A DNA stretch of 64,000 bases. Origin: Gigantopelta aegis. Its lineage: Eukaryota; Mollusca; Gastropoda; Neomphalida; Peltospiridae. The stretch is from contig NW_024532765.1 of assembly GCF_016097555.1 (NCBI RefSeq), positions 124,001-188,000 on the forward strand, read 5' to 3'. The notes beneath the pieces are model-generated. The model was not told the DNA's origin. It saw only the letters and a list, made by a program, of their open reading frames with translations, and did no database searches. Every line of letters begins with the position of its first letter. Within the stretch, counting starts at the first letter, position 1. The position numbers were made by a program, and so were the translations under genes. Below, one piece after another: positions 1-64,000 of the stretch.

Positions 1-645
1 GGCGAACATGTTGGTCTATTTCAACATTAAAAAACAGGGGAAAAGTGCAGTAATAAACTCTGGATTGTATACTATTATAAACAGATTTTATGGTTATACC
101 ATCACATTTTTTTTTTTTGTCTTGAAACGAATTTTATATAAAATTTTATATTGAAATTAGTTTCTGGCATACTTCGTAATTCAACTGAATCATTTCGTAT
201 ACCCTCGGCATAATCCCAAATGTTTTCAAATTCTTTTCAAATCATTGGCATGATTTTGCAAGTAAAGTTTTGATTGGTCGAATGAAAGGTCAACTGGACA
301 TGATCTCCAACTGGGTGCTGTTAGATCCACAGGTAATAGTAATTAACCAGTGGAGCTAATTTTAATTATATTGAGTGAGATTTAGCAGTGCAACAATAAC
401 AGCGTGTAACATTGTTTTTAATTTCATGTCTGCAGTATTTCTTTGAAGTACCCAAGCCCAAATCTGAACTAAAACCAATATCTATTTTTAAAACCACACT
501 GGGTCTGGTGTTAATGCTAATAATAATTAGGCAAATACCTTCTTCTAATATTGGCTAAGAACAATTGCAATGACCTAGATTGACAACTACATGTATACTT
601 AGCTGTAAATTTAAGTGTAAGCTGGCTGTCTGTGTCAGAAACGTG
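1..645. other. AT-rich stretch without a recognised feature
   Basis: No convincing coding segment, RNA gene or repeat boundary was seen here. It ends at the 4-bp TATA target-site copy (646-649) that precedes the first transposon. Confidence 0.5.
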
Positions 646-649
646 TATA

Positions 650-1492
650 TGTTACAGTCAATCTGTGAAACCAGTCATTACGCGTAATGCCTAAACAAAT
701 CAGTCATTTCGCGAAGTGCCTGTGATCACCAGGCGATACGCGAAATGACTGAAAATTCCAGGCATTTCACGAAATGACTGATAATCATGGCCAGCCATTA
801 CGCAAAATGACTAAAGTGATTCAAGTCTTATTTGTGACACTTGTATACAGGCTTCTGGTCTTAAATATTGATAAAATCACATTTTAAGAACAAACAAGGA
901 TAAGTATATTGACTATACGATTTAAAAATACTACTTAATATTAATTATTATTCACCTTTTGCTATGACTTTCATCTCTATAAAACTAAACATGTTTCTGG
1001 AGTTTACTCATAAGTTCTTCTGTTGCAACCAGTACATGGCAGAGTCCTTTGAAGATAAATTTAAAACTAAGCCTTACATAAAGTATGAAGTTTGTAGAAA
1101 AGTGCTAATTCCAAAAGATGCACATTTCACAATGCTAGATCTTAAAACAGCAGCAGCTGATAGTGGAACAAAGAGCAGACATACCAATATGTTACTATAA
1201 TTATTTGAGACTGACTACTTGGTAACATTCAACCTCATATTCATGTACAACTTCTGAAATGATTTGATTTGAGTTTAAATAAAGCGTTACATTAGGACTT
1301 GAGTGGTGTGGTATTATAGATAGCACTTTAGTCATTTTGCGTAATGGCTGGCCATGATTTTCAGTCATTTCGTGAAATGCCTGGACTTTTCAGTCATTTC
1401 GCGTATTGCCTGGTGGTCACAGGCACTTCGCGAAATGACTGATTTGTTTAGGCATTACGCGTAATGACTGGTTTCACAGATTGACTGTAACA
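650..1492. mobile_element. Ginger-like non-autonomous transposon (843 bp, 169-bp terminal inverted repeats)
   Basis: The first 169 bases (650-818) are an almost perfect inverted copy of the last 169 (1324-1492), with only a few mismatches. The ends read TGTTACAGTC...GACTGTAACA, which fits the 5'-TGTNR terminus described for Ginger1 DNA transposons. A 4-bp direct repeat TATA (646-649 and 1493-1496) flanks it, also as expected for Ginger. Each arm carries about five iterations of a partly palindromic CpG-containing motif of the type CATTWCGCGWAATG, alternating AGTCATT and GGCATT/GGCGAT forms, probable transposase-binding sites. The centre (about 820-1320) has a 78-codon open frame with no recognisable domain, so the element is judged non-autonomous. 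Its outer ends match those of the adjoining longer element. Confidence 0.8.
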
Positions 1493-1780
1493 TATATATT
1501 ACAGTCAATGTGTAAAACCAGGCAATCTGTAGAATGCCTGAAAATTTCAGGCAATCTGTAAAGTAACTGATTCACTCAGGCAATCTGTATATTAAAATAG
1601 ATTGTTTTTTCAATGGATTAGAAGTCCATTGAACATGCATTCATGATAACTTTTGATGTTAACCTGTTTTAATCTATTAATTCTATACTTTGAAAAAATA
1701 ATCGTAACGGTTAATTACCTTAAAATAGATTGCTTTTTCAATGGATTAGAAGTCCGTTGAACATGTATTCATGATAACTT

Positions 1781-3012
1781 TTGATGTTAGCATGTCTTAA
1801 TATGGTATATGAATGTTTTTGCAACGGATTAGAAGCCAGGGTAAAGGTGTTTCTCCATAAATACAGTATGGATAGGCAGGCATATCATTGCTCAGCAATG
1901 GCAAAGTTAATGGATGTTCGTTTTAAGGAATTACTTCTAGCAAAGAAGGCCAGTGATACAAAGTTAGTGCTTATGCTGAAAGAGGAATATTTCCAAACAA
2001 TGGATGAGTTGAAGGAAGCTTGTTCGGTCAAATTAAAAACTGTTAGACAATACTACATTCTAGGACGGTACGAAATACTCCAATGTGGTGATGTGGAGAA
2101 GTGAATTCGCAAGTGTGCCAACTCGGCAGAGGAACCAATATACTTTGTGGACATTGATGAAATGTATGACATCATTAAGCATGCTCACATTTCAACTGGA
2201 CATGGAGGTCGCGACAAAATGGTTAGGTTTTTGTCTAGATATGCAAACATTACAAGGGAAAGCATTGAACTCTTCAAGTCTCTTTGCACTGAGTGCCAGA
2301 AGAAAAGAAAACGTGCTACAACAAAAGGGGTTGTCGTGAGACCGATATTATCAAAGGATTTTGGATCACGAGGGCAAGTGGATCTAATTGATATGCAATC
2401 CATGACAAAGGCACCACACTAGTGGATCATGGTCTATAAAGACCATTTTACAAAATACTGTGTCCTGCGCCCACTAACATCTAAACGTGCAGTAGAAGTA
2501 GCCTTTCAGTTGATGGACATATTTCTGCTCCTCAGTGCCCTTCAAATTCTAGAGAGTGATAATGGCAACGAGTTTACAGCATCTGTCATCACAGAACTCA
2601 AGATTCTGTGGCCCGATCTCCTCATGGTTCACGGCAAGCCTCGGCACCCTCAGAGTCAAGGATCCGTTGAACGGCTGAACTGTGATGTGAAAGATATGTT
2701 GATTGCATGGCTCGGTGATAACAACTCAACAGACTGGCCTATGGGATTGTGATTTGTTCAATTCCAGAAAAACTGCAGTTATCATTCTGGCATCAAGCAG
2801 ACACCATACAAGGCCTTATTCGGTACTGATACACGAATTGGATTGCGTACCTCTGTCTTACCAACTGACATTCTGGAACGCATGGTGTCTGAAGAGGATC
2901 TCATTGCAGCATATGCTACAACAGACAGTTCATCAAACATGGATGCTGCAGAATCTGATGGACCTGAGCAGGACAGTCAACGTCACCAATGATATTCCCG
3001 AATCCTTGTCAG
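1781..3012 (+). pseudogene. Integrase (rve, KRBA2-like/Ginger) pseudogene, N-terminal and catalytic part
   Basis: One reading frame runs through this stretch but is broken by in-frame stops at 2102-2104 (TGA), 2420-2422 (TAG), 2750-2752 (TGA) and one near 2990. In order it shows an N-terminal helical region, an H2C2 integrase zinc-binding motif (HAHISTGHGG ... CTEC, about 2176-2294), and a retroviral-type integrase core with VDLIDMQ, then SDNGNEF, then QSQGSVERLN. These hold the D, D and E catalytic residues, with about 36 residues between the second D and the E. After the core, PYKALFGTDTRIGLR is typical of the integrase C-terminal side. A consensus donor (CAG|GTATGT) follows at 3012/3013, so the gene probably had an intron. 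The stops rule out a working protein. The similarity to KRBA2-like integrase proteins is from memory. Confidence 0.8.
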
Positions 3013-3336
3013 GTATGTTCACACTGTTCGTCACTATATGGCATGCTGTGTATGATGTTATCACCGTATAGTATTACTTTCCAATGAACCACTTTAAAAT
3101 TAATTTTACTCTGAACTAATATATTATATATAGCATATTATTACTTTTTCATACACAACAAAAATAGTTCACCACTATGCCACAATTAGTACTATTAATA
3201 ATATGTTATAACAGGCTTTTTGGTTAATGGATGACAAGATTTTTTCTCGGTGTTTTTTCATGTAATAAAAAGTAAACTGATATATGTATTATCAATACTT
3301 AAAAAAATATTTAACAATGTTTTATTTTACATCTAG

Positions 3337-5159
3337 AACAACCAGCTCAACTCTCAGTGCAGCAAGAGAACATCTATATTCAACGTAAGCAAGCAGCTGA
3401 TGGTCAGATGGCACAAGCAGAACGCATGGCCAAACGAAGTCGTCTGGAGCATGTTGCTGGTAACCCAGGAGACAACATGACCATTCCTATCCCTTTGGTA
3501 GACAGTGGTAAAGGGGATCCTCGTAACATCATGGGTGTGATTGTTGATCGAGATCAAAATGACTTGTACTGCATTGCAGTTCACGCAGGACTACTTAAAG
3601 GACAATACAGCAGGAACCAGTTTGATTTATGTAACCAAAAGTTATATACTTTAAGTGACATGTGTACCGACATTGAGGTGGGACTCAGACATGCAGTGAA
3701 AGATGAGACACAGACCTGTCAACCCTCCCGGATTCCGCGGGAGTCTCCCGGTATTTGATCAAATCTCCTTTCGCCTGTGCGGGAGACAATTTCTCCTGTT
3801 AAATGACATTTTTGTAAGCATAAAAAAAAATTGATCCTCTTTTGTCAAAATAACATAAGGGAAGTAACTCTGCCTTTTTTTCTCATTCGGAAAATGTCGA
3901 CTACTTTCGGTTTCTGAGAATGTAACAGGCCGAATTGTCCCGACTGTTTAACCTTTGCCGAAGTGAGAATTGTGGGATAGCCTATTTATATTGTTAAAAA
4001 AGCACATGGAGTTTATAAAATGATGTGTTATTATAATGTTTGTTGTCATCGTAATGGTTACGAAGCGTGTTGCCGCTAATTCAACAGGCTGTGTTGCCAT
4101 ATAAAAAAACCTATCCAATTTAGTTCTAATAACACCTCTGAATTGTAAAATGTCTTCCCACTGGATTACATAATGCAACTATGACGAATCTGAACTGCCA
4201 GACTCCGAGTTGACAGCGATACACACGATGCATGTTAAAATCACATGTCACAGCAAGACAACGAAAAGATCAATTAACTGTATAAACATACTTGTGTCAG
4301 TTTGTGTGTTTGTATGTTTGTGCAGTAAAATGTTGGTTATAAGGGTACACTTCAAGAAATTATTTTTGTACAATTAAAAAATGTTGTGTTTGACGTTGAC
4401 ATAAAGTTACTCACGGAAATGGGTATAATTCCGGTATATTTTACATGATGTCCGTAATGAGGTTTTACTTATGATTAATGAAAATACAATGTTTATTGCA
4501 TCATTATAATGATTTTAAATAAGTACCACGCCACCGTTCCTCATTATAGTAAAAACTGAATATTAATTTATAAGATTTATATAAATTTGTCTTTGGTACT
4601 TATAGGTACACTAACCACAAATGATAATGTAACGCAACCTGTAAGGCTGTAAGTGTAATACCGTAAATGTACTAATTAATTTTTTTATTTCTTGTTAATG
4701 TTCTTAACATTTTTGGATAAAATATTGGGGTTTTTTTTAAAATATGTATTAAATCATAATAATATTTAAACTTAAAAAAAATAAAAAATAAAAATAATTA
4801 ATAAAAAAAATTTAATGCCAATATCTAAGGTTAACAAGTATATATGACATTATATAGTATTCATATAACTTCTTATAATAATGTTTTTTTTAAATCTTGT
4901 GATTTTGGGTTAAATTTTGTGAATTTAAAAAATCTCCTGCTTTTTGACAAAATCTCCTGCTTTTTCAACACGCACCTCCTGCTTTCTCTTGACTAAAGGT
5001 TGACAGGTCTGATGAGTCATTGGGTGGAGGTCAGGGCTATGCAAAATGTAATTGTGCTATTAGTGGCAAACGATGCTCATCAAACCGCTGCAAGTGCTAC
5101 AAGGCAGGTGTAAAGTGCAATAGCAGATGCCACTCCAGTCTGACCTGTCTAAATAAATA
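3337..5159 (+). pseudogene. Second exon of the Ginger integrase gene with Cys-rich tail, split by an insertion
   Basis: After a plausible acceptor (...acatctag) the frame reads a Gln/Ala/Arg-rich helix (QAERMAKRSRLEH), then GDNMTIPIPLVDSGKGD and LLKGQYSRNQFDLC, a module I associate with the C-terminal part of KRBA2-like integrases. The frame is interrupted at about 3708-3712 by a 1.3-kb element and resumes at about 5011 (DESLGGGQGYAKC), ending at a stop near 5157. The last 35 residues are a Cys-rich cluster (CNCAISGKRCSSNRCKC, then KCNSRCH) typical of CRC-type zinc-binding tails. The phase does not join the upstream exon cleanly, so either the splice sites differ from those proposed or a further base change occurred. 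Not functional as it stands. Confidence 0.65.
3708..5010. mobile_element. Non-autonomous DNA element nested in the Ginger gene
   Basis: It is bounded by a perfect 13-bp inverted repeat, AGACCTGTCAACC (3712-3724) and GGTTGACAGGTCT (4998-5010). GATGAG occurs just outside both ends (3702-3707 and 5011-5016) and may be the target duplication, though four bases separate the left copy from the inverted repeat. The interior is AT-rich, with CTCCCGG/CGGGAG motifs near the left end and three copies of a CTCCTGCTTT motif near the right end. It has no coding capacity. It cleanly splits the reading frame of the host element, proving it inserted later. Superfamily not assigned. Confidence 0.65.
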
Positions 5160-5181
5160 AATGTATAGAAGTGCTATTTTG

Positions 5182-5516
5182 TAAATGTTTTAATGATGTA
5201 TGTGATGTATGTTTTAATGCATTTATCTCAAATCTGTAGTAAAAATATTCAAATTGTTTTAATGATGTGCATCTATGTATGTTTTAATGTATTTAACTTA
5301 AATCCGTAGCAAAAATATTCAAATTGTTTTTAATGATGTATGTGATGTATGTTTTAATGTATTTATCTCAAAACCGTAGCAAAAATATTCAAATTGTTTT
5401 AATGATGTACATTGTATGTGATGTATATTTTAATGTATTTATCTCAAATCCATAGCAAAAATATTCAAATTGTTTTAATGATGTGCACCTATGTATGTGA
5501 TGTATGTTTTAATGCA
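5182..5516 (+). repeat. Tandem repeat, unit about 70-77 bp, between four and five copies
   Basis: Units begin TGTTTTAATGATGT and end GCAAAAATATTCAAAT. Copies differ by indels in a GTATGTGATGTATG segment. The array abuts the 3' inverted repeat of the Ginger element and the last unit runs into it. Confidence 0.8.
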
Positions 5517-5564
5517 TTTTCAGGCATTCTACAGATTGCCTGGTTTTACACATTGACAGTAACA

Positions 5565-5700
5565 TGTACACTACTGAGTTTGTTGTTAATTGCTGTTGTA
5601 CCTGTGCGTTAAGTCTTCTCAGCATTAAATTTTGGATGTAAATAAACAGCACTGGTAAGTAATTGTAAATTAGAAAGTGTGTTTCTGATAATTAGATACT

Positions 5701-5732
<32 letters not shown>

Positions 5733-6893
5733 CATTATTATTTTTTTTTAATTATTATTTATTAATAACAAATGGAACCCTAATTAATAGATGCGTTATT
5801 GAACAGTTTTTTGTTTTTCTTCCAGGTTCATTTAATTATTATTTATTTTATTTATTATTATTATTTTTTTTTTAAACAAAACTGCATGTCCCCCTAATAT
5901 TCTGAGAATAAGCCCACCCCAGGCTGAGACAAATAGGGTACTTTAACAATTTATCAAAGGTGTTTTCATTTCTCAAATGATGTCTGACTTACAAATGGAC
6001 ATAAACAGAAAGGATTAAGGAAAGAGGTTTCCATTGTAGAGGAAGTTGTGTTGGTCATTATATACATATATACACTACCGGTAAGTACAGACAGCACAGA
6101 CACAGAATGAAAATATCCTACCTGTACAAACGATAAGATGCTTGTATTATATATATTCTTTATTAATAAATGAGACAAATGATAATGCTTATTTGTAGTT
6201 TATTATTCTTGAAAATAATTATCAGAATCTGAAATATAAAGCATAGATAATACTGTATAAGAATATTTGGGGGCCAACAGAATATGATGCTGGGCTACCA
6301 CAATTTAGGCGGGCTCGAAAATATGGTATACTTAATTTCACCAGTAAATGATGACTTTCATTTTTTCAGCAAAAAATAAAAATGCAGGATTAAAAAAACC
6401 CCCAACATTATATGATATCCCGGTGAGATACTGGGTTCTTGAAGTCTGGTATCCAAAATTAAATTCTGGTATCCCCAGGATATCGGGATACCGTTATTCT
6501 CGAACACTGCCTTCTCAGGGAAATATTACAAGAAAATGCCAGAAATATAATTTACTATCTCAAAATAGTGTAGATATTAGAATGAATTATCTGCTAAGAT
6601 GATTCAAACATAAATATATTACTTGACTTCTTTTGTTTTACCGAGTTATTCAGTACTAAAGTTAGGGGACACCAATTTGCCCTGTTACTGCAGAACGACT
6701 CAGTTGTTTAAAATTGCTGTAGGTGATCATTTTGCTTTTGATAAAACCATTTTAAAGTTATCATAGGTAATAAATGTTTGAATTAAAATCCTGGGAATGG
6801 TTGAGAAAGTTACGAACTAGTCATTTGGAAAACATTTTTAGCTCTTGTCAGGAAGCATATATTCTTTTTAATTTTATACCCAGCAAACACTTA
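5565..6893. other. Stretch without a recognised gene
   Basis: Contains a 30-base poly-A tract (about 5703-5732) and AT-rich simple sequence. Around 6413-6497 there are three near-repeats of GATATCCCGG/ATATCGGGATACCG. No coding segment was supported. Confidence 0.45.
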
Positions 6894-7291
6894 AAGGGAC
6901 ATTCCTAAGGGACATTCCTGAGTTTGCTGCATTGTAAGATGTTTCCAACTAATAAAATATTTCTACTAATAAACTTACATATTAAATATATTTTCTTGTT
7001 TAGAATATCAGTGTCTGTATATTCAATGTGTTTTTGGTCGTCTTAATATTTGTAAGAAGCTCAAACTGGATTTTGTCTTCAAATAATTTCGTACGTACGA
7101 AAAAATAATATTTTAGGAAATAAAATGAGATTTAACCTAGTACAAATATTAGAACAAGCAGAAACAGGTTTAATATACAGCCGCTAATATTTTATGCAGA
7201 AAAATATATTTGGTATGTAATTACAATTGTTAAAAAGTCTCTGTTAGTCGATAACATCTTAAAAATTGCAGCAAACTCAGGAATGTCCCTT
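6894..7291. mobile_element. MITE, about 400 bp, TA-flanked
   Basis: Ends are inverted: AAGGGACATTCCT with GAGTTTGCTGCA on the left (6894-6930) and TGCAGCAAACTC with AGGAATGTCCCTT on the right (7267-7291). The left end holds a short duplication of GGGACATTCCT. A TA dinucleotide flanks each side, as in Tc1/mariner-type MITEs. A CGTACGTACG palindrome lies near the centre. From memory this family is frequent in gastropod genomes. Confidence 0.75.
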
Positions 7292-7369
7292 TAAGAAATA
7301 TGTGACGACAAAAATGCTGGCTGCCGTCTATTAAAGACATGTCTCTAGACAATGTTTAAACAAACTTAC

Positions 7370-7472
7370 CAAACGGCTGCCCACTGCTTGCAGCTGCCAT
7401 TGTGGATGATATTCTGTGACTACCTCATAATTTAATCAGCATTGTGAGGACATCTGTTGAAGTGCTAGTTTT
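7370..7472 (-). CDS. Candidate 5' coding exon of an unidentified gene (starts MAAASSGQPF)
   Basis: Read on the minus strand, a pyrimidine-rich tract ending TTTTCTCTCCAG precedes the exon, and a consensus donor G|GTAAGT follows it. An ATG at 7400-7398 lies in a good context (CCACAATGG) and opens MAAASSGQPF before the donor, leaving 31 coding nucleotides. The rest (7401-7472) would be 5' untranslated sequence. The Ala/Ser start resembles many metazoan N-termini but is too short to identify. Downstream exons, toward lower coordinates, were not found and may lie outside the window. It could also be a chance combination of good splice signals. Confidence 0.35.
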
Positions 7473-8400
7473 CTGGAGAGAAAAAAGAAGAAAAACATAA
7501 ATCATTAAGTATTAAAACATTGTATAATTTAATTTACTGGTAGAAGAAAAAAAAATATTGGAGAATTTTTACAAGAACTGGTCAAGTTGAATTGAACACT
7601 TAAATAACATTAGCTCCTTGAATTTGGCAAATTAGAGGGCACGGCCATTTGGCCTCAACTGATAGAGATATTCTTAGTGCATAACAGACAGAAGGCAAAT
7701 TTCAACAAACATCTTAATATAACAACAGAACCGTGTGTGTGTGTGTGTATGCGTGTGTGCATGCATGCGTATCTGTGTGTGGTCTGTGCATCTAACATTC
7801 CTCTCAATAATAAAGGCTTATAAGTTATAAGGTTGTTGTATATGTACATGAACCACCCTGATCTCTAGCTACTTTTGGAAGAGATTAGCCTTATACCAGT
7901 AGTGGGTTCTCTCTCTCATGGCCAATTGTTGAAATAGCCATATAACATATGCATGTTAGACACAAAATACATGTAGTCATATTTTAATGCTGTATCAGTT
8001 AATTGTTGTTAAACCAGGCCCTTAGGAACAATATCTAGAGGTGGGGGGGGGGGGGGGGCACAATCTCTAATAGTGAGGGACACAGTATCTTGTAGGATGC
8101 ATGGGCACAATCCACTTTTATCTTCATTTATAGAGTGACAAAAAACCACAAAAAAACAACATGCCTTTTCGTCCTCAAGTGGGGGGGTCCCCTGTTCCAA
8201 CAAACATTACTTGAATATATATATACATGGTACTTGTTGTATCCAGTATTGAAGACACAAGTTACATAATCATCAAAGCTACATGCATGTACGGTCAACT
8301 TTCAAGTTGCCTCTATATATACTTCCCAAAAATTAATGATCACTAATATCATTTCATTTCAATCTGATGTTTGTGCTTATAGCCAATTATGGTTCAAGCA
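7473..8400. other. Stretch with simple repeats only
   Basis: Holds a GT-rich microsatellite (about 7733-7783), an 18-base poly-G tract near 8041-8059 and short AT dinucleotide runs. No gene seen. Confidence 0.4.
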
Positions 8401-9079
8401 CATACCTCTGCTATCTGGGATGTCTGTGTAGGACAGTAGGTTAATGGTTAGTTGTTAGTGTGAGAATATTAGATCTCCCTGTTCACAATGGATGGGAGCT
8501 GGTACCAGAATGTGGACCCAGCACTGGTAGCAGGATGTGGACCCATGCAGTACCTACCAATGGCTTAACTACTATATCACGGAGGCTGGTACCAGGCATT
8601 GAACCATGCAGCCACTGTACTGACAATGCTTGAAATTGATAGGGGGAGAGGGGGAGAAAGCAAATGCCACTTAAAATGCACAATATTATTATTAGATAAT
8701 TTGAATAATCTGTTTCACAAACAGCTTTAATTGTGGGTTTGTTTAAACAGTAATTCAGATACATATTGATTACCCCTTAATTTCATGAGTGATAATATGA
8801 ATCTCAAACTTTTATATGTGCTTTTTTTCAAGTCCTCTGCATGAGTATCTGTCACTATCAAAAGATTACACCATCAATCTATATGACTGGTATATCACAA
8901 GCCGTGGTATGTACTATCCTGTCTGTGGGATGGTGCATATAAAGGATCCCTTGCTGCTAATCAAAAAGAGTAGCTCAATATCTGTGTGGTCCTTAACCAT
9001 ATGTCTGACAGCATATAACCGTAAATAAAATGTGTTGAGTGTGTCGCTAAATAAAACATTTCTTTCTTTCTTTCTTTCC
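8400..9079 (+). repeat. SINE-derived sequence, degenerate, with complete 3' tail
   Basis: The 3' half (about 8880-9079) matches the SINE downstream (9286-9676): TAAAGGATCCCTTGCTGCTAA, GTGTGGTCCTTAACCATATG and the tail TAAATAAAACATTTC followed by (TTTC)n. The 5' part (8400-8620) has repeated 'ggtaccag...tgtggaccca' phrases that look like another repeat head rather than the tRNA-like head of the intact copy. Confidence 0.6.
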
Positions 9080-9285
9080 ATGTCTATAATTAGGCATCTC
9101 ACTTTCTAGCATTTGTTTCCATCTTACAATTTGACAATATGAATTTTAAGCCTTGAAATTTAAATGGCTCAATGGCAAACTTCTAGCTGAACTGTAACTC
9201 TCAACAAGAAAGATTCAGCAAGACCATCAGTATCAGCTTCTAAATATGAAGTTCAGACATACTGTGGTGGACATCAATGCATGTA

Positions 9286-9676
9286 CCGGCCTCGGTGGCA
9301 TCGTTAGGTTAGGCCATCAGTCAACAGGCTGGTAGGTACTGGGTTCGGATCCCAGTCAAGGCATGGGATTTTTAATCCAGATACCGCCTCCAAACCCTGA
9401 GTGAGTGCTCCGCAAGGCTCAATAGGTAGGTGTAAACCACTTGCACCGACCAGTGATCCATAACTGGTTCAACAAAGGCCATGGTTTGTGCTATCCTGCC
9501 TGTGGAAAGCGCAAATAAAAGATCCCTTGCTGCTAATCGGAAAGAGTAGCCCATGAAGTGGCGACAGCGGGTCTCCTCTCAAAATCTGTGTGGTCCTTAA
9601 CCATATGTCTGATGCCATATAGCCGTAAATAAAATGTGTTGAGTGCATCGTTAAATAAAACATTTCTTTCTTTCTT
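9286..9676 (+). mobile_element. Full-length tRNA-derived SINE with target-site duplication
   Basis: A 12-bp perfect direct repeat TCAATGCATGTA flanks it (9274-9285 and 9677-9688). The head has a pol III B-box-like GGTTCGGATCCC (about 9342-9353) and an upstream A-box-like segment, as in tRNA-derived SINEs. The body shares its central and 3' region with the copy ending at 9079. The tail is TTAAATAAAACATTTC plus (TTTC)n. The intact target duplication shows insertion by target-primed reverse transcription. The head is diverged from any tRNA gene. Confidence 0.85.
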
Positions 9677-9688
9677 TCAATGCATGTA

Positions 9689-12120
9689 TATCTATCAGGG
9701 CACTTTTATTCATTCTCTTCATATGATGTCACTGAATTTAGGAGCGAACCAAATGGCAAATTTATCAGCATTGTAGTCTGTCTTTTGAACATGATTTATT
9801 GTAATACAGGATACACTAAAATAAATATTCTGTTGCAAGACATATGGATATGATTGGACTTTACATTTGTGAGCGGTGTTTCAACCTCATATTGAATTAT
9901 TTCGAGGACTTTGATGGGGTAGGTCTACATGTTTATACCTGTTGCTAACATATTTTCACTTAAAGTTTTCATAAATACATAAAATAATATGCATTTACTA
10001 AAGGGTAACTATTATTTTCAAAAGATTTTCCAAAATTGTGTGATATTTTAAAGCAGTTAATGTTGTTTAAAATTGCATTTAAAAAATCAAGTCATTTCCA
10101 TCTTGTCTTCTTTATCAATTTTAGTGTCCCAAAAAGTATATTCAAAACAAAAATAAGGTACTTAAGATTATGATATAATTATTTCTTATGCATCTGCTTG
10201 CACCCTTTTGAGAACACAATTAAACTGAAGAGCAGACAATAGACACATGCTGGGGACTGCTGTAATCGATCAGTGACCGGACCTTACTTGGGGTGGGTGC
10301 ATGTTCAATGCTGCTAACGAAGTGTTAAAAAGTTACAATTGCACAAAATAATAACAAAATAGTAACAATAACATCATTTTCATCTGAACTTAGTAATTGT
10401 TTTGAAAATTATTTATATCGACGTTTAAATATAATGGAAGACCCGGAATTAATATATAACGAAAACACCACACGTGAGGCTAAGTGACAGAATATTGGAC
10501 GAGTTCGAATTTTGTCATCGTGATAAATCCTGGCTGTCCATAATAGTGTACATCTATCGTCTGATTTATCACGAAAATTAACCAATGGAAATAAGGCTTA
10601 TATGTAAGTTGTATTAGAATTTATTATACTACCTTAGTTGCCCTCAGCCAATGCTAATTTTCAACCCTACTACTTGAACATGCTTCTAGTAAAGCTACCA
10701 ACTTTATGTTTTAATTATAATTCCATAAATATTGTGCATGTTATCAGTTTTTGCTAATTAATGCAATATTTTGGTAATTAATCAAATGCCTCACATACCA
10801 AACTCTATAATTATCAGAAATACCTGCAAAGTTGTCATCTGCTATGTTGACATTATACCTGTCAAAGTTAGATGATATGTCATGTGAACAATAAAAATTA
10901 TGGATGACTAGTTGGATTACTGTACCTAGCTCTTATGTCATTCACAGCAAAGTTCTTTTAGGAAATTTCTGGTGGGGCCCTGTTACAGGAACATTTACAT
11001 TTAGTACAAATCAAAGTGGTTTAGTTGGTCAAGTTTTTGAAGATATATAATTCTGTACCTCTGTCATGGTAGCAATCCGAATTTTGGTGCCCTTAATTAA
11101 TACATAGGACACGAGGATTAGACATTAATCTTTGACAAGAACATAATATAAATATGTTGTCAGTTAAAACTGTTTATTGTTCTGAAAATGATTCGATATT
11201 GTTTAACAAGTTTTAAACATTTCATGATTTTATTTTCAAAATTATATATTGCATGGAGTGTAGACCCTACACTACTATAAAAAAACAACAACATAAAATA
11301 GACAGCCAGTGAAACTACATGTATATCGAAAACATATGACATTTGTTAAAATATAGTGAAAGCACCTGTACGACTTAGCGACATGTGTTTTGGAGGAAAA
11401 CTTGATGTTCATGAGAGATTATTGCTGTTTTTCACAATAAACTAATGTGACTTGAGATAGGTAAAGTATTATTGTATTTACAAAGTATTGTTTTTATTTT
11501 TTTTATTTTTTTTGTAACAAAAACACATGATGCAGGGGACTATAGCTATTTAAAAATCTGAGGTAACCAGAAGTCGGTTCACATGTTTTTTACCTAGCTA
11601 ATCAATTGTTCGGTTACGTGAATTATATTTGCGTAACCTGTGGGTTACCTGTCGGATACCTCAAAGTTATGTGGAAATCACATTTTAAATACATAATTTT
11701 TAGCTCAAACCTAAATATCAGCCCAACAGTACTAACTGAAACAAAATAGATGCACTTCCAGATTCTGTTTATTGTCTCGTTTTGCAGTGGTTAATTAAGG
11801 CGCTCAATCACAGATTTAGTGGGCCTTATTTCTCTAAATATGGATTATAAATGACAATTACATTAATTTTGAATACCACACCTTGCTGTTGTATCACCCA
11901 AAACATTTTAATTGAACCATGATTGAGGGAATCCCATGACAACCTGTGAGCAGCTTCATTTTTAAAAATTGGAACTCTTTTATTAGGAGTCTGAAACGTA
12001 CGACAAAACCAAGTATTGATGAGGCTATATATACGACAGCCGTGTAAAGTACCTTTGAATTGTATATACAGTGCACGGCCGCCGTAGAGCTTTCAAAATA
12101 ATTTAAAATATATTATTTCT
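9689..12120. other. AT-rich stretch without a gene
   Basis: No coding exon supported. A weak palindromic element may lie at about 11551-11665 (CTGAGGTAACC near one end, GGATACCTCAAAG near the other). GTGATAAATC and GATTTATCACG (about 10521-10575) form a small inverted pair. Confidence 0.4.
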
Positions 12121-12700
12121 TGACAACCCCCCCCCCCCCCCAAAAAAAAAACCCACGGCAAATACAGAAATAAAATAACAAATAGTTGAAACATAAACTC
12201 ACGATTTTTGTTTATTATTATTATTTGGTTTATTTTTATTTTTTATTGTTTTTATTATTGGTTTTGGGTTGTTGTTTTTTTTGTTGTTTTTTATGGAGCT
12301 ATCTTAAGGACCACTGCGGACGCGTGTGCAGGAATTTTGGCAAAGGGAGAGGGAGGGGTCAGACTGAGGTGAGCAACGTTTATAGGGGTTGACACGCTCC
12401 ACAGGACAATTATTGGGGGGAAAAACAACAGAAAACAAAATTTGCTTAAACGGGATTGAGCAAGCGATTATTATTATTATTATTATTTATTTTTATTTTA
12501 TTTATTTTGGGGGGATGAGGGGGAAGCAAGGGTTTGTTTGCTTTTGGTTTTTTTATGGAACTCCGTACACAGTACCACTGCAGACGCGTGTGCAGGGATT
12601 TTAGCATGGGGAGGTCTACACGGAGGCGAGCGAAGTTTACGGTGAGGGTCGAGACATGTTCCCCGAAAAATGTATCACCAAAAACATTTGCTTGTACAAG
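12121..12700. repeat. Low-complexity region with duplicated segment
   Basis: Poly-C/poly-A near 12127-12151 and T/G-rich simple sequence. The phrase 'ccactgcggacgcgtgtgcagg' near 12312 recurs imperfectly near 12573, each followed by a G-rich run, suggesting a diverged tandem duplication of about 260 bp. Confidence 0.5.
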
Positions 12701-12704
12701 GAGA

Positions 12705-13269
12705 TGGGTATGTGTGCATGTGTGAGACGGGTGGATACATGTAGTTTAACCCTGGGCTACACCTCACCCATGTGTGCGTATGTGAGATGGGCGGATACAT
12801 GTAGTTTACCCCTGGGCTACACCTCGCCCATGTGTGTATGTGTGCGTGTGTGAGATGGGAGGATACATGTAGTTTACCCCTGGGCTACACCTCGCCCATA
12901 TGTGTATGTGTGCGTGTGTGAGATGGGCGGATACATGTAGTTTACCCCTGGGCTACACCTCGCCCATGTGTGTATGTGTGCATGTGTGAGATGGGTGGAT
13001 ACATGTAGTTTACCCCTGAGCTACACCTCGCCCATGTGTGCATGTGTGAGATGGGTGGATACATGTAGTTTACCCCTGGGCTACACCTCGCCCATGTGTG
13101 CATGTGTGAGATGGGTGGATACATGTAGTTTACCCCTGGGCTACACCTCGCCCATGTGTGCCTGTGTGAGATGGGTGGATACATGTAGTTTACCCCTGGG
13201 CTACACCTCGCCCATGTGTGTATGTGTGCATGTGTGAGATGGGTGGATACATGTAGTTTACCCCTGGGC
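12705..13269 (+). repeat. Minisatellite, 60-bp unit, about nine copies
   Basis: The unit reads GATGGGTGGATACATGTAGT, then TTACCCCTGGGCTACACCTC, then GCCCATGTGTGCATGTGTGA. Three or four copies are lengthened by GTGTGTATGTGTGC-type expansions, the rest are exactly 60 bp. Because 60 is divisible by three and no frame hits a stop, both strands show long open frames; these are by-products of the repeat. Confidence 0.9.
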
Positions 13270-14020
13270 CTGCACAGACAGAAAACATTGTGGCACAATC
13301 ATTTTTGCTTAATACACAACATAATGTCCTCTAACCGTACTGATCTGCGAAACTAGCTCAACTGTTAGTACTGTTCCCGAATCATAGTTATTAATTATGC
13401 TTATCCATAAAAATAATGGTACACTGACAGTTCAAAAACACGCTGCTTAAGAATTATTTTGTTCTATCTGCACTTTTTCGAAATGTTGGGAAATTGAATT
13501 TGAAAGTTTGAGGTGTTGGTATTACTAAATAAGCTTTTATTACAAGGCACCAGGTATATCATATGTATTTTTAACTTGAACACTGTCAATTGGGCATATA
13601 AAATTCGACAAAATATTAGTAAATACTCCAAAACAACAAAATAAGACTTTGAGATAGAACATAATAATTACAACAAATGAAACTTACGCAGAAAATTATA
13701 CTGTTCTATCTGCTTTACAATAGATTTGCCCATAGGTTTCTTATAAAGTGGAATAGGCAATGAAAATTTCACATTTTCTTTATCCTGCAGCTTCCAGTAA
13801 GTGAAAACATATTTCGTAAAGATCAAATATACTTTAATAAATGATATCCATGTAACAAATAGAAAAATATTTAGTTTTTTTGTTTTTGGCAATGCAAACT
13901 ATAGCACTTAGTTATATGCCAACTCTGAAACGCATTAAATAAAATTAGTATTCTATTAAAACATGTGCTTTTAATAACTTGTAAAACAAAAACAAAAGGC
14001 CAACTTCTGGAAACTGTTTA
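13270..14020. other. Left part of an inverted-repeat structure; no gene
   Basis: Contains ATTATTTTGTTCTATCT (13453-13469), AGATAGAACATAAT (13652-13665) and ACTGTTCTATCT (13700-13711), which pair with inverted copies at 16194-16205 and 16234-16250. Confidence 0.5.
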
Positions 14021-14056
14021 ATGTTAACAGAGAAAACAATAATTCCATTTTGTAAT

Positions 14057-14754
14057 TTAGTTAGTGTTGATTTCTGCCTGTGGAATATTGTTCCATTCCT
14101 GAATAAGTGCTTGACGAAGTTCGTTGACGTTAGCGGGTGGGTTGGGACGACGCCTCAATCGTCTGTCCAGACTATCCCAGACATGCTCGATGGGGTTGAG
14201 AAACGAGCTCATTCAATAACACAACAGTCAGCATAGCGTTCATTTCTCCTACGGTAGACGCGCACCCTGCCATCACCACATTGTAAAGAAAATCTGGATT
14301 CATCCGAAAAAATAAAGGTATTTCAGCGTCGCCGTATCCAACGAGTGTGTACACGTGCCCAATTAAGACGATTTACACGATGACGTTGCGTTAAAACGCA
14401 TCCGACGTAAGGACGTCGTGCATGTAAACTGTTCTCCTGCAGACGATTACGAACAGTTTGCCCACTGATTCGGTTATTATGAAGCCCAGGTGTGTTAGCA
14501 GCAGTAGCAGTGGCAGTTTGGAATCGATTGCGCAAATGCGTGTTCATGATATAGTGGTCTTGACCATGTGTTGTAACACGCGGACGTCCACGACGTGGCA
14601 AGTCGTTGGTGCTTCCTGTCGTTCGAAATCTTACACGAAGATTTCGTATCGCTCGACTAGAACTCCCAACATGCCTTGCAACGTCTTCTGTCGACATGCC
14701 AGCATCAAGCATGCCAATCGCCCGTTCGCGTAAATTATTGGGTATTCTTGGCAT
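14057..14754 (-). pseudogene. Tc1/mariner-type transposase pseudogene with internal deletion
   Basis: From the minus-strand ATG at 14754 the frame gives an N-terminal helix-turn-helix pair (ERAIGMLDAGMSTEDVARHV, then SSRAIRNLRVRF), a basic linker (PRRGRPRVTT) and a second HTH segment (SGQTVRNRLQ). This is the bipartite DNA-binding domain of Tc1-like transposases. After about 143 residues the frame shifts. Remnants of the first catalytic motif (DESRF-like, near 14300) and of the C-terminus (LNPIEHVWDSL-like, near 14190, then ANVNELRQALIQEWNNIP) follow almost directly, so the central catalytic region with the second Asp is missing. The final stop is at 14059-14057. A terminal sequence TATACTGAACAAAAAAAGAA reads inward on the minus strand near 15069-15050. 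Not functional. Confidence 0.8.
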
Positions 14755-15199
14755 ACTAAAAATGCTACAATGTAAAAAATGTTAATTGTTTTACAAATTT
14801 TGAAGCGTTTTCGTTCACTTGACAACAATGTCAGTAAGACAAGTAAAACAAATTGACCGAATACTACACGGGACATGTCAAACCATGCATGCACGTGCAA
14901 ATTGAATTTCACGTTGTCGACAATTAACAGTGCAAAAATAATCGATAAAATTCATGAATCCTGATAATACAGCTCAAGGCTACCTATATAATTTCATTAC
15001 ACAATGAATTCTTTAACACAACAAATACTATATGTACAAATTGGAAGTTTCTTTTTTTGTTCAGTATACATTTAGAAAACCACCACAAAAAAGAAGAAAA
15101 AAACATAAAACAATCCTTAAACACATTGCAGAAGAAATGGGATCCGATGGAAAACAACTACAACATGTACATGTAATCTCGACTGTGGTAAATAAGAGA

Positions 15200-15335
15200 A
15201 TCATGATTTAGATGGTGGTAGGTACAACTGTAACTATAACTGTAAACGTAAATGTAACTGCAAACTTTAACTATAGCTACATATGCAAACTTCAGCTAAC
15301 TGTACCTATAATTGTGTCTGTAACTATACATGTAG
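15200..15335 (+). repeat. Degenerate hexanucleotide repeat (AACTGT/AACTAT)n
   Basis: About 130 bases built from imperfect AACTGTAACTATAACTGTAA-type units. Confidence 0.6.
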
Positions 15336-15345
15336 GCCATGTTAC

Positions 15346-15790
15346 CTAAGGGCATGAATTTAAGCATGGATTTATGATCTTGTCTTTTCTTAACTGTGGA
15401 ATCGGTTTTAACACAGACGGGGTAGGGAGTTGGAACTTAGTGTTTTGGTTTCTTGCTTTTTGTCGAAGATTACCTTCATCTTCCTCACCTGAAAATGATA
15501 ATTTAAAATGTGCTACTTTGGGTTTTCGAGATGAAATACTGATCATTTTCAATTTTGTGAAGGGTATATTATCAAACTTTACGCATTTTGATATAGACTG
15601 ATAATCTAAGAACATGTTGGCTTTCATTTGAATGATGACCATAGGCTGTCTACCGACTTGTTTCAACAAACGAACAACTCTTTGACCTTCAATGTCGTTT
15701 CCTTCAATTTTGCAGTGGAGATTATCTACTTCCTGAATTGAAGAGAGCCCTGGTTCACAAAAGTTTTGCTGAACAATTTGGACTCTAGAT
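15346..15790 (-). CDS. Unrecognised minus-strand coding-like stretch (about 145 codons)
   Basis: The frame is open from about 15790 to a stop at 15346. It reads FIARSRVQIVQQNFCEPGL, later IEGQRVVRLLKQVGRQPMV, FTKLKMISISSRKPKV, and ends in a charged, Pro-rich tail. Composition is protein-like (balanced hydrophobic, Lys/Arg and Glu content), unlike the surrounding AT-rich noise. No upstream Met exists in frame before 15669, so it would be an internal exon or a fragment. A good donor CAG|GTGAGG lies inside it at about 15489 and could end the exon at ...KLSFS, in which case the tail is intronic. It lies between the inverted repeats at 13453 and 16250 and may be transposon cargo. No family recognised; a retrocopy or pseudogene fragment is equally possible. 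Confidence 0.35.
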
Positions 15791-16564
15791 CTGGCGATAA
15801 ACTATTTCAATGCTGTGAGCGTGATAGAGTTTCTGTTTTGCGTGACATTTGAATCGGACAACAAAATAATGTTTTTGTTATCTCGGGGAAATCTGTTACA
15901 AACCTATCTAGAATTGCAATCAGTGCACTTGCCTACAATAACAATTTGGACATTTCAGCAGAGGATCCAAGGGGTGCGAATGACAATTTTTATCCTGAAT
16001 ACATTGTAATGAAACTTTGCATGTGTTTACTTTGACATTCCATTTTGGTTACAAACACAATAAACTTGTTTTTGGAGATATATTTGTACCTGATTTCAAT
16101 AGATTAAAATGACCGGTTCTGAACTTACCATCACCATCATCAAAGGATTTTGGTGTCACATGTCATATTTGATAACATATGACTGGTCAGCTAAGATAGA
16201 ACAGTTTAACATTAGGATCGAGTGATTATTTTGAGATAGAACAAAATAATGCCGTTAATATCTTTATTACAAGTAACAGTTTGCAACTGAAACCAGTTTC
16301 ATCTTCAAGATTATAATGTCAGCTTTCCAATGATACCCATGCGCATATCTCCATTTGACCCAATTTCGTCGATAATACAGTATAATTCTCAAGAAGTGAA
16401 CAGATAACATGTTTCCTTCCGACTGTTTCCAGTTACAAGCCCCCACTGTTAGTTTGTGTACTGTCCGTAGTTGGTGTGTGTGTATTTTCTTTTTCAGATA
16501 ATCTCAGAAGCTGATAATTTTATTTATTTATATGTATTCATTCATTCATTTATATAATAATAAT

Positions 16565-16589
16565 ACATGTAATAATAATAATAATAATA

Positions 16590-16672
<83 letters not shown>
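16565..16672 (+). repeat. (ATT)n microsatellite
   Basis: An AAT run followed by about 28 uninterrupted ATT units. Confidence 0.95.
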
Positions 16673-16673
<1 letters not shown>

Positions 16674-16710
16674 GTACTGCAGGGGCAATATTACACTATT
16701 CATATATGGT

Positions 16711-16967
16711 AGCAGGGTAAAATGGGTATGGCGCCATACCCAAATCTTATTGCAGATTTAAAAAAATTTTAAGTTAACCTTGACAAAATTAATGACTCTT
16801 TATTATTACTGTGTGATTTTCATAACCCTAACCCTACACCTAACCCATATTATTTTTTGGGGAGACCCCCATACCCCCTATCGACTGCTGTTGCATTCAG
16901 CAAACACATTGTAAATATTTAATTTCATAGTGCCATACCCAAAAAATTATTTCCGGCAGAAACACTG
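16711..16967. mobile_element. Short MITE, copy of the family at 43404-43626, left end damaged
   Basis: Matches the other copy over CAGGGTAAAA(T/C)GGGTATGGC, the 'gtatgattttc(t/a)taaccctaa' block, 'aggcccccatac' and the right end GGCAGAAACACTG. The outer part of the left inverted repeat is missing, probably lost to the adjoining ATT expansion. The CTAACCCTAACCC phrase inside is part of the family, not telomeric. Confidence 0.7.
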
Positions 16968-18270
16968 AGTAGGTGTCTATGGAAAACGTACACAAAAGGG
17001 TCCGCTAGATTCACATTCACCCCCCATTCCCCTGTTTGTAGTTAGTATGTATTCCTCTTGTTCCAAGTGGTTCGGGAATATGGATCAATCAAATGCTTAT
17101 TTACCGCCTATATACATTTTTGCTGTGTTTATAGGCAGCCCTTGTTAGAGGAGACCATATACACGGCCGTCGTATATATAGCCACTTCGTATATAAACAC
17201 CGTCTAGTACACAGTATTCTTTAAAAATGTAGTAATTCCTATTCCAAGCCATTTGTAATTACCCATGGGGTTATGGCATATTTTATATAATAATAAATTT
17301 GACAAACTGAAAAATGAATGCAGTGTTTAGGTGTTTAGATTTTCCCGCGAACAACAAACAATAAATTTATCTGTACATGCAAAGGCCTAACTAGTTGAAT
17401 CGTCGCCGTTTAAAATGCTTCTGTTGCTAAAATAAATTAATGTATAAGCTTATTATCATTCAGTACATGTTTATATATCTTTTTATAACTTATTTTCATA
17501 GGATGGTCAAGCGTTCTCGTTACACGAGCTTGGCAAATTGTTTTGTCATTGCAGTTATTCGGGGGGTTGCCCATCACGTGACAACAAAAATAATACATCA
17601 CACCTCTTCGCTCCAAATAGCCATTATTTTTACAAAATATCAGTAATTAGTGGGTTATGGTAGTTATGTAGATGGTTAAAAAAAGGTACTTTTAGCGACA
17701 AATCAAATGTATATATTTTAAGATAATACTTTGTTAGGTCATTAATTAGGTCAACCATCCGTGACAGAGCGCCTTTAAGTTACTTTCATTTTATCAATGG
17801 TACTTCTATACTACAGTGACATTCCAAATGTTTGTTTTTTAAAGCTCATTAAGTATTTTTCAACTTTTGTGACACTTTTGGACTTTTTCAACATTTCAAA
17901 AAAAATTATGTCTAATATATCCTTTACACTTTAGAGATAAAATAGCAGTAGATAATTTAGCCTTTTGTAAGTTTTAATTTCTGAACGTCTACAGGTCACA
18001 GCGTAACCGATATCATTTGCACTTCGCGTTAATTTAATTTTGCATAACCGACACGCGAATAGAATGGTGGTTCACGTGAAATATTGTGCACTGATGGCGC
18101 CAGGATACTTTTGTGCTGGCTAGGTGCCATTTTGCATTTTTATAAAATATTCTCCAAGAGGGTTGAAAGGATATGAGTAATTCAACAGCGTCATAAGTGT
18201 TATGATATAAAAGCAAACCTGGTGAAGTCATATTAATTATGTCACACACTTCGGAGTCTTCCATCCCTTA
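16968..18270. other. Stretch without a gene
   Basis: AT-rich. Phrases near 17155-17190 (acacggccgtcgtatatatagcc) echo inverted phrases near 12015-12085 and may be remnants of a shared repeat. No coding segment supported. Confidence 0.4.
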
Positions 18271-18452
18271 AAAGCCCCCGCACACGAGAGCTATATCAGC
18301 TGAGCAAAACGTTACTCGAGACTTTTTGCTAGAGTGACGTCATCGTGACAGTCGTAAGCAAACTAGCTCAATACTTAGCTCATCGTGTGGACTGACATTG
18401 TTATGAGCTGTCTGAAGTAACATTTTGCTCAAGTTGATAGCTCTCATTTACA
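18271..18452. mobile_element. MITE, about 180 bp
   Basis: Inverted ends: GAGAGCTATATCAGCTGAGC with AAAACGTTACTC on the left and GAAGTAACATTTTGCTCA with AGTTGATAGCTCTC on the right. No coding capacity. Superfamily not assigned. Confidence 0.65.
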
Positions 18453-20154
18453 AGAATATTCCGTAAAATAAAGTAAAATGGCAGACGGCAAAAAATGGCA
18501 TCCTTTTTGTCCTAGGAGATCTTTGCGAAATCGTTATAGCTAGGTAACATGTTGTTAATTGTTTAGGCAAAAAAAAAAAAAAATATTGTTTCCTATTACA
18601 TGCTGGAAAAATATAGGGTAGGTATAGGTAGGAAAAACATTTTATTTTGGAAAATAATTTTATTTATGGATATTAAATAAATGTATGGACTACCGGTATC
18701 CAAAATAACCTCTGCATGTATAGAAATGCATTATGCAAACCAACAATACCATTCATCACTGTTTTCCCTAGAAATGAAGTAAGGCATGGTAAAGTGACGT
18801 TTTGGGGGCATATTTTATGTGCAGTTTTAAATATAAGGGCTTTTTTTTCCATTATACAATTTTCAAAAGGACAAATACCTTATGGCCATTTTATTTTCTA
18901 TATCTATTTCATAACTTAATTAAAAAAAGGAAATATGTAGTACTATCCACATAGGTGTGTTTAAATGCTTCTTTTTACATGGGAAATTTATAAAAGGCAA
19001 GGCATTTTGATTTTGAGGGCAACATGGTGCTAACCTATCTGTGGGAGAGTACATACAAAAGACCATTTGCTGTTTAATAATAGGCAGAATTTAAGGTTTA
19101 ATACTCTCATACTAACACTTAACTTCTGTACTGGTCCAGGACAGACTTGGTTGAACCTTAATTGGATAGAAACCAGTAAATAAGTTATAACAATTTCTTT
19201 TAATGAAAACTGAAAAGAAGGGTTCTATATTTATCTGTCCAACAATAACATTTAAAAAAAAATTGTATGAATATTATCTTTCCTAGTGTATCTATAAAAT
19301 GGTAGACTTACCAATTTTATAATTTAATAATTGTTGAAAAGTAAAGTTTGTTTTATTTAACGTCATTAGAGCACATTGATTTTTATCTTTAATATCATCG
19401 GCTATTGGACGTCAAACACATGGTCATTCTAACACTGTTTTTAGAGGAAACTCACGAAGTTCCCAGTGACCACTTACAAAAAATAACGAAACGCATCGAG
19501 ATCTTACTGACATATTTAATCATTTGATCGGAACACCTCGCTACGCTAGATGTAGAGTAAATCGGAAAAGATCGCATATATTCATGAAAACAATTTTCCG
19601 ACTCTTTGCCCAATATCTCACGAAAGTTACCGAACTTCAATTTGAAGGGAAGTAACTCCATCAATCAATTGTTAGAAGAAAACATTTTGTGGCTAACGGG
19701 TCGCCCATAAAACTAAATTTGCGACAGTAAAACCACCGATATACATGTACGTCTGCAAATCGGAAAACACAGTAGGGATATCCCCTAAATGACACCAAGT
19801 TAGTGCTTGTGATAGTTTTGGAATGTTTTCGTGGAAATCGTTGTTATATTAAAAAAACCATCTTTGGATATACAAAAAAAGTTTTAGGGTCGGCAGGTTC
19901 AAATTAGGGTCAGTCGGGTAACTGGAAACAAACAATATTTTATGATACGCCTTATCATCTAGTATGTGGAATTTGTATCATTGTAATGGTTTTTTCACAA
20001 TTTCTCTCTGGACAAAAAATATCGTAATTAAAATTTATCGTAGAGGCAAACTAACTTGCATGTAGCGACAGCTTTGTTTTGTTTTGAGATATTTTATTGA
20101 TCAAAAAAGAATCAAAAGGATTTCACCACAGGCAGAGACTATATAAGTGCTCTC
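18453..20154. other. Stretch with repeat fragments only
   Basis: Around 19346-19445 lies a fragment ('taacgtcattagagcacattg...catcggctattggacgtcaaac') of a dispersed repeat whose other copy is near 62636-62700. Near 19020-19110 is a degenerate SINE-like segment ('ctatctgtgggagag...aaagaccatttgctg'). No gene. Confidence 0.5.
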
Positions 20155-23100
20155 CTAAACAAGATGGACATCAAGACAATATTCATAATCATATATATAT
20201 ATATAAAACATAATAACAATGTCCAATGGCATAAAATATTTAACATAATTAATATTTTTTAATATATATATATAGTAATAAAAGGTAGAGAGTAGATAGA
20301 ATAGAAATGGGATAGTTGAGAAAAAGTATAATAGTAATGATCCTATTGTTGGAGCTAACCTTATATGGGACAGTAAAATCAGAATAATAAGTGAGTTCAA
20401 CTCGAATCTCTTACTTTCAGCTATATATTTATGTACTGATTTAAAAATTAAATTGTTTTCTTCAATTGGTAGGTTTATTGACCCGGATAGTAGTAGATAA
20501 ATGTCTAAGATATCAAGGTAATTCCGTAACGATGCAAATAATTCATATCTTTGTCTGATGAACAGAGGGCAGACATTAAAATAATGAAAATTATCTTCAC
20601 AGTTATCTCCACATGCACAGCTTGGGCTATCAGAAAGATGGCTTAAAAATAAATGATAGTTTAAGTTGCTAGCATAGTTACGAAGCTGACAATGGATAAT
20701 GTTACATTTACGATTTCCATAAATATAGAAGATAGGATTGGGATTTCCCTTTTTTATTAAAAAAATGTATAGGTACAATGTACGCAGACATGGTTCATTT
20801 TGAGTTAAACTGTCAAGATTATTCCATAACTCCAAAGTATTAGGAATAAAGCTGTTTTTATATGAATTAGTATGGCATGTTGGTGGAGTTAAATGGACGT
20901 TGATTTCTGAGTGTAAAACGATTAGTGGGATTAACATAGAGCAAGATTTCATCCAGCAGATATTGAGGTGTTTCGCCTTTAAGTATTTTATGCATTAGAA
21001 TTAATTTACTATTTTTGAGACGTTTATATAAAGGTTCCCAACCAAGTTCCTAATATAGTCTGTCTAGAGATGTTCCTTTCCCAAGTCCTGTAATGATACT
21101 GGCAGCTTCAAGTTGCACTGACTCGATTGTATTGGATTCTTCAGCTGTACAATTATCCCAAATTATATTACCATATTCTAAGACTGGTCTTAAAAATGCA
21201 ACATACAATTTAGTTAGGGAATTTCTATTTAATTTATATTTTAACATACGTAGAATGTCGTTTACAAGCTTTAGTATATATGTCATTAATATGATCTGTC
21301 CATCTACCATTGGAGTTTAAAGTAAGCCCTAGATGTTTGTGGGAGGTTACATTATCAAGAGGAATTCCATTAAGATATAGCTTAGGAATATCAATATGTA
21401 GTTTTCTTGTGAATAACATTGATTTGGTTTTAGTTATACTAAATTCAACTCCCCAGCTCATGTATAGATTCTAAGACTTCATTTAGCATTTAGGCTGTAG
21501 AAGTATGGTCACTGACAATGCAGTATAAAGAGGTGTGTCGATCATCAGCAAATAATTTTATTTTATTAGATACATTGTCTACTACATCATTTATGAATAT
21601 TAAGAAAAGATATGGCTCAAGTATAGATCCCTGTGGTACTCCAGCATTGATATTCCTCCAATTTGAGAAGTAACCATTAAGTTTTACTTTCGGACAAATA
21701 ACTGCTGAACCAATTATGAAGATTATCACAGATACCATATTTCATTAGTTTAAAAATTAAACCTTTATGCCATACCCTATACAAATCTAATGTCCTTGCC
21801 ATTATCTAGTTTTTTAATTATATATACATGTTTGTATAGTATCATAAATAATTAGTAGCTGATTAGTTTTAGAATCTTTTGATCTGAAGCGTGACTGATT
21901 ATTAGTAAGAATATTATGATCATGAAGGTTTTTAAATATAATTTTTTTCTAAGATTTTGCCAAAGCAATTTGTTACAGAAATTAGTCTATAATTTGAGGG
22001 ACTCTTACATAATATCACCTTTACCTTTATATATGGCTGTAACATTGGCACACTTCCAGTCCCGTGGCACACAACCTAGTGAGAGAGATTTGTTAAAAAT
22101 TTTGGTTAGTGGTGTTACAAGGGACTGACAAATGGATTTTATTAACTTAGGTGACATATTGTCTGGTACCGGCGGTTTGTCGACATTAAGGGTTTTAATC
22201 TGATCGAGAACATCTTGTTCTGAGATTACAATATTAGATAATTTATATGGGGACAGTAGATTGATATTGGGTAGATTTGGTTCGTTTTCAATTCTCGATA
22301 TGGAGGCAAAATAATCATTTAACGCATTTGCTTTATCTCTTGGATGAAGGTGAATGTGATTACCATCAATAATTGGGCTTGATACTGTTTTTATTTCTGA
22401 ATTTGCTAATGGATTTTGCCAGTTTTCACCATTGGTTAATGGGGGTTGTTTTGTCCATCAGTGTATTTTGTAATTTTGTAATATAGTTTTGTTTGGCCTC
22501 TCTAATCATATTAACTCCCTTGTTACGATGTTCTCTGAAGTTTTTCCTTTGCTCAGGACTATTTTTAAGTTTAGCTTTTTTATGAGATCGGTTGCGTTTT
22601 CTAATGGCTTGCCTGATACCTTTATTTACCCAGGGTTTATCATTGGGACGTACACCAATAATCTTCTGTGGAATATATTTATTGATTGTGTGATTTAGTA
22701 CATTATTAATAATTTCGCTACATACATTAATATCATTTATGTTATCAAGTTTCTGGTCCCAGTCAATTTGTAATAAATGGGTTGTAATTAAATCATAATT
22801 AGCATTTTCATAATCTAATACTGTTTTTGTATAGGACTGTTCACGAAGTGAACTGAAGTGTATTTCAATAATTGATGGACAATAATCACTACAAAAGTTT
22901 GGCAGTACCATACTATTCCTAATAAGATCAATGTTATTGATAAAAATTGGGTCTAATAGTGTTGATGTGCTAGGGGTGATTCTTGTAGATTCGTGTATAA
23001 TATTTTCCAGGTCATATTTTCAATAGTTTGTGCAAAAGGATGATTGCGATGTATTTTAACAGGTCCTCGTTAAAGTCACCTACAAAATGTACAATGATAA

Positions 23101-23297
23101 TATTAGGAAACATATTTGTACATTTATCGATTAATGAATCAATTTTGTCCCAGGATGATATTCTGGCATTGGGTGGTCTATATACACATACAAGGAGAAA
23201 TTTATTTGTACCAGTATTGATTTCTACACATACTACTTCAAGGTCCATAAAGACAGGATCATTAAAGCGTTTGGCAATTAAGTTGTTTCGGATATAC
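20155..23297 (-). pseudogene. Non-LTR retrotransposon (jockey/CR1-like) endonuclease-reverse transcriptase relic, main part
   Basis: Minus-strand segments, frame-shifted and stop-containing, occur in the order of an ORF2. Endonuclease: VCVYRPPNARIS then VGDFNEDLL (about 23190-23060). Linker: KPWVNKGIRQAIRKRNRSH (about 22650-22590). RT fingers: VPRDWKCANVTAIYKGKGD (about 22080-22020). RT catalytic: GVPQGSILEPYLF then LFADD (about 21650-21540). RT thumb: TKTKSMLFT, HKHLGLTLN, then LRPVLEYGNIIWDNC (about 21440-21140). C-terminal Cys/His motif: CACGDNCEDNFHYFNVC (about 20620-20570). At least five frame breaks make it dead. The 5' end of the endonuclease continues at 24604-24840 beyond a pogo-like insertion. 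Confidence 0.85.
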
Positions 23298-23589
23298 AGT
23301 ATAACCTTGATTTAACGCCAACAAATGTTCCAAAATAATTTTAGCATTATATCGAGTTGGCGGTATAGTGAGGGTGCCTTGGTTTACTACCAAACTTAAT
23401 TTTTTTTTAAGTTGTTGAATGTCAAGAATATGACATATGTTTTAAATGTAAATAACAGTAACAAAAGTAACAACAACCAGGTAACAACATTATTATTTTA
23501 TTTGTCTATAAACATGGCAAGTCAATACACAAAAACGTAAAACGCGCACATGTATGTGTTTCAATCGATCTGTGAAATACATTTATTTT

Positions 23590-24002
23590 TGTTCTTTAAT
23601 CTTTTTTGATGTACACATCTTTTAAGACGTAATTTTTGATAATGTCACTGGCCTCGGTTCGCCCATTAGCAATCAGCTGTTTGTCAACCCCGGCACTTTC
23701 ACCTGAAATAACATGCTGCGCGATGCTGTGTCGACTTGAACCTCTGTAGCCACCCATTAGAATATGCGAAGTCGGAAATGTTTAGTTCATCACCAAGGAC
23801 CTGGCTTTGACTCTCATCTTCCCACTTTTCCTTTTGAAGTAGAATATCGCTAACTGTCCTTCGTTTTACAGGATAGGCCCACAACGCTGAGAAGTGATTG
23901 GCTATATCTTGTTGACTTTTAGTTCAATTTATCTTAGAGTACTGAACAATTTCTCTTTTTTTTAACTGCGTCTAATACGATACGTTTTTGCTTTAAATCC
24001 AT
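23590..24002 (-). pseudogene. Tigger/CENPB-type transposase fragment (N-terminal DNA-binding part)
   Basis: From the ATG at 24002 the minus strand reads MDLKQKRIVLDAVKK, then after a frameshift SQQDIANHFSALW, RRTVSDILLQKEKWEDE, LNISDFAYSNGWLQRFK, and after a second frameshift QHVISGESAGVDKQLIANG and TEASDIIKNYVLK. This is the paired HTH (CENPB-N plus CENPB-type HTH) of pogo/Tigger transposases. The DDE catalytic domain is absent. At least two frameshifts and a stop near 23920 show decay. Confidence 0.8.
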
Positions 24003-24579
24003 TCTGCTGTAATAAAATGCGTTACTGGTGTCGTCGTATTTATGCCAAAGCTAAATAGCAACTTAACATGAGGCCATGGTCGAAATATGCTTGAGCATAA
24101 TAAAACTTACCTAAAGTTTGTTTATTAATTAAACTTGAGTCGTTGCTGACAGCACTTCAAAGACCCGATGTAACAATCCACGATTGAAATAATGAAATCT
24201 AATGCACCCCTCTGTCACGTGATCACTATAGCGGCTGTTCTTTCTATACCGAGTGTGCGCCTGCGGAAACAATTCTAGCACTTACATCCGTTAATTGCTA
24301 CACAATAAACAAAAACAGATTCAGTGTGTACTGCCAGTGTACAACGGTGTTAGGATTTCCCCAATCAACAGATCGCTAGTAATTATGTCACTATAATCAA
24401 CTTTGTGACCAGACCATTGGCGGCAAAATCGAGGGAATTATAATGGCTAAATGGAGTTCGGTTCAAAAACGTCGTTGGCGGATGGCGGATACCGAGAGTG
24501 GCGTTATATAGAGGGAAATAAACATGAATGAAAACGGTACTTTAAAGAAAGTTGGCGGTATGCGAGGTTGGCGTTAAAT

Positions 24580-24603
24580 CGGGGGGGGGGGGGGGGGGGG
24601 GGG
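24580..24603 (+). repeat. Poly-G tract at the inserted element's right edge
   Basis: An uninterrupted run of more than 20 G replaces the expected terminal bases of the pogo-like element. Run length is likely unreliable in the assembly. Confidence 0.8.
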
Positions 24604-24840
24604 GCAATAAATCAAGGGTACATGTATATTAATATTCCTCCTCCATTATCAGTTTATTTGTCTCTATGGAATGGTTCAGGATTTAAGAAGTTATCAATTG
24701 CTATATCAGAACTATTCACATTATTACTTAATCGGGTTTCTGTTATGCATATAATATCACAATCACCAAGTTCAGTATTTATTAGGTCTATCTTATTCCT
24801 TAACGAGTTGACATTGATGTTAGCTATTTTAATATTACGT
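24604..24840 (-). pseudogene. Same retrotransposon: N-terminal endonuclease segment
   Basis: On the minus strand it reads ANINVNSLRNKIDLINTELG then CDIICITETRLS, the standard start of an apurinic-type retrotransposon endonuclease. A stop interrupts it near 24650. It connects to the RPPNA segment across the inserted element. Confidence 0.75.
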
Positions 24841-26887
24841 CTACCCTATTTAGAGGTATCTGGACCAGGGTTGGGATGAATATCTGAGAAGGTAAGGAGA
24901 AAATAAGATATTAGAGAATCGAGATGAGTTGCTGTTCACCAGGGAATCCTGCACGACAACAGGAAAATTATGGAGGCAACTCATTTTGTAATATTATTTT
25001 ATATGGTTTTCCACTGCAGTTGCAGGACCCTGTGAGCACTAACTTAAATTTTATTTTAATATAATTTTGGAAAAGAAAGGAAGGCTCTAACCAATAGGAA
25101 ATGATATAGAAAAAGCAACAGAAAGAAAAATAGTATAGGACAATATGTACAGAATGTACAAAATAACTGCTATGTATAACCATTTAATACATGGTATATA
25201 TCGGTGAAGAAAAATTAATTATAGTTGTTACTATTTAACAACTAGGAATCACCTCTTCACGAGTTCATTCGAATGCATTCCTAATAACAATTATGACATT
25301 AGTAATGTGCCATAAAATGGCAGATGAATCGATTTAATTACAAGTATATATTAGCTGGCTACTAAATATAAGTGACTGGTGACTAAAATATTATACTTTA
25401 CTGGCCAGGGAAGAGTAAATTTGAACTTGCTTTGGAGCATAAAAAGAATCACTAATAAGATATGTAACGGGGTAAAAATATATGATACTGTATGTATATA
25501 TGTTTTATTTTATTTGCTACTTATTTTATAATATTTTATTAATTGGTTATTTCGTTTGTTTTTAGGATATTCGTCCTAGAGAATTACCCTATTAGACAAC
25601 GCCTTAACCTTTCTTTCGCATCAAATTGGAGTTTAGCCAATGATATTGTATTCTCGTGTTATATGACATTGGTCACGGCTAGTCTGTGCCATATTCACAC
25701 TGAACAGCAAGCCATCAACACACGACATAATACTGTGCTATTCTCAACTATTTCTAGATTATTTTTTCACCTTTTCTGCGACGGTTACACAGGTTTGGCT
25801 AACATGCATTTATACATTTATATAATTGTTGTGCACATTATTTTCCATTATGATTTAAATATTAACTATTGATAGATATAAAATCATAATCTGCATTAAT
25901 AACTATTGATAGATATAAAATCATAATCTGTATTAACTATGGATAGATATAAATTGATAATGTAGTTGACACTAGGGTTTATAAGTATTTAAAAGTATAT
26001 TTAATGTATTTTAAATATATATTCTTAATTTACTAACTGTAAAGACAACAATTATTAGGGTAATTATATTGTATACAATAACAATAAATATATATAGGTC
26101 TAACCATTATATATTTTAGCTTATATTATGATGTTTGTTTATAGGATGAGGAATTGCCATTAATACTCAGCAACCAGTTTGGTCCATAGCCAAGGTGTGT
26201 AACTTAACTATTTATAGGTGTTTGTGTGTACATTTTTCAGTAACAATATATGCACACATTTTTTGTGGGTTTCACAAGCGTGTTGGCTAGCGCTTGTCAT
26301 TTTGTAAGCTGGATTGATGAACCAGTAGTGTATTTATGTTGTATTGAATCAGTGGGTTATGTCCACGGATGAGGTTTTGGATGTATATACATGTTTATTC
26401 TGATAACGTATAACTGTGTGTTAAGTAATCTATATATTGGTATCCTTGACGATGTGTATTTTGTCAAGTTGTGAGATGTATAACATTTGCATTGTATGAT
26501 GACACATTGTTTTATCAATTATATTATATTACATTAGTTTTATATACTATTTTCAGGACCTTTATTTGACGTTTATAAATCGAATCCTGCCCAGCATTGG
26601 TGTTGTTCCTAATTAGAGAGATTTAACCTATATGCTACAGAAATATACATGTTTAGTGTCCAACAAATAAGCACAAATCATTGGGATAGTTATGATAGAC
26701 AGATAAACAGAAATAAAGATAAAGACAGGAAAGTATATAGATCTACATATATGCACAAACATACATGCAAACACATATACATACAATTATGCACACATAC
26801 ATTATTACACACCATACGTAAAAACATATAGCCTGCATGGGCACATATACAAACAGACATACATATAGTTATATTTATGGTTGAGAA
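24841..26887. other. AT-rich stretch; short tandem repeat, no gene
   Basis: The retrotransposon's 5' region may extend to about 24970. At 25864-25958 there are three copies of AACTATTGATAGATATAAAA followed by TCATAATCTG (about 30-36 bp each). No coding exon supported. Confidence 0.45.
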
Positions 26888-28683
26888 CATACATGTACTA
26901 TCACGCTAAATGCACATACATCATGCTAAATGCACATACATGTACTATCACGCTAAATGCACATACATCATGCTAAATGCACATACATGTACTATCACGC
27001 TAAATGCACATACATCATGCTAAATGCACATACATGTACTATCCTGCTAAATGCACATACATCATGCTAAATGCACATACATGTACTATCCTGCTAAATG
27101 CACATACATCATGCTAAATGCACATACATGTACTATCCTGCTAAATGCACATACATGTACTATCCTGCTAAATGCACATACATGTACTATCCTGCTAAAT
27201 GCACATACATCATGCTAAATGCACATACATGTACTATCATGCTAAATGCACGTACATGTACTATCATGCTAAATGCACATACATGTACTATCCTGCTAAA
27301 TGCACATACATCATGCTAAATGCACGTACATGTACTATCATGCTAAATGCACATACATGTACTATCCTGCTAAATGCACATACATCATGCTAAATGCACA
27401 TACATGTACTATCATGCTAAATGCACATACATGTACTATCATGCTAAATGCACATACATGTACTATCCTGCTAAATGCACATACATCATGCTAAATGCAC
27501 GTACATGTACTATCATGCTAAATGCACATACATGTACTATCCTGCTAAATGCACATACATCATGCTAAATGCACGTACATGTACTATCATGCTAAATGCA
27601 TGTACATCATGCTAAATGCACGTACATGTACTATCATGCTAAATGCACATACATCATGCTAAATGCACATACATGTACTATCATGCTAAATGCACGTACA
27701 TGTACTATCATGCTAAATGCACATACATCATGCTAAATGCACATACATGTACTATCATGCTAAATGCACGTACATGTACTATCATGCTAAATGCACATAC
27801 ATCATGCTAAATGCACGTACATGTACTATCATGCTAAATGCATGTACATCATGCTAAATGCACGTACATGTACTATCATGCTAAATGCACATACATCATG
27901 CTAAATGCACATACATGTACTATCATGCTAAATGCACGTACATGTACTATCATGCTAAATGCACATACATCATGCTAAATGCACATACATGTACTATCAT
28001 GCTAAATGCACGTACATGTACTATCATGCTAAATGCACATACATGTACTATCCTGCTAAATGCACATACATCATGCTAAATGCACGTACATGTACTATCA
28101 TGCTAAATGCACGTACATGTACTATCATGCTAAATGCACGTACATGTACTATCATGCTAAATGCACGTACATGTACTATCATGCTAAATGCACATACATC
28201 ATGCTAAATGCACATACATGTACTATCATGCTAAATGCACGTACATGTACTATCATGCTAAATGCACGTACATGTACTATCATGCTAAATGCACATACAT
28301 CATGCTAAATGCACATACATGTACTATCATGCTAAATGCACATACATGTACTATCCTGCTAAATGCACATACATCATGCTAAATGCACGTACATGTACTA
28401 TCATGCTAAATGCACGTACATCATGCTAAATGCACATACATGTACTATCATGCTAAATGCACATACATGTACTATCATGCTAAATGCACATACATGTACT
28501 ATCCTGCTAAATGCACATACATGTACTATCATGCTAAATGCACATACATGTACTATCCTGCTAAATGCACATACATCATGCTAAATGCACGTACATGTAC
28601 TATCATGCTAAATGCATGTACATCATGCTAAATGCACGTACATGTACTATCATGCTAAATGCACATACATGTACTATTATGCT
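26888..28683 (+). repeat. Satellite array of 20-bp and 27-bp units with higher-order pattern
   Basis: The short unit is TGCTAAATGCACATACATCA. The long unit is the same with GTACTAT inserted before the final CA (27 bp). Roughly 70 units occur. At the left edge long and short alternate (47-bp period); further right the pattern is mostly two or three long plus one short (74 or 101 bp), once four plus one (128 bp). Three long-unit subtypes cluster by position: ATCACGC (left edge), ATCCTGC (mainly 27040-27300 and scattered) and ATCATGC (most of the right part). Open frames in the array are repeat by-products. Confidence 0.95.
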
Positions 28684-28725
28684 TAACATATGAAGTTACC
28701 TAGTAAATTATGATATGTTTTAATT

Positions 28726-28812
28726 ATTATGTACACAAAACAAATACATAGCAACAGCTTTTGTCATTGGTGTGAAAGCTGTCGCTATGCATTTGTTTTG
28801 TGTACATGATAA
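28726..28812. repeat. Strong hairpin-forming inverted repeat
   Basis: Arms of about 35 bp (28726-28760 and 28775-28812) pair with few mismatches: TGTACACAAAACAAAT against ATTTGTTTTGTGTACA, continuing into AGCAACAGCTT against AAGCTGTCGCT. The loop is about 14 bp. It lies 45 bp beyond the satellite array. It could be a very short MITE or an RNA hairpin; nothing decides between them. Confidence 0.75.
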
Positions 28813-29024
28813 TTGTTGGGTGACGGGAGGGTCCAGTTTTTCATTTGACCTCAAATGTCAAAGAAACTTTTACAGTGTGCAAAGTTTCATGTTTTCTAGT
28901 CCGAAAGGGCGTATAAATAAAGTTTGGTTAAGAAAAGTATTCACTTAATGTGTGCGCTGCACAACATGCTATCCTGAAAGAGTGAACGATTTTTTCAGCT
29001 TAGCCGCTCAGCCCGCTGGACTAC

Positions 29025-29476
29025 AGGTTGCACTATACCAATTAATTTCCGGCTGGGTCGAAGTTCGAGGTGTACCGAACTTGTGATAGAGAAGTTAACA
29101 CCACAAGTCCTGTGATTGGTTATAAATGTGAGTGTGTTGGTTGTAAAAAAAATTAGTTTCATCTGGGCTAAAAATGTATGCAATTTTATTTGATGTAGTA
29201 CCACCGTGTCAAGTAGCCTTGTGCTTGGAACATGTATGGGGTACCTGTAAAAAAAAGTACTAAAATTTTGTGCGAAACTAGGGGTGTTGCAGAAACATCT
29301 GGTTATACCGAAAATGAGCCATGAAAGGTACCATTTTCTGCAGTTAATACTTTGAGGTAGGGGTTGTAGTACTGATATTTATGGGTCACAGTTTGGTTGA
29401 TATATTGCATATAGTGTTTTTAAACACAAACGTTAACATGGTCGCCTATGGGATTTGAATTGGTATAGTCCAACCT
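29025..29476. mobile_element. 452-bp MITE, copy 1
   Basis: Ends are inverted: AGGTTGCACTATACCAATT (29025-29043) and AATTGGTATAGTCCAACCT (29458-29476). It is the same length as, and by eye base-for-base identical to, copy 2. No coding capacity; the short minus-strand open frame is shared by both copies and has no recognisable domain. Confidence 0.85.
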
Positions 29477-31095
29477 ATAGCACATATTCAGTGCATAATA
29501 AAAAAGATTATGATTTTTGTGATTTAATTAAATTAAACTACACTATTTGATTAATTAGCCGTCACTCGGCCATGCAAGTTCGCAATGACCTTGACCTTGA
29601 CAATAATTACTGTACATAGCTCTGAATGGAGTTTGAACAAAAATTAGCACTGAGGAAAAGTTGGTTTTGGCCTATAATTCATACTATACAGATTTGAATG
29701 TTCTTATTTACATGGTGTTTGACTTGCCATATACAACTGCTCTTAAATATGTTAATATATCTAGGCAGTCTGAACTTAGATTTTAATAGCAATTTATTTT
29801 TACATTAAAAATAACATGTGCCAATATTGGGATAATGTCTTTAACTTCTATAAACATAGTTAATGTTTCATGTGTGTACTTCTGATAGCTTAACTTTTTA
29901 AAGACCTTGATTTTTATTGTCCTTTTGGCATATTTATAGGGTGCTAAGTCATATTTTAGACAAATTTGTAGTTTTAGGGGAAACATTTTTTTACTTTGAA
30001 GAATTTTTTTACCAAAGCCATAATTAAATTTTTTGTCACTATCGTGCCTTCTGTTCTCTCTTATACATAACAATAAGCTTGTTAAACATATCTTTAGGTC
30101 TCCAGATCAAATTTTTTTTTAAAATAATCACTTAGTTTGCTCCCATGAAGTGTATTTTAAGTGTATACTAGATTTGGAACCAATTTTTCCAGATTTGATT
30201 ATCTACCTTGGTGTAATTTGATGATTTATTTTATTGTTAATGCTGTATTATCCAATGTTAATAGCTAAATGATATGCTGGATTACAGATTGTAGGAATAC
30301 ATCCAATATACATATTGTATTGATCTGGATTAGAAAATAATGCAATAAAATAGATGTTCGGGTAATTATGTCACTTAAAAACAGGTTTTTTTAGTAATGA
30401 ATCAAAAATAAATATGCGAAAGCTGCATGATAATTCCAGATATCACAAATTTTTAAAACCTCCAACTACAGTAGGGTATACATAAAATATAGTCAGGAAT
30501 ATTGGTGGCTGCCAATGGTTTTGATGGTCCAATTTGAAAATCTGCATAGCTGATGGATTTGAAATTCCCGCACATGGTAACTTGAAGATGCCCACACTCA
30601 GCATACAGGATTTTCTTCCAACAGTGATGTGCAGGACATTAAGTCATTACTTCATACAGATGCAGTCATGTTGGTTTTTCCTTCCTCAGACATTGTATTT
30701 TTTTAATACTGATATTTCTTTGATGTGCCTATTGAGGTCTTCATAATCTAGGGGTCAGTCAAGTACACGTGTTTCAATGGAATAAGTTTAAGGAGTTGAG
30801 GTTCTCTGAATAGCCATGCTGTCTCTACATATATAGCTGAGCACACACACACATCTGACAATAAATATCTTCATGAGTATTATTTTTTTTTAAATTATTT
30901 TTTCAAATATGACATATTGCATTTGTACAAAACTGTACAAAATACATGTGTTTTGTGAGGTGTACATTAAATTAGGTTGCACTGTAGAAACAACAGTTTC
31001 AGTGAGGTTGTCAGTTTATGTCAGAAGACACCAGATCCTGGTTGTCATAAAAACACATGATTCACCACCTTTTGAAACATGTATGTTATCAGTAT
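29477..31095. other. Stretch between the two identical MITE copies; no gene
   Basis: AT-rich, with (CA)n near 30843-30851. No coding exon or repeat boundary supported. Confidence 0.4.
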
Positions 31096-31547
31096 AGGTT
31101 GCACTATACCAATTAATTTCCGGCTGGGTCGAAGTTCGAGGTGTACCGAACTTGTGATAGAGAAGTTAACACCACAAGTCCTGTGATTGGTTATAAATGT
31201 GAGTGTGTTGGTTGTAAAAAAAATTAGTTTCATCTGGGCTAAAAATGTATGCAATTTTATTTGATGTAGTACCACCGTGTCAAGTAGCCTTGTGCTTGGA
31301 ACATGTATGGGGTACCTGTAAAAAAAAGTACTAAAATTTTGTGCGAAACTAGGGGTGTTGCAGAAACATCTGGTTATACCGAAAATGAGCCATGAAAGGT
31401 ACCATTTTCTGCAGTTAATACTTTGAGGTAGGGGTTGTAGTACTGATATTTATGGGTCACAGTTTGGTTGATATATTGCATATAGTGTTTTTAAACACAA
31501 ACGTTAACATGGTCGCCTATGGGATTTGAATTGGTATAGTCCAACCT
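31096..31547. mobile_element. 452-bp MITE, copy 2 (identical to 29025-29476)
   Basis: Same inverted ends as copy 1, flanked by TA on each side (…GTA|TAGG / ACC|TACA ambiguity of one base). The flanking sequence differs from copy 1, so this is two insertions or a conversion event, not a larger segmental duplication. Confidence 0.85.
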
Positions 31548-32009
31548 ACAATTTGTACGGTACAAAGCATATTTCTCTAATCTTTTCCCCCATTAAAATA
31601 CCTTTATTGGCATATAATTACTGAAAATAATACTGCTTAATAATAAAATATTTAAAAGAGTCACCTGGATACGACTAAAAAGATATATTAATTTACCTTT
31701 AGCCTAAAAAAAACATTCCTTAGGCTTTGAACTGTTTCTTAACTTCTTTCCAAGCTGATGACGTGACCTCTCTGGATGATAAACCAGTCCATTAACTTCC
31801 AGTTGGGGAAGAGGATTCTATATTTAACTTTTCTAAATACTACAGTGTTTAAATGTTTTGGGGTTTATGAATCCATCCAGAAGGAACTGTGATACAAATA
31901 TTGAGTTTATCAGTCACAAACTTTTTAAATGTTGAATTTAGTTTGTTTCTTTCATTCATGTAAATATTGTTGGAACCTGTCACCCTTTGTATTTGGAATC
32001 ACCTGATAA

Positions 32010-32740
32010 TTAGCTTCCGCGAAACAAAAGCGAAAGTAAAACTGTCTCAATTCTTGGAATGGGTGGATAGCAACAATAGATATATTTTCTACGAATTGAG
32101 GATTTGAACTTTGTCTCTTTTTATCTACGCCCTTTGCTCCCCAATTACTAGTCATCGTACTAATAGCAGCCTATGTTAAATTCGAATATATATGTAGCCT
32201 ATATATTATATTGATATAATTCTGGTAAGTATAAATATGATAGCATTAATTTCAGGAACTATACATCATGTATATATATATATATATATATATTAGTTCA
32301 TCAAGATAAGATAAATGTCTGGCAGATATTTATTATTATGATGTTTATTGTTGTGCCATAATAATATTTTGTTCTAATTTTATGTTGTTTGCTCTGACTT
32401 CTTTTCCCTTTCAGGAATGGAGTTATTCAAACATTTGAGGAGCAGTGACATACTCTGATGCAGACAATTTAATTTTTTATATTATATGTACTATTCAGAT
32501 AATTTGATGCAGACAATTATAGATACCTAGCTTCTGCGAAATAAAAGTGAAAGTAAAACTGTCTTAATTCTTGGAATGGGTGGATAGCAACAATAGATAT
32601 ATTTTCTATGATTTGAGGATTACAACTTGGTCTCTTTTTATCTACGGTCTTTGCTCCCCAATTACTAGTCGTCGTACTAATAGCAGCCTATGTTAAATTC
32701 GAATATATATGTAGCCTATATATTATATCGATATAAAACA
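32010..32740 (+). repeat. Direct duplication of about 210 bp with intervening repeat
   Basis: 32010-32219 ('tagcttccgcgaaac...cctatatattatat') recurs at 32529-32735 with roughly ten differences. The following 'ggtaagtataaatatgat' phrase is also duplicated (32223 and 32764). Between them (32290-32530) lies a segment related to the repeats at 35943, 38300 and 39060 containing TTCCCTTTCAGGAATGGAGT. A (TA)n run is at 32270-32292. Confidence 0.8.
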
Positions 32741-33011
32741 TTTCTGTCCACCACACTTAAATTTAGGTAAGTATAAATATGATCGCATTAATTTCAAGAT
32801 CTATACTTCAGTAACATCATAACATGTATGACGTCATATTTAGCAGTTCCTTTCTGAAGATAAGATGAAACATGTAAAAGGATAGTTATTTCTTTAAATT
32901 GTTTGTTTTTAAATACAAATATATATATGGGGCCGTTGAAATATTATGTAACGCTATTTTTGTCAAAATCGCGGGTTTTCACTTGCGCCATTTTAAAATG
33001 TCTGGTGTATT

Positions 33012-34213
33012 AAAGGTAGGGTCAACTCCAACAAGAGCATTATGTGTTGGAAAGATGCATACCCGGACCACCAACACATACTGACACTTTAGCAAATGAA
33101 AAACGCGTAATTTTAGAGTTAATAAAAAACCATGATTATTCCTGCTAACTGGGGGCAGCCATTTTGTTTTGTCTTTGTGACGTCCGGTGGGATAGCTTGG
33201 GGCGAAGTGACGTCAGCTCCTGACCATCTCCTGTATGTACAGTGTAAACAAAAGCAGTAATTTTCGACAAGGCGCTTCTCTTTGATCAACCTGACTTCTA
33301 AAACAGCATAAATGACGTAATAATATAATAAACTATTTAACTAAATATATTTCAAGTTGCGTTAACGGAACAAAATGGGGTTATAGTATTTTTCTCTGTT
33401 TAATAATCCAAAGGAAAAATGTACACTATTAGGCCTATTGATATGCTACGTTGGAGCAAAAACGACAAATGATAATTTTCTTTTCTTTGGGACTACGTAA
33501 TTGGTCAGTTCTGTGGTTGTAGATGGAAAAGTCTACTTAATCAATAGTTTTACAGAACTATTTACAGTAATAAACCATGTCCATTACAATTTTAGGGGTG
33601 ACAGGTGATATTCCACAATACTGGTATGTATTTTTATGTCTAGACAGCGTCAATTAATTGGCTCGTCTGGTTACCAATCAAATACACACCTGCCAATCAG
33701 AAATCACAGGTAGAAGCAACTAACAGCATAGACCAATTAACTAAGAAAACACTCAATGTATCATTTCAGTACGTAGGTTAATGCATGGGGAAAACATTGT
33801 TAATTGTTTCGACTTGTGTAGCCACTTTGACAATGGTATTTTATTTTGTATTGAAAAATAATATATATAGTGCTGGATATACTTACTGTTGGCTTACTGG
33901 GATGTGTATTATTACAGAACATTGCAATGTATGACTATTTATCATCCCACAAAAACCAGGTAGATTGTGTTTCTCTAGTTCTAAGGCTCATTCCTGACGT
34001 GACGCGTTAAGTATTATGTAACCACCAGCTCGCCAGAGGGCGTACTCACTGAGATGGTACAAAATGGCTGTGCCCATTATATATAATAGTCGTCACATTT
34101 AACTGTTTTATTAATTAACTATACGATTATACGTGTTGATATTAAGCAATAATGTGCATTATATATCGTTGAATATGCATACCAGGCCAAATGCCTTAAT
34201 CGTCCTCTCCTTT
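33012..34213. mobile_element. TIR-bounded non-autonomous element, about 1.2 kb
   Basis: Short imperfect inverted ends (TTAAAGGTAGGGTCAACT and AATCGTCCTCTCCTTTAA) with TA flanks. The left part has CACCAACACATACTGACAC and GGCGAAGTGACGTCA, phrases I associate with a molluscan repeat family. No coding capacity. Confidence 0.55.
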
Positions 34214-34325
34214 AAAGCATTTCAGCTTGATTTATAATTGTTTTGGGTTTACATTTACCTCTAAAAACCTATATTATATATTGTTGTCATGGCATGGCAC
34301 GTTTAAGACAAAACAAAATTGTGTT

Positions 34326-35840
34326 ACTCTTGAGTGCCTAATAAACATAGGGGCTTAATAAGCATAGGGTCTGAAATTTTTTCTAAAATCAATTAAAAGT
34401 AGGGTGCGGAATTAGCATAGGGTGTGGCAATTAAAAAAAACCCCAATAAGAGTAGAATGTGGAATTAGCATAGGGTCTGGAAATTTAGCTAAACTGTAAA
34501 AATTTACTAGTAGCCTAATGAAAACAATTTGGTTTGACGTAAAAATAAAAATAAGTGTTTTGGAAATAACAAAAATATACTATTGTGTGTACATGTAATT
34601 TAGAAAACAAGCAGCTCAGAAATGAATAACTTGTAGTAAATTCCATAGTATGAAAAAATGTGTTCACTATAAACATATGTTTCTATTATCTAACTGTTAC
34701 AACTGTGTGACTGTCACACACAATTAATTAAAACTGTAAGTGTGTTTGTACATTTAAATGCAATTATGATAATTAATGTGAGGCGAGATTGCAGCTTTGA
34801 AAAAAAAATCCAAAAGTTCCATGCAAGAAAACCAAAACAATCAGGGTGGATGACAGCTCGCTAGATTCATCTCCTATATTTAACAAAACGTAATTTCATC
34901 AACTTAATTTCTACCTTATCATTCTTTATTTTTAAAGCATAGGTGGGGACACTTATGATGCCAGGGGCTGGCATGCATAAATCTCAGCTGAAGATTCACA
35001 AACAACTGTGGTCATCGGCAATGCCAGCCATTAGCGGAACGCGCTGGAACTGGAACGCGGTTAGGGGATGTAACTCTGCCTAATTTTTCTCGCTAATTTC
35101 TAATATTAGTAATAAACTCTATTTGCAAGTGAAAATAAAAAGGTTGAGTGGAATTTGTAATTAAAATGAGTGGAATTTGTAATGTAAAAAAATATATATA
35201 AAAAGAGGATAGAATGTAGATAAAGTTTGGGCCAGTTCCCCTTATCCTAAAGGAACTGTACTTTATCTACTCTAGTATGTAATTGATTAATTTATATAAA
35301 GTGCTTGCATGAACTGTTGCATCGATTTACAGGCGAGCACTCAATCGAACGCATCCTAGGAATTTACCCAACCGAATAAAACTGAACCGAGCCGAGCGAT
35401 AAAAACAAAATGGCAGCCAACAATGTTCGGAAACGTGTGTTTACATTTTGTCGTAGAGTAACATACTTTGTTGTGCCGTAATGGTTCAAATGATCAATTA
35501 AGCAGAAAAACAATGTATGTATATTAATAAATAAATAAATGTATTATCTGACCACAAAAGTTGGCATTTTATTTGACAACTCAGAAAATTGTAAATTCCG
35601 TTTAAGATTTGCAATTCCGTCCTCGATTCCGTGATCGCGGAAAATCGGTACCCCTAATAGAGGCTATATGTAAGCATTTGATAAATTAAGAATTGTAATA
35701 AGCGTTGGGTGCCGAATTAACGTAGGGGGTTACATTTTTTAAAGATGTAATTAAACGTAGAGTGCTGAATAAGTGTAGACACCAAATTTTTTCCACAAAT
35801 TTAATAAACGTAGGTATACGTTTATTTGGCACTCGAGAGT
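34326..35840. mobile_element. TIR-bounded non-autonomous element, about 1.5 kb
   Basis: Left end ACTCTTGAGTGCCTAATAAA and right end complement ACTCTCGAGTGCCAAATAAA are inverted copies. Both arms continue with iterated GGAATTAGCATAGGGT/GAATTAACGTAGGGG motifs (about four on the left at 34345-34485, three inverted on the right at 35695-35830). The interior has no supported coding segment. Confidence 0.6.
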
Positions 35841-35942
35841 ACTTAACGCTGTTCAATACACCCCCTACCCCTTTTAACGTCACATAACACTTGGATTTAC
35901 ACCCCCCCTAAGCATTACGTAATATTTGAATGGCCCCTAGTA

Positions 35943-38900
35943 TATTAGTTAATCAAGATAAGATAAACGTCTCTGGCACGATATATATTATTGTGATGTT
36001 TATTGTTGTGCCATAATAATATTTTGTTCTAATTTTATGTTGTTTGGTATGACTTCTTTTCCCTTTCAGGAATGGAGTTATTCAAACATTTGATGAGCAG
36101 TGACATACACTGATGCAGACAATTTGATTTTTTATATTACGATATGTACTATTCAGATAATTTGATACACACAATTATTGGTACCTTTTACACTATTAGA
36201 TTGTTTGATGAACGTGCAGCTAAACGTGTAGGAATCAACTTGTCTTGAATGTCATTATTATGTACAACGAACATGATTAGGATAGTTGGGATGGGAAAAC
36301 CCATTGGTTCCAAGGGGGTGGTTTATGAACTACAACCCAAGAATCTCAGGTGTGCACTACTGAGTTAAATCCCTCATATTATTATTTTTATTTTTAAGAT
36401 AACTTGTTAAACGTAGGCCTACAATTAGTTCAATTGACAGTGTTGGCATTGAAATTCACGTGGTATTATTAATTCAACAATTAGGCAACCAGTCTCCCTC
36501 AACATTTTGTAACATGTCATTTGACGTAGCTACCAATACCAGTCACGAATGGCTCTGACATCTATGTCAGGTCAGCATTACGATATTGATCTAGAACAGT
36601 CACAACGTTGTTGATAAAAAATATACAAACTCGACAAATATGTCATTACAAAGGATTTTATTCCAAATGGCCATAGTAAAGATACATGTAATCTTTAAAA
36701 AAACACATAATTTTAAACACCATCATAAATGCGAAACAGGTTGTCAAGTAGACCAGCGTGTGCGTGCACCCAGAGTTCCAAGAGTAAAAATAATCTGACC
36801 CTGAACAGACCTTGCCTTTTAAGGTGCATGGGTGCGATCGCGCTCGTACAGTGCACATAATTTCAATCTGGCAAGTGTGAAAAATAGTGCACGTTACACA
36901 TAACAAACAGCGTGCATAAAATAATTTTGTATATTGATTGCCTTATGTAGATGATAGAAAGATCTGTTTAATAATACCAGAAAAAAAAGTTTTACAAGAA
37001 CGGTAGCGTCCATGCAAGATTTTAATATATGACTGGTACTTATCTTTGCTATACAGATCGGAAAACACAGGTTTAATAGACATCTTCGAAGATGTACCAA
37101 TCCGATCAAAATGTCTGCCTATTTAATTTATTATTAATTAGAAACAGTCCACTTTTGTACGGTAATAGATCACAATGTCTGATAAGGATAACTCATTTAT
37201 ACTGTTATGACAAAAACAGAAAAGGGATTGAATTAAATAGTGGCTTCTGTAGCCTACACAAATGAACTCATTATGGAAATCAGCGAAGTCGGTAAAATTG
37301 TCTCGATTAGTTCATAACTGTTAGCCTACAAAGCTTACGTGATGTCCCGGAAATGTAATTTTATACTTTCTTTAAAAAAAACAGAAGAAAAGAAATGAAA
37401 TTTAGACGGAATAATAAAAAGAAGGAAAAGAAATGATAATAGGTATGTAGGAATAATATTTGTATTTCAGCCAGAGGTTAATGAATGTGCATATGTTATT
37501 TATATATGTATATACATGTATGTACACACTATATAGTAACAGCAATCAATGATCATTGCAGACTATTTAATTTTTGTTTCATTAGTTACAAAGTCACAGA
37601 CCATGTGACTGGAACATGATCTGATGTGCAGTGCAATGTGGCATATTGACCAATCAGAGCATTGATGATGGTGTCTAAAATTATGGGTTTTTTTTATTAT
37701 CTTTATTATGGCATCCCACGTTTCGAATAAAATCCTTTGTAATGACAGATTTTGTCAAAGTTAGTTTGTCCTTTTTTTTTATCAACAACATTGGGGCTGT
37801 TCTAGATCAATGACGTAACACTGTCAGAGCCATTCGTAACTTGTAGCAGTAGGTCAAATGACGTGTTACAAAATGTTGAGGGAGGAAGACTGGTTGCGTA
37901 ATTGTTGAATTAAAAATGCCACGTGAATGTCAATGTCCCAACCAACACTATCAATTGAAGTAATTGTAGGCCTACGTTTCACGAGTTATTTGAAGAAAAT
38001 TTTTTAATAACATAGTCGGTAGTGCACACCTGAGCTGCTTGGGTCGTAGTTCATGTGGGTTTTTCCCATCCCAACTATCCTAATCATGTTCAGGGTACAT
38101 AATAATGAAATTCAAGACAAGTTGATTCCTATATATGTTTAGCTGCATGTTCATCAAACCATCTAACACTGAAAAGGTATATATATATATATATAACTGT
38201 GTGCATCAAATTATCTGAAAAGTACATAAAAAATCAAATTGTCAGCATCAGTGTATACATGTCATAATTATATTTCTATAGTACTACTCCTGAAACTTTT
38301 TAATAAATTATAACTCCATTCCTGAAAGGGAAAAGAAGTTAGACTACACTAATGAACCAAACAATATAAAATTAGAAGAAAACATTATTGGTTTATTGGT
38401 TAATTTTTTTATCTACACCATTACGCATTGATAATTGATGTCTAAAATTATGTTGTTGGTTTTTTTATTATCTTTATCCCACGTTTTGAATAAAATCCTT
38501 TGTAATAACAGATATTTTTTTGATTTTTTTATCAACAACATTGGGGCCGTTCTAGATCAATGACATTCGTAACTTGTAGCGGTAGGTCAAATGGCGTGTT
38601 ACAAAATGTTGAGGGAGGAAGACTGGTTGCGTAATTGTTGAATTAAAAATGCCACGTTTATGTCAATGTCCCAACCAACACTATCAATTGAAGTAATTGT
38701 AGGCCTACGTTTCACGAGTTTTAAAAAAAAAATGTTTTAATTATACGAGTCGGTAGTGCACACCTGAGATGCCTCGGTCGTAGTTCATGAACCACCTCCT
38801 CAGAACCAGTGGGCTTTTCCCATCCAAACTATCCTAATCATATTCATTGCACATAATAATGAAATTCAAGACAAGTTGATTCCTATATATGTTTAGCTGC

Positions 38901-39185
38901 ACGTTCATCAAACCACCTAACACTGAAAAGGTACATGTATATATTAGTATATAATTGTGTGCATCAAATTATCTGAATAGTACATATTGTAATTAAAAAA
39001 TCAAATTGTCTGGATCAGTTTATACATGTCATAATTATATTTCTATAGTAGTAGGCCTACTCCTGAAACTTTTTAATAAATTATAACTCCATTCCTGAAA
39101 GGAAAAAGAAGTAAGACTACACTAATGAACCAAACAACATAAAATTAGAAGAAAACATTATTGGTTTATTGGTTCATTTTTGCAA
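35943..39185. repeat. Large inverted repeat with one arm duplicated in tandem
   Basis: The left arm (about 35943-36700) is matched in inverse orientation by 37660-38410 and again by 38430-39185, so the right arm exists as a tandem pair with a period near 750 bp. Shared landmarks include TCTAGATCAATGAC, ACAAAATGTTGAGGGAGG, GTAGGCCTACGTTTCACGAG, GACAAGTTGATTCCTATAT and CCATTCCTGAAAGGG. The 1-kb spacer (36700-37660) is unique in the window and has no supported gene. A further partial copy of the outer arm is at 32290-32530. Confidence 0.8.
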
Positions 39186-40314
39186 CATATGTCTCTGCAT
39201 TTACATGTACCAATTACTTCATAAATTAATAATGCTTGGTTTTCACTCTCCTTAGCATTTTGATGAGTGTGATTTTTCACTCGCCTAAGCGTTTTGAGGT
39301 GTGCGATTTTTCACTCGCCTTTGTTTTTAAAAAGGCAAGGACTGTACATGTATAAAATAAGACAAGTTTCTGGATTTTAACCCACATTGTTTTCGTGGTT
39401 TTTCATTGAAAAGGCCCCCAAAACGATTTTTCCGATTTCAGAAGGATATTGTTCCATTATTAATCCTCACATAGTTGTAATATTTAAGATTTATATATCA
39501 ATTGGGATGGATATAATGTCATGTCAGGTCATAGCTGTTGCAGCACATGTCTGTCATGGGTGCAGGTGTCGTCTTAAGCAGGCTCCTTTGTCCAGGACAG
39601 GAAAGGGGTTGGGGTGGGTGGGAGAAAGGACTGCCTGTGCTGACAAGTGCAAGATGGCATCAGCAGCTCAACCAGGGATGGATTTGGATTTGACAAATAA
39701 AAAAGTTAAATGTGTGGACACCTAATGTTGTAAGACTTTAAAGACAGTGTGTTTGTACCGGTAAGATAAAATGGAATTTGAAAGATTTATTAAGTTGTCT
39801 ACTATCATGACTACTGAAAACTACCAGTCTGAGTCTATATCTATTATCAGACCTTTATATGTAAAGATCTAAGTTCCCATACAAAATGTCAGATTTCAAT
39901 GTACATTATTTGTTGGAATAATGGGACTTAAAACATAGGATAAAAATGATGGCGGAAATTTTCAAGCTACATTTTACACTGGGCTACCATGGCTTGCAAA
40001 ATGACAAAAACTACTTGGAATACAGAGTCCATATTTTAGGTTTATCCATGTAGATGACTGAAACATATTTCTTACAAAGTAAATCTGAAACCGAAGTGCG
40101 TGGGGCACTATAACTGATTTAAAATAGACTGACCCTAAAAGGTTACGATGTCTGCAGCTTATTTCACGGGATGGATCAAATTAATGTTATTAACGAAACC
40201 AAAAAGTGTGATTTTGAAACTCCTTCAAAAGCAGGAGGAAATCAGGAGAAAGCACACCAGGTTGTGCTAAAGAGGGGTCAGTATTCCAAAGTAACCCACA
40301 CAGAACAAAAACAA
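39186..40314. other. Stretch without a supported gene
   Basis: A short duplication 'gtgtgcgatttttcactcgcct' occurs near 39260-39322. A 112-codon open frame at 39387-39725 has a Cys-rich middle but no recognised domain and no good splice context. Confidence 0.4.
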
Positions 40315-40349
40315 AAAAAAACCCCCAAAAAAAAAAAAAAAACAAACCA

Positions 40350-40410
<61 letters not shown>

Positions 40411-40413
40411 AAA

Positions 40414-40446
<33 letters not shown>
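40315..40446 (+). repeat. Poly-A followed by very long poly-C tract
   Basis: A-rich runs (40313-40351) lead into about 58 C, six A and about 48 C. It is one of the longest homopolymer stretches in the window; the true length is uncertain. Confidence 0.9.
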
Positions 40447-40447
<1 letters not shown>

Positions 40448-40796
40448 CAGACAAGAAAAGATGATCACATGCATGAGCATACTATACAACTGCACACACA
40501 CACAAAGTGCTGGATCAAATCCTCAAATTTTGCCAAAAATGTTAAAGATTTTCAGGCAAGATAAGCTGGCCTGAAATCTTTTCACCATGTTTTTCCATCA
40601 TTCTATCCACAATATTAATGGTTGTAATCCATGTAAAAATTAGTAGTGTTTAGTTTGTAACCCTATATAACTGTTTGGCAGTAATGCTAATAATATGAAT
40701 AAATGTTGTTATCCAGATTCCGGCGTTTTCATTTAATTCGGGCAAAAAGCTGCCTGCCCCCTACAAAAAATGGGAGCCTGTATGCCTATGGTTACA

Positions 40797-40845
40797 TGAA
40801 GGAAGGAAATGTTTTATTTAACGACACACTCAACAAAAATAATTG
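40797..40845 (-). repeat. 3' end of a SINE, minus orientation
   Basis: GAAATGTTTTATTTAACGAC, then ACACTCAACA, is the complement of the SINE tail at 9630-9665. Only about 45 bp remain, a strongly 5'-truncated insertion. Confidence 0.7.
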
Positions 40846-42710
40846 AAATAATAATTATTAATAATTTATATCTGCATCAAATTAATTCAGCTATTTAAGT
40901 ACATGATATGTTGTAACTTTTTTATGTGCAACTAATAAACAAACAAAAAATGAACTAACTGTTAAGTGTTTCGTATATACATGTGTATGGGAGGACTGCC
41001 ACTCCAGAATGGTATTTTAGTAAAGTAATTGTTCCACCAGGATTATTACAAGGCATCATGAATTACTTTCTGATGTAATGCTCAATAGATAATTATAGAT
41101 ACCTATTCACCGAGTACATATTTGACCAATGGTTTACACACAATCACACACACGTGTGCACGCACAAACACATGCATACACATACATGGTGGGTCATTCC
41201 ACAGAAAAGGTAAAAAATCATGGATGATTTTGTCCCCATCCATTTATTCAGTAAAAAATACTTCACTTTTATCTTTTATATGAAAATAAATATTGTGGAT
41301 CATGCTTTAGCAAGAACATCAATATTCATCATCTCAATTATAATTATTTCACCGAAACTGATGGTAAAAAACCAAATTTTGTCAAATTTGTCCGCTAAGT
41401 TACTGTCCCAAACAGTAAGTCTATACATACACTGCTGTATGAACCAAATTAATATACAGGTAGTATTATTTTTCATTCAAAACCATTTTATTTTGGATAG
41501 TGTCCAGTGTTGAAATCAATTTTATAAATGACACAGTTGTTGAAACTATAGAAATTATTTAGGATTTCCTTTGTGTCCCTATTTATTATGTCCACTATGT
41601 TATTATTTTATTTTAGACAAGTACAGTCACCGAGATATACATATGGAATGTTGTTAAATACTCACCAGATGGCGCTGCAATCTCTATCAGTAATGAAAAG
41701 CATGTTTTTGATCAGATGTGACATATTTCTAATTTATTTTCAATTTTGGAAACGTGAGTCAGTCGTACCTTTATTATATGTCTGCAAGGTTACCAATGTA
41801 GTAATCCACCAATATACTGAATGAGTTTGACCATTATACCACAAAGTAGGTTAAATATACCAAAGCCTAAAACAAAAGCCTAATTAAGTGGTAATACGCC
41901 AGACTAGCTAGGTCATAGGATGAGACATTTAAGAAAATGTCCACTATGTTACCATCTGCTAAGTTACATGTACCTTCAACAAAGTAACTTAGTAGACCAG
42001 TGTTGGTAACCTAGTAGACAAAAACGGGTAGAAATGCCATCATTACATGGAGTTAATGCTAAAATGTTACTATTAATACATCTCATACATGTGTATACTG
42101 AATAATAGTTTACCTATTTAAAGTGTAGTCCTAGAATATAGGCCTTATATTACTGTAAATTTGTGACACTTTAGTAACATAGCGGACAACAGATTAACTT
42201 AGTGGCCACACTGTCAGTATATCAGTTAGCAGTATAAAACACATCACAGCTGTCATTACATTGATTTATACTAATACTTACTGATGGACACATACTTGCT
42301 TTCAGTTATTTTAATAAACACAGGTACATTTGATTTAACTACCATCAGTGTACCAGTTAATTACTATATACTGTGTTTATAACATTTGCAGAGTGCCAGT
42401 AAAATTAGGATTAACTATTTTTATGTGGAACTAGGATAGTCAGAAGTCAGAGATGTGTCCCGATATATAAATCATTTTAAGGGTCAGGTGTTATGATGTG
42501 CACTGTATTAAGATTTCAATTTTGTGGTAATATGTTGATTAAAATAATAGTTATACATATAGCTGCTGTATACACTATTATGTTTATTACTAATGGCATT
42601 TTTTCAATTTGATTTAGCGTTATATATCCTAATGAATGTGTTCTCTACTTGGCACATGAAAGTATCACCGAAGTAAATAATAATTTTTAAAAATTAACCA
42701 ACACAAAAAT

Positions 42711-42729
42711 CCCCCCCCCCCCCCCCCCC
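42711..42729 (+). repeat. Poly-C tract
   Basis: About 19 uninterrupted C within the large element. Confidence 0.85.
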
Positions 42730-43403
42730 ACTGAATTCTGACCAGGGATGCGGGATGCCAGTTATGTTGTTCAATAGCTGACATGTGCAAATGTAAATAC
42801 AATCCTTCTGCAGAGTTCTTATATTCTAACTTCTGTAGAGTCACGTTAATTATGAAATATTGGCTAACACTACTCTTACTCAAACTACAGCACAAATAGC
42901 TCAATCAACACTGAAGTGACTGTTGTATCTTCTTGTATATATAATCCCATGGGTCGCTGTTGATGTGTACACTCCTTATTCTTGTACCTCAAATTGCTAC
43001 AAATGAAGGATATTCGTGCATCTTTGCATTAAATGTATCTGGCTGGGTTTTTTTTTTTACAATTCAGTGTTAAACTAGGCATCATAAGGTTGTACAATGA
43101 GACAGCTATACAGGTGAAGTGTATTCTGCCTCAACAATAAGGACATTTATGGGTATATTTATGAAAACTGTTTGTCTCCTTCCCAAACCAGCCACTAATG
43201 GTAGTTAGCATCAACAAACTGACACAAGTTATGAGACCAAGTCTTATAACTGATATAAGCATGTACACATGCATGCATTTAAAATATAAAATTTCAAGTG
43301 TTGAAAAATAAAAACAGAAAAAATATATGATTCTGTCAGCTGAAGTAAATTTTTCAAAAAGAAGTGCATTGACTTGTATTTTGTATTTGTTATATTGGTC
43401 CAT

Positions 43404-43626
43404 CAGGGTTTCTGCCAGAGGGTAAAACGGGTATGGCACCATAGCCACATTTTTGGGTAGATTTTTGTTTTAATTAACTTTTGACAAAATGAATTATTCT
43501 TATCATTACTGTATGATTTTCTTAACCCTAACTCTAAACTTAACCCATTTTCTTTCTGGAGGAGGCCCCCATACTGTGGTTGCATTCAATTTCATATCCA
43601 CCAATTTCTTTCTGGCAGAAATACTG
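43404..43626. mobile_element. 223-bp MITE with 5-bp target duplication
   Basis: Ends CAGGGTTTCTGCCAGAG and complement CAGTATTTCTGCCAGAA are inverted. TCCAT lies immediately outside both ends (43399-43403 and 43627-43631), a 5-bp target duplication. CAG ends with 5-bp duplications would fit the hAT5 group, tentatively. A second copy is at 16711-16967. Confidence 0.75.
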
Positions 43627-44550
43627 TCCATGGAACATTTTGTTTGATTCCAAATATTATGATATTCATGCTGAGGTGTCTTTAATCATTCATTTACTCA
43701 CTTGAATTAAATGTATAACAGTTAAAATTTTAAATATTATTTATTGTCAATTTTGATTGAATCATTTAATATGATGATGACCTCACATCAGTAAAATAAT
43801 TATTTATCTGTATTTAGACATATGACCTTGTTACTCATTCTTATTACTGTATCAGTCTGTTCTGATCATTAAATATAGATAATCAGATACGTCGGTTCTT
43901 TCAATGGATGGTTATTTTAAGTAACTTAGTGGAAGTTAAACCTGGTCTACTATGTTACAGCATGTCCACTAGGTTACTTTCATGAACAAATATTTTGTAA
44001 AAATTAAAATGTATGTTGTTAATGATATTAGCATATATTTACAATGGCAGTAAAAGGATGTGCTGGTTGATATATAGCAAAACTACTTCTCGCAACATAT
44101 AGGAAATATTTTTCAAATTATAAATGATAGTTTGTAAGAAAATATATGATAAGAGTAAACATTTAGGTGATTACATAAAATATAACCTTATCTTGTAACA
44201 AAGTGACGTTAATTCATAGAAAGGGACAGCTTTCCTAAATTGTAGTACCATACAAAATGTCCCTTGTGTATGTTTAGTGCAATGCTTGATATTGCTGTTG
44301 TCCATAACTTAGTGGACACTATTTCTTACCTGTGAGAGTTTTAAACAACACACATACAACACTGAAATGGTTATTAGCGTGCCAAACCATCATTTCCTGT
44401 GCAGAAATATATATAGAATACAGTACTGCAAATGAAAAATAGATTGCAGTTGTTTCATTTTTAAGAAAAACAAAATCTGAATTTTTCACCTTTTCTGTGG
44501 AATATAGCTGACCCATTGTATACATACATTATAGCAGAATATAAACATAA

Positions 44551-47460
44551 TAATAATAATAATAATAATAATAAAATTCTTTATTTTCAGAGGGTAAACA
44601 CATTCAGTACAAGGTGACTGGTCTCCCATGAGGCCCTCTCTAATCTATACATGATATTATACATACATACATTCAAAGAAACAACATCAACATACATGTA
44701 ATATGTATAGCATGAGGAACAATAACACATATTATGAATATATAAATAATATTTAAATCAATTTGTTAAGAAACTTGAGTCAGTGATAACTCAATACATC
44801 ATAATTATTTTAACAAACACAAAATCAACAACAAAGGTATATCTTAAAATTGATTATTATTTGAATAGTGCTTAAAATAACTGGATTTGAATTTGAATGA
44901 GGCGAGGGATTGAGAATATTTTATCTTTGAAGGTAGTGTGTTCCACAGTTTAGCTCCCCTGCATGAAAAACTATGGCGATAAAATTCTGTTCTTGGTTTT
45001 AATTCATAAAGGTGATTATGTTGAGTTGACCTCAGATTTAAGGAGTGAATTTCTGAAGTTGTTTGAAACATTGTTTCTAGATATGATGGAGATAGTTTGT
45101 TGAGGACTTTGTAGACAAACTGGCAGGTTCTAAAGTCAATTCTCTCTTTGATTTTAAGCCATTTGAGAGAGCTAATTATTTCTGCAGTGGACATTTCTTT
45201 GCTTTTTTCAGTAATAAGTCTTGCAGCTTGATTTTGGATTTTTTGAAGTTTTCCTATAGAATGTTTTGAACAGGTTCCCCAAATTGTGGAGCAATAGTCT
45301 AAGTGAGGTAATATGTAAGAGCTGTAGAATATTAATCTGGTCTTTTGGTCAAGATATTTTCTGTTTTGTTGAAAAATGTATAATAAATAAGAAGATTTTT
45401 TAATAATGGCATTTATGTGGTTAGCCCATGTCAGTGTTGGGTCAATGTGTACACCAAGAAGTTTTTCAGAAGTGGAACATTGCACTGGTATGTGATCTAC
45501 ATATACAGTCAATGCTGTTGAGGTTTCTGCAATCGAGGTCAGTTTTTTTAGAAGAACCAATAAGCATGATTTTAGTTTTATTTAAGTTAAGAGACATCTT
45601 ATTATGGTTGCACCAAAGACTCACCTCATTCAAATCTAACTGGACATGTTTTTCTAACAGAGATATGTCATCAGCTACAGATGTGGAGCTTACATCATCA
45701 GCAAACAGATCCATGACACAATGCTTTGCATAGAGTGGCAGATCATTGATATATAATGCAAACAAAGTGGGGCCAAGTACTGATCCCTGTGGGATGCCAT
45801 ATGAGAGATTAAGAGGATCAGATCGGGCTTTGCCAAGAACAACAGTTTGTTTTCTACCCGAGAGATATGATTCAAACCATTTTAGAGATTTTGAATCAAA
45901 GTGATAGATGCTTAGTTTCTTCATGAGTATATCATGATCTATCATGTCAAATGCTTTTTTAAAATCAATGAATGTAGCTGAGACAAATTTACCATCATCT
46001 ACTGACTTTTGCCAATTATTAACAATTCTAAGTAGAGCTGTTTCACAGGAATGTTTGGTTCTAAATCCAGATTTAAATAAAGGAGTTTGTATTCTTCGAA
46101 GAATTCAGATAATGCTTTATGCACATGTTTTTCCATTATTTTAGACATTATTGGCAATATAGAAATTGGTCTATAGTTTTCACACTTTTGTCTATCCCCA
46201 GTTTTAAATAATGGAGTTATTTTTGCATGTTTCCATTGCTCAGGAAATATCCCTGATGTTATGCTGTTGTTGATGATGGTTACAAGTGATGGGGTTATAA
46301 CAGCTGAAGCCAATTTAACAAAGTGTGGTCCTATGTCATCCAATCCCATTGATTTTTTTACATCACAGTTCTGAAGTTGTTCAAATACAAATGCACTTGA
46401 GACTAGTGGAATGGTGAACTTGACAGTACTTGTTATTTTACTATCAACAAAAATCTGATAATTGTTTTAAAGGTGTTGTTATTGGAAGGTGTAATGGTTG
46501 ATTTTGCCTGTTCAATTACATTGATAAAATAATGATTAAAGTGATTACATATGTTTTGTTTGTTTATTACTTGGTGGTTGCTGTCATCCTTAATGGAGGC
46601 TATGGAAGTGTTATCTTTGGGATTAAGATTTCGAAGAATTTTGTGAATGGCAGCTGGGTTTGATGTGTTTTTTTTAACAGCATTTCGCAGGTAGTTTGTT
46701 TTAGCTTTGTCAATCAATGAGTTGACTGTATTACGCCAATATTTGAATTGCCGTTCTTTTTGTTGTTTTTTGCAAAGGTCTCTCATTTTCATAGCACCTA
46801 TAATTTGATCTGTATGCCATGGTTTAAGTTTGGTATGCATAACCCTATGTTCAGTGAGTGGTGCATGGTTATTCACTACTTCAGTTAAACAGGCACAGAG
46901 AGTATTGCGAGCAGTACTGGGGTCAGATACATTACTTACTGGTTCAAGAGTATTTGATAAGTCATTCAAAAAGTGACTCTGGTCAAAATGCTTCAGGCAT
47001 CGATATTGAAGCGTGATGTGATGATTCTTTTTAATAGGTGCAGCCTTCGATTTATAAACAATGCAGACAGGGAAGTGGTCACTTATTCCAAGTTTGGGTA
47101 CAAAGCAGCGATTAACCTTTGCTTTGCTTGTAACATAAACATGATCAATAAGTGTTGAAGAATTTTCTGTAACTCTTGTTGGCTCATTAATTATTTGCTC
47201 TAGATTATATGCTTTACAGATATTAATAAATTCAGAATGTTTTGATGTTAGCAGGTCTATATTAAAATCACCCATTATAATCAGTTCTTTGTTAAGTGTG
47301 ATAGCTTTTTCTATATTGGCATGAAATTGTTCAAACCATATAATCTTGGCATTTGGTGGTCGATAAAGAAAAGCCACAAGAATAGATTTAGATTTATATG
47401 GAAGTATTTCCAACCATATTACTTCAAGTTCATCGCTCCTAAATTTGCTATTGGGCGTCT
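44551..47460 (-). mobile_element. 5'-truncated CR1/L2-like non-LTR retrotransposon
   Basis: On the minus strand it starts inside the endonuclease (about 47460) and ends in a 3' UTR with AATAAAG and an (ATT)n tail (complement of the AAT run at 44551-44575). Short-unit 3' tails and 5' truncation are typical of CR1/L2-type elements. It sits between the TIR element ending near 44522 and the first exon of the TerD gene at 47528, opposite in direction to that gene. Confidence 0.85.
44844..47459 (-). pseudogene. Endonuclease-reverse transcriptase (ORF2) relic of the CR1/L2-like element
   Basis: Long minus-strand frames cover, in order: endonuclease SILVAFLYRPPNAK, IIMGDFNIDLL and LGISDHFPVC (47400-47080); a connector rich in Lys/Arg; RT fingers FPEQWKHAKITPLFKTGDR and CENYRPISILP (about 46240-46130); RT palm YGIPQGSVLGPTLFALYIND and MDLFADD (about 45810-45690); KLLGVHIDPTLTW and YILPHLDYCSTIWG thumb (45460-45270). 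It finishes with a conserved tail ending KHYSNNNQF and a stop at 44844. Frame changes occur near 46433, 46000 and 45466, with few stops, so it is younger than the copy at 20-25 kb. The endonuclease N-terminus is missing, so it cannot be autonomous. Confidence 0.85.
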
Positions 47461-47527
47461 AAAAACATAGAAGTCCTGAACAGAAAAGTTAATGTATAGG
47501 GCTACATGTGTGTTTTTGTTTTTTTAG

Positions 47528-47650
47528 TACTCAACATTTGCTGGCTTAAAAATGAAGTGCAGAAAGTGCAATGAAGAAAAGTTAAGATGTGCTTTTCCCC
47601 CTGAAGATCTGTCCAAGAAGTGTAGACATCCACGATTTTACTGCATGAGG
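47528..47650 (+). CDS. RING-like/Ubl/TerD gene, exon with zinc-binding module (first of three found)
   Basis: A pyrimidine tract ends in TTTTTTTAG at 47527, and the exon ends at a consensus donor AGG|GTAAGC (47650/47651), phase 0. The frame is open from the acceptor, so either ATG 47552 is the start (MKCRKCNEEKLRC) or coding continues from an unseen upstream exon. From Met1 it gives C3-x2-C6, then CAFPPEDLSKKCRHPRFYC with C24-x-H26 and C31. The next exon supplies C34, C45 and C50. The spacing resembles a RING-type C3HC4 cross-brace but is not canonical (H26-x4-C31, C45-x4-C50), so RING-like is an inference. The gene's job may be ubiquitin-linked stress response. A 5'-truncated retrotransposon lies 70 bp upstream, so the promoter is not evident. 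Confidence 0.75.
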
Positions 47651-47680
47651 GTAAGCTTGTTTCACTGGTCATTAAGTTTG

Positions 47681-48083
47681 ATGACAGTAACTCTTTTCAC
47701 CCTTGTTTTGGCTTCATACACAATAAATAAAACATATCTTACAGTAATTTAACTTGAAATTCATATTTCGTAAAAGGTACAATTTTTTAATTACAAGATT
47801 TTCTTCAAACACATTCAAGTGCATTAGTAATGTTGAAACAAAAAAATTTCAATTGTAATTTTTCCAGCATTCTTAAAATGGAAATGTCATATATTCAGTT
47901 TATAGTTATTGTAAGGAGATGCATGCAAAGTGATGTCATTGGAATACTGACATCATTCAAATTCAAAATGAGTTATATTATTACAAATCAATGCTTCACC
48001 ATATTAAAATAAAAACTGGTCTACTAGCTAACTTTGACCCCTATCAAAATTCTATAACAAGCAGATAACACTGTTTACAGGTC
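47681..48083. repeat. Diverged copy of the TIR element at 61776-62348, in the first intron
   Basis: GACAGTAACTCTTTTCACCC and the following 'ttgttttggcttcatacacaataaa' match the left end of the intact copy, and similarity continues through 'actggtctactagctaac...cctatcaaaattctataac'. The right inverted end is not recognisable. It begins about 30 bp after the exon's donor site. Confidence 0.7.
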
Positions 48084-48380
48084 AATCACTACCAGTATTA
48101 TATATTGGCAAGCTGTGATGACTACCAGTAGATAAAATTTCAATATTTTTGGTCAGTGATCATAATTTACAAATGTAGCTTTTTGGGACAAAACTGCATT
48201 TACTCTAGATATAATCAGCAAAGAAATATTGTCTTTTGATCATACAAAAAAGTGCAGTGTAAACAAACGATGAAAGGTTAAAAAAATAATTAATAAATAA
48301 CTTTAGACAATGTGTCCACCTACTACATGTAGTTTGGAAAATGGTACTGTTGATATTTATTTCATTTATTTGTTATATTA

Positions 48381-49980
48381 TACTACTCAAAAGAATTTAA
48401 GGGTCAAAAATTTATAACCAAATAAGTTTCAGAGTGTATTAGATTGATGATGTAAACTACACCAAAAATTTAATTTATTGTTCCATATTTACAAAAAACC
48501 ACAAATAAACGTCACTGTATACAAGAAAGTCACATGACATGCTGTCAAAGTTGAAGGTTGTCAAACATGGATTTTACACATTAGAACATTCGTTTAATAG
48601 TGTGTGAATCCACCCCTGGCGCGAATACACTCGACACATCGTTGCCTCATGCTGTTGATCAGACGTCTGAAGGACTCTTGGGGAATGGCCTGCCACTCTG
48701 CCATAAGAAGTTGACCCAGATCATGAAGGTTGGCCAGAGGGGCATGGTTATCCTGAACTCTCCTGCCTAATTCGTCCCAGGTGTGCTTTATTGGGGCCAA
48801 GTCAGGCGAATATGCTGGCCAATCCATCCTGGCGATACCTTGTTGTCTGAGAAAGTCCGTTACCAACCTGGCGCGGTGGGGTCTGGCAATGTCATCCTGC
48901 AGAACTCCCCCGCCCCGCCGCCAATCTGCTGAAGGCCTGGGAGAACCAACGGCCGGATAATCTCATTCAGATAGCGGATTCCATTCAGATTGCCATCCAC
49001 CAAATAGAGGGGGTCCTGTGGTGGATAGAGATGCCGCCCCACACCATGACGCTGCCACCACCGAACCGGTGACGTTGTCTAACGTTAACGTCAGCGAAGC
49101 GCTCCCCAGGACGTCTGTAGACACGAACCCGACCGTCGTTGAACTGGAGACTAAACCTGGACTCATCAGTGAACATCACTCGACCCCACTGAACACTGCA
49201 GACGAAGTGTGCACCAGTGACGTCTGGCCGTTCTGTGACGTGGTAGGAGTGGTGGTCGAACAGCCTGGCGACGGCAGCGTAGATTATTGGCTCTCAGACG
49301 ATTGCGTATGGTTTGATCAGACACTCGAGTTCCAGTCGCAGTCCGCAGATTGTCACGTAATCGGCGTGCAGTGGTTGTGCGTTGACGTAGAGCCATATTG
49401 GTGATGTAGCGGTCCTCTCTATTTGTAGTGCTTCGGGGTCTTCCCGAACGTGGACGATTTCGAACAGAATTCGTTCCTTGGTACCGTTGCCACAGTCGGC
49501 CAACGACACTCTGACTGACACCAAGTCTCAGAGCAACATTTCTTTGCGTATTGCCATCCTGAAGCCAAGCAATAGCCTTCCTCGATCTTCGATAGTCAGT
49601 TGACGTCGTACCATTGTCGAATTTGGAGTGTGCACCGTACACGAACGCAAGCTCTAATTATATGGAAATTCAGCATTGGGAACATGGAATACACGTGCAA
49701 AGCATGCAAATGAAGCGCTTTGTGAAAAAGCAAGTTATAGGCACTTAGCAGACCTTTCGCTTTCGCCCTAATTTACGTGCAAATGTAAGCATGTTTTCGC
49801 CATTAGAATTAGTCGACAGTGTCAATGACAGTGGATTTTAATTCATTTATGGGTTGCTTAGACCCACTTTCGTCAAAATGGAACAATACCATGCGTGACA
49901 TTATGGTCTAGCTAATATAATTGACATTCAGAAAATAATGTCGAAAATATCATCTGACCCTTAAATTCTTTTGAGTAGTA
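48381..49980 (-). mobile_element. Tc1/mariner-type transposon, complete ends, in the TerD gene's first intron
   Basis: Perfect inverted ends of at least 24 bp, TACTACTCAAAAGAATTTAA with GGGTCA at 48381 and its complement ending at 49980, flanked by TA. Length 1.6 kb is usual for Tc1. The single gene inside runs on the minus strand. End-to-end preservation makes this the best-preserved DNA transposon here. Confidence 0.9.
48594..49642 (-). pseudogene. Tc1-type transposase pseudogene
   Basis: N-terminal HTH pair: KAIAWLQDGNTQRNVALRLG and SQSVVGRLWQRYQGT, basic hook RPRSGRPRST, second HTH SDQTIRNRLRANNL (49600-49250). Catalytic part: MMFTDESRFSLQ with the first Asp, GGGSVMVWGGIS, LQDDIARPH with the second Asp (about 48905), and WPAYSPDLAPIKHTWDEL. 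In active Tc1 enzymes the last motif is ...NPIE; here the catalytic Glu is Lys (APIK), 34 residues after the second Asp. Three frame changes break the gene (near the N-terminus at 49620, near 49170, and between 49040 and 48860). Inactive on both grounds. Confidence 0.85.
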
Positions 49981-51549
49981 TATACATAGAACTGCAGACA
50001 AGAAAAGATATATTTGGTAACCGAAATGTTTTAGAATCTTTTAAATTCCATCGAGAATTAAGTTTGAAGTTTTCAAAACAATTTGATTTCTATATAAAGT
50101 TTTGAAATGTATGTATACATGTACTTATCTTGATTTTTGTATTGTGTATTTTTCCACACAGCTTTTTACACAAGCTGTGGTCTTACATAATTACCATATA
50201 TAATTAAAATTTTTACTATAAATAATCATATTCATGTACTTATCTTTGTTTGACACCCAATAGCCGATGCATATTGTTGTGCTGGGGTGTCGTTAATCAT
50301 CCATTCATTCATTATCCTGTTCAGGTCGAATTGTGAACGTGAATTAAGGTTAGAATATAGCAGACAGGTAATATATATATTTTTATTTTTTATTTTTTTA
50401 TTAGCAGCATTTGCTATCAGTTTAAAAATTGATTAGCATCACGACGCAATATTGAACAAAATGTTCCCTGTTCACTATTCAACCTTCACAGAATAAGGCC
50501 ACGGTCTTAAATCTGAATGACAAAACTATATTTCCAGATCAAAATCGTATCTCTGCACAAGGCAGTCAAAAAGACATTAGGAAAAGTTAAATCAGTTATT
50601 CTATTAATATGAAATCTAGGCGTTGTCATAATTCAATTCACAGCTCTTTCTATGATATCTTCAATATATCACTCATTCTTTATGAATAATTTACATTTTC
50701 AGCTTTTTCCCGGGAGCAGCACTGCCGATTACCATTGCAAATTTTAAGGGCTTCCAAAATGTAGTTATTTCTTGTATTTATATCAGGGCTGCAGAAAGTA
50801 CTCTCCCAATTGCCAAATGCGAGCAAAAATTCTGACAGATGAGTTAAAAAATACAACTACTAGTCCGACGGGTGATCTGTCTTTTTCTGGCTGACTAATT
50901 TAATTTATATACATATTTTGTTTTTGCATTGAATCCGTTGTGTGTTCTGAATAGATTGTTCTCTTAAAGCACTTTCGGGATATCACTTGAATTTTTTTAA
51001 TTTATATAAAAGAAATGTGAAACACTTAGTATTTACCAGAGAATTTCAAAATCTTTTGATTTGTCAGTCAGGGTTTGGGTCTTGTTTTTGTTTGCTACAT
51101 GATGTTGATCACTTATCAAGTGTCCTTAATTTGTTTTTGTCATTAAAAAAGATAATAATAAAATAATATGTATATATCATTTGAAGTGAAGACAGAGTAT
51201 ATTATAATATTGTTAAACAATAATATATTCTGTAGCCTGACAGACTAGTAGAAAGTCTGGTGGGCTAGTAAATTTTAGTTGGTTCTGGTCCAGTGGGCTA
51301 GTGAAATATTTTCCATTTCTGCACCCCTGTATATGTATATATGATTGCAGCATGCATGGCTTAACTCATGTTAGGGTCAGGGTTAGGGTTATGACTTTCA
51401 AAGTAGCAATACTTTGGAATAACGGACCGGCAGAATATAGACATGCCACCTGAACATTCGATCAACTCTTGTCCGTTTTGACAATCACTATGTTCAAGCA
51501 TTCATTGAAACACATAACCCTGGAATTGAAAATTATTTCTTCATTTCAG
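49981..51549. other. Rest of intron 1; retroelement tail fragment
   Basis: Near 50250-50315, 'cacccaatagccgatgcatattg...ggggtgtcgttaa' plus CATTCATTCATT resembles the 3' tail of a molluscan SINE/LINE family (from memory). No exon seen between the two coding segments. Confidence 0.5.
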
Positions 51550-51873
51550 TGTGTGATGACAACATCGGAGAAGACTGGACAGTGTCCACATCCTTCATGT
51601 GGTCAGCCGGTACCATTCAACAGCGATGTCATAAACCTCATTAAGCACACTTTAGCCAAGATGTTCAGAGAGTACACCTCTGAATATACTCCACCTTGCG
51701 TCACTGAGGCATCGGCCCACGGCATTATACGAGTGTCGGTCTTAACCGGAGACAGCACCAACATCCTGTTCAACCCAGCCATGACCGTGTTACAGCTGAA
51801 GGAGCAAATCAAGACCAAGCTGAAACATGATGTTCAGAAGCAGAAACTACTCCACCATGGAAAGGAACTACAA
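51550..51873 (+). CDS. RING-like/Ubl/TerD gene, second coding exon (end of zinc module, most of the ubiquitin-like domain)
   Basis: Acceptor TTCATTTCAG ends at 51549; donor CAA|GTAATA is at 51873/51874. The exon is 324 nt, exactly 108 codons, phase 0 at both ends. It begins CVMTTSEKTGQCPHPSCGQP, closing the zinc-binding module. A helical stretch (DVINLIKHTLAKMFREY) follows, then a ubiquitin-like fold from about protein residue 92: IIRVSVLTGDSTNILF, MTVLQLKEQIKTKL and QKLLHHGKELQ, matching ubiquitin's beta1-beta2, alpha1 and LIFAGKQLE segments in order. Reading past the donor gives a stop after six codons, supporting the splice. The preceding 3.9-kb intron contains a MITE-like repeat and a Tc1 element. 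Confidence 0.85.
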
Positions 51874-52607
51874 GTAATAGCCAAACATTAAACTTGCTAT
51901 CTTCTGATGTCACCTGTGCTGTAGTATGTCAGGATTTAAGCTGCTGCTTGTCAAATTGCCAAATATGAACTAAAGTTGTACAGTCAATCCTGTATTAAAT
52001 ACCTTTTAAACAGGTGGCTACTTAATACAGGTTTTCACTTGAGCAGGTTTTACTGTATTTAGTAACATATTTTATTGCCAATTCAAGAAACCACCAACTA
52101 ATTCTGTGTCTGATGTAGATGGACTGGCCATTTTTGTCTACAGATTTTTAAAAAATCAAATTTGGCAGTTAAATTTGCTACTAATTTTGGAGGTCCAGCT
52201 TAAACCCTCGCTATTTATTAAATACTCTTATAATGTACCTATTTAGGGTGAGGAGGATACTTCTTGACAAACTTGTTTAACTAAAAAAATTATATCATGA
52301 CATGACCATTTGACAGCAATACTCTGACTCTTAGATGGTAAGGTGTATAATGTATTATAAAAAGAACATGGTGACAAGATTTGTATGTTGTATAAGAGCA
52401 TTTAACAATATCCATTGATTCTAAAAACATGTTTGTTAAAGTTGTTTTTGTGTTTTACTTTATATTAAATACTGGATATTTGACCTTAAATTGAGACATT
52501 GAAATATGTTTACTTCCAAAATTAAATAACGTGACCTGTAATATTTTGCCTTCACTAACATAATATATTTAAAGGTAATTTTCTCACTGGCATATTCCTT
52601 TTTTCAG

Positions 52608-53218
52608 GCGTTTGGAAATGGAGGACATCAAATGACTCTGAGTGAATATAACATACAGCCAAATGAAACGATTCACCTGGTGGTTTTGCTGTATGCCATT
52701 CCTGATGCTTTTGATCATGTGGTCTTGTGGTCTATTGGGGATATCCATCCACTGGACGAGATTACTTGGATGCATCTTGCATGCTTTTCAGTGGGCAAGG
52801 TCATTATAAGACTGTTGATTACAGGCACCGTTATATAGATGGTAATTCAGTAACACACTCGGGAGATGTCATGAATGACATTCAGTGCATTGGTCATCAC
52901 ACCATTCATGTTTACTTGAAGAAGTTGCCCAGTAATGTAACACATTTGTTTTTTACACTCAGTGCTTGGCACTCCCCAACAATTGCTCGGTATCCTAACC
53001 CAAGTTTAAAATTCTTTGAAGCTTCTAATCAGAATAAAGACCTTTGCAAGACAACATTCACACACGCCAGACACAGCCAGGCTGTTGTCATGTGTTCTTT
53101 ATCCCGCTCAAGTGCTGGATGGCAGATATTTGAATCTGGAAAGCTTTCTGCAGGAAATGCTAGGAAATATGGTCCTCTGAAGACTACTATTAGAGGTTTG
53201 ATCTTGGAAGGATATTAA
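52608..53218 (+). CDS. RING-like/Ubl/TerD gene, last exon (end of Ubl, TerD domain), with apparent frameshift
   Basis: The acceptor TTTTTTCAG ends at 52607. The first 31 codons complete the ubiquitin-like domain (MTLSEYNIQPNETIHLVV, equal to ubiquitin's TLSDYNIQKESTLHLV). DAFDHVV then starts a TerD domain, but at about 52720-52727 the frame must move by one missing base: the first frame ends at a stop (52836-52838) while the second stays open to TAA 53216-53218. The second frame has TerD hallmarks: YWGYPSTGRDYLDAS, THSGDVMND, IHVYLKKLPSNVTHLFFTLS and a final strand region with GWQIFESGKLS. The conserved DYLDAS and HSGD acidic groups are the calcium-binding positions of TerD proteins. No Gly-Gly follows the Ubl, so it is an integral domain. 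The frameshift may be a base-call error, an allele, or recent loss of function. Confidence 0.8.
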
Positions 53219-53407
53219 CATGTTGTTGAATACAGCTAACAGAATTTGTGTCTTTTATTGTATTTACATGTACTCGTATTCCAAATTAACATACAAAGGA
53301 CAACTTTTCATACTAATGAAAACTGTAATCAATTTTATATTGGTTCAAAGAACTTGACTATATTGACATTTAACTTTTTAAGAGAAAACAGTTTAAAGGT
53401 TCAGCCT

Positions 53408-53413
53408 AATAAA
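53408..53413 (+). terminator. Candidate polyadenylation signal AATAAA of the TerD gene
   Basis: AATAAA occurs 190 bp after the stop codon and before the palindromic MITE that begins near 53455. It is the first canonical signal downstream. Confidence 0.5.
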
Positions 53414-53454
53414 CATTGTTTATCATGGTTTGTTGTTTGTTTTGGATATATGGA

Positions 53455-53580
53455 GAATACTACATTGTCTATATTGTTTATAGATCTGGCAATGGGTTGT
53501 TTTAAAATGTGTGTTACTAGCAAAAGCGAATTGAATATTTTTAAATATAAATATTATTTAATGGACACAATGTAGTATTA
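53455..53580. mobile_element. Palindromic MITE, diverged copy
   Basis: Ends AATACTACATTGTC and GACACAATGTAGTATT are inverted. The centre has GTTGTTTTAAAATGT and AGCAAAAGCGAATT, matching the intact copy at 54449-54592. Confidence 0.65.
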
Positions 53581-54448
53581 TATTTAATAATAACAACAAT
53601 GAGTACAAGACTATTGAGGATTTCTCTATAATTCTAGGTTTAAACAACAAAATTTAAACATATGCATTCACACAAATATACAAAATGATATATCTACCAT
53701 AAGAGTAATACTGGACAATAGGTGATTAATTTAAAACATTTCTTATCAAAGATATTGACGTTTTTGGACCCATGCACTAACATAAACTAGGGTTAACTGT
53801 AACGACAGAAAATTAGAAATGTTTGTTAAAGAGTTTGATGTTTAGCATATATATGTGCTAACCATATTTTAAAGTTATAGGTTGATTGCATTGGATTTCA
53901 TATATCACCAGAAAACCAAGTTTAAAAGAAATATAAAGGTATCCATTGAAAGCATATATATTTATGGCTCTTGCCTTTGGACAGTTGATTTGAAAGTAAT
54001 AGTCTGAGAGGAATGGTCATGTTAATGTGAGTGGACTTTTGGTTTTGACAACTAGGTCAACATAGTCGAGTAGCCAATCGGTTGTCTTTAAATTGATCTA
54101 TAGGTAGCATATTCCTGGCAGTGTTCTTTTTAAACAAGACTATTTCAAATCCTTGAGTATTCTTGTATGGCAAGTCAGAAAAAATGGCCTGATATGGAAT
54201 GTAGAACAGCCAAGTAAATAGCATGCTTGTAAATATAGTGGGGTGGTGATGATTACATGCAAGTGGGACAAACAATACCAACCACAATCCTGGCATGGAT
54301 CCATATGGTGGACGTGATATATTGGTAGGCTGGGTGTGGATAACCTCCACATATAATTATTTTAAGGCATAGCATAGGATTAATAATATTGGGGAGCTAA
54401 GAGCCAGCTGTGGAGGCCCAAGTCCTATATGTATAGGTTACATAGGGA

Positions 54449-54592
54449 GTAATACACGAGTGGCCATTAGATACCATTTATCTCACAACGAGTTGTTTTA
54501 AAATGTATCTAACGAGCGAAAGCGAGTTTGATATGTTTTTAAACAACGAGTTGTGAGATAAAAGGTATCTATCGGACACGAATGTATTATTC
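54449..54592. mobile_element. Palindromic MITE, well preserved
   Basis: Nearly the whole 144 bp is an inverted repeat: GTAATACACGAGTGGCCATT and TAGATACC on the left pair with GGTATCTATCGGACACGA and ATGTATTAT on the right; inner arms TTATCTCACAACGAGTTGTT pair with AACAACGAGTTGTGAGATAA. The unpaired centre is 'aacgagcgaaagcgag'. Confidence 0.8.
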
Positions 54593-57220
54593 TATTTCTT
54601 ACATATCCTCAACAACAACAAAATGTTTTAAGCAACTTTTAACATCTTTTTTTTACTAAAAGTTATTTACAGCCGTTGCACTTGTAGCTGACTTACGCGT
54701 CACAGACAAATGATTGTCAAATTGACTATACGTCACAATGTATTCGATTTCCACTGTGCTGTTTTTTATTTGATGTATGGCATTGGTGACCTGGTCATCA
54801 CCTAGCAGCACCCAGTCATATGTCTTGAAATTGTTAACACGTATACGTGTGTAAACAACTATGTGTTATAACAAAAATAATAATAACGCATGGTGTCCTC
54901 ACCAACGGGTGTGTAAGAATTATATTATATAGATTGCCCTCTGGCTCAGTTTTTATGTCGGAGTACTAAAATGTCAAATTCAGACGACCAAATGGTGGCC
55001 AAATTTAGTCTACACATTAATTGTTAATATATGACGCCCAAACTACAGACCTTTAGTTTGATGATTTACTGGTTCATTCGCGAAACTGAACTAACTTGTT
55101 AGTGCCCAATAGAAACCACAGAACTTTGGAGCCGCTTTTAGTTCAAACGTAAATGCATTTTGTTCATAAAACACAATTTATAAGAACAATATTTCAGAGA
55201 AGAGAAACTTACAGACCTATTCTAAAGAAATTAAATTAAAGTAGCCAAAACTATTTGTTGCCTTCAGATGGAAAGAAAACGTTTCCTAGGTCTATATATC
55301 ATCCCATCTTATTAAAAATATGGTTAAAAAACACATAGGTTAATAAGCCGGATACACACGGCTAAGTGCGTGTGCGGGAATTTTGAAAAGCGAATTTTAT
55401 AAGGTGGTTCGATCCCCAAACCCACCCCCTGCACACGCAGAGGCTCGCATAATGCAATTTTTTTATTCCTAATATATGATATTGACGATACCTAAACAAA
55501 TAATAACACAGCAACTATGAAAAGTAATAATAATAGTAGTAGTAATAATAATAATAATAATGATAATAATACAATCTTGCAGCTGGTTTCTTAGCTCATG
55601 GTGGCAATGTCAATTTAAGAACCCACTGTCCTTTAGAGACAGCCTGAATAGCCGAACCGTGTCCAAGACAACGTGCTTGAACCTCCATTGGATACATGTT
55701 CGAAAATCAAGTTAAAATGAATGAATAAATATGCCTTTAGTGTAAAACAAATGCACACTATTAAGATCTGTAAGAAAACCGTTGGCAAATATTAAAAATG
55801 ATTCTAGACTTCTTGCATCCTTAATGCCGCTGTAAAATGCTAAAAGACATCTCACCCGATCAGTTCGAAGTGCACCTAACTTTAAAGAGCGTAATAAATA
55901 TGGTCACGCCTGTCATTGGTGAGAGCTGTGAAGGAACGTTGTCATAAGTGGGGTTTTTCATGTGGCCATTAAATATATTCGTTATATTAATTTGAAATGG
56001 TATCAGTGTACGTGCCAGGTACATAACGGAAAAGTTGAATGTAGCAACTTTAGCCACATTTGCTATTGTCGTCTATGGGGTTTGATTTGGTGCTATAGAC
56101 TTTAAAATAAGATGATAAGCATCTGCTTTTCCACATGTACCTTTTCAATCTGCCCCTTGGCACATTCATGGAACATTATCTGTTTCCCCAGCACATCGAA
56201 CCCTTTGTTATCAGTCCATTATAGATTGACTAGCTTGGCATCCCCCAAAAGGCAAAGAAAGCATTTGTGTGAAAAACACTAAAAAGACATTGTAAAAATA
56301 ATTAGACATTGTTATACGACCCACAATATTTTAGGGAACATATCAACTTGAAAATATATACCTGTTATATTTTAATACTAAACAGGCTTGTATGTTATGC
56401 TTTTAAATGTGTGTGGCACTTGCTTTAATGACAGTGGTAATGAAAATGCTGCATCTCATATTGTTTTTAATTACATATGCAAATAGATTACATTTGCTAT
56501 CAACATCTTGACCCATAATGCATGAAAACATCATATTTTCATAAATAATGGGATATCTAGAAATTAGATGTATAAAACTGGTTTTACGGTATAGACCAGG
56601 GGTATATGAATTCAACTACTGTTTCAGGTTTGGGATAACAAGCCGACTCACAACATAAAAAAATGGACCATCTATTACAAGGAAACAAATACATAAACTA
56701 ATACTGTAACGTTTTAATGCGGGTCAGTATTAAATACAATGATAACGCAGTAGAACCTTGTAGAAAAAAACCCCTAAATTCCTCCTGTATGTACTAGAAT
56801 AGTTAAAATGTCTTTAAAGATGCATTGTAACAAAACTTGATGCATTTTATTCCTGAGGTAGCAAGTCATTTGATCTTAAATAATTTGAGGGTGTTGAAGA
56901 AATGTTGCGGTTGATATTTCCATTACTTATCCTTTAAATATCCAGATATTTCCATTACATTACAACGTTATGACAGGTTGGATCCAAGTTTGTGTTAAAT
57001 GAAACGGAGAAAACATAGCTGTCGCAGTTACTTTTATATGATCTTCTATTGAACCAATATGGAATCGCTATCCCACAAGTATTTAAACAAAATGCCATAA
57101 ACTAATGCATCTATTAATCTTGAGTTTTAATGTATTGGTTATGTTTATGTAAATTTTATGTAAATTTGACTGCTTAAAACATTGCTGACTAATCATATAT
57201 CAATCATATATCAATCTCGT
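54593..57220. other. Intergenic stretch without a gene
   Basis: AT-rich; an (AAT)n run near 55530-55571. Near 56060-56095, 'gtcgtctatggggtttgatttggt' resembles the right end of the 452-bp MITE family and may be a diverged relic. No coding exon seen. Confidence 0.4.
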
Positions 57221-57224
57221 CATA

Positions 57225-57660
57225 TTGAAAATATAGGATTTATCCACTAATATCGTGAATGTATTCCAGTTAGAAGCTAATATATTGCATTTCCTATTTC
57301 AGTAGTTTCATGGTGGGCATTTTGAATTTCATTATAATATTTCATAGAACCATGTTAAAAGGTATCTCAGTCCAACGAAACAGAGATTTATGTAGTGCTC
57401 AATGTCACCTAGACAGATAAAAGCTGAAATAATGTTACAGTTTGTTGGTTATATTGGCAGCCATGTTGAATTTATAAGTATAATATCGAACAAAAACACT
57501 TCAAAGGTAACATATATCAGTTCTTAGACATATAAAACATAGGAATAACTATTAATATTATGAATATGTATTAAGTTAGAAGCCTAGACATTATGTTTCA
57601 TGTTTTAGCATATATAGGCTAATGTGGCGGCCATCTTGAATTTGTAAATATAAATAATGG
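57225..57660 (+). repeat. Diverged tandem duplication, period about 310 bp
   Basis: The block 57225-57345 ('aggatttatccactaatatcg...gggcattttgaattt') recurs at 57537-57660 ('aggaataactattaatattatg...cggccatcttgaattt'). A third partial 'ggcagccatgttgaattt' lies at about 57457. Confidence 0.5.
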
Positions 57661-58589
57661 GAATATCAGCCGGTAACATATTTTTTCTTTAAATCAGCAT
57701 CCTCAAATTATGTAAGATCAACTGACTTGCCAAAATCTACTGGGAACTTCGTTTATACAAAATATGGACTAGCTAGGCCCTAATCTAATATTGATGACGT
57801 CAGTGCACTCACTACCCTAACTTTTATGCCAAATATCTGTTCCACTAATTATATTTTTCTACATTTTTAATATGTTATTCCTGACTAAATTCTAAACAAA
57901 CATTTCATTACTTTTGCAATTTGTGATGGGTATACCATATATTTTGGCATAGATTGTCTGGACTACATTGACATTTTAAAATAAACAAAGGTAGATAAAA
58001 TTTTACTCTAAAGCCTTTGGCTTCGCATTTATTTTACTTACAATTTTTCACCAATGGGCTTACACTTTTCACTGAATGTGGCAAATATCCATATACATGT
58101 AGTAATACTCGAGTGTGAATTAAATATTAAAATTACACTCCCCATACTCTTTAGAAAATTCCATATTCAGTATCCTAAGGAATATGTTGCTATTTTAACA
58201 ATATTTATGCTATGGGCCTACAACGTTCACTAAAAGTGGTAAACTTTTTTTTTTTTAAATCTATATTCAGTATATGGTATATCGTTTGTTTTGGGCCACC
58301 CGATACATAGGTGTACGGATTCCCATTTTTGTAGGGGAAGGGGAGAGCAGGTCCTCTTTTTCCCCGAATTAAACGATAATGCCTGAAACTGGATAACAAT
58401 ATTTATTCAATTGGCATTACTGCCAAACAGCTGCTATATAGGCCTCGGGTTGCAAACGAATCACTAAGAATTTTTACATGAATTACACATAATTTTGAGG
58501 GTAGAATGATGGAAATACATGGTAAAAAGGTCTCAGGTCAGCACTTTTTTTTCTCGAATATCTGTATTATTTTTTGGCTCCAGCATTAA

Positions 58590-58655
58590 GGGAGCAATTC
58601 CCCCCCCCCCCCACCGTACGCTTATGTCCCCCCCCCCACCGTACGCTTATGTCCC
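58590..58655 (+). repeat. Two-copy tandem repeat with poly-C
   Basis: Poly-C followed by ACCGTACGCTTATGTCCC is present twice in direct succession. Confidence 0.85.
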
Positions 58656-58689
58656 GATAGGACCACCTATATTGTATTGCAGTCTTATC

Positions 58690-58870
58690 GTGCATATTGC
58701 ATTGTCATTGTGGCCATCGATTAGGCTATTTCTTGTACTAGCCAGTACACCACGACTAGTATATCAAAGGCCGTGACGTGTGGAATGATGGGCCTACATA
58801 TAAAATATCCCTTCCTACTAATAAAAAAAGCGAGTGCGTCGATAAATAGGGCGGAATGTACCACCAAGCG
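58690..58870 (-). repeat. Degenerate SINE-related fragment
   Basis: 'tatcaaaggccgtgacgtgtg', 'acatataaaatatcccttcctactaat' and the following segment resemble the central region of the SINE at 9286-9676. No ends recognised; orientation uncertain. Confidence 0.4.
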
Positions 58871-59550
58871 TAAAATCATACAGAACCAGTCAATTTGTAA
58901 CTTACGATTTGGGTTAAAAGGAAAAGGGGAACTTTCATGTAGGAAGAAACACCTTTTAACGTTGATTAATGAAACTACACCGAGTACGATACTCAGACGT
59001 TAAAAAAAAGAGAAGACGCTGACGATTTTAGTAAGCCAAATTACAATCACATATCTGAGTAAAGGTAGTTAATGGGTTTTCATAATTCATTTCCGTAACG
59101 TTAGGCCAAGAGAATGAAAGTTATAACTTATAGATTTGCGTCTGAACAATTTTAAAAACACGAGGCTTTTTTTTATTTTTCATTATTTTTATTGATCTAT
59201 TATTTCCATAGTAGATTCAAGTCCAAATGAGGTCTTTGACATGTTTGAAGGTGGAATATAAACTTGATTTTTTTCAATTTCATTTTAATTAATAATTGAT
59301 CTCTAGCCGAGTACTCTGACTGCAACTTAGTGTAAGAGAGCTAGACAGACATTTGGACATAAATATGCTCTCATTACAGTCAGAGACCAAGCTATGTATT
59401 TTTTTGACAATTGCCGACAACCAAAAAGTTGGCAAAGATTTCCGCTCTAATACCACAATAACCCTATGTTTGACGTCAAATACCTTTACATCGATCATTT
59501 TTGAGTTAACTGATTTAAAAAAATCCACATATTAATCACTAATACATATA
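58871..59550. other. Stretch without a gene
   Basis: No coding exon or repeat boundary supported. Confidence 0.4.
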
Positions 59551-59796
59551 GTACAGAAAGAAATCCGACAGCACCCACATTCAGCTATGCTTCGTGACAC
59601 ACGGTCGCAAGAATTACAAAGCTCGGTGACCTATTTCATGACGTAGATCACGTGATCGCCCACTGGGCGATTCTGCCCAGTAGACGGAATGGCTGAGTGG
59701 GCGATCATGTGACGCAACGTCACGATATAGGTCGGCGAACTTAGAGTTCTGCTGTCCGGAGTTTGCCGAAGCTTAGCTGAATGTGGGTGCTGTACA
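59551..59796. mobile_element. Near-perfect palindromic element, about 245 bp
   Basis: GTACAG...CAGCACCCACATTCAGCT on the left pairs with AGCTGAATGTGGGTGCTGTAC on the right. Pairing continues inward through GACCTATTTCATGACGT / ACGTCACGATATAGGTC and GATCGCCCACT / AGTGGGCGATC to a centre near 59670. A 15-bp insertion lies near the left tip. GC content is well above the surroundings. Confidence 0.75.
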
Positions 59797-59817
59797 GGGC
59801 TCGCGCTGTCGATAGCC

Positions 59818-59886
59818 AAATTAGCCATTGGCTAATTTGTACAAAAAATGGCTAATAAAATTTACAAGTGGCTAAAATTTTGGCTA
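59818..59886 (+). repeat. TGGCTAA cluster, left
   Basis: Four or five copies of TGGCTAAT/TGGCTAAA within 70 bp; a second cluster lies at 60963-61021. The two may be arms of one element with the short MITE at 60258-60392 between them. Confidence 0.5.
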
Positions 59887-60257
59887 AGCAATTTTTTGTC
59901 TTCTGATGTGAACAAACGGTTACATAATCTATCCGACACCTCAAACATAATAATACTACCAAATATTCAATTAGTGTAATAGCGATCTCGTGACCGGTAA
60001 CGAGAAACGGTGTCATGCGGAATACAGCGTAGGCCTTATAATGTTTGCTTATTTTAATAATCACGGTTATTAATTTTAACAGCATGCATTCAACATGTAT
60101 GACAGCAATGTCTGGAAGATCTGTAACTTATCTGTTATTTTTACGTTGTAAAATCTTTGAATCAAAGTAGGCTAATAAAAGCAGACCGACAATGCGTGTC
60201 AATTTGAATACACATGCCAGTTCAGGGCCGAAAGACGTAGGCCATCTCAAGGGCCGA

Positions 60258-60392
60258 GTTCAGCCAGACCGAGCGAAAACAAAATGTTCACTAGGCTGGT
60301 TTGTGCGCTTCACGTTAAACCAAATGGACACAACGAACACCAATCAAATAGTTTGCGAACGTTATGAAGAACGTTCGTTGGCTGAACTGAAC
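60258..60392. mobile_element. Short MITE, about 135 bp
   Basis: GTTCAGCCAGACCGAGCG on the left and CGTTCGTTGGCTGAACTGAAC on the right are imperfect inverted ends; the inside holds GCGCTTCACGTTAAACCAAA. From memory this family is common in gastropods. Confidence 0.6.
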
Positions 60393-60962
60393 AGCTCTCG
60401 GTGGAATATACGTCACGCCTCAGTCAGCTGACACCCGAGTGTCAAGAGACATCGTTGCAGACATTAAACAATACGATTACGCAAAAGTAAATCTTGATGC
60501 AACAACATGGCACAAATTATGAAATTGGGGTTGGGAATTGATGGGTCACTTAATAAAAAGAAGCAATTCAAACTAACATAAAGATTGCTATTTAAAGAAA
60601 TAATGAGCTCTATATATAAAAAAAAAGCTCTCAAATTTTTATTTGGAAAAAAAGGAAGAAAGAAAAAAAAACCCCACCATCCATAAACATCCAACCCACC
60701 CCCATATTTCTGTATGTTTGTTAATTTAATGCCTTAGGCCTTAGAAGTGGGGTGGGTGTATGGGGTACTGGCTTCAAACTCTGAAGATATTGCATAACCC
60801 CATCCCAACCCCACCCACTCTGAAAAATCAAAGTAATATATTAACTGCCCCTACCCCCATTGAGGTTTTGTTATTCCTATTTATTCCAGTTTGTACACAA
60901 TTAGCTGAAAAAGATACATATTCATATATAAATACTCTATACAGTACTGCGTAAAACAAATT

Positions 60963-61021
60963 TGGCTAAAGCATTTTCAATATGGCTAATAAAAATTCCA
61001 TTTGGCTAATATTTTGGCTAC
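60963..61021 (+). repeat. TGGCTAA cluster, right
   Basis: Five TGGCTAA/TGGCTAC copies in 60 bp, matching the left cluster in spacing style. Confidence 0.5.
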
Positions 61022-61182
61022 AGTATTTTTGATATTTTTAACTACTTAATTAAATTCATTATTTCAAACACAATACATGCCATAAACTGGGAATTTAAAA
61101 TAGGGGGGATTTGAAGGCAGGTGCCGTCCTGTGTACGCATGCATACGTTTTTATACAGTGTCAACACGAACGCATTGAGTAT

Positions 61183-61740
61183 TATACAAAATATATATTT
61201 ATTCCCTTTACTGTTAATGTGTTTTCCACCATATCTAAGTATATAAAATACTAGACCTAGACCGCCCTGTGTAGGAACGTCCTGTACAGAACCTACATAT
61301 ATATTTTTTAATACTCACACGCACACATAAATATATATATATATATATTTTTTTTCTTCGAGTATTATCCAAATTATACATATATTTTCTTTATATACAA
61401 AATATATATATTTTTTCTTTACTGTTAATGTGTTTTCCACCATATCTAAGTATATAAAATACTAGACCGCCCTGTGTAGGAACGTCCGTATATATATTTT
61501 TTAATACTCACACACGTACACGTTATACATATACACATGTATATTTTATTGAGTATTATCCACAATATACATATATTTTCTTTATTATTACTGACTCCCC
61601 CCACCCCATATCTCGGTACACGTGTAGCCAAACATCAACTGGTAATGACTGGTAACCGTTCACTGCAGCGTATAATATAGACCGTCCTGTGCAGAACCGT
61701 GCTGTGTAGGAACATCCTGTACAGAGCCGGTACGGTTTTG
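61183..61740 (+). repeat. Tandem duplication, period about 215-240 bp, two good copies and one decayed
   Basis: 'tttactgttaatgtgttttccaccatatctaag...' through 'gaccgccctgtgtaggaacgtcc' occurs at 61208-61285 and again at 61420-61487. A third decayed block near 61665-61730 keeps GACCGTCCTGTGCAGAACCG. AT dinucleotide runs separate them. Confidence 0.75.
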
Positions 61741-61775
61741 GTCCCTTATGTCACATAGACTTGTAATATTAACTA

Positions 61776-62348
61776 AGGTCAATGACTGTCACTTTTCGCA
61801 CCCTTGTTTTGGGTTCGTACACAATAAATGTAGCATATCTTACCATAATTTCAATTGAAATCCATATTTTGTAAAAGGTACAATTTTTTAATCACAAGAT
61901 TTTCTTCAAACACATTCAGGTGCATTAATAATGTTCAAACAAAACAATTTCAATAGCAATTTTGCATTGGAATTTTTCCAGCATTGTTAAAATGGAAACG
62001 TCATATACATGTACACACACAAAGCATTGTAATAATATAGCTAATTTTGAATTTGAATGACGTCACTTTGAATATCCTTACAGTAACCATACACTAAAAA
62101 CTGGTCTCCTAACCTTGACCCCTGTCAAATTTCTATAACCAACAGACAACATGGCTTAAATACAGGTTCATATTTATTATTTTTTTCATAATTCTGGACA
62201 AAATATTAATTTTAAGTTTCAAAAGATGAAAGAAATAAAAAGTACCTTTTGTCAAATATATCATGTCAAAAAATTACAGTTCAATATGTTTTATTTACTG
62301 TGTACGAACCCAAAACAAAGGTGCGAAAAGAGACTGTCGTCGACCTTA
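61776..62348. mobile_element. TIR element, about 570 bp, intact ends
   Basis: Left end AGGTCAATGACTGTCACTTT, then TCGCACCCTTGTTTTGGGTT and CGTACACA, pairs with the right end over about 50 bp (complement AGGTCGACGACAGTCTCTTT, TCGCACCTTTGTTTTGGGTT). TA flanks both sides. No coding capacity. A diverged copy is in the TerD gene's first intron. Confidence 0.8.
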
Positions 62349-62629
62349 GGTAAAACCTAAAAGTGAATGCAAGAGAGATAAATTATATACGCTGTATATA
62401 TGTCCGTGGGTACATGTTTATATATATGTGTTTGTACAACAATACACAGATACAGCGTATACGCATGACTCATTCCATCGAGTGGTACTAGTAAACACCC
62501 ATAAACTCCAAACAAAACTCGACCATCTGTTTGTATATATAATTATATATTAGGCCCTAATCTAGCCGGTGAAATAAGTGTTTGTAGCCGAAAGTCACCA
62601 AGTTATTAGCAGTAGTGAGAAATCAAGTT

Positions 62630-62935
62630 TGTTTTGTTTTCAACGACACCACTGGAGCACATCGATTAATTAATCATCGGCTATTAGATGTCAGACATTT
62701 GATATTTCTGACTTGTAGTCATCAGAGTTAATGCAGCAAGGCATCTTTTTTATGCACTTTCCCACACACAGGAAAAATACATACCACGGCCTTTGTCCCG
62801 TTGTGGTGCACTGGTTGGAACAAGAAAAAAACCAATCAGCTGAATGGATTCACCAAGGTGGTTTGATCCTGCGATGCAAGCACCTCAAGCGAGCACTCAA
62901 CTGACTTAGCTAAATCCCGTCCGCTGAAAAGTCTG
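62630..62935. repeat. Dispersed repeat fragment of gastropod type
   Basis: 'caacgacaccactggagcacatcg...catcggctattagatgtcagacatttg', then 'accacggcctttgtcccgttgtggtgcactggttgg' and 'gcgagcactcaactgact' form the usual order of a dispersed element I recall from gastropod genomes. Ends not defined. A fragment of the first part recurs at 19346-19445. Confidence 0.6.
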
Positions 62936-64000
62936 CTGTAATGTTTTGAACCTAATTCAATTTCAAAAACAAAATCACACAAGAGACATCAAGACCCTGA
63001 CTGCTTAGTGTCATCTGTATATGTCGGTCCATATTCTCACTTTGGAGCCAGACTGTGTACAATGACACATGTGGCACCGTTTGCAGTGACCAGTCAAAAA
63101 TGTTTTAATTTTCTCGGCCACATTCATTTCAGTAATGCCAGAAAATACTAATTATTACTTTTATTTTAATATAGCGACGCATTATCAATGACTTAATAAT
63201 ATTGTAAACATTTTTAACCTTTAGACTACTAGATTAATTTTTGACAAAAAACACGTTGGGTACAAGTTTATAATTTTTACTCACATATACATGTATTTAC
63301 TTAATTGTTTATATAAATACATAAAATAAAGTTCAAATTGAATCGATAAGTATTATTTTTGTGTTTTTCCCCCCTAATTTTTTTGATATTTTAGATGAGT
63401 TAATGTTGTTTAAATTTAGGCAAAAAAGTTGTGTTTACTTATGGGCATTTGTGGCCAGCTGTCCAGTATTTGTCCATTATTCCCAATAACAGTGATTTTC
63501 TAATCAGAATTTAAAAAAACAAAACAAAAAAACTACGATTCATATCTGAAATATTTGGTGAGTTTCGTTTTTTGTAAAACAATCTAATTTATTATCAAAT
63601 TAGCAAAATCACTTGCTGAAAACTACTTTTTGAACTCAAAATTCCAAGGTATTTCCCGTATTACCGGGGAGTGTCCTTTGCAAAATGGCGGGAAATATGA
63701 ATTGGGGAATGCACTGTATACAGTGTATAGTATGTCAACTGGTGTGACGTCGAACAAGGTATCTTATCTGTAGTAGTCAGAAAGTTAATGAAACATACAA
63801 TTGTTTTGTTTACATTTTATTAAATTACTGGAAGAATTTGTGTTTTATATCTATAGAAACTTTTATGATTAGAGCAGAGTATAATTCAGATTTTTTGTTT
63901 AATGTATGCGAAACGTTGCTAAAACATATTAAAGAGTAAATTATATTAACACAGTAACTGCACCATTGTTCCTAAACTTGTATCTTTATCTCAGCACCAT
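62936..64000. other. Terminal AT-rich stretch without a gene
   Basis: No coding exon, repeat boundary or RNA gene was supported up to the window edge. Confidence 0.4.

Follow-up and report, generated by a model that had tools for sequence, protein, structure and literature searches.

Does the three-exon gene in the window, a 64,000-nucleotide stretch of the Gigantopelta aegis genome, encode one protein in which a RING-like zinc module, a ubiquitin-like domain (Ubl) and a TerD domain are joined, as the initial annotation proposed, and what might such a protein do? Most discussion of TerD domains concerns bacterial systems for tellurite resistance, stress responses and anti-phage defence.

Gene structure and annotated product

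The gene corresponds exactly to the 217-aa RefSeq protein LOC121391062 (P0016): the exons, joined and translated up to the stop at 52838, give P0016 letter for letter. The features of the locus are as follows.

47552-47650, + strand: exon 1, from the ATG; residues 1-33 with zinc-ligand positions C3, C6, C24, H26 and C31; open frame and GT junction in the DNA, residues identical in P0016
48379-49982, - strand: Tc1-type DNA transposon in intron 1, with 59-nt inverted ends, 76% complementary
51550-51873, + strand: exon 2, residues 34-141; zinc-ligand positions C34, C45 and C50, a helical linker, and the Ubl up to its final third; AG/GT junctions, phase 0
52608-53218, + strand: exon 3, 611 nt; end of the Ubl, then the TerD-coding part in another frame (PF02342 match in the 52715-53218 frame)
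52725-52732, + strand: frame break between ...FDHVV and YWGYP..., a point across which intact relatives continue in frame
52736-53218, + strand: TerD-coding stretch seen from ORFs and PF02342, 160 codons plus stop with zero internal stops, out of frame relative to exons 1-2

The frame of exon 1 stays open upstream to 47528, immediately past a TAG, and the Ubl begins at about 51721 in exon 2. The splice junctions read AGG/GTAAGC and TTTCAG/TGT for intron 1, and CAA/GTAATA and TTTCAG/GCG for intron 2, all in phase 0. An intact paralog on contig C7 has two introns, identical in position and phase to those of the window gene. These junctions, the identity to P0016 and the C7 introns confirmed the three exons with GT-AG, phase 0 boundaries that had been read from the DNA. 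The transposon, whose ORFs match Pfam HTH_Tnp_Tc3_2 (E 2.4e-13) and DDE_3 (E 5.7e-7), is not part of the gene's function; the matching intron on contig C2996 has an empty site.

A frame break separates the TerD-coding part

The length of exon 3 is 2 mod 3. The Ubl-carrying frame ends at 52838 without entering TerD, which is readable only in the 52715-53218 frame. A PF02342 search of the same genome also recovered the TerD stretch (C602:176763-177140). In the model of the 217-aa product the block means were at least 92 across the zinc and Ubl parts, except residues 71-90, and still 92 at residues 161-170, after which they dropped to 66 and to 51-45, with low confidence beyond residue 180. As assembled, the window copy yields the RING-like part, the Ubl and then a junk tail, without TerD, and the continuous three-domain protein claimed for it cannot be read across the break. 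Because it is broken as assembled, this copy matters little in itself. It is either a recent pseudogene or carries an assembly indel.

PacBio assemblies of the wtdbg2/Racon/Pilon type can retain single-base errors. According to its description (PMC7895826), the host assembly used PacBio reads and wtdbg2, with two rounds of Racon and one of Pilon, and this pipeline favors a leftover indel in a gene that is intact in the animal, an explanation to which we give slightly less than an even chance. It is also in keeping with the absence of stops in the 160 codons past the break, with a branch no longer in the tree than that of the nearest relative, and with the annotation of a protein at the locus by RefSeq. 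It sits less well with the position of the locus on a 194.5-kb contig, and with the retention by RefSeq of the truncated 217-aa reading under a displayed name that carries no low-quality label. Contig C2996 also counts against it: in a near-identical copy there, exon 1 contains a stop and exon 3 numerous indels, which indicates that duplicates decay here (or that the sequence is poor).

It is comparably conceivable, if not quite probable, that the break is real and that the locus is a recent pseudogene among several decaying duplicates, with the C7 and C8 paralogs retaining function. Contig C2996 holds two more partial or degenerate copies, 97-98% identical in places, and the transposon of intron 1 is missing from the C2996 copy, both of which fit this explanation. 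A single defect in 1,034 exon bases does not, nor does the C2996 tail copy, which has no stop in its 122 codons and differs at 3 amino acids. The changes between the window and C2996 copies were too few for a useful dN/dS. It is very unlikely that the truncated product is itself useful without TerD, as a dominant-negative form or regulator: its zinc and Ubl parts are modelled well and RefSeq annotates it, but the tail past residue 180 is of low confidence.

Distribution of the family

Relatives with the full architecture were found in the same genome, in other molluscs, where their presence had been suggested as a check, and beyond them in amphioxus, lamprey, echinoderms, anthozoans and five genera of Glomeromycota. 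All share the order RING-like zinc module, internal Ubl, TerD in about 345 aa. The architecture extends beyond molluscs and is no isolated fusion. Domain profiles, a structure model and conservation support the three-domain reading for the gene family; it does not hold for the window copy, whose frame is broken as assembled.

No description of this architecture was found in the open literature searched, and the family, conserved in eukaryotes, is apparently undescribed. Three members by full-length similarity carry source-given names, TERZ-like (Mya arenaria), tellurium resistance protein terz-like (Gigaspora margarita) and stress response protein SCP2 (a jgi entry); no characterisation of these named proteins was found.

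In the tree, a branch of 1.41 with 100/100 support sets five fungal rows apart from 39 rows that are animal or unnamed, and the lamprey row formed a long branch (1.4). The tree has no outgroup and is therefore neutral on whether the gene passed horizontally between fungi and animals. Scans for a prokaryotic or viral source of the subfamily with profile A6 gave 52 (genome_contigs) and 47 (viral_contigs) pattern matches and zero confirmed relatives, a search that distant TerD proteins would escape. Among the family matches listed, many of them without a name, none was named as a jawed vertebrate; lamprey may have retained the family and jawed vertebrates lost it.

The zinc module

The RING part is the weakest of the three domain calls. 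The eight C3HC4 zinc-ligand positions stand in RING order, each kept in 64-65 of 65 members. The spacing is H-x4-C in all members, and C-x4-C in molluscs vs C-x2-C in the fungi, anthozoans and echinoderms shown; H-x4-C and C-x4-C deviate from the usual RING spacing. None of the Pfam RING models reached its cut-off in the five fungal proteins (zf-C3HC4 at most 16.5 bits vs 21) or in the window piece (zf-RING_2 9.1 vs 27.3 bits). By E-value, zf-RING_2 matched 8 of 65 members (best E 0.12) and 11 of 17 N-terminal pieces (best E 0.0064), and zf-C3HC4_2 matched two of 65 (best E 0.018). Lamprey P0106, Nematostella P0152 and the two vWA-containing relatives (P0125, P0126) gave no RING match at E<=1, and unrelated families matched single members at E-values like those of the RING models.

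PDB profile matches begin at profile position 20-23, omitting the first cysteine pair, and querying the PDB with a lone cnidarian N-terminus gave little information (three hits at E<=10, one of them RNF213 at 0.94). In both models a helix begins at residue 32, where the C31/C34 pair lies, with block means of at least 95 there, and their fold lists are filled by ubiquitin and TerD matches. RING-bearing chains do occur in the PDB fold lists, namely parkin 6glc_A and 6hue_A (rmsd 19.5 and 15.4), UbArk2C 7r70_B (9.9) and the Ub-TRIM21 RING 7bbd_B; they were apparently matched through their ubiquitin parts and are neutral on RING identity.

Position 5, which we take to be the hydrophobic E2-contact position of RINGs, is Leu in 19, Ile in 9, Lys in 9, Val in 5 and Gly in 4 of 65 members, and Lys in the window; this presumed contact is not conserved in the family. 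BMI-1-type RINGs are themselves poor catalysts. The module is a plausible, putative E3-like element.

Ubiquitin-like and TerD domains

The Ubl of the window pieces matches PF00240 at E 2.7e-12 (residues 93-167), and the model of the intact C7 paralog (pLDDT 90) matches ubiquitin and TerD structures. The match and the beta-grasp fold agree with a Ubl split between exons 2 and 3. A C-terminal Gly-Gly at the end of the Ubl was found in 0 of 65 members (columns of residues 160-181), where the chain runs on into TerD; the domain does not look like a conjugatable modifier.

The TerD part, in its own frame, matches PF02342 at E 5.6e-7. Against a curated cut-off of 25.3 bits, the window frame scored 29.7 and family member P0001 28.9 bits; lamprey P0106 (16.4 bits) and four of the five fungal members stayed below it. 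With the TerD beta-sandwich fold also found, the C-terminal TerD call stands for the family. Identity to the solved TerD chains listed is 12-20%, and phmmer of the window TerD half directly against PDB sequences gave zero hits, profile A6 being required.

An acidic stretch of Klebsiella TerD, GDN-x-TG-x-GDGDDE, presumably has a calcium-binding role. No intact copy of it was found in the family, where the DDE of GDGDDE aligns with Gly-His-His. Counts in the alignment of 65 members were 65 for G238, 65 for H239, 64 for H240, 65 for D228 and 49 for D232; this recount was used in place of an earlier pattern count (197 of 202 matched), which presupposed His followed by His, Gln or Arg. The suggested calcium-binding sensor is unsupported, because the acidic DDE is replaced by this conserved Gly-His-His. 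An HSGD turn and usually one further Asp are retained, so calcium binding may still occur.

Predicted function

Our preferred reading, held with a confidence just short of even, is that the locus belongs, with its frame broken, to a conserved eukaryotic family, and that the intact family protein acts in the ubiquitin pathway as an adaptor or E3-like protein, TerD being its ligand or metal sensor. The part of the RING-like module would be to bring in an E2 or to team up with a second RING. Running nearly directly into the TerD sandwich, the Ubl would serve as a fixed docking or autoregulatory surface, not as a conjugated tag. TerD would sense a stress-linked small molecule or metal at its His/Asp-rich site, and ligand binding would act as a switch for the ubiquitin signalling directed at targets or partners. 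The intact paralogs of G. aegis, such as C7, would do this job, the window copy giving at most a RING-like and Ubl fragment.

We regard as unlikely, though worth weighing, that its members act as structural scaffolds or shuttles, with a Rad23-like use of the Ubl, a zinc module that is no ligase and a TerD that binds a protein partner. The strict conservation of the eight zinc-ligand positions and of the His/Asp-rich TerD loop suggests more than scaffolding, and a UBA domain is absent from the Pfam tables shown.

A broader extension of the adaptor or E3-like reading is speculative, and we would be somewhat surprised if all of it held: an unnamed but broadly distributed animal and Glomeromycota family would connect stress or defence sensing of the Ter type with the ubiquitin system in a single chain. 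A metabolite or metal tied to stress or infection would be recognised at the His/Asp site of TerD, which would drive a RING-like E3, with an optional vWA domain and perhaps the lamprey retention and jawed-vertebrate loss mentioned above. Such a conserved animal and fungal protein would offer an experimentally tractable link from Ter sensing to ubiquitin.

Relation to known systems

Parkin and UHRF1 are E3 proteins with a Ubl plus a RING. Compared with these architectures, the family has its zinc module first and TerD last, and no RBR or SRA domain appears in the Pfam tables. With the bacterial TerD family (Klebsiella TerD 2kxt, Streptomyces 3ibz; Ter stress and anti-phage systems) it has in common the TerD fold, PF02342 and the HSGD/HTGD turn; it differs in Gly-His-His for DDE and in the fused RING-like and Ubl modules. 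Bacterial Ter systems encode vWA proteins (PMC7824862), which the vWA domain beside TerD in P0125 and P0126 echoes; it alone recalls the prokaryotic Ter gene set (TerB, TerC, vWA protein, signal-making enzymes). A eukaryotic TerD protein is cAMP-binding capA/capB of Dictyostelium (DDB_G0277501; PMC3188802); in a comparison by description, the passage on it there mentions no RING-like or Ubl module.

Three proteins submitted to PADLOC matched 0 families, and three to NCBIfam gave sub-threshold matches only. None of the best 50 of 846 matches in the viral fold library was named with all three parts. These 50 include a phage TerD-like protein, viral ubiquitins and the Barrevirus 'Ring and ubiquitin domain protein' A0A3G4ZQ93, which, compared by name and fold match (E 2.3e-6), has two of the three modules by name, TerD not among them, and is a fragment with an rmsd of 12.9 over 256 columns. 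Also among the best 50 is a 1,248-aa protein of Tetraselmis virus 1, matched over 191 columns.

A broken reading frame in the window gene

The initial annotation described a fusion of RING-like, ubiquitin-like (Ubl) and TerD parts encoded by three plus-strand exons with GT-AG borders in phase 0. Re-reading of the exon borders confirmed these exons:

47552-47650, + strand: exon 1, from its ATG; GT-AG borders, phase 0
51550-51873, + strand: exon 2; GT-AG borders, phase 0
52608-53218, + strand: exon 3; 611 bases (2 mod 3)

That the exons form a single open reading frame, as the initial annotation had it, is contradicted by the length of exon 3 and by a stop at 52838. The frame completing the Ubl reads ...LLYAIPDAFDHVVLWSIGD... 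up to this stop; a separate frame, ending at 53218, carries the TerD part (YWGYPSTGRDYLDAS...). At the break point the relatives have, continuously, FDHVxFDLYWGYP or close variants. The broken reading is retained in the RefSeq product: the translation of the three exons is, letter for letter, P0016 (LOC121391062, 217 aa) of Gigantopelta aegis, a peltospirid snail of the deep sea, which identifies the host. In the structure model of P0016 the zinc and Ubl parts are confident (block means 92-98 except residues 71-90), and the model is poor beyond residue 170 (block mean 66, then 51 to 45).

The own-genome PF02342 search (assembly of 1.149 Gb, window at G000:C602:124001-188000) gave six exon matches. 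Three lie on contig C8; C7, C2729 and C602 have one apiece, that on C602 belonging to the window gene. DNA search extended this by two partial copies, both on C2996, and by a fragment of 156 bases on C5207; the tally of G. aegis members is a lower bound. An intact copy, P0001 (LOC121377724, 345 aa), lies on C7, and its intron positions and phases are identical to those of the window gene. The window copy is a broken or mis-assembled family member.

Assembly error or pseudogene

We give slightly less than an even chance to an assembly error, the gene being intact in the animal. According to its description (PMC7895826), the assembly was built from PacBio reads by wtdbg2 and then run through Racon twice and Pilon once, so a residual indel is possible. 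The break is followed by 160 stop-free codons, and the end branch of the window gene in the tree (0.12) is about as long as the 0.13 of P0045, its nearest relative, whose partial entry of 195 aa is open across the break point. Omega against the C7 paralog was 0.13 for exons 1 and 2, 0.36 for exon 3 before the break (39 codons) and 0.29 after it; being pairwise, these values pool the two branches and are no evidence of constraint acting today.

That the window gene is a pseudogene we consider just as plausible. The small contig C2996 carries a near-identical copy in which exon 1 is interrupted by a stop and exon 3 by many indels; either duplicates decay in G. aegis or this contig is poorly sequenced. 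In this copy a tandem array occupies the place expected for part of intron 2 and for the beginning of exon 3:

L018 (the C2996 stretch with the duplicate) 4815-5303: 52-base tandem array, 9.5 units, containing a stretch of intron 2

From another copy, C2996 carries the open last 122 codons.

Extent of the family

The family is real and widely conserved. With the joined exons as query (X at the break) 228 proteins were found at E<=0.001 among 600 candidates, 120 of them listed; a profile search found 152 among 4,879 candidates (120 listed), and a lamprey query 95 among 1,898. These searches reach relatives with shared 5-residue words; within that reach, the named rows of the matches listed include no jawed vertebrates. 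Named full-length members come from gastropods, bivalves, Branchiostoma, Petromyzon, echinoderms, anthozoan cnidarians and five Glomeromycota genera (Gigaspora, Funneliformis, Glomus, Rhizophagus, Entrophospora):

P0161, P0167, P0193, P0194, P0199: full-length members from the five Glomeromycota genera

The fungal proteins are 31-36% identical to the lamprey query over 93-98% of its length and retain the landmarks of the zinc, Ubl and TerD parts. Numerous entries, some 190-240 aa long and missing the front half, appear to be exon 3 alone, read from genomic contigs as a single exon.

In the largely open-access literature covered on TerD, tellurium resistance and the G. aegis genome, no description of the RING-like–Ubl–TerD architecture was found; an earlier mention is possible, and the family is apparently unstudied.

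The N-terminal zinc module

In 65 members, picked from the 120 listed matches leaving out partial and redundant rows, C6, C24, H26, C31, C34 and C45 are kept in all, C3 and C50 in 64. Of the 104 retrieved proteins with 320 aa or more, 93 fit a spacing pattern that was written after the sequences had been seen. Eight of the 11 misses have a truncated or different N-terminus (P0034, P0047, P0056, P0063, P0065, P0067, P0099, P0124); the others are the lamprey protein P0106, with a longer last loop, and the vWA proteins P0125 and P0126, which differ at the K-L position.

A4, a profile of family N-termini, has 17 PDB matches up to E 10, the best at 0.018: PCGF5, COP1 (3), BMI-1/PCGF4 (7, one named B lymphoma Mo-MLV insertion region), RNF4 (4), an equine herpesvirus RING and an entry under the name COMMD3, probably a BMI-1 read-through. 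COP1 and BMI-1 are RING proteins. The matches start at profile position 20-23, leaving the first cysteine pair uncovered. Among 25 of 48 Pfam families listed for the whole proteins were zf-RING_2 (8/65, best 0.12) and zf-C3HC4_2 (2/65, best 0.018). Of 17 N-terminal pieces, 11 had a match to Pfam RING models (best 0.0064), and zf-C3HC4 matched all five fungal proteins under the cut-off (E 0.008-0.14). Some unrelated families reach similar E-values in one or two members (DUF7729 0.0013, PHDvar_NSD 0.014), and the N-terminal piece of the window gene gave a RING match only at E 2.1. On these results together we call the module RING-like.

Possible function

P0125 (Mercenaria) and P0126 have a vWA domain ahead of the RING-like, Ubl and TerD modules; VWA_4 scores over its cut-off in each (E 3.9e-7 and 3.7e-9, respectively). 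For prokaryotic Ter systems, TerD is described as a domain that binds a ligand and may act as a signal sensor, alongside the vWA protein TerF (PMC7824862). PMC3710099 speaks of a 'TerD-dependent anti-phage system'. These parallels make the putative sensor role of TerD more likely.

We tentatively picture the family protein as E3-like or an adaptor, in which TerD would be the sensing part and the RING-like and Ubl parts would act on the ubiquitin system. The main alternative, a scaffold or shuttle with no ligase activity, seems somewhat less likely.

A TerD-like fold also occurs in a chain of the Chlamydomonas radial spoke (PDB 7jtk_A), a further use of this fold by a eukaryote.

Mobile elements and repeats

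The following elements were found in the window:

2064-3071, + strand: ORFs, frame changing; one matches integrase (rve) below threshold, at E 1.6e-4
12605-13298 and 27959-28308: short-tandem-repeat ORFs
14323-14781, - strand: second Tc1-type transposase N-terminal ORF (HTH_Tnp_Tc3_2, E 2.8e-12)
20155-23311, - strand: ORF run that reads like another reverse-transcriptase element
28995-29378 and 31045-31449, - strand: ORF pair with a common long stretch, about 2 kb apart
45466-47458, - strand: non-LTR retrotransposon remnant (RVT_1 E 7.7e-23, Exo_endo_phos_2 E 2.9e-11, in separate frames)
48379-49982, intron 1: transposon of Tc1 type; inverted ends of 59 nt, transposase domains HTH_Tnp_Tc3_2 and DDE_3

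No Pfam match was obtained for ORF 44844-45581, or for ORFs 20158-20994 and 22429-23019 of the 20155-23311 run. The non-LTR remnant ends about 90 bases ahead of exon 1. The corresponding intron on C2996 (L018, about 2677) is without the Tc1-type transposon and represents an empty site.
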